The notes under the pieces were generated by a model. The model made no database searches and had not been told where the DNA came from. It was given only the letters and a program-made list of their open reading frames with translations. Positions 1-45,980 of a DNA stretch of 45,980 bases are shown piece by piece (position 1 is the stretch's first letter; every line of letters begins with the position of its first letter). Where the stretch lies: contig PLZD01000010.1 of NCBI GenBank assembly GCA_003151975.1, forward strand, positions 267,788-313,767, read 5' to 3'. The position numbers and the translations under genes were made by a program. The DNA comes from Elusimicrobiota bacterium (GTDB lineage: Bacteria > Elusimicrobiota > Elusimicrobia > UBA1565 > UBA9628).

Positions 1-151
1 CGACGATGCGGTACTTGCCGCCGAAGGGCACCGCGGGCTTGGAGCGTTCATGCGTCAACGGGTAAAGCCGCTCGCCTTTGCCGCCGGCCAAGATGATGGC
101 CAGGACTCTTTTGGTCGGGGTGAAGCTACTGCGCGTAGGGGTCGTCGCCAT
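1..151 (-). CDS. glgC: Glucose-1-phosphate adenylyltransferase, N-terminal part (runs off the left edge)
   Basis: Only about 50 codons are present. They read into the nucleotidyltransferase signature [18 protein letters not shown], followed by [13 protein letters not shown]. This is the N-terminal nucleotide-binding loop and the [11 protein letters not shown] segment typical of GlgC, which makes ADP-glucose for glycogen synthesis. The start is taken as the ATG at 151, which gives a short Thr/Ser-rich lead-in and overlaps the end of the upstream adaptor gene (stop at 126) by 26 bases. No closer ATG or GTG lies in frame. Other sugar-nucleotide pyrophosphorylases share the first loop, but [12 protein letters not shown] favours GlgC. 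Confidence 0.8.
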
Positions 152-1121
152 AGGTCGCATCCGGGTCCGGCAGGGATTTTAATTTTTTCGGCTTCGGCTC
201 TTTCTCGGGTTTGAGATAATCTTGCTGAACCTTCTTCTCGACGTCGGCGGCCGCGTGGGGCTGGGTGTCTGAATATTGCAGCTGGTGGCGCATGGCGCCC
301 TTGAGCGCCGCGTCGTCGAGCACGAGGATGTCCTGCTTCTCCTGAACGCCGGCGGTGATCTCGGTCAGCTCGCGCGTGGTCATGCCCGTCGAGACCTTGA
401 TCGGCAGATAAGCCGTGCCGTTGTAGTCGATGATGGCGCCCGTGGGCACGACGAGCACGTTGGGCTTGACCAGAGGCACGATGACGCCTTCCCAGCGCGT
501 GTCCGGCTCGAAATAGTGCGACGGCGACATCTTTAAGGTAAACGAGCCGCCGGGTTCGGCCTTCTCGCCTTGGATGTCGAGCACGAAGCCCGCAATGCGC
601 GATTTGTACTTCTTGCTCGGATCGTCGGCGCGCCAGTATTGGAAATCCATGCCGTCCTTGATCCAGCCCACGTCCTCGGGCCGCACGCGGCCGACCATTG
701 TGATCTTTTGGGCGGCCTCGAAGAGCAAGGCCTTGGGCTTGAGCCACTCCTTGTTCTTGATGAAGACCCTCAGCACGTAGCAGTCCGACGGGCAGGAGAT
801 CGGCGTGGGCTCATAGACCTTGCGCCAGCGGTCTTCCATGACGCCGGGCTCGGTCGTGTTGTGCGAGTCGAGGATCGCGGCCATTTCCTTGTTGGCCAGA
901 TGTCCCAGGGTCTGTCCCGGGGGGAACCACGAGCCCGTCGAGATGTTGAGATCCTCGACGCGGCCGTCGACGGCGGCGCGCAGGCGGATGATGTCGTCGA
1001 CGACGACGGTGCCCTCGAGGTTGACGCGGACCTGAAGATCGCCGCGGCGCACCTCGAGCGGCTGCTGCGCGCTGAGATTGTGCGCGCAAAACAGCAGAAC
1101 GAGGCCGAGGGCTTGTCTCAT
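126..1121 (-). CDS. Secreted HlyD/RND-type periplasmic adaptor-like protein
   Basis: A protein of 331 aa with an N-terminal signal peptide ([19 protein letters not shown]). After it comes a lipoyl/barrel-sandwich-like segment (residues about 20-75, with [19 protein letters not shown]), the usual start of membrane-fusion adaptors of efflux pumps and secretion systems. A beta-barrel-like middle contains [16 protein letters not shown]. The C-terminus is charged and Lys/Pro-rich ([13 protein letters not shown]). It lacks a long coiled-coil hairpin and there is no transporter gene beside it, so its partner is unknown. It starts inside the thyX stop codon (ATGA overlap), so it is translated as part of the minus-strand operon. 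The adaptor assignment rests on fold-like motifs; the exact substrate cannot be inferred. Confidence 0.6.
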
Positions 1122-1846
1122 GAGGCTCCCGCCAAGGCCTTGGCCTGCGAGGAGAGCTTCGGGTTCTCGCCTTTCCAGACGTGCGCGAGGTAGGCATCGA
1201 AGGTCCAAGGCATCTTGTCCTTGAAGGACGCGGCCAGCGCTTCGGCGTACTGCTGGATCTCCCACTGGGCGTGGACGTCGGCGCGCAGATTGATGAAATT
1301 CATCAGGGACCGCGCGTTGATCGTCCAGTAGAACTGCGTGTAGGCGTTGACCGGCAGGATCATGCGGGCGAGCTCGCGCGCAACACCCGCCGCGATCATT
1401 TCGCGGTAAAGTTTGAGCGCGGCCGAGACCTGCGCCTCGAACTTGCGCGTGAGCTCCTCGTGGTCCAGCGCGGGCGCCGCGACCGATCCCTGCTTGTTCT
1501 TGACGTCCTGGGCCCGCCATTTGGCGGGGATGTAAAATTCGTCCTTTACTTCCGTGTAGCGCGCCGAAATCTCGTTGTAGGAGGCCACCCGGTGGCGGAT
1601 CCACTGGCGCATCACGAAAATGGGGCACGAGACGTGGAACTGAAAGACGGAGTGCTCGAAGGGCGTCTCGTGCTTGTGCTTGAGCAGATAAGCGATGAGT
1701 TTTCGGTCGGCTTCCTCGCCGCGCGACTTGCCGCCGTAGGAGACGCGCGCGGAATCGACGACGCCTTGATCTCCCCCCATAAACGAGACCAGGCGCACGA
1801 ATCCTTTGTCGAGCACGGGAACCATTCCGGGCGAGGTCGTCGTCAT
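1118..1846 (-). CDS. thyX: Flavin-dependent thymidylate synthase
   Basis: A 242-aa protein that methylates dUMP to dTMP using methylene-tetrahydrofolate and FAD/NADPH. The ThyX signature RHRxxSxNxxSxR is intact at residues 84-96 (RHRVASYNEISAR). The C-terminal region ARMILPVNAYTQFYWTINAR (about 161-179) matches the conserved dUMP/FAD-binding part, and the length is usual for the family. Start and stop overlap its neighbours by 4 bases each (ATGA), pointing to translational coupling. With NrdJ and thymidylate kinase elsewhere in the window, it belongs to DNA precursor supply. No thyA is visible. Confidence 0.95.
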   Translation of the reverse strand: MTTTSPGMVPVLDKGFVRLVSFMGGDQGVVDSARVSYGGKSRGEEADRKLIAYLLKHKHETPFEHSVFQFHVSCPIFVMRQWIRHRVASYNEISARYTEVKDEFYIPAKWRAQDVKNKQGSVAAPALDHEELTRKFEAQVSAALKLYREMIAAGVARELARMILPVNAYTQFYWTINARSLMNFINLRADVHAQWEIQQYAEALAASFKDKMPWTFDAYLAHVWKGENPKLSSQAKALAGAS

Positions 1847-2859
1847 TTGAGGCCTCCTGGGGTCTGAAGCTGGGACTCGCCGCCGAGCTGCGAGCCTTTG
1901 CTGAACTGGCTTTGATGCTGTTTGAGGTCCGGGCCGCCGGAGCCGCCCTTGAACACGCGCATCTCGGGCAGAGTCGCGCCGGCTTGCGCTGAGTCGGCGA
2001 CCCACTTGGCGATCTTGGCGTCCGGAAGCATTTCCTTGCCGTCGTAGCGCGCCTGCACGCCCTCGAGGATGTGCGGCATGCGGCTGTGAACCAAGTCGGG
2101 CGTCAACTCCACGGGCACGACGACGACCGGGCCCATGCGGTGAAGGTTGGAGATGGCCTTGCGCACTTCTCCCTCGGATTGGTCGCGGGCGGAGCGGTCG
2201 ATGTCGTCGCGCAAGGCGGCCGCTTGAGCGAGGCGAAAGCCGCCCTTTTGGCGGACTTTCTCGGCCAGAGCGTTGGCGGTGCTGATCCAATCCTTGAGGC
2301 CTTCCTTCGAGCCCGGAGCCTTGCCCACGAGCACGAGAATCTCCTTGGCCGGATCGTGGCTCAAAGTCTTGGCGCGGTCGGCGAGGATCTCGACGGCGGC
2401 ATCGCTGTCGTCGAGACCTTTGGTCACCACGATCGGCACCTTGGCCTTGACGCGCTCCTGCGCGCCCGCGGCGCGGTTGTGGGAATGCGGGGCGTTGGAG
2501 AACTCCGAGGACGGCTTTTCTCTAACGCCAAGCAAGTAGCGGTCCTCGTCCATCTCCTCGGAGAAAGACGAGAGGATCAGCGGCACCACGACGATCTTCT
2601 TGACGCGCGAAAATTCCAGCTTGTCGACGGCCTTTTGAATCGTCTTGACGTCGCCCTGTCCCAGCGCCGACTCGAAGGGGCGCCGCTTCTTGGACATCTC
2701 CTTGGCCACCAGCTCGACGGCGTCCCGCCAGTCCTTGTCTCCGCCGGCACCGAGCAGCAGGACGCCGTAGGATTTCTCCGCCATCGCGGACTGAGCTAGG
2801 GGCTGCGCCTGGTCGTCGAATCCGAAGGCCAGGGCAGCGAGGAGGGGCAGTACGGTCAC
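1843..2859 (-). CDS. Secreted CbiX/sirohydrochlorin-chelatase-like protein without the metal-binding histidines
   Basis: A protein of 338 aa starting with GTG inside the preceding stop codon (GTGA). It opens with a hydrophobic segment that looks like a signal peptide (residues 1-25). Two chelatase-like repeats follow. The first begins YGVLLLGAGGDKDWRDAVE and continues with VKKIVVVPLILSSFSEEMDEDRY; the second begins EILVLVGKAPGSKEGLKDW and later has RMGPVVVVPVELTPD. In CbiX and SirB the first strand ends in a GHGS-like motif whose His binds the metal and porphyrin. Here the two equivalents read GAGG and GKAP, so both His are missing. The fold call is fairly good, but chelatase activity is doubtful. 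It may be a non-catalytic, exported relative. Confidence 0.6.
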   Translation of the reverse strand: MTVLPLLAALAFGFDDQAQPLAQSAMAEKSYGVLLLGAGGDKDWRDAVELVAKEMSKKRRPFESALGQGDVKTIQKAVDKLEFSRVKKIVVVPLILSSFSEEMDEDRYLLGVREKPSSEFSNAPHSHNRAAGAQERVKAKVPIVVTKGLDDSDAAVEILADRAKTLSHDPAKEILVLVGKAPGSKEGLKDWISTANALAEKVRQKGGFRLAQAAALRDDIDRSARDQSEGEVRKAISNLHRMGPVVVVPVELTPDLVHSRMPHILEGVQARYDGKEMLPDAKIAKWVADSAQAGATLPEMRVFKGGSGGPDLKQHQSQFSKGSQLGGESQLQTPGGLK

Positions 2860-3257
2860 TTTTTCTTGGAGTGCGCGAGGGCCGCCTCGACGTGCTCGCG
2901 CAGCTCCTGGAGGCTGATGGGCTTGGTGACGAAGTCGTCGCCGCCGGAAAGCGCGGAGCTCAGCTTGTCGTGCTGCGTGTCGCGTGCGGTCAGGAAAAGA
3001 ATGGGAGTGCGCAGGCCCTGCTTCTCGAAGGCGCGGATCTTCTGGCAGGCGGTCAGCCCGTCCATGCGGGGCATCATGACGTCCATGAGGACGAGGTCGG
3101 GCTTCTCGGCGCGGAAGCGCGCCACGGCTTCCTCGCCGTCGCTGGCGGTGACGGTGTCGTAATGCAGGCGGCCGAGCTGGGTGGCGAGGATCTCGCGGAT
3201 GGAGGCGTCGTCGTCGACGATGAGTATTTTTTTCTGGCGGACTTCTTTAAGGGTCAT
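2856..3257 (-). CDS. Single-domain response regulator (receiver domain only)
   Basis: A 133-aa CheY-like protein. It has an acidic pocket in ILIVDDD (residues 11-17), a phospho-accepting Asp at about 59 (LVLMDVMMPRMDG), a switch Thr in ILFLTARD and a conserved Lys in FVTKP. No output domain follows, so it must act by binding a partner. It overlaps the next gene by GTGA and the upstream propeller gene by 11 bases. No kinase gene is adjacent, so its cognate sensor is elsewhere. Confidence 0.9.
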   Translation of the reverse strand: MTLKEVRQKKILIVDDDASIREILATQLGRLHYDTVTASDGEEAVARFRAEKPDLVLMDVMMPRMDGLTACQKIRAFEKQGLRTPILFLTARDTQHDKLSSALSGGDDFVTKPISLQELREHVEAALAHSKKK

Positions 3258-4638
3258 AGGACCAGATCGAGGTCTTGCCCGATGTGCCGACGACCGCTAC
3301 GGCGAGTTCCTGGCCGCGGCCGGGAGCGTCGACGACGATCATGCTCGGGCAGTAGCCGGCGATGTCGGCCTTCCAGTCGTCCTCGAGACCAAGGCCATTC
3401 CAAGACTTGCGGACGATCTCTCCGCGCTGGAAGAGGCCGAAGGGCTCGGAAAGGCTGCCGAGCATAGAGATGTTGTGCGCGAGGAACACCGAGGCTTTCT
3501 TCTTCGAGTCGTAGATCACGGGCATCGGCGGGTGGAACTCGAGCAGGCGCCCGGAGCTCACCGCCGGCCAGCGCACGCGGATCGGGGTCTGTCCGTACTG
3601 GTCGGCGGTCTTCCAGTAATGGCCGTTCTCGAATTGGAGCCGGAGCAAATTGGTGCTTGTGAGATACATCGCGGCCTTGCCGTCGATGTCGGCGACGTTG
3701 AAGTCGAACAGGAAATCGACCCTCTTGTAGCGGATCGACGGGGAACCGGCCGAGTATTTTCCGTCCTTCAAGACGACGGGATAAATCGCGTTGAACGGGA
3801 AGGTCTGGTCGTCGCTGAGCTGCTGCACGGCCAGGATCTTCTTTCCGTTCTCGTCCTGAATTGCGCGGACGAGCCCGGGCATCTCGGCCTCCTTCTTGAA
3901 CTGGGCGCCGTCGAAGCTGAGGATCAAGGTCTCGAAGCGCGTGAAAGTCTCGTTGTAGAGCGCGACGAAGAGCTCGAATTTGCCGTCTCCGTCGAGATCT
4001 CCCGACTCGAGGTTGAGTACTCGGACGTTCGTGGCGGGATGAACGAAAGTGGTCAACGGCTTGCGGTCCGTGAACGGGTAGGCGAAGAGCGAGATCTTAT
4101 TGGTTTCGGAGAGCACGACTTGGAGAGTCTTGTCGCCTTTGAAATCGGCAATGGCCATGCCCGTGGCCTGGAAGTCGACGCTGGGGCTTTTCCAATGAGG
4201 CTGCCGGCCCTGGGCCGCCTGGCCGGGCGCGGGCGCGGGAGCGACGACGGGCTGCGGGGGCGCGGGCTTGCCGCCGAGCCGCGCGCGCATGCCGGGCTTG
4301 ACCTCGGCGGCGGCCGAGAGCGTCCCGATCGAGTACATGGCCAGCACTTCCTTGAGAGTGCCGTCGGCAACCTTGTTCTCGAGGCGGCCCAAGGACGCGC
4401 CCGTGACCGGGTGCTTGAGCTCCTCGCCTTCCGTGAAAACGGTGAACGGCTGTCCCGCTGACGCGCCCATCTGGGCGGCGAGATCGAGATAGACCGTCAG
4501 AGAATCGACCTTCACGACGTAGCCCGATTCGGGCGCGGGGGCCGCGGCGGGGGCCGGCGCGGGCTGTGCCCAGGCCATATTATTAGGAATAGAAAGCAAA
4601 AGCGCGAGGATCATGGTCATATGATGAGAGGTTATCAT
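3247..4638 (-). CDS. Secreted protein with FlgT-C-like and FG-GAP/VCBS-type repeat regions
   Basis: A protein of up to 463 aa. The N-terminus is a signal peptide ending around AWAQP, then an Ala/Pro-rich linker. Residues about 40-125 (VVKVDSLTVYLDLAAQMGAS, then HPVTGASLGRLE) resemble the small beta domain found at the end of FlgT-like proteins. The rest looks like a beta-propeller of FG-GAP/VCBS repeats, including the Ca-binding type loop SGDLDGDGKFELFVA. Such proteins are usually extracytoplasmic and bind ligands or the envelope. Start is uncertain: ATG at 4638 or the in-frame ATG at 4620; neither has a clear ribosome-binding site, and a possible -10 (TAACAT, 4642-4647) would favour 4620. 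It is the first gene of the minus-strand operon. Confidence 0.65.
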   Translation of the reverse strand: MITSHHMTMILALLLSIPNNMAWAQPAPAPAAAPAPESGYVVKVDSLTVYLDLAAQMGASAGQPFTVFTEGEELKHPVTGASLGRLENKVADGTLKEVLAMYSIGTLSAAAEVKPGMRARLGGKPAPPQPVVAPAPAPGQAAQGRQPHWKSPSVDFQATGMAIADFKGDKTLQVVLSETNKISLFAYPFTDRKPLTTFVHPATNVRVLNLESGDLDGDGKFELFVALYNETFTRFETLILSFDGAQFKKEAEMPGLVRAIQDENGKKILAVQQLSDDQTFPFNAIYPVVLKDGKYSAGSPSIRYKRVDFLFDFNVADIDGKAAMYLTSTNLLRLQFENGHYWKTADQYGQTPIRVRWPAVSSGRLLEFHPPMPVIYDSKKKASVFLAHNISMLGSLSEPFGLFQRGEIVRKSWNGLGLEDDWKADIAGYCPSMIVVDAPGRGQELAVAVVGTSGKTSIWSYDP

Positions 4639-4640
4639 TT

Positions 4641-4657
4641 TATGTTAGAATGCGCCA
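4641..4657 (+). promoter_or_regulatory. Extended -10 promoter for the 4658 gene (leaderless), overlapping a divergent -10
   Basis: TGT-TAGAAT (hexamer 4646-4651, TG at 4643-4644) ends 7 bases before the ATG at 4658, so transcription should start at or beside the start codon. No good -35 is seen, as expected for an extended -10 promoter. On the other strand TAACAT (4642-4647) may serve the divergent gene. Prediction by pattern only. Confidence 0.5.
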
Positions 4658-5980
4658 ATGCTGGAGGGGCCCTATTCGTATTCGTATCCCACGCACAAAA
4701 CCGGCACCGCGCAAGACCTGATGTCGGTCGTCACGCGCGCCTACGAGATCCATCTCGAGCGCACTAAAACGGTTTTGCCGGCCAAAAGCGACTGGCAGCG
4801 GACTTTTCTGGAGCCGCCTTTCATCCTGCTGGGCCTGACGGTCTCGAAGACGCTCGCCGTCCTGCCTTCCGAAACGGTCAAGGCGTTCCACTCGAAGCTT
4901 TTCGACGCGCTGGCAAGCCCGCACCGTTACGAATTCGATGCGGCATCCCAGGCCGTCCAAAGCGCGCGCAAGCTTTGCGCCCAGCTTGAGGCCGAGACTG
5001 GGAAAGCCCCGGCTTTGCTGTCCTTAATCTCGCATCCGCCGGTCCTCGGCGATCTGGCGCACCTCAATTTCGCCTTGGTCAGGCACGCGATGCTCGCCCT
5101 GCGCGAAGCGCGCGGCCGGCCATGCCGGCCGCGTCTGCTCGTCGCCACCGACTTCTTCGCGCTCGACAGCATTCCGTCCTTTCAGGAGGGGATCTACGCG
5201 GGCTTCATGGGTGACTATCACCTCGGCTTCGACCGGATCATCTTCAGTCGCAAGCCCTTGAGCCGCTGGCTTCTCGCCAAGACGGGGTGGGACAGGACGC
5301 CGATGCGTTTGCTTAAGATCTTGGCCGAGGGCCGCGAAGTCGGGCTCGTTTTGGCGGGCGGCGTGCCCGGCACGACGCGCATACTTTACGCGGTCCGCGA
5401 ATGGCTGGGTCGCCAGCGCCTATTGAGCCCGCTGCGCGCAAACCCCGCGGAGATTTCGCGGCGTCTGAAAGCCGACGAGAGCTTCCGGCGATTTTCGGCC
5501 GAGGCGCCGCTCGGGGCCCGCTTGTCCGTCAACGCATCGCGCATGGCCGAGGCGTGGGCGATGTCGTCGCTGGCGGGCGTTTTCATGGGCGACGACGCCG
5601 CCGGAAAGTCCGGAGCGGACTCCGGGACGCTGACACCGGCGGCGCGCGACTGCGCGCTGCGGTGCCTTTCCGCGTTCGGCCTGCCCGCGTCGGGAAACGA
5701 GACGGCGTTGGCGGAATTGTCCGCCGAGATCGAGCGCGAGACGCCCTATCGCGCGCGTTTTTTCAATATACTGGCTTCGCGGGTGTTGGGCAAGGGGCGG
5801 CCCGTCGTTTTCATCCCGGTGGCTCACCGCCTCAAGCCGAAGCTGGCTGTCTCGGTGGGCCGCGCGTGGGCCTGGAAATCCGGAAACGCGAAGAGCGTAA
5901 GCGCCGTGACGCCGAAAGGCGTATGGGAAGGCTCGCCCGCCGAATTCGCGTCCGTTTTCGGAAAGGAGAATTTTGAATGA
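4658..5980 (+). CDS. Protein of unknown function (440 aa)
   Basis: I do not recognise this family. The protein is soluble-looking, with no signal peptide or clear membrane helix. It is Ala/Leu/Arg-rich with helical stretches, plus motifs such as RLLVATDFFALDSIPSFQEG (about 151-170) and VGLVLAGGVPGTTRILYAV (about 228-246), which look like alpha/beta core strands ending in Gly loops. The ATG at 4658 is supported by a -10 hexamer 7 bases upstream. The stop overlaps the TTG start of the amidinohydrolase gene downstream, so the two are co-expressed and probably work together. An acyltransferase-like or nucleotide-dependent enzyme is conceivable, but nothing visible proves it. Confidence 0.75.
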   Translation: MLEGPYSYSYPTHKTGTAQDLMSVVTRAYEIHLERTKTVLPAKSDWQRTFLEPPFILLGLTVSKTLAVLPSETVKAFHSKLFDALASPHRYEFDAASQAVQSARKLCAQLEAETGKAPALLSLISHPPVLGDLAHLNFALVRHAMLALREARGRPCRPRLLVATDFFALDSIPSFQEGIYAGFMGDYHLGFDRIIFSRKPLSRWLLAKTGWDRTPMRLLKILAEGREVGLVLAGGVPGTTRILYAVREWLGRQRLLSPLRANPAEISRRLKADESFRRFSAEAPLGARLSVNASRMAEAWAMSSLAGVFMGDDAAGKSGADSGTLTPAARDCALRCLSAFGLPASGNETALAELSAEIERETPYRARFFNILASRVLGKGRPVVFIPVAHRLKPKLAVSVGRAWAWKSGNAKSVSAVTPKGVWEGSPAEFASVFGKENFE

Positions 5981-6923
5981 CCGAAGGAAATGGTTTGACT
6001 CTGAAGGATATGGGAAGAAAACCGTGAGCCGGAACGTTTACAGGACGGTCACGGACCTGAAAGGTTTTTCGCTCAAGAACTGCCCGTCGATGCCCGACCC
6101 GAGCGGCGTGCTGATGTGCGCTCCCGACTTTTACGATGTTCTCGACGTCAAGAATCCGTTCATGGCGGGCCAAGTCGGCACCGTCAATCGGGGGCTTGCG
6201 CGCCGGCAATGGGAAGAGGTCAAGGCTTCCTTTGAAGCCGCCGGCAAGACGGTCACTCTGATCGACCCGGTCCCCGGGCTCGAGGACATGGTCTTCTGCG
6301 CCAACCAGACCTTTGTCGGCGTCGATCCCAAGATGGAGAAGGTCTGCGTGCTGGGCCAGATGCGCCACTCCTCGCGCAAGCGCGAGGTGCCGGCCTTCGA
6401 AGCTTGGTTCAAGGACCACGGCTACCGCATCGTCAAGCTCAAGGACTCCGGCGTTTCTTTCGAGGGCTCGGGCGACGCGATCTGGCATCCGGGCAAGCGG
6501 CTCATCTGGGGCGGGCATGGATTTCGCTCCCAGCATGAGGCCTATGACGAAGTCGCGCGCGCCGTGGAGAGCCCCGTCGTTCTGCTCAAGCTCGTCAACG
6601 AGCGCTTCTACCATCTCGACACCTGTTTTTGCCCGCTGACCTCCGAGGCGGTGCTGATCTATCCGTCGGCTTTCGACGCCGCCAGCCTCGAGCTGATCCT
6701 GAAGATATTTCCGATCGTGCTGACGGCGTCTGAGGGCGAGGCCGTGCGCTCGATGGCCTGCAACGCGGCCGTCGTCGACGCCAAGACCGCGATCCTGCAA
6801 AAGGGCGCGGCCTCGGTGTCGCGGCACATGTCCGTCATGGGCCTCAAAGTGCTCGAGGTCGACACATCCGAGTACATCAAGTCCGGCGGCAGCGTCTACT
6901 GCATGAAGATGTTCCTCTACTGA
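5973..6923 (+). CDS. Amidinotransferase-fold hydrolase (dimethylarginine dimethylaminohydrolase / arginine deiminase type)
   Basis: A 316-aa enzyme of the guanidino-group-modifying superfamily, which splits or transfers amidino groups of arginine derivatives through a Cys thiouronium intermediate. The visible active-site residues are Asp105 (GLEDMVFCANQTF), Glu164 (FEGSGD), His214 (FYHLDTCF) and Cys310 (GGSVYCMKM), in the usual order and spacing. Length is slightly above the 250-300 typical of DDAH, from an extra N-terminal 20-45 residues. The TTG start at 5973 has AAGGAG 4 bases upstream and overlaps the upstream stop by 8 bases; an in-frame GTG at 6024 is an alternative. Citrulline formation from (methyl)arginine is the likeliest reaction, but the substrate is not determined by sequence. 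Confidence 0.88.
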   Translation: MNDRRKWFDSEGYGKKTVSRNVYRTVTDLKGFSLKNCPSMPDPSGVLMCAPDFYDVLDVKNPFMAGQVGTVNRGLARRQWEEVKASFEAAGKTVTLIDPVPGLEDMVFCANQTFVGVDPKMEKVCVLGQMRHSSRKREVPAFEAWFKDHGYRIVKLKDSGVSFEGSGDAIWHPGKRLIWGGHGFRSQHEAYDEVARAVESPVVLLKLVNERFYHLDTCFCPLTSEAVLIYPSAFDAASLELILKIFPIVLTASEGEAVRSMACNAAVVDAKTAILQKGAASVSRHMSVMGLKVLEVDTSEYIKSGGSVYCMKMFLY

Positions 6924-7813
6924 TGCCGCTCGCCGCTTTGGTCGTGCTCGCGGCGGGAATGTCGTTCGCGGGCGAGGCCCCAGCCTCGATCCGTCCGACT
7001 TTCGAGGCGCTGCGCACGCCGGAACTCAAGGAAATCTCCCGGCTCGAGGCGCGTCTTGCGTCGACGCTGACGGGACGACGCCTGCTCGCCGAGACCGTCG
7101 AAGTCCCGCATTCGGCCTCGATCGCGGGCCTTGATAATTCCGCCGCCGTGAAGTACCTCCGCTCGCCGGCGGTCTTTCTAGCGTTCGATCCCGAACGCTT
7201 CGCGGGCGCGGGCGAAGACGAGTTGGAGCTCGCCTTCGTTCGTGAGTTTGCCAAGGCCGCGATGGACATCCCGGTCCCTCTGGTGGAGGCCGAGATGGCG
7301 GCGATACAAACCGAGCTTTACTTCGCGCTCGAGAAAGCCGACAACGAGCCGGCGTTTGCCCGCAAGTTAGCTTCCGCCGTCAAGAAGCGGCGCGAGGAGC
7401 TGTCGCAGTTTCAGGACGCGGAGCCGGCGGGCGCGCTTTTTCCGCCGCCGATGCCCGACGGGGAGTTTGCCCGCGCGGCTTTTTTTATGGCGCTGTTTGA
7501 GCGTGGACCCGACTTATTTTACTGGACCGTCCAGCGCGACCTGGCCCCGTCGCCGCCGATGGTCCGCCTGACGGACCTCGAGGATTTCTACGGCCGCTTC
7601 GGCCCCGGCTTCTCGGGCGCGCGCGAATCTCACGGCACGCCGTGGGTTCGCATGAGCGGCCGGCGTTATCCCTTCGCGTGGCTTGCCTCCGCGCGCCGGC
7701 TCGTCGATCCCGGCGGCCTCGGGCCCATTCACGAGGCGCTCGGGGCCTTCGAAGAAGAACCCGCGCGCGAGCTCGTCCGGCGCATCGACAAGCGCCTTAG
7801 CCGCCGACCTTGA
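6923..7813 (+). CDS. Secreted protein of unknown function (296 aa)
   Basis: Starts at the ATG that overlaps the amidinohydrolase stop by one base (TGATG), so it is the third gene of the operon. The N-terminus MPLAALVVLAAGMSFAGEAP is a signal-peptide-like segment. The mature part is rich in Ala, Glu and Arg and contains helical stretches (about 85-165) and an aromatic segment with PDLFYWTVQRDLAPSPP (about 193-209). No catalytic motif or known domain was recognised. Export is inferred from the leader only. Confidence 0.7.
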   Translation: MPLAALVVLAAGMSFAGEAPASIRPTFEALRTPELKEISRLEARLASTLTGRRLLAETVEVPHSASIAGLDNSAAVKYLRSPAVFLAFDPERFAGAGEDELELAFVREFAKAAMDIPVPLVEAEMAAIQTELYFALEKADNEPAFARKLASAVKKRREELSQFQDAEPAGALFPPPMPDGEFARAAFFMALFERGPDLFYWTVQRDLAPSPPMVRLTDLEDFYGRFGPGFSGARESHGTPWVRMSGRRYPFAWLASARRLVDPGGLGPIHEALGAFEEEPARELVRRIDKRLSRRP

Positions 7814-7838
7814 TTCTCGGCGCGCAGAGACTTATACT
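7810..7838 (+). promoter_or_regulatory. Sigma70-like promoter for the 7845 gene (leaderless)
   Basis: TTGATT (7810-7815), 17 bases, TATACT (7833-7838). The hexamer ends exactly 7 bases before the ATG at 7845, so the predicted transcription start is the A of the start codon. The promoter lies over the last codon of the upstream gene (stop at 7813). Confidence 0.6.
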
Positions 7839-7844
7839 GTGCTG

Positions 7845-8324
7845 ATGGCGCTCAAAAATTTTATTCCGTTGCTGCTCTGCTTGGCGCTCGTCGGACCCGC
7901 GCCATCCTCGTTCGCGCAGGAAGCCTCCGGAAGCGTGAAGCCCGCGGGCCAAGCGCCCGCCGCCGCCCCGGACAAAAGCGACGACTCCGCGCCGAAGACC
8001 AAGAAGAAGAAAAAAGGCAAGTCCGCGAAGAAGAACGGGAAAGAAGACGAGCCGAGCAAATACCTCTACCCCAACACGCTCAGCGACGGCCAGCCGCGGA
8101 CCTATCGCTTCGACGCCAACGGCAACCCGATCGATCCCGAAGGCGCCAAGAAGCCCGCCGGAAAGAAGAAGAAAAAAAAGAAGGCCGCCGAAGAGGACGA
8201 GGAAAAGTCCGACGGCGACTCGGGCGGCAAGTCTGAGGACAAGTCCGAGGAATCCAAGGACGACTCCTCGGCTAAGGCCTGCACGTCGGAAGATGCTGCC
8301 TGCTCGGCCGTGGGCCGGAACTAG
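7845..8324 (+). CDS. Small secreted charge-segregated protein (Lys-rich then Asp/Glu/Ser-rich)
   Basis: 159 aa. A signal peptide (residues 1-25, ending FAQEA) is followed by two pure lysine patches, SAPKTKKKKKGKSAKKNGK (about 48-66) and GKKKKKKKAA (about 107-116). Around them is a short structured-looking segment YLYPNTLSDGQPRTYRFDAN, and then an acidic Ser/Asp/Glu tail ending in three cysteines' worth of polar sequence (ACTSEDAACSAVG has two). It should be largely disordered and highly charged, so polymer or envelope binding is possible. Start is the ATG at 7845, supported by the promoter at the preceding site; a GTG two codons earlier is possible. Its stop TAG shares the palindrome CTAG with the convergent gene. 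Confidence 0.72.
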   Translation: MALKNFIPLLLCLALVGPAPSSFAQEASGSVKPAGQAPAAAPDKSDDSAPKTKKKKKGKSAKKNGKEDEPSKYLYPNTLSDGQPRTYRFDANGNPIDPEGAKKPAGKKKKKKKAAEEDEEKSDGDSGGKSEDKSEESKDDSSAKACTSEDAACSAVGRN

Positions 8325-8773
8325 TACTGGTCCGGCCTGACCAACAACGCCACCTTCCGCGACTTCTCGTCGGCCGCGCCGTCCACCGGAATTAGAAAGT
8401 AGCGCGAGAAAGCTTTGCACTCGTCCAGATTATTCTTCGGGCAGTAATAAAACGCCGTCTGAACGAGCACTTCCGAATGTCCCTGCGGAGGCGTGAAGGG
8501 AATCTTAATCGGGAATTTCGGTTTGGGCAAAATGCCTTTGCGCTTGCGCATGTCGAGCTTGACCTGGCCCGAGGTCTGCGCAATGCGGTACATGAAGGTT
8601 TGCCCCGGGTGCAGGAGCCAGCCAGCGGGGAGCCTCACATCGAGCACGATGTCGTCTTGCGCGTCGGCGCGCAGGCGCGTGCCGGGTTGGTCCGTGCGCG
8701 GAGGTTCGCCGGGCATGGGGGGCAAAGCGTTTGCCGCCGCCGCCAACGACGCGAGCAAAATCAAAGTTCGCAT
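8321..8773 (-). CDS. Small secreted protein of unknown function, possible NHL-repeat-protein C-terminal-type beta domain
   Basis: 150 aa with signal peptide MRTLILLASLAAAANALPPM. The mature part is one beta-rich domain: IVLDVRLPAGWLLHPGQTFM, later FPIKIPFTPPQGHSEVLVQT, then AFYYCPKNNLDECKAFSRYF and a final valine-rich strand. The pattern (leucine-rich strand plus PAGW, then a FYYC...C segment ending near IPVD) recalls the C-terminal beta domain that follows thioredoxin/NHL modules in NHLRC2-like proteins. That is a loose resemblance and not a firm call. The two cysteines (YYC, ECK) could pair in the periplasm. Starts at 8773 downstream of its own promoter in the loop of the preceding terminator. 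Confidence 0.6.
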   Translation of the reverse strand: MRTLILLASLAAAANALPPMPGEPPRTDQPGTRLRADAQDDIVLDVRLPAGWLLHPGQTFMYRIAQTSGQVKLDMRKRKGILPKPKFPIKIPFTPPQGHSEVLVQTAFYYCPKNNLDECKAFSRYFLIPVDGAADEKSRKVALLVRPDQY

Positions 8774-8780
8774 ATAAAGA

Positions 8781-8816
8781 GGAAGCCCCGTTCCATTCTA
8801 CCGGAACGGGGCTTCC
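8781..8816 (-). terminator. Intrinsic terminator of the subtilase gene
   Basis: A perfect 14-bp inverted repeat (8781-8794 and 8803-8816, GGAAGCCCCGTTCC and its complement) around an 8-base loop lies 20 bases after the subtilase stop at 8836. Read on the minus strand it is followed by a T-rich but broken tract (TCTTTATAT). The loop carries a -10 hexamer for the next gene. Confidence 0.7.
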
Positions 8817-8823
8817 CGTGCAA
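8795..8823 (-). promoter_or_regulatory. Promoter of the 8773 gene lying inside the terminator hairpin
   Basis: On the minus strand TTGCAC (8818-8823), 17 bases, TAGAAT (8795-8800). The -10 occupies the hairpin loop, and the predicted start (about 8788) lies in its distal arm, giving a leader of about 15 bases before the ATG at 8773. Confidence 0.5.
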
Positions 8824-8835
8824 ACCGCTTCTAGT

Positions 8836-10107
8836 CTATCGCGCGAGCTTGGCGGCGTCGATGAGCCCGGCGCCCTGCTCGGAGGCCGAGAGACCCGGCA
8901 GCGGCGAGGCCGCGGCCGTGAGCGCCGCGCGCACCGCGTCCGGACCCTGCGCTCCGCGAGCGACCGCGAGCGCCGCGAGGCCCGAGACGTGCGGCGTCGC
9001 CATCGAAGTGCCCGAGTAAGCGTGGACGTTGGTCGGGTCGTTGCTGGTCGGCACCGTCGAGGGGATGAGCACGCCGGGGGCGATGAAGGCCACCTGCGAG
9101 CCGCGGCTCGAGAAGGTCGCGATGCCCTCAGCGGTGCTGGGGCAGAGCTTGGCGTTGGTCACTCCCGGCGGGCAGAGCGCCGAGACGGCGATGCACTCCG
9201 GGTAGGCCGCGGGCCAGTTGACCGCCTTGGCGTCGTTGCCGGCGGCGCAGGCGAACGTCACGCCTTGGCCGACCGCCGACTGCAGGGCGTACTGGATGAG
9301 GTCCATGGCCTGGGGCGCGCCGAGGCTCATGTTGGCGACCTGCATGCCGTTCTCGCCGGCCCACTGGATGCCGCGCATGATGCCGAACATGTCGCCGCTT
9401 CCTTCCTTGGTGAGCACCTTGACCGCGTAAAGCATCGCTTTGGGCGCGACGCCGACGACACCCTTGCCGTCGAGCTCGGCGGCCACGATTCCGGCGCAGT
9501 GCGTGCCGTGGAAGTGGTCGTCGACCCAGGGCTGCTTCTCATCGATGGCGTTGTAGCCGCCCGCGACGCGGTTCTTGAGATCGGGCACGGTCGGGTCGAT
9601 GCCGGTATCGATGATCGCGACCTTCACGCCGTTGCCTTGATTGGTCGGCCAGGCGGCGGGAGCGTTGACGCGCTTGACTCCCCACTGGGCCTCGTCGGCC
9701 TCGGGGCCGGCCTTCGCCTTTAAAGGCGCGGGCTTGAACGCGGGAATTTGTTTTAGGCTCTGCTGCGCCGCGCTCATTGGGTCGACTGCCTCGCCGCCGA
9801 CGTTCAGCCAGTCGTCGCGCCAGACGTTGGCGCCGACCTTGGCGATCTTGGGGTCCGACATCATGTGAAATTGTGCGAAGCCCGCGCGGCCCTTGGGGGC
9901 CTTCACGAGAAGCACGCGAAGTCCCGGGATCGAGTCGACGACCTCGAGGCCCTGCGCCTGCGCGAACTGCTTTTGCTGCGAATCGCTGATCCCCGGTTTG
10001 AAGGCGACGATGAGCTCGTCGGCCGCCTCAAGCGCCGAGATGGCCGCGCGCGCGTTCGGCGCGGCAACGGCCAAAATAATTCCCAAACACAACAATGTTC
10101 TCCGCAT
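8836..10107 (-). CDS. Secreted subtilisin-family serine protease (S8) with N-terminal propeptide
   Basis: 423 aa. Signal peptide residues 1-22 (ends NARAAI). An I9-like inhibitor propeptide spans about 30-90 (ELIVAFKPGISDSQQKQFAQ). The catalytic domain runs from about 140 to 423 with the triad Asp167 (VAIIDTGID), His203 (HGTHCAGI) and Ser368 (GTSMATPH), plus oxyanion Asn291 (AAGND). A Cys next to the catalytic His recalls thiol-containing subtilases. It should be exported, mature by self-cleavage of the propeptide and degrade proteins outside the cytoplasm. No C-terminal sorting or anchor domain follows, so release is likely. Start is the ATG at 10107, preceded 7 bases upstream by GGGGGG; an upstream extension in the same frame would bury the signal peptide and is rejected. 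Confidence 0.94.
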   Translation of the reverse strand: MRRTLLCLGIILAVAAPNARAAISALEAADELIVAFKPGISDSQQKQFAQAQGLEVVDSIPGLRVLLVKAPKGRAGFAQFHMMSDPKIAKVGANVWRDDWLNVGGEAVDPMSAAQQSLKQIPAFKPAPLKAKAGPEADEAQWGVKRVNAPAAWPTNQGNGVKVAIIDTGIDPTVPDLKNRVAGGYNAIDEKQPWVDDHFHGTHCAGIVAAELDGKGVVGVAPKAMLYAVKVLTKEGSGDMFGIMRGIQWAGENGMQVANMSLGAPQAMDLIQYALQSAVGQGVTFACAAGNDAKAVNWPAAYPECIAVSALCPPGVTNAKLCPSTAEGIATFSSRGSQVAFIAPGVLIPSTVPTSNDPTNVHAYSGTSMATPHVSGLAALAVARGAQGPDAVRAALTAAASPLPGLSASEQGAGLIDAAKLAR

Positions 10108-10160
10108 TTTCAATCCCCCCGCTGCGAAATGTGCGTCCCAGTGAAAAAACCATAGCATAT
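10108..10160 (-). promoter_or_regulatory. Extended -10 promoter and leader of the subtilase gene
   Basis: On the minus strand TGC-TATGGT (hexamer 10149-10154) is an extended -10, sitting in a short inverted repeat (CCATA/TATGG). It gives a leader of about 35 bases that ends in a G-run ribosome-binding site (10115-10120) 7 bases before the ATG. This is one of few units here with a real leader. Confidence 0.4.
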
Positions 10161-10163
10161 GGC

Positions 10164-10210
10164 GGGCCAAAAGGCCCATTGGAAAAATAGGACTTTCGGT
10201 CCCTATTTTT
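10164..10210 (-). terminator. Terminator region after the receiver gene
   Basis: An A/T-flanked hairpin (arms 10183-10193 and 10199-10210, one bulged base, loop of 5) follows the stop at 10218 and ends in a run of T on the minus strand. A second small hairpin GGGCC-AAAA-GGCCC is at 10164-10177. The first, with its built-in A and T tracts, could work in both directions. Confidence 0.6.
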
Positions 10211-10217
10211 TAGGGGT

Positions 10218-10571
10218 CTAGCCGAGGACTTTGCGGACGGCGGAGGCGAGGTCCTTCGGGGAGAACGGCTTGGCCAGCGAGGCGTTGACGCCCGTGTCCA
10301 CCGTCGCGGGGTTGACGCTGGCCGACAACATGATGACCGGCATGTCTTTGGTGGCGGGATCGAGCTTCAAAGTCTGGCAGAGGTCGATGCCGCTCATGCC
10401 GGGCATGCGCTTGTCCACGATGGCCAGATCGAAGCGATTGCCCGCGCGCAGAAGCGCGAGCGCGCTCTCGGCGTCGGGGCACAGGATCGCCTCGAAGCCG
10501 GAGAGGCGCAGGTATTCGGCGGCGAGTTCTCCGGTGGAGGGCTCGTCGTCGACGACGAGGATGCGCTTCAT
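10218..10571 (-). CDS. Single-domain response regulator paired with the adjacent kinase
   Basis: 117 aa, receiver domain only: acidic pair in ILVVDDE (4-10), phospho-acceptor Asp53 (LAIVDKRMPGMSG), switch Ser in IMLSAS, and the Lys of LAKPFSP. It starts in the stop codon of the histidine kinase (ATGA), so the two are translationally coupled and the kinase is its likely phosphodonor. There is no DNA-binding domain. It is followed by a terminator. Confidence 0.92.
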   Translation of the reverse strand: MKRILVVDDEPSTGELAAEYLRLSGFEAILCPDAESALALLRAGNRFDLAIVDKRMPGMSGIDLCQTLKLDPATKDMPVIMLSASVNPATVDTGVNASLAKPFSPKDLASAVRKVLG

Positions 10572-12613
10572 CGCATCGCCGGCAAAGTGAAGAAGAACTT
10601 CGTGCCGCGGCCGACCTCGCTCTCCAGCCAGATCTTGCCGCCGTGCGACTCCACGATGCCCTTGCAGATCGCCAGGCCCAGGCCCGTGCCGGGCGTCTTG
10701 CGCGAGACCTTGTCGGGAACGCGGAAGAACTTCTCGAAGATGCGCGCCTGGTCGTCGCGCGAGATGCCGGGGCCTTGGTCGGCCACGCAGATTTCGACGA
10801 AGTCGCCGACGACCTTGGACGATATCGTGATCGTCCCCTTGGTCGGCGTGTATTTCAACGCGTTGCCGCACAGGTTGAGCAGCACGCGGTAGGTCTGGTC
10901 CTCATCGGCGAAAACCTTGCGCGCGTCCGGGGCGAGGTCTTCCTTGAAGACGGCCATCGTCTGGTGTTCCTTAAATAGAGCCGCCAGGCGCTTGCAGAGC
11001 GCCGCGAGGTCGACCTCTTTGGGCTTGGGGTTCATGGCGCCGGCCTCAAGTTTCGAAACGTCGAGGAAGTTCGTGACCAGCCGCCCGAGGCGGCGGGCTT
11101 CTTCGACGATGATCTCGAGGAAGTGCTTGCGCTTCTCCGGCTCGAGGCTGTCGCCGAAGTCGAGGATGGTCTCGGCAAAACCCTGGATCGAGGTCAGCGG
11201 CGTGCGCAGCTCGTGGCTGACGAGCGAGACGAACTCGCTTTTCATGCGGTCGAGCTCCTTGCGCTTGGTGATGTCGCGCAGGACGCGCACCATGCCCCAG
11301 GGCGAGCCGCGCTCGTCCTTGAGCAAGGTGTATTGCCCTTCGACGGGAAGCAGGCCGCCGTCCTTGCGCTGGATCACGCTGTCGAAACGCGCGACACCCG
11401 TCTCGCGCGCCATGTCCTCGAGGCGGCCGAGCTCCTCGTGGCCGTGGCCGGGCACCAGGATCTCGGCGCCGTGGCCCAGCAGGTCGGTCTTCGAGTAGCC
11501 CGTGAGATTTTCGGCGCTCGAGTTCCACATCAAGATGCGCGAAGCCAGATCGGTGATGATGATGGCGTCGGCCGATTGCTCCGTGACCGCGGCCAGCACG
11601 CGCTGCTGCTGAAGATTGCGCTGGAGCAGGCGGGCGTTGCGCAGCAGGCGGCCGACCTCGAGCATATTTTGGTCGCGCTCTGCGGAAGGCGCCGGCGGCT
11701 TGGAGAATCCCACGACGAGCACGCCGTTCTCGGAGGGCCCTTCTCTCGTAATGCTTGTCAAGGGTGAGGCCTGCCACCCGCCGCCGGCGCCCTTGATCGT
11801 GATGATGCGCCGCTGCTCGAGCGTCTGGGCGACGATGAGCGCCTCCTCGGCCTGGGCCTCGGGCTCGAGGAAGGCGGGGTCGCCGTGGCGGCGCGCGGCG
11901 TGCGGCGCGCCGAAATCGTCGCAGAAGTAGACGGCGGCGTAGGCCGCGTCCATCAAGGTCAGCACCACGTTGCTCGTCTCGACGAGCGCGTCGGCGAAGG
12001 GCTTGTCGGAGAAAAGCTCCGAGGAGATGCGGTTGAGCAGGAATAATCGGTCGTAGTGCGCCTCGAGTTCCGCGCCGGCAGGGCGGGGCGCGGGCTTCAT
12101 CGGCAGCGGGACCGGGCCTGCGCTGGTGCGCGTGCGGATCGTGCGGTTGCCCTGCGACCATGTCTCGGCGGCGGCCTGCGTCGCCAGCCGGCAGAGCTCG
12201 ACGGCGCCGTCCTTGAGGCCCGCGGAGCCCGCGACCCCCGTGCTGATGGGCTCGCGCGAGCTCTGGCGCAAAGCCTGGTGGATTTTTTGGGCGGCCTCTT
12301 GGGCGGCGGCGAGCTTGCCGGCCACGAGCACGGCGAGCCGGTCGGGCTGGAGCCGTCCCGCGAGCACTCCCGCGCTGATTTTCGGGAGCGCGGCATCGGC
12401 GAGTTTTTGGAATGCCGCGTCGGCGGCCTTGGTGCCGCGCCCGGCGCGGACCTGCGCGAGGCTCACGCCGTGGAAGACGATGAGATTGGCCTCGCGGCGG
12501 TCCTTGAGCGCGAGATCGACCCGCGCGAGGAACGATTCCTCGTCGAGGATGACGGGGGACTTCTTGCTTCGGCCGGCGGAAGTGGTTTTCCGCGCCGTTT
12601 TCTTGGCCGGCAT
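10568..12613 (-). CDS. Cytosolic sensor histidine kinase: degenerate GGDEF, GAF, PAS, HisKA, HATPase
   Basis: 681 aa without membrane helices. Residues about 40-160 look like a GGDEF domain whose active site is lost: the strand reads RLQPDRLAVLV where active enzymes have R-x-GG-D/E-EF. GAF-like region about 185-330, PAS 335-450 (ITDLASRILMWNSSAENLTG), then HisKA with His467 (FVSLVSHELRTPL). The ATPase domain has the N box around Asn584 (NLCGNALKYTP), G1 DQGPGIS (612-618) and G2 GTGLGLAI (642-649). It is a soluble kinase that phosphorylates the receiver protein encoded immediately downstream. Start is the ATG at 12613 with an extended -10 TACAAT 8 bases upstream; a longer frame exists but has no support. 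Confidence 0.9.
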   Translation of the reverse strand: MPAKKTARKTTSAGRSKKSPVILDEESFLARVDLALKDRREANLIVFHGVSLAQVRAGRGTKAADAAFQKLADAALPKISAGVLAGRLQPDRLAVLVAGKLAAAQEAAQKIHQALRQSSREPISTGVAGSAGLKDGAVELCRLATQAAAETWSQGNRTIRTRTSAGPVPLPMKPAPRPAGAELEAHYDRLFLLNRISSELFSDKPFADALVETSNVVLTLMDAAYAAVYFCDDFGAPHAARRHGDPAFLEPEAQAEEALIVAQTLEQRRIITIKGAGGGWQASPLTSITREGPSENGVLVVGFSKPPAPSAERDQNMLEVGRLLRNARLLQRNLQQQRVLAAVTEQSADAIIITDLASRILMWNSSAENLTGYSKTDLLGHGAEILVPGHGHEELGRLEDMARETGVARFDSVIQRKDGGLLPVEGQYTLLKDERGSPWGMVRVLRDITKRKELDRMKSEFVSLVSHELRTPLTSIQGFAETILDFGDSLEPEKRKHFLEIIVEEARRLGRLVTNFLDVSKLEAGAMNPKPKEVDLAALCKRLAALFKEHQTMAVFKEDLAPDARKVFADEDQTYRVLLNLCGNALKYTPTKGTITISSKVVGDFVEICVADQGPGISRDDQARIFEKFFRVPDKVSRKTPGTGLGLAICKGIVESHGGKIWLESEVGRGTKFFFTLPAMR

Positions 12614-12620
12614 GGGTTTT

Positions 12621-12632
12621 ATTGTATCATCT
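12621..12632. promoter_or_regulatory. Overlapping divergent -10 elements between the kinase and the 12639 gene
   Basis: Minus strand: TGA-TACAAT (hexamer 12621-12626) ends 8 bases before the ATG at 12613. Plus strand: TATCAT (12625-12630) ends 9 bases before the GTG at 12639. Both units would start at or within two bases of their start codons, from a gap of only 25 bases. Confidence 0.45.
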
Positions 12633-12638
12633 TGTCGC

Positions 12639-12800
12639 GTGCGCTGGCTTCTCTTCGTCGTCGCGATCGTTTGCCTCTTCAAGACGGTCTTCGGAAAGAC
12701 CACCCACTGGTCGGTGGCGGGTTTTTTCGCCTGCGGAATCGGCTGGTACTACCTGACCTGGCGCCGCACGCGCGAATTGGACGCGAAGAAGCCGCGCTAA
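12639..12800 (+). CDS. Small membrane protein of unknown function (53 aa)
   Basis: Starts with GTG at 12639: MRWLLFVVAIVCLFKTV is a first helix, and WSVAGFFACGIGWYYLTW a second, joined by FGKTTH. The C-terminus is basic (RRTRELDAKKPR), favouring a hairpin with both ends in the cytoplasm. Support is the divergent promoter arrangement, codon use like the surroundings and a convergent terminator; it is not a known family. Short length keeps confidence moderate. Confidence 0.55.
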   Translation: MRWLLFVVAIVCLFKTVFGKTTHWSVAGFFACGIGWYYLTWRRTRELDAKKPR

Positions 12801-12813
12801 ACAAACTTAGCGC
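12794..12813. terminator. Small inverted repeat between convergent genes
   Basis: GCGCTAA (12794-12800) and TTAGCGC (12807-12813) with a 6-base loop; the left arm contains the stop of the 12639 gene. It could end transcription from either side but lacks a T tract. Confidence 0.3.
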
Positions 12814-12816
12814 TTC

Positions 12817-13173
12817 TTAGTGGAACAGACGCAGATGCCTGAAGGCGCTGACGCTCAGGCAGACGGCGATGACAAAGGCCACTGCCCGGGGAATGTAGAC
12901 TTGCGGCGTCGTCCATTGCATTTTCTTGTAGCAGACGTCGCACCATGATCCCGTGGCGGGCACAGCACCCGGGTAATGCGAGACGTGTCCTGGCTTGCCG
13001 CACACGTCGCATTTTCCGCAAGAGGTCTCCGGGATTGTTTTGTCCCCTGTCTGCCGCGGCTTGTCCTTCCATTCAGGACAATAACATGTCCTGTTCCCCT
13101 GATCGAAGATCCAGGAAATTGACACGAGAAAAAGAAAGAGCGCTCCCGCAATCTTCAGGAGTTCTGCGATCAT
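12817..13173 (-). CDS. Two-helix membrane protein with cysteine knuckles (118 aa)
   Basis: An N-terminal membrane helix (LKIAGALFLFLVSISWIF) and a C-terminal one (VAFVIAVCLSVSAF) flank a polar loop with metal-binding-like cysteines: TCYCPEWK, CGKCDVCGKPGH and WCDVCYKK. A zinc-ribbon-like site exposed to the periplasm or cytoplasm is likely. It follows the alpha-2-macroglobulin gene, 11 bases after that stop codon (13185), with AGGTGG before the ATG at 13173, so it is probably co-transcribed with it. Function unknown. Confidence 0.65.
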   Translation of the reverse strand: MIAELLKIAGALFLFLVSISWIFDQGNRTCYCPEWKDKPRQTGDKTIPETSCGKCDVCGKPGHVSHYPGAVPATGSWCDVCYKKMQWTTPQVYIPRAVAFVIAVCLSVSAFRHLRLFH

Positions 13174-13184
13174 TCAGTGCCCAC

Positions 13185-16100
13185 CTATTCTTCGACGTTA
13201 AGGAAGAACCCGTCGGAATGCGCCGACATCTCGGGCGCGTACATCGACTGCAGGACGGCGGCGCCAAGCCGGTATTTTCCGGCGGAGGTCGGTCGCAGAC
13301 GATACCGCAGCACGTACTCGCCGTGCGGCAGCCATGAGATGAAGAAGTTGGTCAGCGAGTCTCGCGGCTCCTCGTAGCGTCCGAGCTGGTCCCACTTCCA
13401 GCCCGAGAGCAATTCCTCGGCCTCGAAGCCTGCGATCTTCGGGTCCTTCAAGTGCACGTACTCGAACTGCGAGCGCGTGTTGATCTTGAGCTGAACCTCG
13501 ATCTGATCACCGACGTGCACGGTGTCGCCGGCGGCCAGCGGCGACAGGTGGTAGTCGTCGCCCTTCTTCTTGCGCAGGAAGAACTTACGCGAGAGCTCGA
13601 TCATGCCGGGGCCGGAGGCTTTGGCCGGCTGGTCGGTCGTGTAGATCCAGGTCAGCGACGCGAAGGCGAGGCCCGGGCCGTCCTTTTGGATCGTCGCCGT
13701 GCCCGCTTTCGGGTCGACCTCGGCCCCGTACTTGGTCCAACGCAGCGGCTTGTCGAGCCAGTCGAACGGCTCGACGGCGGCGGCTTCCTTGCTGTCGCTC
13801 CAGTTAAGTGAAAATTTGTCGCCCTTGGACAGCGCGCCGCGTGCGCGCAGCACGTCGAGCAAGGAGAAGATCGCGGCCGCGGACGCCTTGGTCGATTTCC
13901 ATTCATTGCCCTTGCGGTTGAACAAGAGCCACTGCACCATTCCCGGGATGCGCGGGTCCTTCGGGCGCATCGTCTGCAGCGTGCGCAGCAGGAAGGCGTG
14001 CTTCTCGACGGTGTCGTTGTACCAAAGCCACGAGATTTTCTCGGGCGCCCAGTAGACTCCCGCGATGGGGTCGGTGCGCGCGCCGTCCATCGCGCGGTTG
14101 AGATATAGATCGCCCTTGGCCTGCTCGCCGAGGCGCCAATAAACATAAGCCGCGTACGCCTTGCCCATCGGCGTCATCGCTTCCATGTGCTTGTCGGCAT
14201 AATCCGCCCAGACCTTCGCGAACTTCCAGCCGAGCGCGGCGCCCGGCGCCGTCTTCGGGTAGGATGTCACGACATAGGCCGCGTAGAGGATCATCGCGAC
14301 TTCCGGTTCTTCCGGCTTCAAGTGCTTGGGGACTTCGTTGTTGACGAAGGAGAGCGCCTTCTGTACGATCGGCATCGGCGCGGCGACGTTGTAGCGCTGG
14401 GCCTCCGCGAAGCCGGACAGCACGAGCAAAGTCATGTACGGGTCCGAGCGCCCGCCGGGAAACCAAGGGAATCCGCCGTCGTAGTTTTGATAGCTGCCCA
14501 GCTTGGCAAGAGACTCCATGAGCTCGCCCTGCACGGTCTTGGGATCGAACATGTCGATCAGCGGCCACGCGCTCTTGCGTCCTTTGGAGATCTCTTCCCA
14601 GGGCGTTTCCATGAGCTGGGTCAAGCGCCGTGGGTCGTTGCGGTCCCAGGCCGGCGTGATCGTGTCGCGTTTCGGAATCTTCTTGACGGCTTGGGCGAGG
14701 TCGGGATTCTTTCTATAAAAGGAATCGACGATGGCCAGCGGCACGTAGCGGTCGAGCAGCTGTTCGGTGCACTCGTACGGGTAATGCATCAGCGAGGGAA
14801 GGCTGTTGAGGATGGAGAGCGCGAGCTGCGGGTCGATCTGCAAAGTCATCGTCTCGTTGATGCGCGTGGGATCGTTGTCGTAGAAGACGGGAAGCTTCAA
14901 GATCTTCTTCATCGTACCGTCGAGCGCAGCGATGACGGTTTCAATGAGCCGTTCGCGAGACGGAAGAATCGGCAAGTCCCGTTCTTCCGCATCCACAAGA
15001 TTCCCGGACCGCACGATGGCCTTAATCTTAAAGTTATGTTGAACGCGCGGCGCTTTTATTTTCCAGGACAATGAGGCTAAGCCGCGCGGAACCGCCGAAA
15101 AGCTTTGCGTCAGCTCGGTCAGCCCGAGCTTTTCGGCGGCGCCGTTGCCGTTGTTGTCGTCAGCATCGGTGTCCGTGACCACGAGCGTAACTTCACCCTC
15201 GAGCTTTTGATCGGTCTCATTGTGGACCACCGTCTTGATCGTCCCCTCGTCGCCCTCACGGAAATAACGCGGCATCTCCACGCCGATCATGATGTCTTTG
15301 CGCGTGACCGCGGTGGCCTCGACCTCGCCGCGCTTGACGTCTTTGGTGAGCGCGTAGGCCTGGATCTTCCACGACGTCAGCTGCTCGGGCGCCGTGAACG
15401 TGAAGACGCCCTTGCCGCCCGTAATCGGCAGCTGCGGCTCGAAGAACGCCGTCTCAGCGAAGTTGCTGCGCGCCTGCACCGGCGGTTCGGCGGCCGCGCC
15501 GCCGTCCTTCTTCGCGCGTGCTTTTCCGGCACTCAGCTCATCGCGGCTGACCGCTTGATCCAGCGAAGCAGCGCCCCCTGCAGCTGCGAAGCTTGCGGCT
15601 GGGGCGGCCATCGGCATCGCTTTGTACTCGGCCTCCTCCGCGGATCTGCTCAGCGCGCCGCCGCCTCCGGCGAGCGCTCCGAGCGCGAACATGTGGCCGA
15701 AGCCGTCGAAGCCGCCATAGACGCGGCTCTTGTTGAGGCGCAGCATCGGCGGCGTGGGCTCCTTGATCGCCTCGTAGTAGAGCTGCATCATCTGCTTGAT
15801 CCAGCCTTCCTCAACGGGGATCATGTTCGCCCAGGGCTGATAGACCGAGCCTTGCGCGCCGCCGGAGCCTTGGCGCGGCGCGTAGAGCTGAGAAATCCAC
15901 GCGCCCGCCGCCTTGGCGTAATATTCCAGCGATCGATCGAACACGCGCACGACGGCCTGGCCCTGCGCCGCTTTCTTGTCGCTGTCGAAGACGGAGAGCG
16001 ACCAAGTGACTTTCTCGCCGGGCTTCATGACCGGATTGTGGCGCAGCTTGACGGTCAGTTCTCGGTCCTTCCACGGCACGTCGACGTGAGCCTGGCCGCT

Positions 16101-19100
16101 GCGGATCTTGAAATTGCGCGCGCCGAACCAGCGCACCGTGAACCCGCCTTTGTGAACTTCCGTGACCGGGATTTCGAGTATGCGCACCCCGCCGCCATCC
16201 AACATTTGCCGGTCGAGCAGATGCGGGCCGTCCCATATCTCGACATAGATCGTGCCGTCGAGTAAATTGGAACCCATCAGCACGCGCGCCTTCTCGCCGA
16301 CGAGATACGACGCGTGCTCCGGGATCGTGACGTTCGGAAGCCCCAGCGCCTTCTTGCCGGCGCCGGCATTCGCGGCCAGCAGCACGATCGACTGCGCGCT
16401 CTCGCCGCCCCACGGGTCCTTCGCGCTGACGGTCAGGCGATAGACGCCTTCTTCGATATTCTTGAGCTGAGCCTGCGTTGGAGTCTCGCCCGTGAAAGCA
16501 AGTTCGCCGCGCGCGATCTCCGGGCCGTCAGCGACATCCTTGTATAACGCCTCGAGCGAGGGATTCTCGAGGAACGAGCCGCTCCAGTAAGTCTCCATCT
16601 CGGGAGCTTTCGGCTGGCCGATGAGGCGATGCAGAATAAAATTGCCTTTGCCCGCGAGAGCCTTGCCGTTGAGGTTCATGAGCCGGATCGGGACTTCCGA
16701 GGATTTGCCCGCCGACAAAAATCCCGAGGCTGGCGCGATGTCGAAAAGATACGCTTTGGCGCCGGCTTGGAATGCGCGCGTCGCCGTGATCGTGCGGCCG
16801 CCGGGATCGCGCGACTCCGCCGTGACCTCGAAGGTCGCGGGCCACGGGTCCTTCTGCGCGGCGTCCTGCGGCGAAGGCCTGAATGTAAACGAGAACTTGC
16901 CCTCGGCGTCGGTCTTGGTGTCTCCGGCGAGGACCTCGGTGCTGCCGTAGCCGACGCCGAGCCCGCGCCACCACCAGCAGAACCAGGGTATATAGGCCGA
17001 GCGCGCGACGCGGTAGTGGACCGGGGCGTCGGGCACGGCGCCGCCGAAATAATATTTCGCCGAGCCCGTCACGGTCGCGCTCTGCCCGAATTTCCAGGCG
17101 TCGGCGGCTTCCTTGACCTCGACCTCGAACTCGGGGCGCTTGTACTCTTCGACTTGAAAGGAGTGATAGCCGGCGAAGGGATGCCCGAAATCGCTGAGAG
17201 AAGCGTTGAGCGAGTACGCGCCGAGCATGCGCCCCGCGCCGATCGTGAACTTCGCCTGCGCCGAGCCCATCGCGTCGAGCTTGAGGTCCTGCTTGAAGAG
17301 CTCCTGGCCGTTGGCGTCGCGCGCGACGAAATTGACGGCCGCCGCCCCGTCGTAGGTTTTGTATCCGCGCGGTATGCGCGTGAGCACGGTGATCTTGGCG
17401 CGCACTTCCTGTCCGGGCCGGTAGATAGGGCGATCGGTCTCGACGAAGACTTCGATCGGCTGCGGAACCGAGTGGCCGAAATAGATCGGATTCGAGGCGT
17501 AGGCGTAGGACGCGCCGCGCTTGGCCAGCGGATCGAAAGTCACGCTCTCATTCTGGCCGTAGACCAACGGAACGACGGCTGAGGCCTGCGCGCGGCCCGA
17601 GTCGTCGGTGTCGAGGTCGACTCGCTCGAATCTTTGGTAATTGTCGCGCCTAAACGCGTTGATGCGGGCCGCGACGGGCTTGCCGGTGAGTCCGTTGAGC
17701 GTGTAGAAATGGAAAACGGGAACCTCGCGCGAGAGCGGGCCCGCGGGATCGAAGATGAAATCGCTCTCGGGGCCTTGGGCGCCGGTGCTGGCGATCATGA
17801 ACAGATCGGTGACGTTGACGAAGACCGCGCCCATTAGCGAGCTGCCCGGCGCGAAGCGGTCGTCGGCGCTCACCACCGCGAGATAAACCCCGGGCTCGAG
17901 CTCAGGCGAGGTCAGCGGCGTGTCCGCGTAGGCGTACGGCTGCGGCGGCTTGATGTCGGTGGCCCACGCGTAGGCGGTCGGCCGCGGCAGATAGGCGAGC
18001 AGGGCTTCTTTATCGGCTTGGCGCAGGACCGACCAGCCTTCCGGCGTGTAGCGCCGCGGGAGATTCAAAACTTCCTCGGGATCGGCGCGGTAGAGCCGGG
18101 CGTAGACCTTGTCGACGTTGCGGGAATTGACGCGCAGGGCGTCGCGGCCGCGCGGAGGCACGAACTTGGCGGTGAGATTGAGGACCGGCAGCTCGATGGA
18201 GGCGCGGAGCTTGGCGCAGTGCTTGGCCGCGCGCGTGGAGGGAAAATCCTTCTCGACCATCTTGCAGAGGTCGACGGCCTCCGCGTAATGCGCTTCGTTG
18301 TTTTGAAGCTCGGCCGCGGCGAACCCTGACTCCGAGCGGCCGAGGTTCGTTTTAAATGAGCCGAGCCACGCGGAGAGGCGCGCGACGGCGGCCTGAACGA
18401 ACGCTTTGTGATCCGGGGCTGGCTCTACGAGTTGCGGCTGTTCGTAGGACAGTTGGAGCCGCTTGATTTTCCAGAGTTCCCTGACCGCCGCGCGGCCCTT
18501 GCCTTCCAGCCCGGCCGCGTCCTCGTAAAGCGCGGCCAGCTGGGCTCCGCGGCTTTCCGCCGGCCCGAACTTCGCGGAGTAATCCTGCGCGAGCAGCGAG
18601 AGGGCTGAGGGTTTCTTGCCGTTCTGGTCGGTCTCCTCGGAGATGAGATAATCGCTCCAGCGCAGCAAAGCGAGATCCCAAAGCGTGGGCGCGAGTTCGA
18701 CCTCCGCGTTGCGCAGGTCGACGAAATAGCTCTCGGCAGCGATGGGTCTATCACTGAGCTTGCGGCGCAAATCCCACAATTCGCGATACGCCGCGCGGAC
18801 TTCCTTGCGCCATTGCTCCGGCGTGCGGCGCGTCATGTCCTTCTGGCCTTCTTCCACATCTTGTGGCGCGGCGCCGCCGTACTGCTTGAGGAACTCGCGC
18901 GCGAGCTCCGCGCGCATGATCAGGAAGCGCCCGCGCCAGACGGGGTCGGCCGGGAGCTTGGCGTCGAAGGCGCGCTGCGCCGCTTCGCCGTAGCGGAAGA
19001 GCAGGGCCTGGCATTCGGCGGCGCGGTAGAGGGACTTGAGACGCGTCTCTTGATCGGATGACTTGAGTCCCGTCTCGTATTCTTTGAGCGCGTCCTGAAA

Positions 19101-19208
19101 GAGGCCCTTATCGTAAAGCTCGTCGGCTTTGATGAGGCCCGCCGCCGAGGCCCGCACACTTATAAAGGAAAGCGCGAAAATCAGGGCCGTCAGCCAGGTT
19201 TTTCTCAT
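13185..19208 (-). CDS. Large bacterial alpha-2-macroglobulin with thioester motif
   Basis: 2007 aa, exported through a type I-like signal peptide (about 1-24). Residues about 25-330 resemble a TPR-like helical lead. MG domains follow, including MG2 with RPIYRPGQEVRAK near 596, and an Ala/Gly-rich loop at about 1175-1250 that could be the bait region. The central A2M domain near 1255 (FFEPQLPITGGKGVFTF) precedes the thioester domain at Cys1480-Gln1483 (YPYECTEQ), then an alpha-alpha toroid with GGFPWFPGGRSD (near 1575) and a C-terminal receptor-binding-like domain (about 1890-2007). Such proteins trap attacking proteases when the bait is cut. No lipobox is seen, unlike many Gram-negative relatives, and no pbpC is adjacent. 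The start at 19208 follows a promoter whose -10 ends 8 bases upstream. Confidence 0.92.
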   Translation of the reverse strand: MRKTWLTALIFALSFISVRASAAGLIKADELYDKGLFQDALKEYETGLKSSDQETRLKSLYRAAECQALLFRYGEAAQRAFDAKLPADPVWRGRFLIMRAELAREFLKQYGGAAPQDVEEGQKDMTRRTPEQWRKEVRAAYRELWDLRRKLSDRPIAAESYFVDLRNAEVELAPTLWDLALLRWSDYLISEETDQNGKKPSALSLLAQDYSAKFGPAESRGAQLAALYEDAAGLEGKGRAAVRELWKIKRLQLSYEQPQLVEPAPDHKAFVQAAVARLSAWLGSFKTNLGRSESGFAAAELQNNEAHYAEAVDLCKMVEKDFPSTRAAKHCAKLRASIELPVLNLTAKFVPPRGRDALRVNSRNVDKVYARLYRADPEEVLNLPRRYTPEGWSVLRQADKEALLAYLPRPTAYAWATDIKPPQPYAYADTPLTSPELEPGVYLAVVSADDRFAPGSSLMGAVFVNVTDLFMIASTGAQGPESDFIFDPAGPLSREVPVFHFYTLNGLTGKPVAARINAFRRDNYQRFERVDLDTDDSGRAQASAVVPLVYGQNESVTFDPLAKRGASYAYASNPIYFGHSVPQPIEVFVETDRPIYRPGQEVRAKITVLTRIPRGYKTYDGAAAVNFVARDANGQELFKQDLKLDAMGSAQAKFTIGAGRMLGAYSLNASLSDFGHPFAGYHSFQVEEYKRPEFEVEVKEAADAWKFGQSATVTGSAKYYFGGAVPDAPVHYRVARSAYIPWFCWWWRGLGVGYGSTEVLAGDTKTDAEGKFSFTFRPSPQDAAQKDPWPATFEVTAESRDPGGRTITATRAFQAGAKAYLFDIAPASGFLSAGKSSEVPIRLMNLNGKALAGKGNFILHRLIGQPKAPEMETYWSGSFLENPSLEALYKDVADGPEIARGELAFTGETPTQAQLKNIEEGVYRLTVSAKDPWGGESAQSIVLLAANAGAGKKALGLPNVTIPEHASYLVGEKARVLMGSNLLDGTIYVEIWDGPHLLDRQMLDGGGVRILEIPVTEVHKGGFTVRWFGARNFKIRSGQAHVDVPWKDRELTVKLRHNPVMKPGEKVTWSLSVFDSDKKAAQGQAVVRVFDRSLEYYAKAAGAWISQLYAPRQGSGGAQGSVYQPWANMIPVEEGWIKQMMQLYYEAIKEPTPPMLRLNKSRVYGGFDGFGHMFALGALAGGGGALSRSAEEAEYKAMPMAAPAASFAAAGGAASLDQAVSRDELSAGKARAKKDGGAAAEPPVQARSNFAETAFFEPQLPITGGKGVFTFTAPEQLTSWKIQAYALTKDVKRGEVEATAVTRKDIMIGVEMPRYFREGDEGTIKTVVHNETDQKLEGEVTLVVTDTDADDNNGNGAAEKLGLTELTQSFSAVPRGLASLSWKIKAPRVQHNFKIKAIVRSGNLVDAEERDLPILPSRERLIETVIAALDGTMKKILKLPVFYDNDPTRINETMTLQIDPQLALSILNSLPSLMHYPYECTEQLLDRYVPLAIVDSFYRKNPDLAQAVKKIPKRDTITPAWDRNDPRRLTQLMETPWEEISKGRKSAWPLIDMFDPKTVQGELMESLAKLGSYQNYDGGFPWFPGGRSDPYMTLLVLSGFAEAQRYNVAAPMPIVQKALSFVNNEVPKHLKPEEPEVAMILYAAYVVTSYPKTAPGAALGWKFAKVWADYADKHMEAMTPMGKAYAAYVYWRLGEQAKGDLYLNRAMDGARTDPIAGVYWAPEKISWLWYNDTVEKHAFLLRTLQTMRPKDPRIPGMVQWLLFNRKGNEWKSTKASAAAIFSLLDVLRARGALSKGDKFSLNWSDSKEAAAVEPFDWLDKPLRWTKYGAEVDPKAGTATIQKDGPGLAFASLTWIYTTDQPAKASGPGMIELSRKFFLRKKKGDDYHLSPLAAGDTVHVGDQIEVQLKINTRSQFEYVHLKDPKIAGFEAEELLSGWKWDQLGRYEEPRDSLTNFFISWLPHGEYVLRYRLRPTSAGKYRLGAAVLQSMYAPEMSAHSDGFFLNVEE

Positions 19209-19215
19209 TTGCGCT

Positions 19216-19244
19216 ATTCTCCTCTTTCGATCCCCGCCGGTCAA
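19216..19244 (-). promoter_or_regulatory. Promoter of the alpha-2-macroglobulin gene
   Basis: On the minus strand TTGACC (19239-19244), 17 bases, GAGAAT (19216-19221), then the ATG 8 bases further on, giving a nearly leaderless mRNA. The -10 overlaps GGAG, so it could also be read as a ribosome-binding site with long spacing. Weak -10. Confidence 0.4.
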
Positions 19245-19330
19245 GTCTTTTGACCCAACGAATCACCAAAGGTTCCAGGGGCTGGAACAATTTAGGGGGG
19301 TCAATCGTATGTAATAGTGGGCCCTTGACC
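19239..19330. repeat. Four alternating TTGACC half-sites and an inner hairpin upstream of the toxin gene
   Basis: The half-site occurs as GGTCAA at 19239-19244, TTGACC at 19250-19255, GGTCAA at 19299-19304 and TTGACC at 19325-19330. Between them is a 7-bp inverted repeat GTTCCAG-GGG-CTGGAAC (19272-19288). The arrangement in the 133-bp gap between the divergent macroglobulin and toxin genes suggests operator or antitoxin-binding sites. No binding is proven; one copy also serves as the -35 of the macroglobulin promoter. Confidence 0.4.
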
Positions 19331-19341
19331 GCCCTAACATT

Positions 19342-19638
19342 ATGATGTACACTGATAATGGACGCTTCGAGTGGGACGCCGCGAAGGCGCGTAGCAATAG
19401 CCTCAGGCACGGCGTCGGTTTCAGGGAAGCTGAGACCGCCTTCGACGACCCTGAATATTGTCTGACGGATGATCTCGCGCATTCGAAGAAAGAGGCGCGC
19501 CATTGGCTGATAGGCGAGACTTCTGCGGGTCGATTGATCGTCGTCGTTTTTACTGTTCGGACGGGAGGCGCAGTTCGGATCATTAGCGCGCGAGAGGCAA
19601 CAGAATATGAGAAAGAAATATATGAAGATAACCGATAG
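19342..19638 (+). CDS. brnT: BrnT-family toxin
   Basis: 98 aa. The N-terminal pattern FEWDAAKARSNSLRHGVGFREAETAFDDP matches in order the BrnT core (FEWD-x-AK, N, KHGV/RHGV, F-x-EA, F-D-P). Later come DDLAHSKKEARHWLIGETSA, GRLIVVVFTVR and the terminal RIISAREATEYEKEIYE. BrnT is a RelE-like ribonuclease toxin that blocks translation, and it is neutralised by BrnA. It overlaps the antitoxin gene by 32 bases, the usual toxin-first order. Start is ATG 19342 (or the next codon); no clear -10 sits 7-8 bases upstream. The five residues before FEWD make it slightly longer than typical. Confidence 0.88.
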   Translation: MMYTDNGRFEWDAAKARSNSLRHGVGFREAETAFDDPEYCLTDDLAHSKKEARHWLIGETSAGRLIVVVFTVRTGGAVRIISAREATEYEKEIYEDNR

Positions 19639-19888
19639 CTTCCCATTCGAACGTGCTCACAAGGCGACCCCCGCTGAACTTCGTTTCTTTCGGAAAGCGT
19701 ACGAGAACACCTATGGAGAGAAGTTCCCAAAACGCGGCCGCCCGCCGAAAGGCGAGGCCAAGTATCGCGACGTCCACATCAAGCTCCATCCGAAAGCGCT
19801 GGAGTGGGCTCGAGCGAAAGCCAAGAGCCGCGGCATCGGCTATCAAACCTTGATCAACGAAGTCCTGCTCCATCACGCCGCAGATTGA
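19607..19888 (+). CDS. BrnA-like antitoxin (ribbon-helix-helix)
   Basis: 93 aa. The C-terminal half carries the basic KRGRPPKGEAK segment, then YRDVHIKLHPKALEWARAKAKSRGIGYQTLINEVLLHHA, a ribbon-helix-helix fold like BrnA and CopG antitoxins. These bind the toxin and repress the operon. The start at 19607 lies in the toxin frame, with AGAGG 9-10 bases upstream; ATG 19622 is an alternative. It is adjacent to the ferritin-like gene with no gap. The toxin partner fixes the assignment more than the sequence does. Confidence 0.78.
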   Translation: MRKKYMKITDSFPFERAHKATPAELRFFRKAYENTYGEKFPKRGRPPKGEAKYRDVHIKLHPKALEWARAKAKSRGIGYQTLINEVLLHHAAD

Positions 19889-20380
19889 ATGGATTGGACC
19901 CCGTTCGTCGTTTGCGACGAGAAAGCGCGCGCTCCGCGGGCCCGCGGCATCAACGTCCCGGAGGGTCTCGGCGACCGCCTGCGCACGGCCGCTTTCGCCG
20001 AGCGACAAGCCGTGGAGGCCTTTCGCTGGGCGGCGGATCGTTTCGAAAACGCTCCGAATGAATTACGCCAGGCTTGGCGCGACTTCGCCGCAGAAGAAGC
20101 CAAGCATCTCGGCTGGATCATCGAACGCATGAAGGAGCTCGGCGTCGATCCCGCGGGCCGGCTCGTCTCCGACAGCCTCTGGCGGGCCTTGAGCTCGACC
20201 ACGGACCATCTTGATTTCGCGCGTCTCATGGTCAGCGCCGAGGAGCGCGGCAAGGCCGCCGAAGAATCTTTTTGCCGCTCCTTGGAGACGAAGGATCCCA
20301 TCACCGCCGAGATATTCGGCCGCATCGCGGTCGAAGAGGAGCATCATATCGGCTTTCAGCGCGGCTTGATCGGGAGCTGA
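19889..20380 (+). CDS. Ferritin-like diiron protein (DUF455/rubrerythrin-like)
   Basis: 163 aa; the first base follows the antitoxin stop directly. The helices carry a complete diiron ligand set: Glu38 (AERQAVEAF), Glu70 and His73 (EEAKH), Glu119 (AEERGKAAEE) and Glu150/His153 (EEEHHIG). This EExxH-twice arrangement is that of four-helix ferritin-like proteins. The protein may store iron, remove peroxide or oxidise a substrate. Its 3' end overlaps the convergent GT-C gene by 25 bases. Belonging to the toxin-antitoxin operon is an inference from spacing. Confidence 0.8.
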   Translation: MDWTPFVVCDEKARAPRARGINVPEGLGDRLRTAAFAERQAVEAFRWAADRFENAPNELRQAWRDFAAEEAKHLGWIIERMKELGVDPAGRLVSDSLWRALSSTTDHLDFARLMVSAEERGKAAEESFCRSLETKDPITAEIFGRIAVEEEHHIGFQRGLIGS

Positions 20381-21996
20381 GCGGCGGACCCGACGGGCTC
20401 GATGATGGTGAACTCCTCGAGCGGCTCGCGGCTGATCGAAAAGGGCAGGAAGCCGAAGGCGCTCGAATAGAACCCGGCTTCTCCCGTCCAGCCGCTGAGA
20501 AGCCTCAGCGGGATGGGCTCGTCGACGGTGACGGTCGTGACGTTGGCGAGCTGGCGCGCGGGCATGGATGCGTCGGCGCTCAGGCGCGCTATGACCGCCG
20601 CGTCGCCAGGCGCCACCGCTTTCCAGCCTTCGGCTCCGAGATCGACGTACTCGGCGCCCGCCCGCTCCAGGTAATAAGCCAAGCCCCAGTGCGTCGCGTG
20701 CCAGACGCGGCGGCCGCGGCTCGTGTATTCGTTCCTGATTTTGTCGGCGAAGTCCTTCTGGGCCGCGGCGAAATGGAAATCGACCGCCCCGAGCGCCGCC
20801 GTCACGGCGAGGCACAGCGCGAAGCTCGTGCGATAAAAACGCGCGGCGCGCGCCGGCGTCCAACTCGCCTCGATGCGCTCGGCCATGCCGAAGACTAGCG
20901 GCGGCACGAGAAAAATCTCAAGCCGCGCCAGCACCGACCAATAGACCAGGCCGAGCAGGAGCGCTACTCCCGCAAACCACGACGACCACAGCGGCCAGCC
21001 TTTCCCGCGCCGGTCGCTCAGCAGATTCCAAATCCCCCAACCGGCGCCGCACGCCAGCAGCCAGCCAGTGCCGCGGTCGAGGGGCCGCACGACCGGCGCC
21101 AGATCGAGCGGCGGCAGAAAAAGCAGCGCCGTCGCGGCCGAAAGCGCCAGCAAAGAGCGCCGCGGCGGATAGATCGCCAATGGCCAGACGGCGGTGACAA
21201 GCCCGCAGCCGCCGGCGAAACACAGCAGCGCTCTTGATTTGTGCACCCACATCCGCAGCGCCAAAGTCGAAGTGCCGGCGGTCTCTCGCCAGATGACTCC
21301 TGCCGCAGAGCCTCCCGCGGCGCGATCGAGCAGGAGCGTCAGGGCGACCGGGGCGCAGGCGAGCGCGAGCCAAGCGGCGACGCGGCGCGCCGGCACTCTG
21401 CGCGCGAGCGAATAACTCACGGCGGGAACCAGAAGGAACACGCCGGCATACTTGGACAGCGTGGCCAGCGCGCAAAACGCCGCCGCGCTCCAATACCAGC
21501 GCGCATCGCCGTCGTCGACGCCGCGGATCAGCGCGTAGAGGGACCACAGCGCGAAGGCGCAAAGGGCTTTCTCTCCCATGAGGTGAGAGAAATTGAGCAG
21601 CCAACCGGGCGCCGCCAGGCAAACGAGCGCCGGCCAAAGCGGGCGCTTGAGAAAGCGCGCCGCGATCAAATACAGTGCCGCGGCGGAAAGCCCGTCGAAG
21701 GGCAGCAGCAGGAGTCTCGTCAGCCACTCGACGCCGCCGGAAACTTTAAGCGCCGCGGCGAGGACATAACAAAACAAGAGAGGCGTGTCGCAGGCTTGGC
21801 GCATCGGGATGAGGCGGCCGCCCGTGGCGTAGAGCTTATCGAGCGGATGCAGGGGATCCTGGAGAATGCGACCGGCGATGGCGAGAAAGAAAGGCTCGTC
21901 GATGTGGAACGGCTTGAAGAGCAGGGGCGCCGACGCCGCCAAAGTGAAGCCCAGGACGACCAGGAGGTCTCGTCGAAGCGGCGGGCTCGCGGCCAT
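20356..21996 (-). CDS. GT-C-type membrane glycosyltransferase (GT39-like)
   Basis: 546 aa with a dozen or so predicted membrane helices between about 10 and 410. The first periplasmic loop has FHIDEPFFLAIAG, whose Asp-Glu is the usual catalytic/metal-binding pair of GT-C enzymes. Soluble C-terminal region 420-546. These enzymes move sugars from polyprenyl-phosphate donors to protein, lipid or polymer acceptors. Start at 21996 is preceded by TTGACT-18-CACACT with 8 bases to the ATG. The 3' end overlaps the ferritin gene. Acceptor unknown. Confidence 0.78.
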   Translation of the reverse strand: MAASPPLRRDLLVVLGFTLAASAPLLFKPFHIDEPFFLAIAGRILQDPLHPLDKLYATGGRLIPMRQACDTPLLFCYVLAAALKVSGGVEWLTRLLLLPFDGLSAAALYLIAARFLKRPLWPALVCLAAPGWLLNFSHLMGEKALCAFALWSLYALIRGVDDGDARWYWSAAAFCALATLSKYAGVFLLVPAVSYSLARRVPARRVAAWLALACAPVALTLLLDRAAGGSAAGVIWRETAGTSTLALRMWVHKSRALLCFAGGCGLVTAVWPLAIYPPRRSLLALSAATALLFLPPLDLAPVVRPLDRGTGWLLACGAGWGIWNLLSDRRGKGWPLWSSWFAGVALLLGLVYWSVLARLEIFLVPPLVFGMAERIEASWTPARAARFYRTSFALCLAVTAALGAVDFHFAAAQKDFADKIRNEYTSRGRRVWHATHWGLAYYLERAGAEYVDLGAEGWKAVAPGDAAVIARLSADASMPARQLANVTTVTVDEPIPLRLLSGWTGEAGFYSSAFGFLPFSISREPLEEFTIIEPVGSAAQLPIKPR

Positions 21997-22003
21997 TCCG
22001 GAG

Positions 22004-22051
22004 AGTGTGACACTCGCTGCCGCGCCGAGTCAAGTTCGTTTGGAGTATAAT
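22004..22051. promoter_or_regulatory. Back-to-back promoters of divergent GT-C genes
   Basis: Minus strand: TTGACT (22028-22033), 18 bases, CACACT (22004-22009), ATG 8 bases on. Plus strand: a consensus TATAAT (22046-22051) ends 8 bases before the ATG at 22059, without an obvious -35. Both mRNAs should be leaderless or carry one base. Confidence 0.55.
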
Positions 22052-22058
22052 CACCGGC

Positions 22059-23282
22059 ATGGAACGGCTCGAGGATTTCGCCCGGCGCAAGCCCCTGGCC
22101 TTCGCGGCTTTCTTGGGATTTGCCGCCCTGACGCTGCGGCTGTCATTGGCGGATCTGGCGGCGCGGATCGTCGGCATCGAGACGAGGGACTTGAGCCTCT
22201 TCTACGACGGCCTTTCCTATATATACATCGCCAAAAGCTTCCCGCGCGTCTACATCGGCGCGCCCGCCGATTTCCCGATCTTCTACAAGCCCGTGGGCTT
22301 CACGGCTTTTTTCGCCTTCTACCCTTTGCTGATCCGCGCGGTGGATTTCCTGCTTCACGACGCGAGAATCGCGGCGCTCTCGGTTTCTCAGCTGTCGGCG
22401 AGCCTTGCGGTCGTCGTCTTTCATCGTTTAGCGTGCCGTTTCAGCGCGAGGCCCGCGCTCGCCGCCTTGATCTTTTGCGTGTTCCCGCCGACCTGGCTTT
22501 TGACGGGCTCGGCCGCGATGGTCGAATCTGTGTTCTTGCTGGTCTGGCTCGCTTGCCTGTTGTTTTGGAAGAAGGGCGAGTTGAGCAAAGCCGCGGCGTG
22601 CGCCGCCGTCGCCATGCTCACGCAGAAATCCGGATTTCTGCTCGTCGCGATCATCGCCCTCTGCGAATTTCGACGCGGCGGCCTGCGCGGACTGCGCCGC
22701 TTGTGGCCTTTTGCCTTGAGCTTTGCGCCCGCCGCGCTCATGCAGGTCTATCTGGGCGCTGTCTTCCACGATCCGTGGGTCTCGTTTCGGATCATGTCCG
22801 ATATCAACGGGCCGGCGTTCCAGCTTCCGTTTCAGGGATTCATGGAAGGCCTGCTAAGTCCGACGCAGTGGTATCACGGGCATTTTTGGCTCAGAAAGTT
22901 CCTGCTGGCCTCGTCCTGCATTTTTTATGTCTTGCTGCTCGCGGCGGCGTGGCGGCGGCGGGCGCGCCTTGAGTTCAGCCTCATCGCCTGGCTCGGCGTC
23001 GTCCTGCTTTTTCACGGGAGCCTCGGCGGCATCCGGTCGTACTTCCCGTTTCCCAAGTACATGACGGCGGCCGCACCCGCCGCCATTTTGCTCGCGCTCG
23101 AACTGCTGCCGGCGGCGCTCGCGCGCCGGAGCGCGGTCTGGACGGGGCTTCTGATCGCCTGGATTCCGGCGGTTTTGGCGCTTGGGGCGATGGACATATT
23201 CTCCGCGATGGACCTCGAGCTCCGCATGTGGCCGCGCGGTTATTTTCAGATCGTGACGAGCTATTTGGCGGGCCTGCATTGA
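22059..23282 (+). CDS. Polytopic membrane protein, probable GT-C-type mannosyltransferase-like enzyme
   Basis: 407 aa, about ten membrane helices. An early loop has DLSLFYDGLSYIYIAKSFPR, with acidic residues where GT-C enzymes hold the catalytic site. Other conserved-looking parts are IFYKPVGFTAFFAFYPLL and GIRSYFPFPKYMTAAAP. The family could not be named from sequence; the neighbours, two more such proteins, support envelope or glycan assembly. The stop overlaps the next gene's start. Confidence 0.68.
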   Translation: MERLEDFARRKPLAFAAFLGFAALTLRLSLADLAARIVGIETRDLSLFYDGLSYIYIAKSFPRVYIGAPADFPIFYKPVGFTAFFAFYPLLIRAVDFLLHDARIAALSVSQLSASLAVVVFHRLACRFSARPALAALIFCVFPPTWLLTGSAAMVESVFLLVWLACLLFWKKGELSKAAACAAVAMLTQKSGFLLVAIIALCEFRRGGLRGLRRLWPFALSFAPAALMQVYLGAVFHDPWVSFRIMSDINGPAFQLPFQGFMEGLLSPTQWYHGHFWLRKFLLASSCIFYVLLLAAAWRRRARLEFSLIAWLGVVLLFHGSLGGIRSYFPFPKYMTAAAPAAILLALELLPAALARRSAVWTGLLIAWIPAVLALGAMDIFSAMDLELRMWPRGYFQIVTSYLAGLH

Positions 23283-24760
23283 GCGCGACCGAGACGCGAG
23301 ACATACCGCCGCGAGAGGCGGCGGTGCTGCTGTTGCTGTGCGTCGTCGCGGCTCTGCGCGTGTTCCTGATCAGCGCGGCCTTTCCCTTGTTCAACAACGT
23401 CGACGAGCCGGCGCATTTCGATCTCGTGCTCAAATACTCCCATGGGCATGTCCCTCGCGGCCTCGAACCCTACGGCCCCGAGACGGGCCGACTGATGACG
23501 CTCTATGCCTCGCCCGAGTACATGCTGCCGCCGGAGTCTCAGCGCGGTATCGCGGCGCCGCCGTGGTCTTTACGCGCCGAGCTGCTCTCAAAGTGGGATG
23601 CCATCCGCGCGCAGTGGTCGGAGGCCGTCAATTACGACGCCGCGCAGCCGCCGTTCTACTACGCCGCGGCTGGGATTTGGTACCGGTTTACGCGCGCCGG
23701 CGGCGGCAACGAGGGACGCGCGATTTATTCCATCCGATTTCTGAACATGGCCTTCCTCGTTGTCTTGATCGGCGCGGCGTATGTCTTTATGCGGCGGACT
23801 TATCCGGACCGGGTCTTCCTGCGCCTTGGCGTCCCGGCGATCTTGGCGTTTTTGCCGCAGGATTTCTTTTATTCGATCTCGAACGACGTTCCTGTTCCGC
23901 TGCTTTTCGCGGCCGCGTTCTACTCCCTGCTTGACGTTATAAAGGAGGATCGCCCGAGCCTCGCTCTTTGTGCCGCCGCCGGCGCATTCTGCGCGCTAAC
24001 CGTGCTCGACAAGCTCAGCGCCCTGCCCGTCCTGGGGGTGCTGACGGCCGCTGTTATTCTGAAAGCGCGGAAAAGCGCGGTCCGTCCCGCGTCATGGGCC
24101 GTTCTCGTCGGAGCCGCCATGATCCCCATTTGCGGATGGGCGCTGCGCAATCAGATCGTGATGGGAGACGCTCTCGGCACCGCCGAGAAGGCCCGGCTGC
24201 TCGGCTGGACGCCCCAGCCTCTGGCGGCCATGCTGCGCCATCCGATCTTTACGCCGCGCGGCGCGTGGTTCTTCATCGACGAGCTCCTTAAATCGTTCTG
24301 GCGCGGCGAGTTCTTCTGGCACCGGCGGCGGCTGTGGGAAGGAGCTCCTGTTTGCGAGCGTTTTTTCACCCTGTCCTCCATCGCGTTCCTGGGGGCCTCC
24401 GCCTGGGGCTTGCGCGCGAAGAAGCGTTTCGGAGAACGCGAAGCCGACGCGATGAGCTTTCTTGCGATCGGACTGTCGGTCTTGTTTCTGGTTTCGATAT
24501 CAATCTCGTATGATTTCGGCGATTGTCCGTATCCCTCGCGCTCCGTTCCTTTCTTATTCTCGGGCCGGCTCATCGCCGGCGTCATGGTTCCGTTTTTCGC
24601 CCTGTATCTCGACGGCCTCGAGCGGCTTCTGGCGCGCTGGCGGCGGCCGTGGCTCGCGTGGGCCGCGCTGGGCGCGGTCCTGGTCTCGATGTGCGCCGCG
24701 CAGGTCTCGCTGGTCGGGCCCATTTTCGGCAGCGCGTACAATTGGTTCCACCTGCCATAG
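23279..24760 (+). CDS. Polytopic membrane protein, DUF2142/GT-C-like
   Basis: 493 aa from the TTG at 23279, which overlaps the previous stop (TTGA); a GTG at 23228 in the same frame would give 510 aa. About 10-12 helices. The first large loop contains FNNVDEPAHFDLVLKYSHG, the DEPAH-type motif typical of DUF2142 and related GT-C proteins, and YDAAQPPFYYAAAG further on. Co-transcribed with the 22059 gene. It ends just before tRNA-Leu. Confidence 0.72.
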   Translation: MSATETRDIPPREAAVLLLLCVVAALRVFLISAAFPLFNNVDEPAHFDLVLKYSHGHVPRGLEPYGPETGRLMTLYASPEYMLPPESQRGIAAPPWSLRAELLSKWDAIRAQWSEAVNYDAAQPPFYYAAAGIWYRFTRAGGGNEGRAIYSIRFLNMAFLVVLIGAAYVFMRRTYPDRVFLRLGVPAILAFLPQDFFYSISNDVPVPLLFAAAFYSLLDVIKEDRPSLALCAAAGAFCALTVLDKLSALPVLGVLTAAVILKARKSAVRPASWAVLVGAAMIPICGWALRNQIVMGDALGTAEKARLLGWTPQPLAAMLRHPIFTPRGAWFFIDELLKSFWRGEFFWHRRRLWEGAPVCERFFTLSSIAFLGASAWGLRAKKRFGEREADAMSFLAIGLSVLFLVSISISYDFGDCPYPSRSVPFLFSGRLIAGVMVPFFALYLDGLERLLARWRRPWLAWAALGAVLVSMCAAQVSLVGPIFGSAYNWFHLP

Positions 24761-24792
24761 CCCGTGGGCCATATGTTACGATCTCAAGCGCC

Positions 24793-24876
24793 GGGCAGGT
24801 GGTGGAACTGGCATACACAAGGGACTTAAAATCCCTCGGCCGCAAGGTCATGCGGGTTCGAACCCCGCCCTGCCCA
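24793..24876 (+). tRNA. tRNA-Leu (anticodon UAA)
   Basis: A full cloverleaf can be drawn: acceptor GGGCAGG with CCTGCCC, anticodon loop CTTAAAA closed by GGGA/TCCC (anticodon TAA), a long variable arm as in leucine tRNAs, and T arm GCGGG-TTCGAAC-CCCGC. Discriminator A at 24876; CCA is not encoded. Confidence 0.97.
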
Positions 24877-24883
24877 CTCCATT

Positions 24884-24892
24884 TGATAGAAT
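24884..24892 (+). promoter_or_regulatory. Extended -10 promoter of psd
   Basis: TGA-TAGAAT (hexamer 24887-24892) lies 10 bases before the ATG at 24902, predicting a leader of 2-3 bases. It is 8 bases after the tRNA. Confidence 0.45.
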
Positions 24893-24901
24893 TCCAATCT
24901 C

Positions 24902-25555
24902 ATGGCCAAGCAAGGTCTTAGGTTCGTCGTCGCCGGTCTCGTGCTGGACCTCCTCGGCTCGGCCGTCATCGTCGGCGCCGTCCTGGGCCGGCACGCGCTG
25001 GCGCTGGCCGTCGGCATCGCGATCGTCGTCTTCGCATCCGCTTTCACGGCCTTCTGCGTCTACTTCTTCCGCGACCCCGAGCGTTCGCTGCCGACGGACC
25101 TCAAGAAGATCTATTCTCCCGGCGACGGCCGCGTGATGAGCGTCGCGCGCGAGGGACCCGGCGACATCGTAACCGCGCGCATCTTCCTGTCGGTCTTCGA
25201 CGTGCACATCCAGCGCGCTCCGTGCGCGGGCGTCGTCGAGCACGTCCAGCACGTGCGCGGGAGTTTTGCCGCCGCGATGAAGGACGAGGCCCGCGCCAAC
25301 GAGCGCTGCGTGACGACGCTGAAAGTCGAGGGCCGCGAAGAGCGCCTCGTCGTCGAGCAGGTCGCCGGCCTCGTCGCGCGGCGCATCGAGTGCTGGCCCG
25401 TCGAGGGCGACGCGCTGAAGGCCGGCGAGCGCTACGGCATCATCTATTTCGGCTCGCAGGCGGCGGTGCACTTTCCAGCGTCCTCCAAGTGCACGGTGGC
25501 TCCCGGCGACAAGGTGACGGGCGGCCTGACTGCGATCGGCGAATGGACAAACTAA
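24902..25555 (+). CDS. psd: Phosphatidylserine decarboxylase (short, membrane-linked type)
   Basis: 217 aa. Membrane segments at about 8-55, then FFRDPERSLP and SPGDGRVM, FLSVFDVHIQRAPCAG, GSFAAAMKDEARANER and VAGLVARRIECWP, which are the family's conserved blocks. The self-processing site is the Gly-Ser of YFGSQAAVHFP, whose Ser becomes the pyruvoyl group. It makes phosphatidylethanolamine from phosphatidylserine. The stop overlaps the start of pssA by 13 bases; the pair is a common bacterial operon. Confidence 0.93.
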   Translation: MAKQGLRFVVAGLVLDLLGSAVIVGAVLGRHALALAVGIAIVVFASAFTAFCVYFFRDPERSLPTDLKKIYSPGDGRVMSVAREGPGDIVTARIFLSVFDVHIQRAPCAGVVEHVQHVRGSFAAAMKDEARANERCVTTLKVEGREERLVVEQVAGLVARRIECWPVEGDALKAGERYGIIYFGSQAAVHFPASSKCTVAPGDKVTGGLTAIGEWTN

Positions 25556-26355
25556 CACTCAAGCGCGGCGGCCAGGTTCTGGCGCCCTCTCTTTTCACCG
25601 TGGGCAACATGGCCTGCGGCTTCTACGCCCTCATGTCGGTGCATCGCGGCGAGTACGCCTCGGCGGCGACGGCGATCATCATCGGGATGGTCTTCGACGC
25701 GCTGGACGGCCGCGTGGCGCGCCTCGTGCACGGCGAATCGAGCTTCGGCGTCGAGTTCGACTCGCTCTCGGACTTTCTGACCTTCGGCATCGCGCCCGCG
25801 CACATGATGTACGGCTTCATCCTGAAGGACTACGGCGTGTGGGGCTATCCGATGGCCTTCTGCTACGCCTTGTGCGGCGGGTTGCGCTTGGCGCGCTTCA
25901 ACGCGGTCGCGCACGACTCGGGCGGCAGCAAGAGCCATTTCACCGGCCTCCCGATTCCCGGCGGGGCGGGCGTGCTGGCCTCGTTCGTCCTGCTTTACCA
26001 GATCATCGAGGAGGGCCGCCCGGCGCACACCTGGAAGTTTCTGATGGATCAGGTGCCGGTGCTTTACGGTTTCGCGCCGGCGATGGTCCTGGTGGTCTCC
26101 TTCTTGATGATCTCGACGATTCCCTATCCCGCCTTCAAGCAGCCCAACGTCTTTCAGCCGCGCTCGGTGAAGGTCCTGCTCTCGGTGATCGCGTTCGCAG
26201 CACTCATCTTCGTCTATCCGCAGAACACCCTGTTTGCCTTGTTCTGGTTCTTCGCGGCGCTGGGGCCGCTGAGCCTCGCTGTCAGGCTCTTCCTCAAGCT
26301 CATCGGCCGGGGGGAGAAGCCAGCTCCACAAGAAGGGCCCGACCATCCGTTGTAA
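25543..26355 (+). CDS. pssA: CDP-diacylglycerol-serine O-phosphatidyltransferase
   Basis: 270 aa, polytopic. The CDP-alcohol phosphotransferase signature D-x2-DG-x2-AR-x8-G-x3-D-x3-D is intact from residue 52 (DALDGRVARL through GVEFDSLSD). It makes phosphatidylserine, the substrate of the preceding psd. Start is the ATG at 25543. The 3' end overlaps the convergent LssY_C gene by 56 bases. Confidence 0.95.
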   Translation: MDKLTLKRGGQVLAPSLFTVGNMACGFYALMSVHRGEYASAATAIIIGMVFDALDGRVARLVHGESSFGVEFDSLSDFLTFGIAPAHMMYGFILKDYGVWGYPMAFCYALCGGLRLARFNAVAHDSGGSKSHFTGLPIPGGAGVLASFVLLYQIIEEGRPAHTWKFLMDQVPVLYGFAPAMVLVVSFLMISTIPYPAFKQPNVFQPRSVKVLLSVIAFAALIFVYPQNTLFALFWFFAALGPLSLAVRLFLKLIGRGEKPAPQEGPDHPL

Positions 26356-26992
26356 ACGGATAACCCTTATCGTTGGCGCCGCGCCGAGGAATCTGAGGAA
26401 GTTCGAGCAACGACTTACTCGCGACGCCCGGGATGTCTCTGAGAGTTTCCGCTAAGAAATCCCGCTCTCTATCGGCGTCCGGGTCGGGGATGTGAGATAG
26501 ATCGCGCCAGCGGACCGACTTGTCGTAGTTCCCGCTGCCCCACCAAAGCTCGCGCCCGCGCGCGTCGACGATCCCGGTCCGCCACAGCCGGAAGTGATGG
26601 CGCTCGAGCACGGGCCGCACGACGCGGACCCAGTTCATGTCTTGGTCGCGGCCCATGATCCGGTAATCGTTCATCGGAGGGAAACTGGTCAAGGTCTGAA
26701 AATCAAAAAATTCTTTCAATCCGGCCCGGACGCAGCCGCTGATCGTCAGCGGGATGCTCGTCCAGCCCGCCGCCGCGAGCGCCGAGCGCACTTGCTCGTC
26801 GGTTCCCACGAATAAAATGCCGAGCGGGTCGCCGGGCCGACCCAGGCGCCCTTCGTTGCGCGCGGGCAGCGCCGCGTAGACGTCGGAAAGGTTCGGACTG
26901 ACCGCGTCGGAGAACCGCGGGCGCGCGGGCCGAAGACGATCGGAATTAAGAAGAAGGGCGAGCAGCGGCAGGCCGAGGACGGCCCGTCTCAC
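26300..26992 (-). CDS. LssY_C-domain protein
   Basis: 230 aa. Starts with the GTG that overlaps the metG stop (GTGA) and has a short hydrophobic N-terminus (GLPLLALLLNS), which could be a signal peptide or anchor. The body has the LssY_C pattern: ILFVGTDEQVRSALAAAGW, MNDYRIMGRDQDMNWVRVV, RHHFRLWRTGIVDARGRELW and SHIPDPDADRERDFLAETL. This domain occurs next to PAP2 phosphatases in LssY-like proteins, or alone; its activity is unknown. Here no PAP2 domain is attached. Confidence 0.8.
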   Translation of the reverse strand: MRRAVLGLPLLALLLNSDRLRPARPRFSDAVSPNLSDVYAALPARNEGRLGRPGDPLGILFVGTDEQVRSALAAAGWTSIPLTISGCVRAGLKEFFDFQTLTSFPPMNDYRIMGRDQDMNWVRVVRPVLERHHFRLWRTGIVDARGRELWWGSGNYDKSVRWRDLSHIPDPDADRERDFLAETLRDIPGVASKSLLELPQIPRRGANDKGYPFTTDGRALLVELASPPGR

Positions 26993-28518
26993 ACCTTGCG
27001 CGGGAACATCGGCGGGCCCTTCTGGATCTTGCCGATGCCTTTGTCCTTGCCCGCGAGAATGTCCTCGGCGGAAAGCGCGTCGGGGTATTGGCGCACGCCG
27101 AGGCGCGCCTGCATCTCGGCGGCCTTGCGCGGCATGAAGGGCTCGATCCAGCCGCCGGTGATGCGCAGGCACCAGACCACGTCGAAGAGCAAAATCTTGG
27201 CCCGCTCGTGGTCGGCGGGCTCGGCGGACTTGAAGAGCTTCCAGGGCGCTTCGTCGTTGACGCGCTCGTTGAGCTTGCCGACGACCGACCAGATGACGTT
27301 GAGCGCGCCCGAGAAATCGAGCCGCTCCATGCAGTCCGCGTATTCCTTGGTGCGGTCGGCGACCTGCTTGGGGTAGAAATCCTTTTCGGGGTTCGGGCGC
27401 GTGGGAAGCTCGCCGTTCATGTTGCCGTCGATCAAATTCTCGACGCGGGAGACCAGATTTCCGAGGTCGTTGGCGAGGTCCGCGTTATAGCGCCGTTTCA
27501 ACCCTTCGAGCGAAAAATCTCCATCATTTCCGAAAGGCATCTCGCGCAGCAGGAAGAAGCGGAAGGCGTCGACGCCGAATTCCCTCGTGATCTCGTAGGG
27601 ATCGACGAAGTTGCCCTTCGACTTCGACATCTTCTGGCCGTCGACCGTCCACCAGCCGTGGGCGTATATTTTTTTCGGAAGCGGAAGCCCCGCGGCCATG
27701 AGCATCGCGGGCCAGATCGCCGCGTGGAACCAGTAGATCTCCTTGCCGACGATGTGCACGTCCGCGGGCCAGAGATCTTTTTCGTCGGCCGCGGCCGAGT
27801 AGTAGTTGAGCAGGGCGTCAAACCAAACGTAGACGGTATGCTCCGGGTCGCCTGGGACGGGGACGCCCCATTTGACCTTCGAGCGAGAGACCGAGATGTC
27901 GTTGAGGCCTTCCTTCACGCGGGAGAGAATCTCATTGCCGCGATGCTTGGGCGAAAGAAAATCCGGGTTGGCCTTGTAGTGCGCGAGCAGAGGCTCCTGA
28001 TACTTCGAGAGCTTGAAAAAATAATTGTCTTCCTCGACGAACTGCAGCTCCCGATGGCAGTCCGGGTTGGGGCACAGGCGCTTGCCCGTCTTGTGGTCGG
28101 GAGGAGCGTCCTGCTCCGTCCAGAACGTTTCGTCCGAGACGCAGTAGTAGCCTTTGTAGTGGCCCTTGTAGATGTCGCCGCTTTTCATCAGCGCGGCGAA
28201 GATCTCCTGGACCTTCTTCTCGTGGCGCGGCTCGGTGGTGCGGATGTAATCGTCGAAGGTGATGTCGAGATGCTTCCAGAGCTGGCGGAACTTGTCGGAG
28301 ACTTCGTTGGCGAACTCGATCGGCGTCTTGCCGGCTTCTTTTGCGGCCTGCTCAATCTTCAGCCCGTGCTCGTCGGTCCCGGTCAGAAAATGGACAGGAT
28401 TGCCGCGATGGCGGTGAAAGCGCGCGAGCACGTCGGCGGCCACCGTGGTATAGGCGTGGCCGATGTGCGGGGCCGCGTTGATGTAATAGATCGGCGTCGT
28501 GATGTAGTACTTTTTCAT
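26989..28518 (-). CDS. metG: Methionyl-tRNA synthetase (short form)
   Basis: 509 aa. The class I HIGH motif is HIGHAY in YYINAAPHIGHAYTT; KMSKS is present as GQKMSKSKGNF. A zinc-type knuckle (CPNPDC) sits in the connective insert. The C-terminal anticodon-binding helical domain is followed by no tRNA-binding extension, so this is the short form. Start is the ATG at 28518, directly after the palindromic repeat; an in-frame extension upstream would be translated from repeat sequence and is rejected. The gene is probably carried by read-through from tmk-holB. Confidence 0.96.
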   Translation of the reverse strand: MKKYYITTPIYYINAAPHIGHAYTTVAADVLARFHRHRGNPVHFLTGTDEHGLKIEQAAKEAGKTPIEFANEVSDKFRQLWKHLDITFDDYIRTTEPRHEKKVQEIFAALMKSGDIYKGHYKGYYCVSDETFWTEQDAPPDHKTGKRLCPNPDCHRELQFVEEDNYFFKLSKYQEPLLAHYKANPDFLSPKHRGNEILSRVKEGLNDISVSRSKVKWGVPVPGDPEHTVYVWFDALLNYYSAAADEKDLWPADVHIVGKEIYWFHAAIWPAMLMAAGLPLPKKIYAHGWWTVDGQKMSKSKGNFVDPYEITREFGVDAFRFFLLREMPFGNDGDFSLEGLKRRYNADLANDLGNLVSRVENLIDGNMNGELPTRPNPEKDFYPKQVADRTKEYADCMERLDFSGALNVIWSVVGKLNERVNDEAPWKLFKSAEPADHERAKILLFDVVWCLRITGGWIEPFMPRKAAEMQARLGVRQYPDALSAEDILAGKDKGIGKIQKGPPMFPRKV

Positions 28519-28526
28519 AAAAAACG

Positions 28527-28638
28527 TGGTGTCAGACGTTGAATCTTTTGTTTTGTTCAATCTTTGCGGCTAGAACGCTCGAAATTGAGAGCGATGGCAA
28601 AAGACTGAACATCCAAAAAGATTCAACGTCTGACACCA
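28527..28638. repeat. 112-bp palindromic element (MITE/REP-like)
   Basis: Perfect 23-bp terminal inverted repeats at 28527-28549 and 28616-28638, starting TGGTGTCAGACGTTGAATCT. The pairing continues imperfectly inside (TGTTCAATCTTTGC against a matching inner arm), and a short CGCTC/GAGCG stem tops it, so the whole can fold into one long hairpin. It begins 9 bases before metG and ends right at the holB stop (28639). This looks like a miniature inverted-repeat or REP-type element, with no coding capacity. No second copy is in the window. Confidence 0.8.
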
Positions 28639-29571
28639 TCATAATATTTCTGTCTCCAGGGCCGCCAACAAAAGCACGGTGCGCGGATCGGCGTTGGAGC
28701 GTAAGGCCTGCCGCAGCCGGCCGAGCTCGCGCAGAGGCCGCTCGACTTTTGAGAAACCGAGCTCGCCGCTCAGGTGGCGCATGCGCAGGTCCTGCGCGAG
28801 CGCGAAGATCGCCGACTCGACCTGCGGCCTGGCGAGATAGAGCTCCTTCGGCAGGCTTTCGGCGGCGTCGATGGCCGCGAGAGGAGACGATCGCAGCGAG
28901 TCGGCGTAGTCGGGGCCGGCGGCGAGCTCGAGCGCCCGGCTGACCGAGCCGTCGCACAGGCGCGCCAGGCGCTCGGCCTTCGGGGCGTCGGCGGCGTGCT
29001 CGCGCAGCAAGGACGCGATGATCGCGGGCGACAGCGGCGAGAATGAGACTGAAAAGCAGCGCGACTGAACCGTTTTGAGCATGCGGCCCTTCTGCGCGGT
29101 TACGAGAATCCAAAGGGTCTTGGCCTGCGGCTCCTCGAGGTTCTTGAGCAGGACGTTGGCGGCCGCGTCGGTCATCGTGTGGGCGTCGCAGATGATCGCC
29201 GCCTTCCAGCCGCCGAGCATCGACTGCATCTCCATGTCGCGGCGCAGGTGGCGGATCGTGTCGGCCTGCAGCAGGCGCTGCTTGGCCGTTTCGCCTTCCA
29301 CCAGTCCCGCCTGGTAGGCGGCGTCGACGAGCTTGACGTCCGGATGAAGTCCCTTGTCGATGCCCGCGCAGTCGGAACATTCTTGGCACGGCTCGCAGTC
29401 TTCTTTCTTTTGAGAGCAGAGCAGGGCCTTGCAGAACTCCTTGGCCATGAGCGTCTTCCCCACGCCTTCGAGTCCGGAAAAAATCATGGCCGACGGGATG
29501 CGGCCGCCTGCGAGCAGTCCCTCGAGTATTTGAACGGCGCGCTTCTGGCCTTTGACCCTGCCGAAGCTCAT
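28639..29571 (-). CDS. holB: DNA polymerase III delta' subunit
   Basis: 310 aa, clamp-loader AAA+ protein. Walker A GLEGVGKT (about 33-40), zinc module with cysteines in CEPCQECSDC, NLEEP and the SRC motif (VQSRCF). The C-terminal helical part matches delta'. It overlaps tmk by ATGA. The stop abuts the palindromic element. DnaX-family gamma/tau has similar motifs, but the length and the adjacent tmk favour holB. Confidence 0.92.
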   Translation of the reverse strand: MSFGRVKGQKRAVQILEGLLAGGRIPSAMIFSGLEGVGKTLMAKEFCKALLCSQKKEDCEPCQECSDCAGIDKGLHPDVKLVDAAYQAGLVEGETAKQRLLQADTIRHLRRDMEMQSMLGGWKAAIICDAHTMTDAAANVLLKNLEEPQAKTLWILVTAQKGRMLKTVQSRCFSVSFSPLSPAIIASLLREHAADAPKAERLARLCDGSVSRALELAAGPDYADSLRSSPLAAIDAAESLPKELYLARPQVESAIFALAQDLRMRHLSGELGFSKVERPLRELGRLRQALRSNADPRTVLLLAALETEIL

Positions 29572-30185
29572 CGTTTCAGGAACCGGCGCGCGACGGCGCC
29601 GAAGAGCGTTTCATGCAGCTCTTCCACGGGCTTGCGGCCGTCAAGCACGAGCGCGCCTTTGGGCGCGAGCTTGCGGTAGCCTTGGCGCACGCGGCGCCGG
29701 AAGGCCGCGGGCTCGTTTTCAAGCCGGTCGTGCCGGCGCTTGACGTCGCGGGTATCGAACTCGCCGTCGGGGATGTCGAAGACGACGGTGAGGTCCGGCT
29801 TCAAGCCGCCGGTCGCGAGCTCGTTGGCGCGGCCGACGACGGCCTTATCGATGCCGCGCGCGTAGCCCTGATAGACTTCGGTGGAAAGGATGTAGCGCTC
29901 GCAGACGACGAGCTTGCCCGCTTTGAGCGCGGGACGCAAGGTCTCCTCGGTGTGCTGCGCGCGCGCGGCCTCGTAGAGCAGAAGCTCGGCCAAGGGTTCG
30001 ACCTGATGCTTGGGATCGAGCAGGATGCGCCGGATCTCCTCGGCAAACGAGGTGCCGCCCGGCTCGCGCGTGTGCAGGAAGGGGATGCTCATTTTCTTGA
30101 GCCGCTCGACGAGCAGGCGTGCTTGCGTGGATTTGCCGGACTTGTCGGGGCCTTCGAGGACGAGGAAAACGCCGCTGCGCTTCAC
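29568..30185 (-). CDS. tmk: Thymidylate kinase
   Basis: 205 aa, makes dTDP from dTMP. P-loop GPDKSGKST (12-20), TREPGGT (39-45) and a LID region with Arg-rich helices are seen. The usual DR(Y/F/H) element reads CERY here. GTG at 30185 is the start: TGC-TAGAAT lies 7 bases upstream. First gene of the tmk-holB-metG-LssY_C unit. With thyX, it gives dTTP. Confidence 0.95.
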   Translation of the reverse strand: MKRSGVFLVLEGPDKSGKSTQARLLVERLKKMSIPFLHTREPGGTSFAEEIRRILLDPKHQVEPLAELLLYEAARAQHTEETLRPALKAGKLVVCERYILSTEVYQGYARGIDKAVVGRANELATGGLKPDLTVVFDIPDGEFDTRDVKRRHDRLENEPAAFRRRVRQGYRKLAPKGALVLDGRKPVEELHETLFGAVARRFLKR

Positions 30186-30191
30186 TTTCTC

Positions 30192-30200
30192 ATTCTAGCA
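30192..30200 (-). promoter_or_regulatory. Extended -10 promoter of tmk (leaderless)
   Basis: On the minus strand TGC-TAGAAT (hexamer 30192-30197) ends 7 bases before the GTG start at 30185. No -35 is apparent. Confidence 0.55.
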
Positions 30201-30226
30201 TTTTGGTTTAATAGGACCCGCACACC

Positions 30227-32692
30227 GTGGGAATCCTCCTCTATCTCGCCGTCTTCGTCTGCGGCTTCGCGAGCCTGATTTATCAGGTCGTCTGGGAGCG
30301 CGGCCTTGCCCTCGCGCTCGGCGGCGGGGCCTACGCCGTGGCCGCGGTCATCAGCGTCTTCATGGCGGGTCTGGCGCTGGGCAGCATGGCGGGCGGAGCC
30401 GCCGCCGACAAGGTCAAACGCCCCTTGGCTTGGGCGGCCGGGCTCGAGGCGTTTGTCGCGGCCTGGGCGCTGGCGCTGCCGCTGCTGTGGCTGCCCGGCT
30501 GGCCCAGCATCGTCCTGCTGCTGCCGCCGACATTCTGCATGGGCGCGTCCTGGCCGCTGGTCTGCGTCGCGCGTGTGGGGCGGAGGGCCTCTCCCGGAGC
30601 CCGGACGGCCGGGCTCTATGCGGCCAACACCCTGGGCGCGTCGCTGGGGTGTTTTGCGGCCGGCTTCGTCATGATCAGGACGCTCGGGGTCTCGCGCACC
30701 AACGAGGCCGCAGCCGCGCTCAGCTGCATTGGTGCGGGCCTGCTGTGGCTGGCCTCGTCTAAGGCCGCGGGAGAGCCGGTCATGGCGTCGGCGCCGGGCG
30801 CAGGAGAGTTGTCGCCGAAAGTCTTGGCCGGCGTGCGGTTGGCCGCCGCGCTGACGGGCTTTGCCGCGCTCGGATACGAGATCTTGTGGTTCCGGGCGCT
30901 GAGGTTTGTCATCGGCAGCACCGCGTACTCCTTCTGCACGATGCTGACAGCACTTCTGGCGGGGTTGGCACTCGGCGCGCTGATAGTGCGCATCATTCTG
31001 CGCCGGGGGGGCTCCGCGCTCGGCTGGTTTGCCGCAGCCCAAGCCGCGCTGGGCATTCTCAATGTCGTCAGCGTGCGGCTCTTCGCGCACACCTGGATCA
31101 TCGCCGGAGTCATCCTCAATGTGTTGGCCCGCTGGATCGCCGTTTCGCCGCAAAGCTGGCCGGCCGCGCGCGCCGTAAACTTCGGACTGGCCTTCTTGGT
31201 CCTGCTCGGCCCGGCCGTGTGCCTGGGCTGCCTGTTCCCGCTGTCCAACGAGCTCCTCGTGCGGGACCCACGGCACCCCGGGCGGAGCCTGGGCGCCGCC
31301 TATTTCCTGAACACGGCCGGCTGCGCGCTGGCTCCGGCCTTCGCGACCTTCTACCTCATCCCGGCCTTGGGGATCAACGTCTCGCTGCTGACTTTCTCGG
31401 CGCTCAATCTGGCGATTGGGTCATCCTTCGCGCTGTGGGCGCGCCGGGACTTGCGCGCTCTCGCCGCGATGGGGCTTGCCGCGGCGGCCGCCTTGTGGCT
31501 GCTGCCCGAGGGCTTCGTGCTCAAATCCGCCGACCCGTCCCTGCTCTACGAACGCGACGGGGTGCTCGCCACGATCCGCGTGTTCCGCCGGGGCGGCCTG
31601 AAGTTCCTGTCGACGGACAACTTCTACGTACAAGGATCGGACCCGACCGATCCCGCGGTCAATCCCAAGCGGTTGGGGCTCATGCCCTATCTCCTCTCTC
31701 CGAAGCTGAGGCTGGACCGCGTCCTTCAGATCGGTCTCGGGACCGGGATCAACCTCGGCGCGCTGGCGAAGGCGCCCGCGAGTGCCATCGACGTCGCCGA
31801 GATCGTGCCCGAGCTCGTCGAGGCCGACGCGCTTTTCGAGGCGGAGAACCAAGGGGTCCTGCGTGATGCGCGCGTGCGCGTGTTCGCGGAGGACGGACGC
31901 CGGTTCGTGGCGCGCACAAAGGACAAATACGACCTCATCGTCGGCGACCTGTTCTTTCCGGATCATGCGGGCGCGGGAAACCTGTACAGCGCCGAGCATT
32001 TCCGCAACTGCCGCCGTGCCCTGGCCCCCGGCGGCATCATGGTGCAATGGATTCCCCTGCACCAGGTCTCCGTCGCGGGCCTCAAGGTCATCGCGGCGAC
32101 CTTCGCGGACTCCTTCCCGCACGCGGCGCTTTGGTGGGGCACGCTCTCGGATCGCCTGCCGGTCGTGGGGCTCGTGGGCAGCGAAATGCCGCTGATTCTC
32201 GACGAGAAAACTCTGCGCGCAAAATCGGCTTTGCTCGCCTCCGACATGAAGGAGGTCCTGTGGAGCGAGCCGGACTGTTTGCGCGGCAACTTCATCGCGG
32301 GCGACGCCGAGCTGCGGGCTTTCGCCGGGACGCCGCCGCTGAACACGGACGACCGTCCGTGGATCGAATTCCAGACGCCTCGGACCCAGGCCAACGACTG
32401 GGACCGCTCCGCGATCGCCGCCAAGCTCCTCACGCTGGCCGGCGCCATGGAGACAGAGTCAGGACCCGCGGCTTCCTCGCGCCGGGCTCACCAGGCGGTA
32501 TTGGCTGGCCTCGCCATGGCCGTGCGGGGAGACGGGTCCCTCGCGCTGTCCCGGATCGACTCCGGGTTGCGGCTGGCGCCGCGCTGCGCGGAGCTTGCGG
32601 CCGTGCGCAGAGAAGCCGAGGCGGCTATTTCCAGCGCGCGAGGATCGTCTGGAGCGCCTGGCGCGTCGGCTCGTCGAGCGGCGCACCCTTGA
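30227..32692 (+). CDS. Membrane-fused spermidine-synthase-like protein
   Basis: 821 aa. The N-terminal half (about 1-420) has 10-12 membrane helices and starts GFASLIYQVVWERGLALALG, the typical start of MFS/spermidine-synthase fusions. A SAM/dcSAM-type domain begins near 500 (LQIGLGTGINLGAL), with acidic VAEIVPELVEA and the base-bearing loop IVGDLFFPDHAGAGNLYS. In true aminopropyltransferases the loop is DSTDP-like; here an Asp is kept but the rest differs, so activity is uncertain. The C-terminus is helical, TPR-like. Start is GTG at 30227 with a weak TTTAAT 14 bases upstream. It converges on a paralogue with 68 bases overlap. Confidence 0.82.
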   Translation: MGILLYLAVFVCGFASLIYQVVWERGLALALGGGAYAVAAVISVFMAGLALGSMAGGAAADKVKRPLAWAAGLEAFVAAWALALPLLWLPGWPSIVLLLPPTFCMGASWPLVCVARVGRRASPGARTAGLYAANTLGASLGCFAAGFVMIRTLGVSRTNEAAAALSCIGAGLLWLASSKAAGEPVMASAPGAGELSPKVLAGVRLAAALTGFAALGYEILWFRALRFVIGSTAYSFCTMLTALLAGLALGALIVRIILRRGGSALGWFAAAQAALGILNVVSVRLFAHTWIIAGVILNVLARWIAVSPQSWPAARAVNFGLAFLVLLGPAVCLGCLFPLSNELLVRDPRHPGRSLGAAYFLNTAGCALAPAFATFYLIPALGINVSLLTFSALNLAIGSSFALWARRDLRALAAMGLAAAAALWLLPEGFVLKSADPSLLYERDGVLATIRVFRRGGLKFLSTDNFYVQGSDPTDPAVNPKRLGLMPYLLSPKLRLDRVLQIGLGTGINLGALAKAPASAIDVAEIVPELVEADALFEAENQGVLRDARVRVFAEDGRRFVARTKDKYDLIVGDLFFPDHAGAGNLYSAEHFRNCRRALAPGGIMVQWIPLHQVSVAGLKVIAATFADSFPHAALWWGTLSDRLPVVGLVGSEMPLILDEKTLRAKSALLASDMKEVLWSEPDCLRGNFIAGDAELRAFAGTPPLNTDDRPWIEFQTPRTQANDWDRSAIAAKLLTLAGAMETESGPAASSRRAHQAVLAGLAMAVRGDGSLALSRIDSGLRLAPRCAELAAVRREAEAAISSARGSSGAPGASARRAAHP

Positions 32693-35555
32693 GCCCGCGC
32701 TCGAAGGCCCGTCGCGCGGCGGCCTTCTTGCCTTCCCCGAGATAAAGGCTTCCCGCGCTCATGTTGGCTCGCGGATTGTAGGGGTCGAGCCTCAGGCCGT
32801 GCTCCGCCCACGACAAGGCTTTCCCCGTGTCGCCGATCATGGCGTGAAGGTCGGCGAGATGGAAGTACGCCGGCGCGAAATCCGGGTGCCTGGTGATGAC
32901 GGCCAGCAGAATCGTCTCGGCCTCGTCGGGCCGGCTCGCGCGGATGAGCGCCTGGGCGTAGTCGGTGCCCGACCGCGCGTCGGCGGGCGCCCGCGCGTAG
33001 GCCTCGTGCGCCAGCCGAAGCCCCCGGGGAAGATCGCCCAGCGCGATGCTGGCCTCCCCGACCACGTGCTCCACGACGCCGGTGTCCAGCGCGATCTTGT
33101 CCGGGAAGAGCTCGGAGGGCGTCTCCTCGGCGCGGGCGTTCTCGATCAGGTCGTAGATACCCCGCTCGTCGCCGGCGTAGAGGCTTTGCGGCGCCGAAAA
33201 CTCGAGGCTGGGATATTCGTCCGTGTTGAGGCGGGCGCCGGCGGCCGCGCGGCGGAAGGCGCGGTCTCCGAGCGCGAACTCTCCGGCGAGCAGCTCGAAG
33301 GGCGCGGAGATGCGGCCGGGCCCCGCCTTGGCGCGGGGGGGTGCCGCGGGCTCCGGTCCCTCCGGCGGGGGCCGCGTCGGCCCGCCGGACTCCTTTCCCA
33401 GCTTGAGCGAAGCGAGCGCCTCCCGCAGCGGACGGCTCCGGTCGACGAGGCCGTCGGCGTAGGCCGCCGCCGGCCAGCCGTCGTTGGAGCCAGCCATCAC
33501 GTAGTCGAACGGCGATCCGGCGCGAAAAAGCAGGACGCGGGGAAACACCGCGGCAAACGTCGTCAGCACGGAGCGGAAGTCTCTCTGCGACAGCCCGTAG
33601 GCGTTGAGCCACTGGCAGAAGACGCCGTGCGGCGCCAGGCGCGCGCGCGCGTTCTCGAAGTTCTCCCGGGTGTAGAGGCCGGCGGCGCCCGAGATCCAGG
33701 GATTGGACGGCTCGGCGGCGATGATGTCGTAGGCGTCGGGATCCGAGGCCAGAACCCGCCGCGCGTCGTCGAAGACGATCGAGACCCGCGGGTCTTGGAG
33801 TATGCCGCCGTTGACGGAGTCGAAGAGCTCGGCCGCTTCGGCGACGCGCGGCTCGAGCTCCACGATCCGAATGGTCCTCATGCGGTCCGATTGGCTCAGC
33901 GCCTGCGCCGTCATCCCGGTGCCCAGTCCCACGACGAGCGCGCGGCTGGCCGTGGGATTGATCAGCAGCGGAACGTAGCCGATGACGAGCTGGGTCAACC
34001 GGTCAGTGACCGCCGAGGCGTCGGCCTTTCCGTTGATTTCGAGACGTCGTCCTCCGACGTCGTCCTTGACGGCCACGGTGGCGGAGATGCCGTCGGCGTA
34101 GTAGACGATGGGCGCGCTCGCGGCCAGGGCCTTGAAGTGCGCGAAGGAACTGGCTTCCCTGTATATCGCACCGTAGAGGTAGACGCCTGACGACAGCACG
34201 GCCGGGTCCAGGGCCTTCGGCAAGAAGACGACGGCGCCCGCCAGCGCGGCCGCAAACCCCAGCTGCCGCCGGCCCGCGGCGGAGGTCCGGATCCTGCGCA
34301 AGGCCACGGCGCCGGCGGCGGCGACGACGATCAGCGCCGCGCCGCGGATCGTGCGCTCCATGCCCCAGGCCGGCAGGAGATAGAAGGCGGCCGACGCTGC
34401 GCCCGCGATGCAGCCGCCCGCGTTGGTCCCGTAGAAGATCCCGACCTCGGAGGCGGACTGCTGTTCGCACGCCAGGCCGAAGAGCCAGGGCAGAGAGAGC
34501 CCCATGACGACGCACGCGGGCAGCGCGATGGCGGCGCAGAAGAAGGCCGACATGACGAGGTGTCCGCCGTAGGAGAAGCGGGGATCGGGCAGGATGAACG
34601 CGCCGAAATAGACGAGCCGGTCGTAGCCGTAGAGGCCGGCCAGCAGGCTCGCGGCCAGCCCGAACTGAAGCCACACCCAGCCGTCGGCGTCGATCGGCCA
34701 GCGTCGGCTGGCGGCGTTGTAGGCCAGGCTTCCTAGCCCCAATCCGAGCACGATCACGGCGAGCATCAGGCCGACCGTCTGGATCGAGGAGCCCAGCAGG
34801 AGTTGAGCGAGGCGCAGCCAGCTGATCTCGCAGGCCATAGCGATCGCTCCGCTCAAGAAAGACAGTCCGACAAAGCCCGCGCGCAGCGTTCCGCCGCCGG
34901 CCCCGCGCTTGCCGAGCGCGGGGGCGGGTGCTACCGTCGCCGCGACGATGGCGGCCGAGAAGCTTAAACCCGCGGCCGCGCGCAGGCTGCCGCCGACGCC
35001 GATCGAGGGGGGGAGCGCTACTCCCGCCAGCAGGCAGCCCAGCACGCCGCCGAGAGCATTCCAGCCGTAGACGAGGCCGAAATCGAGGCCCGAATTAGCC
35101 GCGGCATCCTTCGCACGGTCGCGGGCGCATAAGACGAGCAGCGGCAAAGTCAGTCCCATCAGGAGCGTCCCCGGCGCCAAGGCCGCGATGAAGAGCGCAA
35201 GCCACGCCGCGCCGCTGGTCCCCGTAAAGCCGCCGACGCTCGGGTGAATGCCGGCCCACCGCGCGACGAAACCAAGCCAGCCGGAGGAGAGCCAACCGAA
35301 CAGGCCGATGCCGATCTCGGCCAGAGCGTAGAACCTCAGCAGGAACTCCGGGCGGCGCCGCGCCAGCGGATCGGCGGCCAGGCTGCCGATGGCCAGGCCC
35401 GCCATGAAGGCGGCCGACGCCGTGGCGACCGCCAAAGTCGTGTGCCCGAAGGTCTCGGTGAGCCGCCGGCTCCACAAGATTTCGTAGATGAGGCCCGCCG
35501 CGCCGGAGAGGAAGGCGCAAAGGGCCAGGCGCCGGCGATCGTCGAGGCGGGTCAC
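32625..35555 (-). CDS. Membrane-fused spermidine-synthase-like protein with C-terminal TPRs
   Basis: 976 aa, from GTG at 35555 overlapping the upstream pilin stop (GTGA). N-terminal membrane domain (ALCAFLSGAAGLIYEILWSR at about 10-29). The nucleotide-binding core is near 543 (VVGLGTGMTAQALSQSD), then RIVELEPRVAEAAELFD and IIAAEPSNPWISGAAGLY, where the base Asp of active enzymes is replaced by Glu. The last 190 residues are TPR-like (DYAQALIRASRPDEAETIL; AYFHLADLHAMIGDTGKALS). It is the final gene of the minor-pilin operon. Enzymatic polyamine synthesis is doubtful; modification of an exported substrate or a non-enzymatic role is possible. Confidence 0.85.
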   Translation of the reverse strand: MTRLDDRRRLALCAFLSGAAGLIYEILWSRRLTETFGHTTLAVATASAAFMAGLAIGSLAADPLARRRPEFLLRFYALAEIGIGLFGWLSSGWLGFVARWAGIHPSVGGFTGTSGAAWLALFIAALAPGTLLMGLTLPLLVLCARDRAKDAAANSGLDFGLVYGWNALGGVLGCLLAGVALPPSIGVGGSLRAAAGLSFSAAIVAATVAPAPALGKRGAGGGTLRAGFVGLSFLSGAIAMACEISWLRLAQLLLGSSIQTVGLMLAVIVLGLGLGSLAYNAASRRWPIDADGWVWLQFGLAASLLAGLYGYDRLVYFGAFILPDPRFSYGGHLVMSAFFCAAIALPACVVMGLSLPWLFGLACEQQSASEVGIFYGTNAGGCIAGAASAAFYLLPAWGMERTIRGAALIVVAAAGAVALRRIRTSAAGRRQLGFAAALAGAVVFLPKALDPAVLSSGVYLYGAIYREASSFAHFKALAASAPIVYYADGISATVAVKDDVGGRRLEINGKADASAVTDRLTQLVIGYVPLLINPTASRALVVGLGTGMTAQALSQSDRMRTIRIVELEPRVAEAAELFDSVNGGILQDPRVSIVFDDARRVLASDPDAYDIIAAEPSNPWISGAAGLYTRENFENARARLAPHGVFCQWLNAYGLSQRDFRSVLTTFAAVFPRVLLFRAGSPFDYVMAGSNDGWPAAAYADGLVDRSRPLREALASLKLGKESGGPTRPPPEGPEPAAPPRAKAGPGRISAPFELLAGEFALGDRAFRRAAAGARLNTDEYPSLEFSAPQSLYAGDERGIYDLIENARAEETPSELFPDKIALDTGVVEHVVGEASIALGDLPRGLRLAHEAYARAPADARSGTDYAQALIRASRPDEAETILLAVITRHPDFAPAYFHLADLHAMIGDTGKALSWAEHGLRLDPYNPRANMSAGSLYLGEGKKAAARRAFERGLKGAPLDEPTRQALQTILARWK

Positions 35556-37150
35556 GGAAAACTTGTCGAGACCTCGTTCCAGGAAATGCGCGACAGCGGG
35601 GGGTAGAGGTAGCGCACGCCCGCGCCGATTCCTTGATCGAAGTAGATGACGTGGGTGTCGCCCCCGTTGCCGATGTTGGTCCCGTTGGGTCCGACGAGGA
35701 CTTGACCGGAGATGGCGTTGTAGCCGAGCGCGCAGTTGAAGCCGTTGACGTACAGAAAGCCGCGGAAAGAAAGACCCGTGTTCTTGCACTGATCGAAAGG
35801 CCGGGAGGGTCTGGCGGATACGTCCGAGAAGGCCGCGTAGCCGGGCCAGGCATGCGCGCCCCCGTTGATGTCATAGTAGTTCTTGGGGGGATTGGAGCTG
35901 TTGGGGACGATGTAATTCGCCAGCAGCGTCTCGTGGCCGCCGTCGCCCGGATATCGTTGGGTGCCGGAGTAGGCCCCGCCTTCACCGGGCCCGGTCGGGT
36001 TGACGTAGGTGCCGGCCGTGTACTGCTGCCAGGCGTTGGAGGGCGGCTGCAGGGGGTAGGCGTACCAGCCGTTGGAGTGGAGGTGGAGGTTGCCCGAGAA
36101 GAGGACCATCGCGCCGACAATGATAGAGCCGGGTCCGTCGCAGACCGTGAGGTTGTCGTTCTCGAAGAAGATGGCGCATGTGGCGCAGTTGACGAAGTAG
36201 TTGCCCCAGTAGAGGTCGTTGCCGCCCGAGTTGTTGCAGTTGCTGCCGCCGCTGGCCACCGGGTAGCCGCCCACTCCCGCTCCGTTGAAATAGCCAGTAG
36301 GGCCGTTGGTCTGGGGGTTGAGGGCGTATATCGCGCTGCGGCCGCCATCGGAGACGTGGCCCGCGTTGTCGTAGGGTATCGGGATGGTGGAGTTTTGGGC
36401 CAGCGCCCGGTAGTAGTTGAAGTTGAGGACGGGTATGGTCGGCAGGTTCTTGTCGAAGGCGCAATAATTCTTGGTCGCGTCGCACAGCGGCGGGCCGTTG
36501 GCCGTCTTCCACGGGGAGACCTGTCCCGCGGCGTCCTTGTAAGGATAATAAGGGATCGTCGGCGAGCCCACGCCGCCCGTCGCGGTGCCGGCCGAGTTGC
36601 ACCCGGTGAAGGCGGTGTAATTTCCCCCGCCCGCGGTCGTCTGGGTGATGCCGGAGTAGGAGGTGATCTGGCCCCAATAGACGTAGAAGTCCGGGTTGAG
36701 GTTGAACAGGCCCGAGGAGATCAAGCCGCTCTGGAAGGCGATGCCCGAATACACGGCCTTGATGCCGCGCGACTGGTTGCTGGTCGTATCGTGGCCTTTG
36801 GTGAAGACGGTGACCTGGCTTGGCCCGGGGCCGGAAGAGATGTTGATATTGTAGGTGCCGCCGCTGACGTCGGTGTACACCACCTCTCCCGAGTAGCCCG
36901 CCACCTGCGCTCCGGCCAGCTCGTTGTACCAGGCCATGGTCGAGGACACGAGGTCCCAGATGGCGCGGTCTTGGCCCGCTTCCGCGAGGTGGTAGGCCTT
37001 GGTCGTGCTCATTTCTTTGACCGACCACTTCCCCTCGTTTTGCACCTTGGTCACGAGGTAGGGCACCATGATCAGCGCGATCAAGACCAGCATTAAAGCC
37101 AGGACCAAGGTCTGGCCTTTTTCATCGGGTCGGCGGACTCTCGTGTTCAT
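35552..37150 (-). CDS. PilX/GspK-like minor pilin component
   Basis: 532 aa. After a basic, short leader (RVRRPDEKG) comes the hydrophobic helix QTLVLALMLVLIALIMVPYL with no Glu at position 5, as in PilX and GspK. Helix region with KEMSTTKAYHLAEAGQDRAIW follows, matching PilX N-terminal parts. The long C-terminal region is Gly/Tyr/Asn-rich and beta-like. It lies third in the pilin operon and overlaps both neighbours by 4 bases. Likely a minor pilin that starts or caps fibres. Confidence 0.78.
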   Translation of the reverse strand: MNTRVRRPDEKGQTLVLALMLVLIALIMVPYLVTKVQNEGKWSVKEMSTTKAYHLAEAGQDRAIWDLVSSTMAWYNELAGAQVAGYSGEVVYTDVSGGTYNINISSGPGPSQVTVFTKGHDTTSNQSRGIKAVYSGIAFQSGLISSGLFNLNPDFYVYWGQITSYSGITQTTAGGGNYTAFTGCNSAGTATGGVGSPTIPYYPYKDAAGQVSPWKTANGPPLCDATKNYCAFDKNLPTIPVLNFNYYRALAQNSTIPIPYDNAGHVSDGGRSAIYALNPQTNGPTGYFNGAGVGGYPVASGGSNCNNSGGNDLYWGNYFVNCATCAIFFENDNLTVCDGPGSIIVGAMVLFSGNLHLHSNGWYAYPLQPPSNAWQQYTAGTYVNPTGPGEGGAYSGTQRYPGDGGHETLLANYIVPNSSNPPKNYYDINGGAHAWPGYAAFSDVSARPSRPFDQCKNTGLSFRGFLYVNGFNCALGYNAISGQVLVGPNGTNIGNGGDTHVIYFDQGIGAGVRYLYPPLSRISWNEVSTSFP

Positions 37151-37653
37151 GGGTTCATGATCCTGACCGAGCTGATGGCCATCTGCAGGGCCGTGGTCCG
37201 TCCGGAATAGGTTTTCTTCTGCAGCGTCACCGAGATCGAGAGGACCGTGTTGATGTCGGTCTCCGGATAGCTGAAGGCGATGTACTGCAGGTTTTTCGTG
37301 AGGATCGTATGGTCGTTGCCGACCTGCATGGTCAAGGTGTTGTTGGTCTGGGTGTAGGTCACCGTGCTGCCGTCGACGGTGAGGAAATTGATCTGGGAGT
37401 ACGGCGGCTGGCCTGGACCCTGGCTGATGTTGACCGTCGCCGCCGAGGCCTGGCGCAGATGCCGGTCCAAGTTGTCGAGTACGGTGCGCAGGTCGCGCTG
37501 GATCTCGGTGCGCGCGTCCATCTGGGTAAAGAACTGATAGGACGTCTTGAACAGGGTCGTCGCCATGGCCGAGACGATGCCGATGATGGCGACGACGAGC
37601 ATCACCTCCATCAGCGTGTACCCGCGGCGCCGTCGATCGCTTTTCTTCACCAT
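37147..37653 (-). CDS. Prepilin (PilW/PulJ-like minor pilin)
   Basis: 168 aa. Class III-like leader KKSDRRRRG followed by YTLMEVMLVVAIIGIVSAM, with Glu at mature position 5 for prepilin-peptidase processing. A helical stem (IQRDLRTVLDNLDRHLRQA) and a beta-rich C-terminus resemble PulJ/PilW. The start overlaps the stop of the giant prepilin by 7 bases; its stop overlaps the PilX-like gene. Confidence 0.85.
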   Translation of the reverse strand: MVKKSDRRRRGYTLMEVMLVVAIIGIVSAMATTLFKTSYQFFTQMDARTEIQRDLRTVLDNLDRHLRQASAATVNISQGPGQPPYSQINFLTVDGSTVTYTQTNNTLTMQVGNDHTILTKNLQYIAFSYPETDINTVLSISVTLQKKTYSGRTTALQMAISSVRIMNP

Positions 37654-40316
37654 TGCAGGTTTGCGGTGGCCGTCTGTCCTCCGACGACGTTGACCGTCGT
37701 GTGCACCTTCTGGAAGCTCGGGGCTCCCGTGCTCGTGAAGGTCGTGTACCAGCCGTAGAGATTGAACGTGTCCGAGGCGGTGCTCGCGCGCACGTTGAAG
37801 TTATAGGTGCCGTCGGAGAGGGACGAGGCCATGTAGTAAGGCGTGGTCATGAGCACCGCCGTGGAGATGAGCGGGGGATAGAGGCCGTTGATCGTCCCGG
37901 TCGTCGCGACGATAAGCACGCCGGTCGTGATCGGGGCGCCGATGATCCCGCAGCTGGCCGTAGAACAGGTCGCCTTCCCCGAGATTTGGCCGTAGGCTCC
38001 CTGGACCGTGAACGTGCCGATGGAGACGTTGGCGCCCGCCGTGACCGCGCACAGGATCGCGCCCTGGGCGCTGTTGCATGTGCCCAAAGCCAGCGCGGTG
38101 TTGCTTTGATCGGGGTCGAGCGCCAGCTCGAATGTGTAGGTTCCGGTCGAGAGGTTGTTCATGATGAACTTGCCGTTGGCGCCCGTGACCACTTGGCCCA
38201 CCGCGTTGCCGTTGCCATCGACGGCGTTGACGACGACGCCGGGATACGCATTGGACAGGCTGGTGTTGACCACGAGGCCGTTGACGCGTCCCGCTCCAGA
38301 GAGAACGAAGTTGATGCCGTTGGTCTGTTGGCCCGGGAGGACGACCACTTGGTCGATCTGTGCGCTCGTATAGGTAGAGTTGACGCTGTTCTGGTTGGCG
38401 ATGACAGAGTAGGTGTTGGCGGGGGCGGAGATATTGTAGTACCCGGCGGCGCTGGTGTTGACCGTATTGCCGCCGTGCACCGTGACCTGGATGGCGGAGA
38501 GCGGAATGCCGTTGGGGTCGGTGACCTGCCCGTTGATGAGGCCGTTGGAGGTCGTGTTGGTCAAGAGCGCGTTGTAGAAGCCCGTCATCGGCCATTGCGG
38601 CACGGTCATGACGTTGGGCACCGTCGTGCTCATGTTCGGCGTCAGCACGGCGACCGAGCTGATCATCAAGTAGCTAAATCCCGTCGAAATCTCGATGTTC
38701 CAAGTCCCCGTGGCGATGTTGACCAAGGTAAAGGTCGCGTAGCTGAAGCCGTTGGAGGTGATCGCGTAGGCCGTCGCCGACGCCGAGAGGCCGTCGTTGC
38801 AGGTGATGACCGCGCCCACGGCCGGAGTGCCGCTGACGACGGTGGCCGTGCTCGACATGAAGCGCCCGGACCGCGGAGTCCAGATCGCGGCAGAGGTGTC
38901 GACGAAATTGAAGCTGCTCTGGTTCGTATCGTAAGCCGGCCCAAGAGAGTAATTGACGGTGCCCGTGCTCGCCATGCGCACGAGCTCATCGCCGCGCGGC
39001 ATCCCCGCGGAGTAATAGAAGCAGTTCCCGGAGCATGGCGAGGGGTCCGAGACGCCGTTGGACCAGCCCACGCCGTCCATCGTTCGATTGAGGTAGTCCG
39101 TCAGCCAGACGCCGCCGCTGTGCCCCGCGCAGGGCGCGCGGAACTGGCCGTCTAGGCATTGGCCGCTGCCGGAGCCGCTGCAGTCCGGGCCGGCGGAGGG
39201 CAGCGAGCCGCTATTCGCCGTTCCGTCATTGATCGCGTTCTTGAAATAGGCGTCGGCGAAGACCATTTGGCCGTTCACCATGAAACTCGGCGTGTCGGCG
39301 ATGAGGTAGTAGCCGTAGGATTGGATCGTCTGCGTGCTGTAGGTCATCGCGATGTCGCTGCAGGTGTAGCCCACCAAGCTCGTGAAGTTGAACTTGACCG
39401 TGTGCGAGGAGGCGCTGCCGACGAACAGAGACGAGGTCGTGGGATTGAAGAGCTCCACGTACTGGACGTCGATGTTCGAGTAGGGGCCGAGATGCGCCTG
39501 CACGGTGGACGAGACCACTTGGCTGATCAGGAGGTTGTTGTTGACATAGACGGCTCCCGAGACTTTGGTGATACCCATCTCGTGGAGGGTGAAGTTCGCG
39601 GTCTGGAGGGTGCCGTTGACGATGCTGAATGGTCCCAGGGTCTGCGGGAAATAGCCCGGCGCTTGCGCGGTCACGCTGAAGTTCCCGGGGGTGGCCGACA
39701 TCACGTAATTGCCGCTGTTGTCGGAAAAATCGTGGAAGATGGCGTCGCCCTTGCAGTAGACGTCGGAGCCACCGATGGGCTGGCCCGTGGTGAAGTCGGT
39801 CACGGTGCCGACGAAGCCGGAGGTGTCGGAGTATTGCGCGCTCGCCATCAGGTTGATCAGCGTATTCCTGTGCCAGGTCGTCCCGATCTGCCAGACCGTG
39901 GTGATCGTGATGCGCTTGAGGCCGGTGTCCATGCTGTCCGGAGGAACCTGGACGAGATTTCCGTTGTCGGAGAGGACGCGCTCGACGTAGGTCAGGCGCG
40001 TGAAAGTCTTATTGCCGATCTGGAGGGTCGAGGGCGGGAAATTCACGCTGTCGTAGGGGATGGCGGGGGAGAAGTTGGTGTTGTACGAGGGCAGCGAGGT
40101 CGGGATGATCTGGAAGTAGCTGTTGTTCTTGTAGATCTCGATGTACTCCTGGGACGCGTTGGTCGCCAAGGTCGTGGTGCGGTGCATCTCGGCGGCCCGC
40201 GTGATGTAGGTGAAAGTGCCGACCAGGCCCAGGGCCGCGACCGAGAGGATGACCACCGTGATCATCAGCTCGACCAGCGTGACGCCGCGCGTGCCCAGGG
40301 GCTTCAAGGCTCTCAC
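37647..40316 (-). CDS. Giant prepilin with lamin-tail-like and carboxypeptidase-regulatory-like domains
   Basis: 889 aa from GTG at 40316. Leader MRALKPLGTRG, cleavage before VTLVELMITVVILSVAALGL with Glu at mature position 5, so it should enter a type IV pilus or type II secretion pseudopilus. Domains: first carboxypeptidase-regulatory-like repeat at about 165-240 (GTVTDFTTGQPIGGSDVYC); a lamin-tail-like part about 270-360 (VQYVELFNPTTSSLFVGSAS); further carboxypeptidase-like repeats after 590 (GLINGQVTDPNGIPLSAIQV, GRVNGLVVNTSLSNAYPGVV). Ordinary prepilins are under 300 aa, so this is likely a tip adhesin-type pilin. A promoter at 40324-40352 fixes the start. Confidence 0.85.
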   Translation of the reverse strand: MRALKPLGTRGVTLVELMITVVILSVAALGLVGTFTYITRAAEMHRTTTLATNASQEYIEIYKNNSYFQIIPTSLPSYNTNFSPAIPYDSVNFPPSTLQIGNKTFTRLTYVERVLSDNGNLVQVPPDSMDTGLKRITITTVWQIGTTWHRNTLINLMASAQYSDTSGFVGTVTDFTTGQPIGGSDVYCKGDAIFHDFSDNSGNYVMSATPGNFSVTAQAPGYFPQTLGPFSIVNGTLQTANFTLHEMGITKVSGAVYVNNNLLISQVVSSTVQAHLGPYSNIDVQYVELFNPTTSSLFVGSASSHTVKFNFTSLVGYTCSDIAMTYSTQTIQSYGYYLIADTPSFMVNGQMVFADAYFKNAINDGTANSGSLPSAGPDCSGSGSGQCLDGQFRAPCAGHSGGVWLTDYLNRTMDGVGWSNGVSDPSPCSGNCFYYSAGMPRGDELVRMASTGTVNYSLGPAYDTNQSSFNFVDTSAAIWTPRSGRFMSSTATVVSGTPAVGAVITCNDGLSASATAYAITSNGFSYATFTLVNIATGTWNIEISTGFSYLMISSVAVLTPNMSTTVPNVMTVPQWPMTGFYNALLTNTTSNGLINGQVTDPNGIPLSAIQVTVHGGNTVNTSAAGYYNISAPANTYSVIANQNSVNSTYTSAQIDQVVVLPGQQTNGINFVLSGAGRVNGLVVNTSLSNAYPGVVVNAVDGNGNAVGQVVTGANGKFIMNNLSTGTYTFELALDPDQSNTALALGTCNSAQGAILCAVTAGANVSIGTFTVQGAYGQISGKATCSTASCGIIGAPITTGVLIVATTGTINGLYPPLISTAVLMTTPYYMASSLSDGTYNFNVRASTASDTFNLYGWYTTFTSTGAPSFQKVHTTVNVVGGQTATANLQW

Positions 40317-40323
40317 GCTAATG

Positions 40324-40352
40324 AGGATACTCCCTTTAGCGCGAATGCGCAA
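40324..40352 (-). promoter_or_regulatory. Promoter of the pilin operon (leaderless)
   Basis: On the minus strand TTGCGC (40347-40352), 17 bases, TATCCT (40324-40329), then GTG at 40316 after 8 bases. An upstream TTG that would lengthen the gene lies within the -35 and cannot be the start if this is correct. Confidence 0.6.
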
Positions 40353-40364
40353 TGAAACTTCCGG

Positions 40365-41645
40365 TTAACTCTTATCCGCAAGGGGGAGGATGAGGCTGAC
40401 TTGGGAGCCGCGCCCGGGGCCGGGGCTTGCGACCTTGATTTCGCCGCCGTGCTCTTGGGCGATCCAGCGCACGATGCTCAAGCCCAGTCCGTGCCCTTCT
40501 TCGTCGGCCTTGGAGGTCGCGAAAGGCTCGAAGAGGCGCTCGAGTCTCTCACGGCTCATGCCCTGGCCGGTGTCGGCGAAGCTTACGACGACGTCCTTGC
40601 GCCGAATTTCCATGCCGACCATGAGCTTTCCGCCCGAGGGCATCGCGTCGATGGCGTTGTTGAGGATGTTCGTGAAGGCCTGGAGCAGATGCCGCGGGCT
40701 GCCGAGGACCTCGCAATCGGGACGCACGCGCGCGTCGACCGCCACCCCGCGCTCGTCCATGCGGATCTTGAGCATCTCGAGGGCCTGCTCGAGGGGCTCG
40801 TCGAGGCGCAGGGGCGCGAGCTCCAGGCGCGAAGGCTTGACGAACTCGAGAAAGTTCTGGAGTATGGCCGCGGCGTGGTCGGCCTCCTGGGCGATCACTT
40901 TGAGCTCGGCCGAAGGCTTCTTGCCCTTGAGCAGCAGGGCCTGCGCGGACTCCGCGTTGAGCACGACCGTGCCCAGAGGCGTCTTGGCCTCGTGGAGCAC
41001 GGCGGCCATCGCGTTGCCCACCATCGAGAGGCGCTGCATCCAGGCCAGCCGCTCTTCGTAGTGGCGGGCGGTCTGCTGCTCGATGGTGGCCGCGTAGCTG
41101 GCGATGTGCACGCCGAAAAGCGCGATGAGCAGGAAAAGCGATAAGTGCAGCGGGAAAACGTGGGCGACGTCCTCGGAGGACGGGAACGCCAGAAGGGCGT
41201 AGACGACGGTCACCGCCAGGCTCGTGGCAAAGACGAGCAGCGGTTTGCGCAGCAGGCTCGCGCCCAGGATAAAGAGCAGCAGCGCGGTGTAGACGTGCAC
41301 GCCGGTGCCCTCCGCGAGGCCGAGCACGGCGAGGCTTGCTCCGACGTCGAGCAGGAAGGTCCCGGGCCCGGGCGCCGGCGCCGGCTTGCGTCTGCGGCGG
41401 GCGGCTAGGAACAGCCCCACGACGGCGGCGGCGTACGCCGCCGGGATTGCGGCGATCCAGGGAGAGCGGTCCGCTGACCACGCCGCCTGCGCCGCCTCGA
41501 AGCCGAGTATGGCCGCCAGCATCAGGCGCAGGACGAGGAATCCCTTGTGACCGCCGATGGAGGCCTCGAGCAGCCGGCGCTCCGCCGGCAAAAATCCCTT
41601 ATCGAGCGGGCTGCCGATGCCAACGGATTCTTCGCTGCCGGCCAT
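40365..41645 (-). CDS. Membrane sensor histidine kinase
   Basis: 426 aa. N-terminal region (about 35-185) with several helices (LRLMLAAILGFEAAQAAW, GASLAVLGLAEG, SLFLLIALFGVHIAS). H box reads AAVLHEAKTPLGT with His218, unlike the usual SHE-L/I-RTPL. The ATPase domain has NILNNAIDAM (326-335), DTGQGMS and GHGLGLSI; it resembles NtrB-type kinases. The divergent regulator (41675) is its probable partner. ATG at 41645 has TAAAAT ending 7 bases upstream (41652-41657). It lies just upstream of the pilin operon on the same strand. Confidence 0.9.
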   Translation of the reverse strand: MAGSEESVGIGSPLDKGFLPAERRLLEASIGGHKGFLVLRLMLAAILGFEAAQAAWSADRSPWIAAIPAAYAAAVVGLFLAARRRRKPAPAPGPGTFLLDVGASLAVLGLAEGTGVHVYTALLLFILGASLLRKPLLVFATSLAVTVVYALLAFPSSEDVAHVFPLHLSLFLLIALFGVHIASYAATIEQQTARHYEERLAWMQRLSMVGNAMAAVLHEAKTPLGTVVLNAESAQALLLKGKKPSAELKVIAQEADHAAAILQNFLEFVKPSRLELAPLRLDEPLEQALEMLKIRMDERGVAVDARVRPDCEVLGSPRHLLQAFTNILNNAIDAMPSGGKLMVGMEIRRKDVVVSFADTGQGMSRERLERLFEPFATSKADEEGHGLGLSIVRWIAQEHGGEIKVASPGPGRGSQVSLILPLADKS

Positions 41646-41674
41646 GCGCGCATTTTATATCATATCGCGGTTCC
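41646..41674. promoter_or_regulatory. 29-bp divergent promoter between the kinase and the regulator
   Basis: The gap is AT-rich in an otherwise GC-rich region. Minus: TAAAAT (41652-41657) 7 bases before ATG 41645. Plus: TATCAT (41658-41663) 12 bases before ATG 41675. There is no room for ordinary leaders or for two -35 elements outside the coding regions. Confidence 0.5.
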
Positions 41675-42370
41675 ATGGGGCAGAAGATACTGTTGATCGA
41701 GGATAACGCCGCCTTCCGCAAGACCGTCGCGCGGATTCTGTCCGAGGGCGGCTATGAGGTGCGCGAGTCGGCGACCGGGAAAGCCGGCCTCATCGACGCG
41801 CTCGAAGGCCAGCCCGATCTGGTGATCCTCGACCTGGTCCTGCCCGGCATCAAGGGAACGGAGGTCTGCGCCCAGCTCAAACGCTGGCCCCAGACGGTCG
41901 CCATCCCCGTCCTGATCCTGACCGGCAACGACAACGACGGGCAGGACATCGCCTGTCTCGACGTCGGCGCCGACGATTATCTGACCAAGCCGGTGAAGAC
42001 CGAGAGGCTGCTCGCCCATTGCCGCGCCCTTCTGCGGCGGACGGCGCCGGCAGGCGGCGCCCCTTCCCGTCTGACGGTGGGCTCGCTGTCCCTGGATTAC
42101 ACGCGCAAGCTCGTCGTCCTCGGCGGCAAGGAGCATCCGGAGCTCACCCCGAAGGAGTTCGGCCTGCTCTACGCCCTGGCGGTGTGCAGTCCGGAGCCCA
42201 TCGACCGCGCCACCCTGTACCGCGAGGTCTGGGGCATGGAGCCTCCGTCGGACGGAAGCCTCAAGACCGTCGACGTGCACGCCCGGCGCGTCCGTCTCAA
42301 GCTGGGTTGGTCCGCGGACGAATGGCTGTCCTTCGTGCACGGCCGGGGCTACCGCGTAGCCGCAGCCTAG
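41675..42370 (+). CDS. OmpR-type response regulator
   Basis: 231 aa. Receiver domain with IED (8-10), Asp53 (LVILDLVLPGIKG), a Thr in LILTGND and Lys in YLTKPVK. A winged-helix DNA-binding domain follows from about 135 (LTPKEFGLLYALAVCSPEP, DVHARRVRLKLG, VHGRGYRVAA). ATG at 41675. Partner of the divergent kinase by position. Its TAG stop shares the palindrome CTAG with the convergent 42367 gene. Confidence 0.94.
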   Translation: MGQKILLIEDNAAFRKTVARILSEGGYEVRESATGKAGLIDALEGQPDLVILDLVLPGIKGTEVCAQLKRWPQTVAIPVLILTGNDNDGQDIACLDVGADDYLTKPVKTERLLAHCRALLRRTAPAGGAPSRLTVGSLSLDYTRKLVVLGGKEHPELTPKEFGLLYALAVCSPEPIDRATLYREVWGMEPPSDGSLKTVDVHARRVRLKLGWSADEWLSFVHGRGYRVAAA

Positions 42371-42714
42371 TTTTGATGCGAGAAGGTTTGGCGGGGGCTT
42401 TCTTTTCCCTGCCCGGTGTCGCGCAAGCGCGTCGCCGTGTATATCGCGACCGTGAGGAGCAGGCCCACCATCAGCATTAGGAACGCGTAGGCCAGCGGGC
42501 GAAACCAGGGCGACCAAGCCGGCAGCTTCTCCTCGCGGGCCAGGTCTTTGCGCAGCTCCTCGGGCAGGCGCTCGAGCACCTTTTCGGGCGGCAGCTTCTT
42601 GAGCTCATCAACGTGCGCCGCCCCCTTCTTCTTTTTGAGGGGTTCCTTGCACATGTCGCACCACTCGGCGCTCTCGGGCGACTCAAAACCGCAGGAAGGG
42701 CATTTGACGCTCAT
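42367..42714 (-). CDS. Zinc-ribbon protein with one membrane helix
   Basis: 115 aa. N-terminal ribbon MSVKCPSCGFESPESAEWCD-MCKEP with two CxxC pairs; a charged helical part (DELKKLPPEKVLERLPEELR) and a C-terminal helix LAYAFLMLMVGLLLTVAIY. Start ATG 42714, with TAATAT 11 bases upstream (42725-42730) predicting a leader of a few bases. Cytoplasmic ribbon anchored by its C-terminus is likely; function unknown. Confidence 0.75.
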   Translation of the reverse strand: MSVKCPSCGFESPESAEWCDMCKEPLKKKKGAAHVDELKKLPPEKVLERLPEELRKDLAREEKLPAWSPWFRPLAYAFLMLMVGLLLTVAIYTATRLRDTGQGKESPRQTFSHQN

Positions 42715-42750
42715 CGACGGCACGATATTACATTTTTTTCGGCCCGGATG

Positions 42751-42784
42751 AAAACGAGGCGAGCCGGCAAGCCGGCTCGCCTCG
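42751..42784 (-). terminator. Strong intrinsic terminator of nrdJ
   Basis: A 14-bp stem (42755-42768 with 42771-42784, GC-rich) with a two-base loop; on the minus strand it is followed by GTTTTC. It lies 26 bases past the nrdJ stop at 42810. Confidence 0.8.
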
Positions 42785-42809
42785 GGCAAGGATTCCTTTC
42801 GGATCTAGT

Positions 42810-45329
42810 TCAGGAGCACTCGGAGAAACCGCAGTCGTGGCAGGTCGGGCCCGAACAGCCCGACTCGTACGCGACGTTGGACGAGTAGCACTTCGGGCAA
42901 TACTCGGCCTTGGGAAGCGCGATGACCTCGAGCTTCTCGGACTTCACGGCCTCGTCGCCCTCGGTCAGCCAGCCGGTCTTCTTCAAGTGCTGGCGCAGGG
43001 CGATCGAGATCGCGTGCGCGATCGAGTTGACGCGCTGATCCCCGAAGCCGAGCGGCTTGTCGCCCTTGACGGAGTTGAGGTGCTTGAGGATGCGCAGCGG
43101 ATCGCCGCCCTCGGCCAGATACTTCGAGAGCAGTATGCCGACCAGGCTCGTCAGCGCCGAGATCTCGGTGCCCAGCGGCGGGATGTTGGTGAACAGCTGG
43201 TAGGGCCCGCGCTCGTCGTAGTTGATGTGGATGTGAAGCGGTCCGTAGCCGGTCTTCACCTGATAGTATTCCGACGACACGCCAAACGCGGTCGACGGAT
43301 CGCGCCGCTTGGACTTGGAGGGTGCCGGCGCCAAGTTCAAGACCTGCTGGGCCTTCGAGCCGTCGCGGTAGATCGTGATTCCCTTGCAGCCGAGCTCGTA
43401 GGCGAGCTGATAGGCGTTGCGGACGTCATCGACGGTCGCGGTGCTCGCCAGGTTGATCGTCTTCGAGACGCCGTTGTCGATGTATTTCTGGAACGCCGCC
43501 TGGATCTTGACGTGGGTCTCCACCGTGACGTCGTGCGCGGAGACGAAAAGCCTCTGGATGCGCTCCGGGATCTCCTTGATTCCGCGCACGCCCTTGTGGT
43601 TCTCGTCGATGCGGGCCCAGAGGTCCTTCTCCTTCATGCCGAAGAAATCGTTTTTCTCGGCGACTTCCTTAAAGAGAGGGTTGACCTCGAAGAACACGTC
43701 CTTGACGGCCGGGGCCTCGCCTTTCTTCATGGCTTCGAGAGCCTTGGCGTTGTAGCGCGTGTAGGCGATCGCAAAAAATGGCTCGATGCCGCTGCCCTGC
43801 AGGCCGGCCGCGATGGCGATGGTGCCCGTGGGAGCGATCGTGGTCCGGGCGCAGTGGCGGGGGGTACGAGCCTCGCCGCGGTAGTAGTCGCCAGTTTGGT
43901 CGTAGATCGAGTTTTTCCAATTCGGAAAAACCCCGCGCTCGCGACCGAGCTGTTCGGAGGTATTCAAAGCCGCGTCGTTGATGAAGCGCATCAGCTTGGC
44001 CGCGAACTCGAGCGACGCCGGCGAGTCGTAGCTGATGCCCATCTTGACGAGCGCTTCGGCGTAGCCCATGACGCCCAGGCCGATGCGGCGGTTGCCCTTG
44101 GCCATGCGCTCGATCTCGGCCAGAGGATAATTGTTGACTTCGATCACGTCATCCAGAAATCGCACGGCCGTCTGCACGGCAACCGCCAAGCGCTTGAAGT
44201 TGAACGTTCCGGCCGTGAGCTCGCCCTCCACGAAGTTCGAGAGGTTGAGCGAGCCGAGGTTGCAGGGCTCCCAGGGCAGCAGGGGCTGCTCGCCGCACGG
44301 GTTGGTGCTCTCGATCTGGCCCAGCGCGGGCGTAGGGTTTGAGCCCGAGTTGTTGATGCGGTCGATGACGATCATGCCCGGATCGCCGGACTTCCAGGCG
44401 TACTCGATCATGAGGTCGAAGATCTCTTTGGCCTTGGCCTTGCCCATGACTTCCTTGGTCCGAGGGTTGAGCAGGTCGTACTCGGCGTCTGCCGCGACCG
44501 CTTTCATGAACTTGTCGTCGATGGAAACCGAGACGTTGAAGTTCTCCATGATCGCGGACTGCGCCTTCATCGTGATGAAGTCCTTGATCTCGGGGTGCGT
44601 GTAGTGGAGTATGCCCATGTTGGCGCCGCGGCGCGTGCCGCCCTGCTTGACGACGTCGGTCATCTTGTCGAAGAGCTGCATGAAGGAGAGCGCCCCCGAG
44701 GCGATGCCCTGGGTCTTCTTGACGAGGTCGCCCTTGGGGCGCAGCGCGGAGAACGAGAAGCCGGTCCCGCCGCCCGACTTCTGGATGAGCGACTGGGCCG
44801 AGAGCGACTTGGTGATGCCTTCCATCGAGTCCGGCACGGGAAGGACGTAGCAGGCGGAGAGCTGCTGCAGCTCGCGGCCGGCGTTCATGAGCGTCGGCGA
44901 GTTGGGCAGGAAGTCCCAGTGCGAGAGCAGCTCGAAATATTTCGAGCCCCACAAGTCCACGAGCTTGCGCGCTTCGGGGATCGTCGCGTAAACGCGCTCG
45001 AGGTTCTTGATGAGCCGCATGAAGTTGGCTTCGCGTTGATTCGATTCCAAAATACCTTCATGAAAGAGGACCATGCGCGCGGGCTTGCCCGCGGGCCCGG
45101 GCTGCGTCACGATCTGCCGGTTGACCGATTCGTACGCGCCCCACTTCTCCGCGTCGGCGTGATTTAGAATTTCCGCCAGAGCCACGTTGTGGCAAACGCC
45201 GTCGAGCCACGCCTCGATGGAGGCCGCGTCGCGCAGATATTTGTCCTTGATCACCTTGGCCTGGTTCTCGGAAACGGGGACCTTGGGCAGCTTGCGGACG
45301 ATGTCGGCGGGGGCGGGTTTCTGTTTCAC
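42810..45329 (-). CDS. nrdJ: Adenosylcobalamin-dependent (class II) ribonucleotide reductase
   Basis: 839 aa from GTG at 45329, preceded by AGGAG 8 bases upstream. Class II features: LSACYVLPVPDSMEGI (near 160), NPCGEQPLLPWEPCNLGSLN and a C-terminal cysteine-rich module (CPKCYSSNVAY, CSGPTCHDCGF). It makes deoxynucleotides with a B12 radical and works with or without oxygen. The N-terminal extension that would add 24 codons up to 45401 would lie over its own -10 and is rejected. A terminator follows. No class I partner or B12 gene is in the window. Confidence 0.95.
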   Translation of the reverse strand: MKQKPAPADIVRKLPKVPVSENQAKVIKDKYLRDAASIEAWLDGVCHNVALAEILNHADAEKWGAYESVNRQIVTQPGPAGKPARMVLFHEGILESNQREANFMRLIKNLERVYATIPEARKLVDLWGSKYFELLSHWDFLPNSPTLMNAGRELQQLSACYVLPVPDSMEGITKSLSAQSLIQKSGGGTGFSFSALRPKGDLVKKTQGIASGALSFMQLFDKMTDVVKQGGTRRGANMGILHYTHPEIKDFITMKAQSAIMENFNVSVSIDDKFMKAVAADAEYDLLNPRTKEVMGKAKAKEIFDLMIEYAWKSGDPGMIVIDRINNSGSNPTPALGQIESTNPCGEQPLLPWEPCNLGSLNLSNFVEGELTAGTFNFKRLAVAVQTAVRFLDDVIEVNNYPLAEIERMAKGNRRIGLGVMGYAEALVKMGISYDSPASLEFAAKLMRFINDAALNTSEQLGRERGVFPNWKNSIYDQTGDYYRGEARTPRHCARTTIAPTGTIAIAAGLQGSGIEPFFAIAYTRYNAKALEAMKKGEAPAVKDVFFEVNPLFKEVAEKNDFFGMKEKDLWARIDENHKGVRGIKEIPERIQRLFVSAHDVTVETHVKIQAAFQKYIDNGVSKTINLASTATVDDVRNAYQLAYELGCKGITIYRDGSKAQQVLNLAPAPSKSKRRDPSTAFGVSSEYYQVKTGYGPLHIHINYDERGPYQLFTNIPPLGTEISALTSLVGILLSKYLAEGGDPLRILKHLNSVKGDKPLGFGDQRVNSIAHAISIALRQHLKKTGWLTEGDEAVKSEKLEVIALPKAEYCPKCYSSNVAYESGCSGPTCHDCGFSECS

Positions 45330-45388
45330 TCTTGGGTCTCCTGTGCTCTCAAATTGTTGCCAAGCGGGTCGCGCCGGGACTGTCATCA

Positions 45389-45417
45389 AGTGTAACAGCA
45401 ATGCTCGATTTTGTCAA
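45389..45417 (-). promoter_or_regulatory. Promoter of nrdJ
   Basis: On the minus strand TTGACA (45412-45417), 17 bases, TACACT (45389-45394), preceded by TGT: full -35 and extended -10. The predicted start is about 45382, giving a leader of about 53 bases before GTG 45329. One of the strongest matches in the window. Confidence 0.75.
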
Positions 45418-45542
45418 TCAACGCAAGATACATTAGATGATAAAGAACAACACTCGATGAATTGTTTTGCACAAGCAAAAGTCCGACTCTATTGCAGGGT
45501 TTTTCCGGATTGTCATTTGCGGTACGCCCTGCGGCCCCGAGT

Positions 45543-45571
45543 TTGCAATTTCCCGTCGGGTTTGATATTAT
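45543..45571 (+). promoter_or_regulatory. Promoter of rplU
   Basis: TTGCAA (45543-45548), 17 bases, TATTAT (45566-45571), preceded by TGA. The -10 ends 10 bases before the ATG at 45581, so the leader is about 3 bases. No ribosome-binding site precedes the ATG. A weaker upstream pair TTGCAC/TATTGC (45467-45472, 45490-45495) may give a second, longer transcript. Confidence 0.6.
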
Positions 45572-45580
45572 GTCTCCTCT

Positions 45581-45892
45581 ATGTACGCTATTATCGAAAC
45601 AGGCGGTCGGCAGTTCTGGGTCGTTCCAGGCGAAAAGATCACGGTTGAAAAGCTCGAGGCCCCGAAGGGCCAAGAGCTCACCTTCGACGCCCTTTGGGCG
45701 GTTCAGGAAGGCAAGGACGGCGGCGAACCCGTCGCGTCCCGCAAGGCCAAGGTCGTCGCAGAGGTCGTGGGAGCCGCTAGCGGCCCCAAGATCGTGGTTT
45801 TCAAGAGAAGGCAGAAAAAGGCCTACAAGAAGATGCAGGGTCACCGTCAGCACCTGACCAACATCCTCATCAAGGCGATTTCTTTCAACTAA
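45581..45892 (+). CDS. rplU: Ribosomal protein L21
   Basis: 103 aa: [20 protein letters not shown] at the N-terminus and [20 protein letters not shown] near the C-terminus are typical of bL21, which binds 23S rRNA. Followed 4 bases later by rpmA, the conserved pairing. Confidence 0.96.
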
Positions 45893-45896
45893 TAAC

Positions 45897-45980
45897 ATGG
45901 CACACACGAAAGCACAAGGTTCATCCTCCAACGGCCGCGACAGTCAGGGACAGCGCCTCGGCGTCAAGCGCTACGGCGGC
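45897..45980 (+). CDS. rpmA: Ribosomal protein L27, N-terminal part (runs off the right edge)
   Basis: 28 codons: [28 protein letters not shown] matches the start of bL27 (the flexible tail reaching the peptidyl-transferase centre). It starts directly with MAHTK and lacks the cleaved extension of Firmicutes. ATG at 45897. Confidence 0.93.

Follow-up and report, generated by a model that had tools for sequence, protein, structure and literature searches.

The window analysed here is a stretch of 45,980 nucleotides from an Elusimicrobiota bacterium, and its features are listed in Table 1 together with a gene of sister genomes. Four co-directional, overlapping open reading frames (ORFs) are located on the minus strand, which encode a giant prepilin (A), a second prepilin (B), a PilX-like protein (C), and a large membrane protein (S1). 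The overlaps of 7 bases (A/B), 4 bases (B/C, ATGA), and 4 bases (C/S1, GTGA) that the original prediction had described are borne out by the ORF coordinates. The four overlapping genes are real, but S2, a convergent gene that shares 68 bases with S1 at their 3′ ends, the tmk-holB-metG genes beyond S2, and the histidine kinase upstream of A with its divergent response regulator had been overlooked. A further ORF of 2019 aa occurs elsewhere in the window (13185-19244, minus strand).

Table 1. Coordinates of the features in the window and of Gt in two sister genomes
Feature	Position	Strand	Basis or remark
A (giant prepilin, 901 aa)	37647..40352	-	start TTG 40352; likely true start GTG 40316
B (prepilin, 168 aa)	37147..37653	-	N_methyl; conserved after A
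C (PilX-like protein, 532 aa)	35552..37150	-	homologues in class genomes
S1 (976-aa MFS/spermidine-synthase-fold/TPR membrane protein)	32625..35555	-	start GTG 35555
S1 residues 1-425, MFS fold, 12 helices	34281..35555	-	VIA-align Z 31.3 to SLC37A4, 368 residues aligned, rmsd 3.5
S1 residues 426-444, probable 13th transmembrane helix	34224..34280	-	hydropathy, loop charge bias, helix in model
S1 residues 450-810, spermidine-synthase fold, predicted periplasmic	33126..34208	-	VIA-align Z 28.5 to 1uir
S1 EPSNPW motif, residues 615-620	33696..33713	-	at position of spermidine synthase catalytic Asp motif; alignments
S1 residues 825-975, TPR repeats	32631..33083	-	Pfam TPRs; helix pairs in model
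S2 (821-aa fused MFS/spermidine synthase)	30227..32692	+	NF037959 104.2 bits
Sensor histidine kinase (HK)	40365..41645	-	HATPase_c 89 bits, HisKA
Response regulator	41336..42370	+	divergent from kinase; true start inside ORF; matched by profile of response regulator beside trio in L089
tmk, holB, metG	26989..30185	-	profiles; usual right-hand neighbours of A-B-C trio
Ribonucleotide reductase large chain	42810..45401	-	PF02867 410 bits; usual left-hand neighbour in the window's family
Gt	L101:12674-14380; L088:10192-11904		membrane protein after trio in sister genomes

A single promoter at 40324-40352 had also been proposed for the four genes. It was rejected because it is absent from the output of the sigma-70 scan and is badly sited relative to the start codon, as the proposed -10 element (40329-40324) would set the transcription start on the likely start of A. 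The HK gene ends only 12 bases ahead of the TTG of A. The GTG codon at 40316 is in frame in A, gives an 11-residue leader (MRALKPLGTRG, followed by VTLVE), and is likely the better start. A transcription unit comprising HK-A-B-C-S1 is more likely.

Both A and B exceed the N_methyl cut-off (21.9 and 34.1 bits, respectively), that is, the prepilin cleavage/methylation motif is present. A also contains three stretches of CarboxypepD_reg (82.9 bits in Pfam), and B has a GspH/ComGF-like N terminus, its matches to GspH and ComGF being below cut-off. No Pfam match was found for C of the window, and two of its homologues (L156 and L045) match PilX_N (PF14341) with E values of 7.6e-4 and 1.7e-3, below cut-off. 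Among 147 genomes of the Elusimicrobia class, homologues of A occur in 93 and those of C in 87, while B has matches in 136, many of which are weak N-terminal matches. Homologues of the three genes are adjacent to one another in dozens of relatives, and therefore this arrangement is not due to chance; the trio constitutes a minor-pilin cassette conserved in Elusimicrobia. In the window's family, A, B, and C usually come after ribonucleotide reductase and are themselves followed by tmk, holB, and metG; the profile of the reductase, labelled W533, was placed upstream of A in relatives when the trio regions were labelled by profiles. The cassette resembles minor pilin operons of the pilVWX/GspHIJK type in its order (prepilin, prepilin, PilX-like) and overlapping genes, but differs in the length of its first prepilin (901 aa), in the carboxypeptidase-regulatory domains of that protein, and in the S gene that closes the operon. 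A locus may also contain two trios: those of L082 and L083 converge, those of L086 diverge, and L089 and L099 have them in tandem.

S1 matches PF01564 (46.1 bits) and TPR_19 in Pfam, with further TPR matches to TPR_14 and TPR_2. Both S1 (52.4 bits) and S2 pass the 40-bit cut-off of NF037959, the family of fused MFS/spermidine synthases, and S2 as well as residues 450-810 of S1 match PDB entries in phmmer searches, those of S1 being aminopropyltransferases. The AlphaFold2 model of S1 (pLDDT 86.6, pTM 0.87) shows an MFS fold that precedes a spermidine-synthase fold, as in the NF037959 family; S1 differs from that family in its additional TPR tail, its position in a pilin operon, and the EPSNPW sequence that replaces the catalytic Asp motif. 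No pilus role is named in the family record. With regard to topology, the predicted cytoplasmic loops of 23 homologues contain approximately 2-4 Lys/Arg each and the periplasmic ones mostly fewer than one. Helix 426-444 of S1 is hydrophobic and nearly uncharged, with an Arg-rich loop ahead of it; from this charge bias and the single hydrophobic helix, the synthase domain and the TPRs are predicted to be periplasmic.

The resemblance to SpeE (TIGR00417; PDB 1uir and 6qmm) lies in the fold of residues 450-810 (Z about 28). However, S1 is membrane-fused and scores far below the equivalog cut-offs (54.6 versus 249.55 bits for TIGR00417 and 103.6 versus 472 bits for PRK03612), and the Asp positions of the catalytic motif and glycine loop are altered: in alignments, the GGGDG loop and the D-x-x-D-P motif of true spermidine synthases are absent from S1, which has GLGTG and EPSNPW. 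Since the catalytic motifs are replaced, S1 is probably not a spermidine synthase. The spermidine-synthase-like core and TPRs of the original prediction are thus supported by PF01564, the TPR matches, and the fold, whereas the term aminopropyltransferase is doubtful for a protein that has not kept these motifs. EPSNPW is invariant in A2, and the replacement residues of the active site and pocket are conserved within the S family (the MFS/spermidine-synthase-like proteins), which suggests an active enzyme with a different reaction. Unlike S1, S2 retains Asp at the catalytic position (GDLFFPD).

The position directly after C was compared among approximately 90 trio regions, in which genes were labelled by profiles; gene calls in the other genomes are heuristic, and S is cut off by the contig end in several of the S-linked contigs. 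In many trio loci, C is directly followed by tmk. A co-directional S directly follows C in eight of approximately 85 loci, namely the window, L156, L117, L136, L128, L100, L146, and L121 (in the last, the open frame begins within C and the true start of S was placed just after C), and S is located between C and tmk in the window, L156, and L079. One response regulator gene separates C from S in L147 and L164, in L045 S comes after a gene named Gt, and L079 and L149 have S on the opposite strand. Only about 0.07 co-directional S neighbours would be expected among 85 slots, given a background of approximately 0.16% of genes that is approximate and generous in that every match was taken as a gene. 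The binomial P is about 7e-15 for 8/85 and about 2e-7 when collapsed to 3/15 families, with relatedness only partly corrected. Chance parking of S after C was rejected on these counts, bearing in mind the related lineages and approximate background.

The conserved four-gene order that had been anticipated was therefore recovered well above expectation, but not as a general rule. A membrane gene among random neighbours, with the pilins lacking it, had been named as the pattern speaking against a link, and part of it was indeed seen: most A-B-C trios are without S, and most S homologues are found elsewhere, for example beside NamZ or MltA. Because S follows the trio far above chance and recurs at pilin loci in other phyla, the S-pilin linkage is real but optional. 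In a sister family, close S1 homologues adjoin the NamZ exo-muramidase (L035:2852-7011 and L037:3943-9295), and L037 also has the MltA lytic transglycosylase.

In a tree of 82 S proteins, a sample chosen partly for pilus linkage, this linkage needs 11 changes, at least eight of which are forced by supported branches. Separate places are occupied by S1 with L079, by L156 with L117, and by two long-branched groups whose deep position is unsure (L128/L100/L146/L149 and L164/L147/L121/L045). Catalytic motifs also differ among lineages, with GLGTG and EPSNPW in S1, GCGDG and DLPDA in L128, and GSGS and DIAGP in L164. Taken together, the separate places and differing motifs indicate that at least three S lineages occur in the slot and that S came to lie at pilin loci on more than one occasion, in different lineages. 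A single S inherited vertically along with the trio was rejected because the tree needs several linkage changes, the long branches leaving its deep parts unsure.

A different protein, Gt, takes the place directly after C in eight loci (L088, L090, L092, L093, L097, L101, L105, and L127) and lies slightly further on in five (L045, L118, L119, L120, and L122). No Pfam match was found for the Gt members of L101, L088, L118, and L045, and that of L101 had no NCBIfam match either. Its model (pLDDT 73, moderate confidence) matches STT3, PglB, and AglB, with VIA Z of up to 19.1 over 454 residues and 16.6 for PglB, and Gt is thus a predicted oligosaccharyltransferase-fold protein. A convergent gene overlaps Gt, by profile in L101, L105, and L127 and by gene order only in L088, L092, and L097, an arrangement that resembles the S2-S1 overlap; in L101, this gene encodes a membrane/TPR protein. 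Other polytopic enzymes at pilin loci (TMTC-like or Wzy_C) carry C-terminal TPRs like those of S1 (L284:6416-8155, L101:14295-15992, and L171:6716-9091).

For other phyla, the analysis covered 80 S loci from a collection-wide scan, a class-wide search around L171 (Methylomirabilota), and larger regions. Pilin loci with S were detected in Methylomirabilota, where S is located between pilA and pilD, as well as in Rokubacteria and Glassbacteria, and the genomes concerned contain many further S copies away from pilins. A prepilin gene is immediately upstream of S in L171, and prepilins immediately follow S in L203, L190, and L244. In L171 and L281, the order is pilS-pilR-large membrane gene-pilA-S-ABC ATPase-permease-(gene)-pilD, the large membrane gene of L171 encoding Wzy_C and TPR. 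L287 contains three prepilins, an ABC ATPase, two genes, S, and pilD, and S adjoins pilD in L284 and L286. Four prepilins follow S in L190 and L244, in the latter succeeded by a PilX_N protein, and in L203 S is located between a PilX_N gene and the prepilins. Pfam confirmed the prepilin of L171, PilD of L171 and L287, the ABC ATPase of L287, the permease of L282, and PilX_N of L203 and L244; the remaining pilus genes of these non-Elusimicrobia loci were named by their sequence starts. The order in Myxococcus-type pil clusters is pilS-pilR-pilA-pilG-H-I-pilD, and pilS, pilR, pilA, the ABC ATPase, the permease, and pilD are similarly arranged in Methylomirabilota, where, unlike in those clusters, S is inserted between pilA and pilD.

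Since unrelated versions of S recur beside pilus genes in several phyla, S is probably a pilus-modifying or pilus-assembly protein, seemingly an undescribed one. The S-pilin association is real and wider than originally assumed, and a functional link of S to pili is considered likely. Judged by gene order and predicted fold, the slot after C is an optional place for polytopic membrane enzymes, which would be translated together with the pilins, and it is occupied by several unrelated S lineages and by one oligosaccharyltransferase-fold protein. The preferred reading (probability approximately 0.4) is that these are interchangeable, pilin-modifying envelope enzymes, of which S would be the MFS/spermidine-synthase-like occupant. 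S1 would then most likely act in the envelope: its MFS half might move or hold a small donor, its predicted periplasmic synthase-fold domain might transfer a group to pilin domains exposed there, and its TPRs might dock the acceptor. The group is probably not aminopropyl put on putrescine, because the motifs for that reaction are gone. One argument against this reading is that a donor would have to be exported for a SAM-type enzyme to work in the periplasm. That the link runs through modification of pilins rather than assembly is put forward tentatively, at somewhat less than even odds. More speculative, and on the unlikely side, is a new class of type IV pilin modification, in which MFS/spermidine-synthase-fold proteins would bring a donor, either an amine or of the nucleotide type, through the inner membrane for the periplasmic synthase-like domain to alkylate pilins, with the slot elsewhere filled by oligosaccharyltransferase-like enzymes.

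Pilin O-oligosaccharyltransferases (TfpO/PilO, TfpW, and PglL) are membrane enzymes with extracytoplasmic active sites, some of which are encoded right beside pilA. Such recurrent genomic linkage to pilin genes is also found for S; in sister genomes, the slot of S1 is taken by the oligosaccharyltransferase-fold Gt, and the gene ahead of pilA in L171 encodes a Wzy_C protein. Unlike these enzymes, S1 is predicted to be neither GT-C nor Wzy_C but MFS plus a spermidine-synthase fold, so that it would not belong to the TfpO/PglL kind by fold, though it may work alike.

Of the roles originally offered for the membrane protein, modification and assembly are both plausible, and the latter provides the best rival, if an unlikely one: S1 would be a pilus assembly or stability factor, with a TPR tail like that of PilF/PilW/Tgl and with membrane and synthase-fold parts that serve as a scaffold and transfer nothing to pilins. 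The TPR tail itself, the location of S in the main pilus operons of Methylomirabilota, and the below-cut-off matches of the Methylomirabilota TPRs to PilW/PilF and Tgl models are in keeping with such a role; however, the TPR matches are generic, the slot occupants of L128 and L164 (approximately 510-560 aa) have no TPR match, and catalytic-pocket residues are strongly conserved across the S family. A further rival, in which the target of S1 is a different component of the envelope or surface (polysaccharide, lipid carrier, or peptidoglycan) and S1 is only co-expressed with pilins, is rather unlikely. S copies in the same order do adjoin the peptidoglycan enzymes NamZ and MltA as well as peptidases, but independent arrivals at pilin loci are repeated in several phyla.

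A cytoplasm-facing polyamine/SAM-related enzyme that has no pilus role and is parked in a permissive gap between cassette and tmk appears improbable. The gap is variable and takes other genes, and S is missing from most trios, yet the frequency of S after C exceeds its share of genes, translation overlap occurs, the same association is seen in unrelated pilin loci elsewhere, and the canonical aminopropyltransferase motifs are absent. Polyamine sensing, in which S1 would bind polyamines and tune piliation, had also been suggested and is very improbable. Apart from the fold resemblance and the kinase and regulator nearby, nothing speaks for it; the residues of spermidine synthases that bind putrescine and decarboxylated SAM are not kept, the kinase is present also at trios without S, and the idea was rejected on the active-site residues.

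In the openly licensed literature, no paper was found that ties the fused MFS/spermidine-synthase family to pili or gives it a role. GSU2502, annotated as a spermidine synthase, is adjacent to omcT/omcS judging by the locus numbers, and in one Geobacter mutant (PMC10599522) it decreases along with them. Multihaem cytochromes, an idea taken from GSU2502, were rejected as a general partner of S, as no neighbour enrichment was detected (8/583 versus 16/1313 genes). The family is common and is annotated as polyamine enzymes. Its repeated link to pilins in at least four phyla is a concrete lead on its function, suggests that the label spermidine synthase is misleading for many annotated proteins, and points to a step of pilin modification or assembly that has yet to be described.

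An HK gene precedes the trio in several relatives. Because a kinase/regulator pair recurs beside the trio in several genomes, the two proteins probably control the operon. A divergent histidine kinase/response regulator pair adjoins the trio in the window (40365-42370), L089, L099, L156, and L117, and in L089 and L099 such a pair is placed between the two trios.
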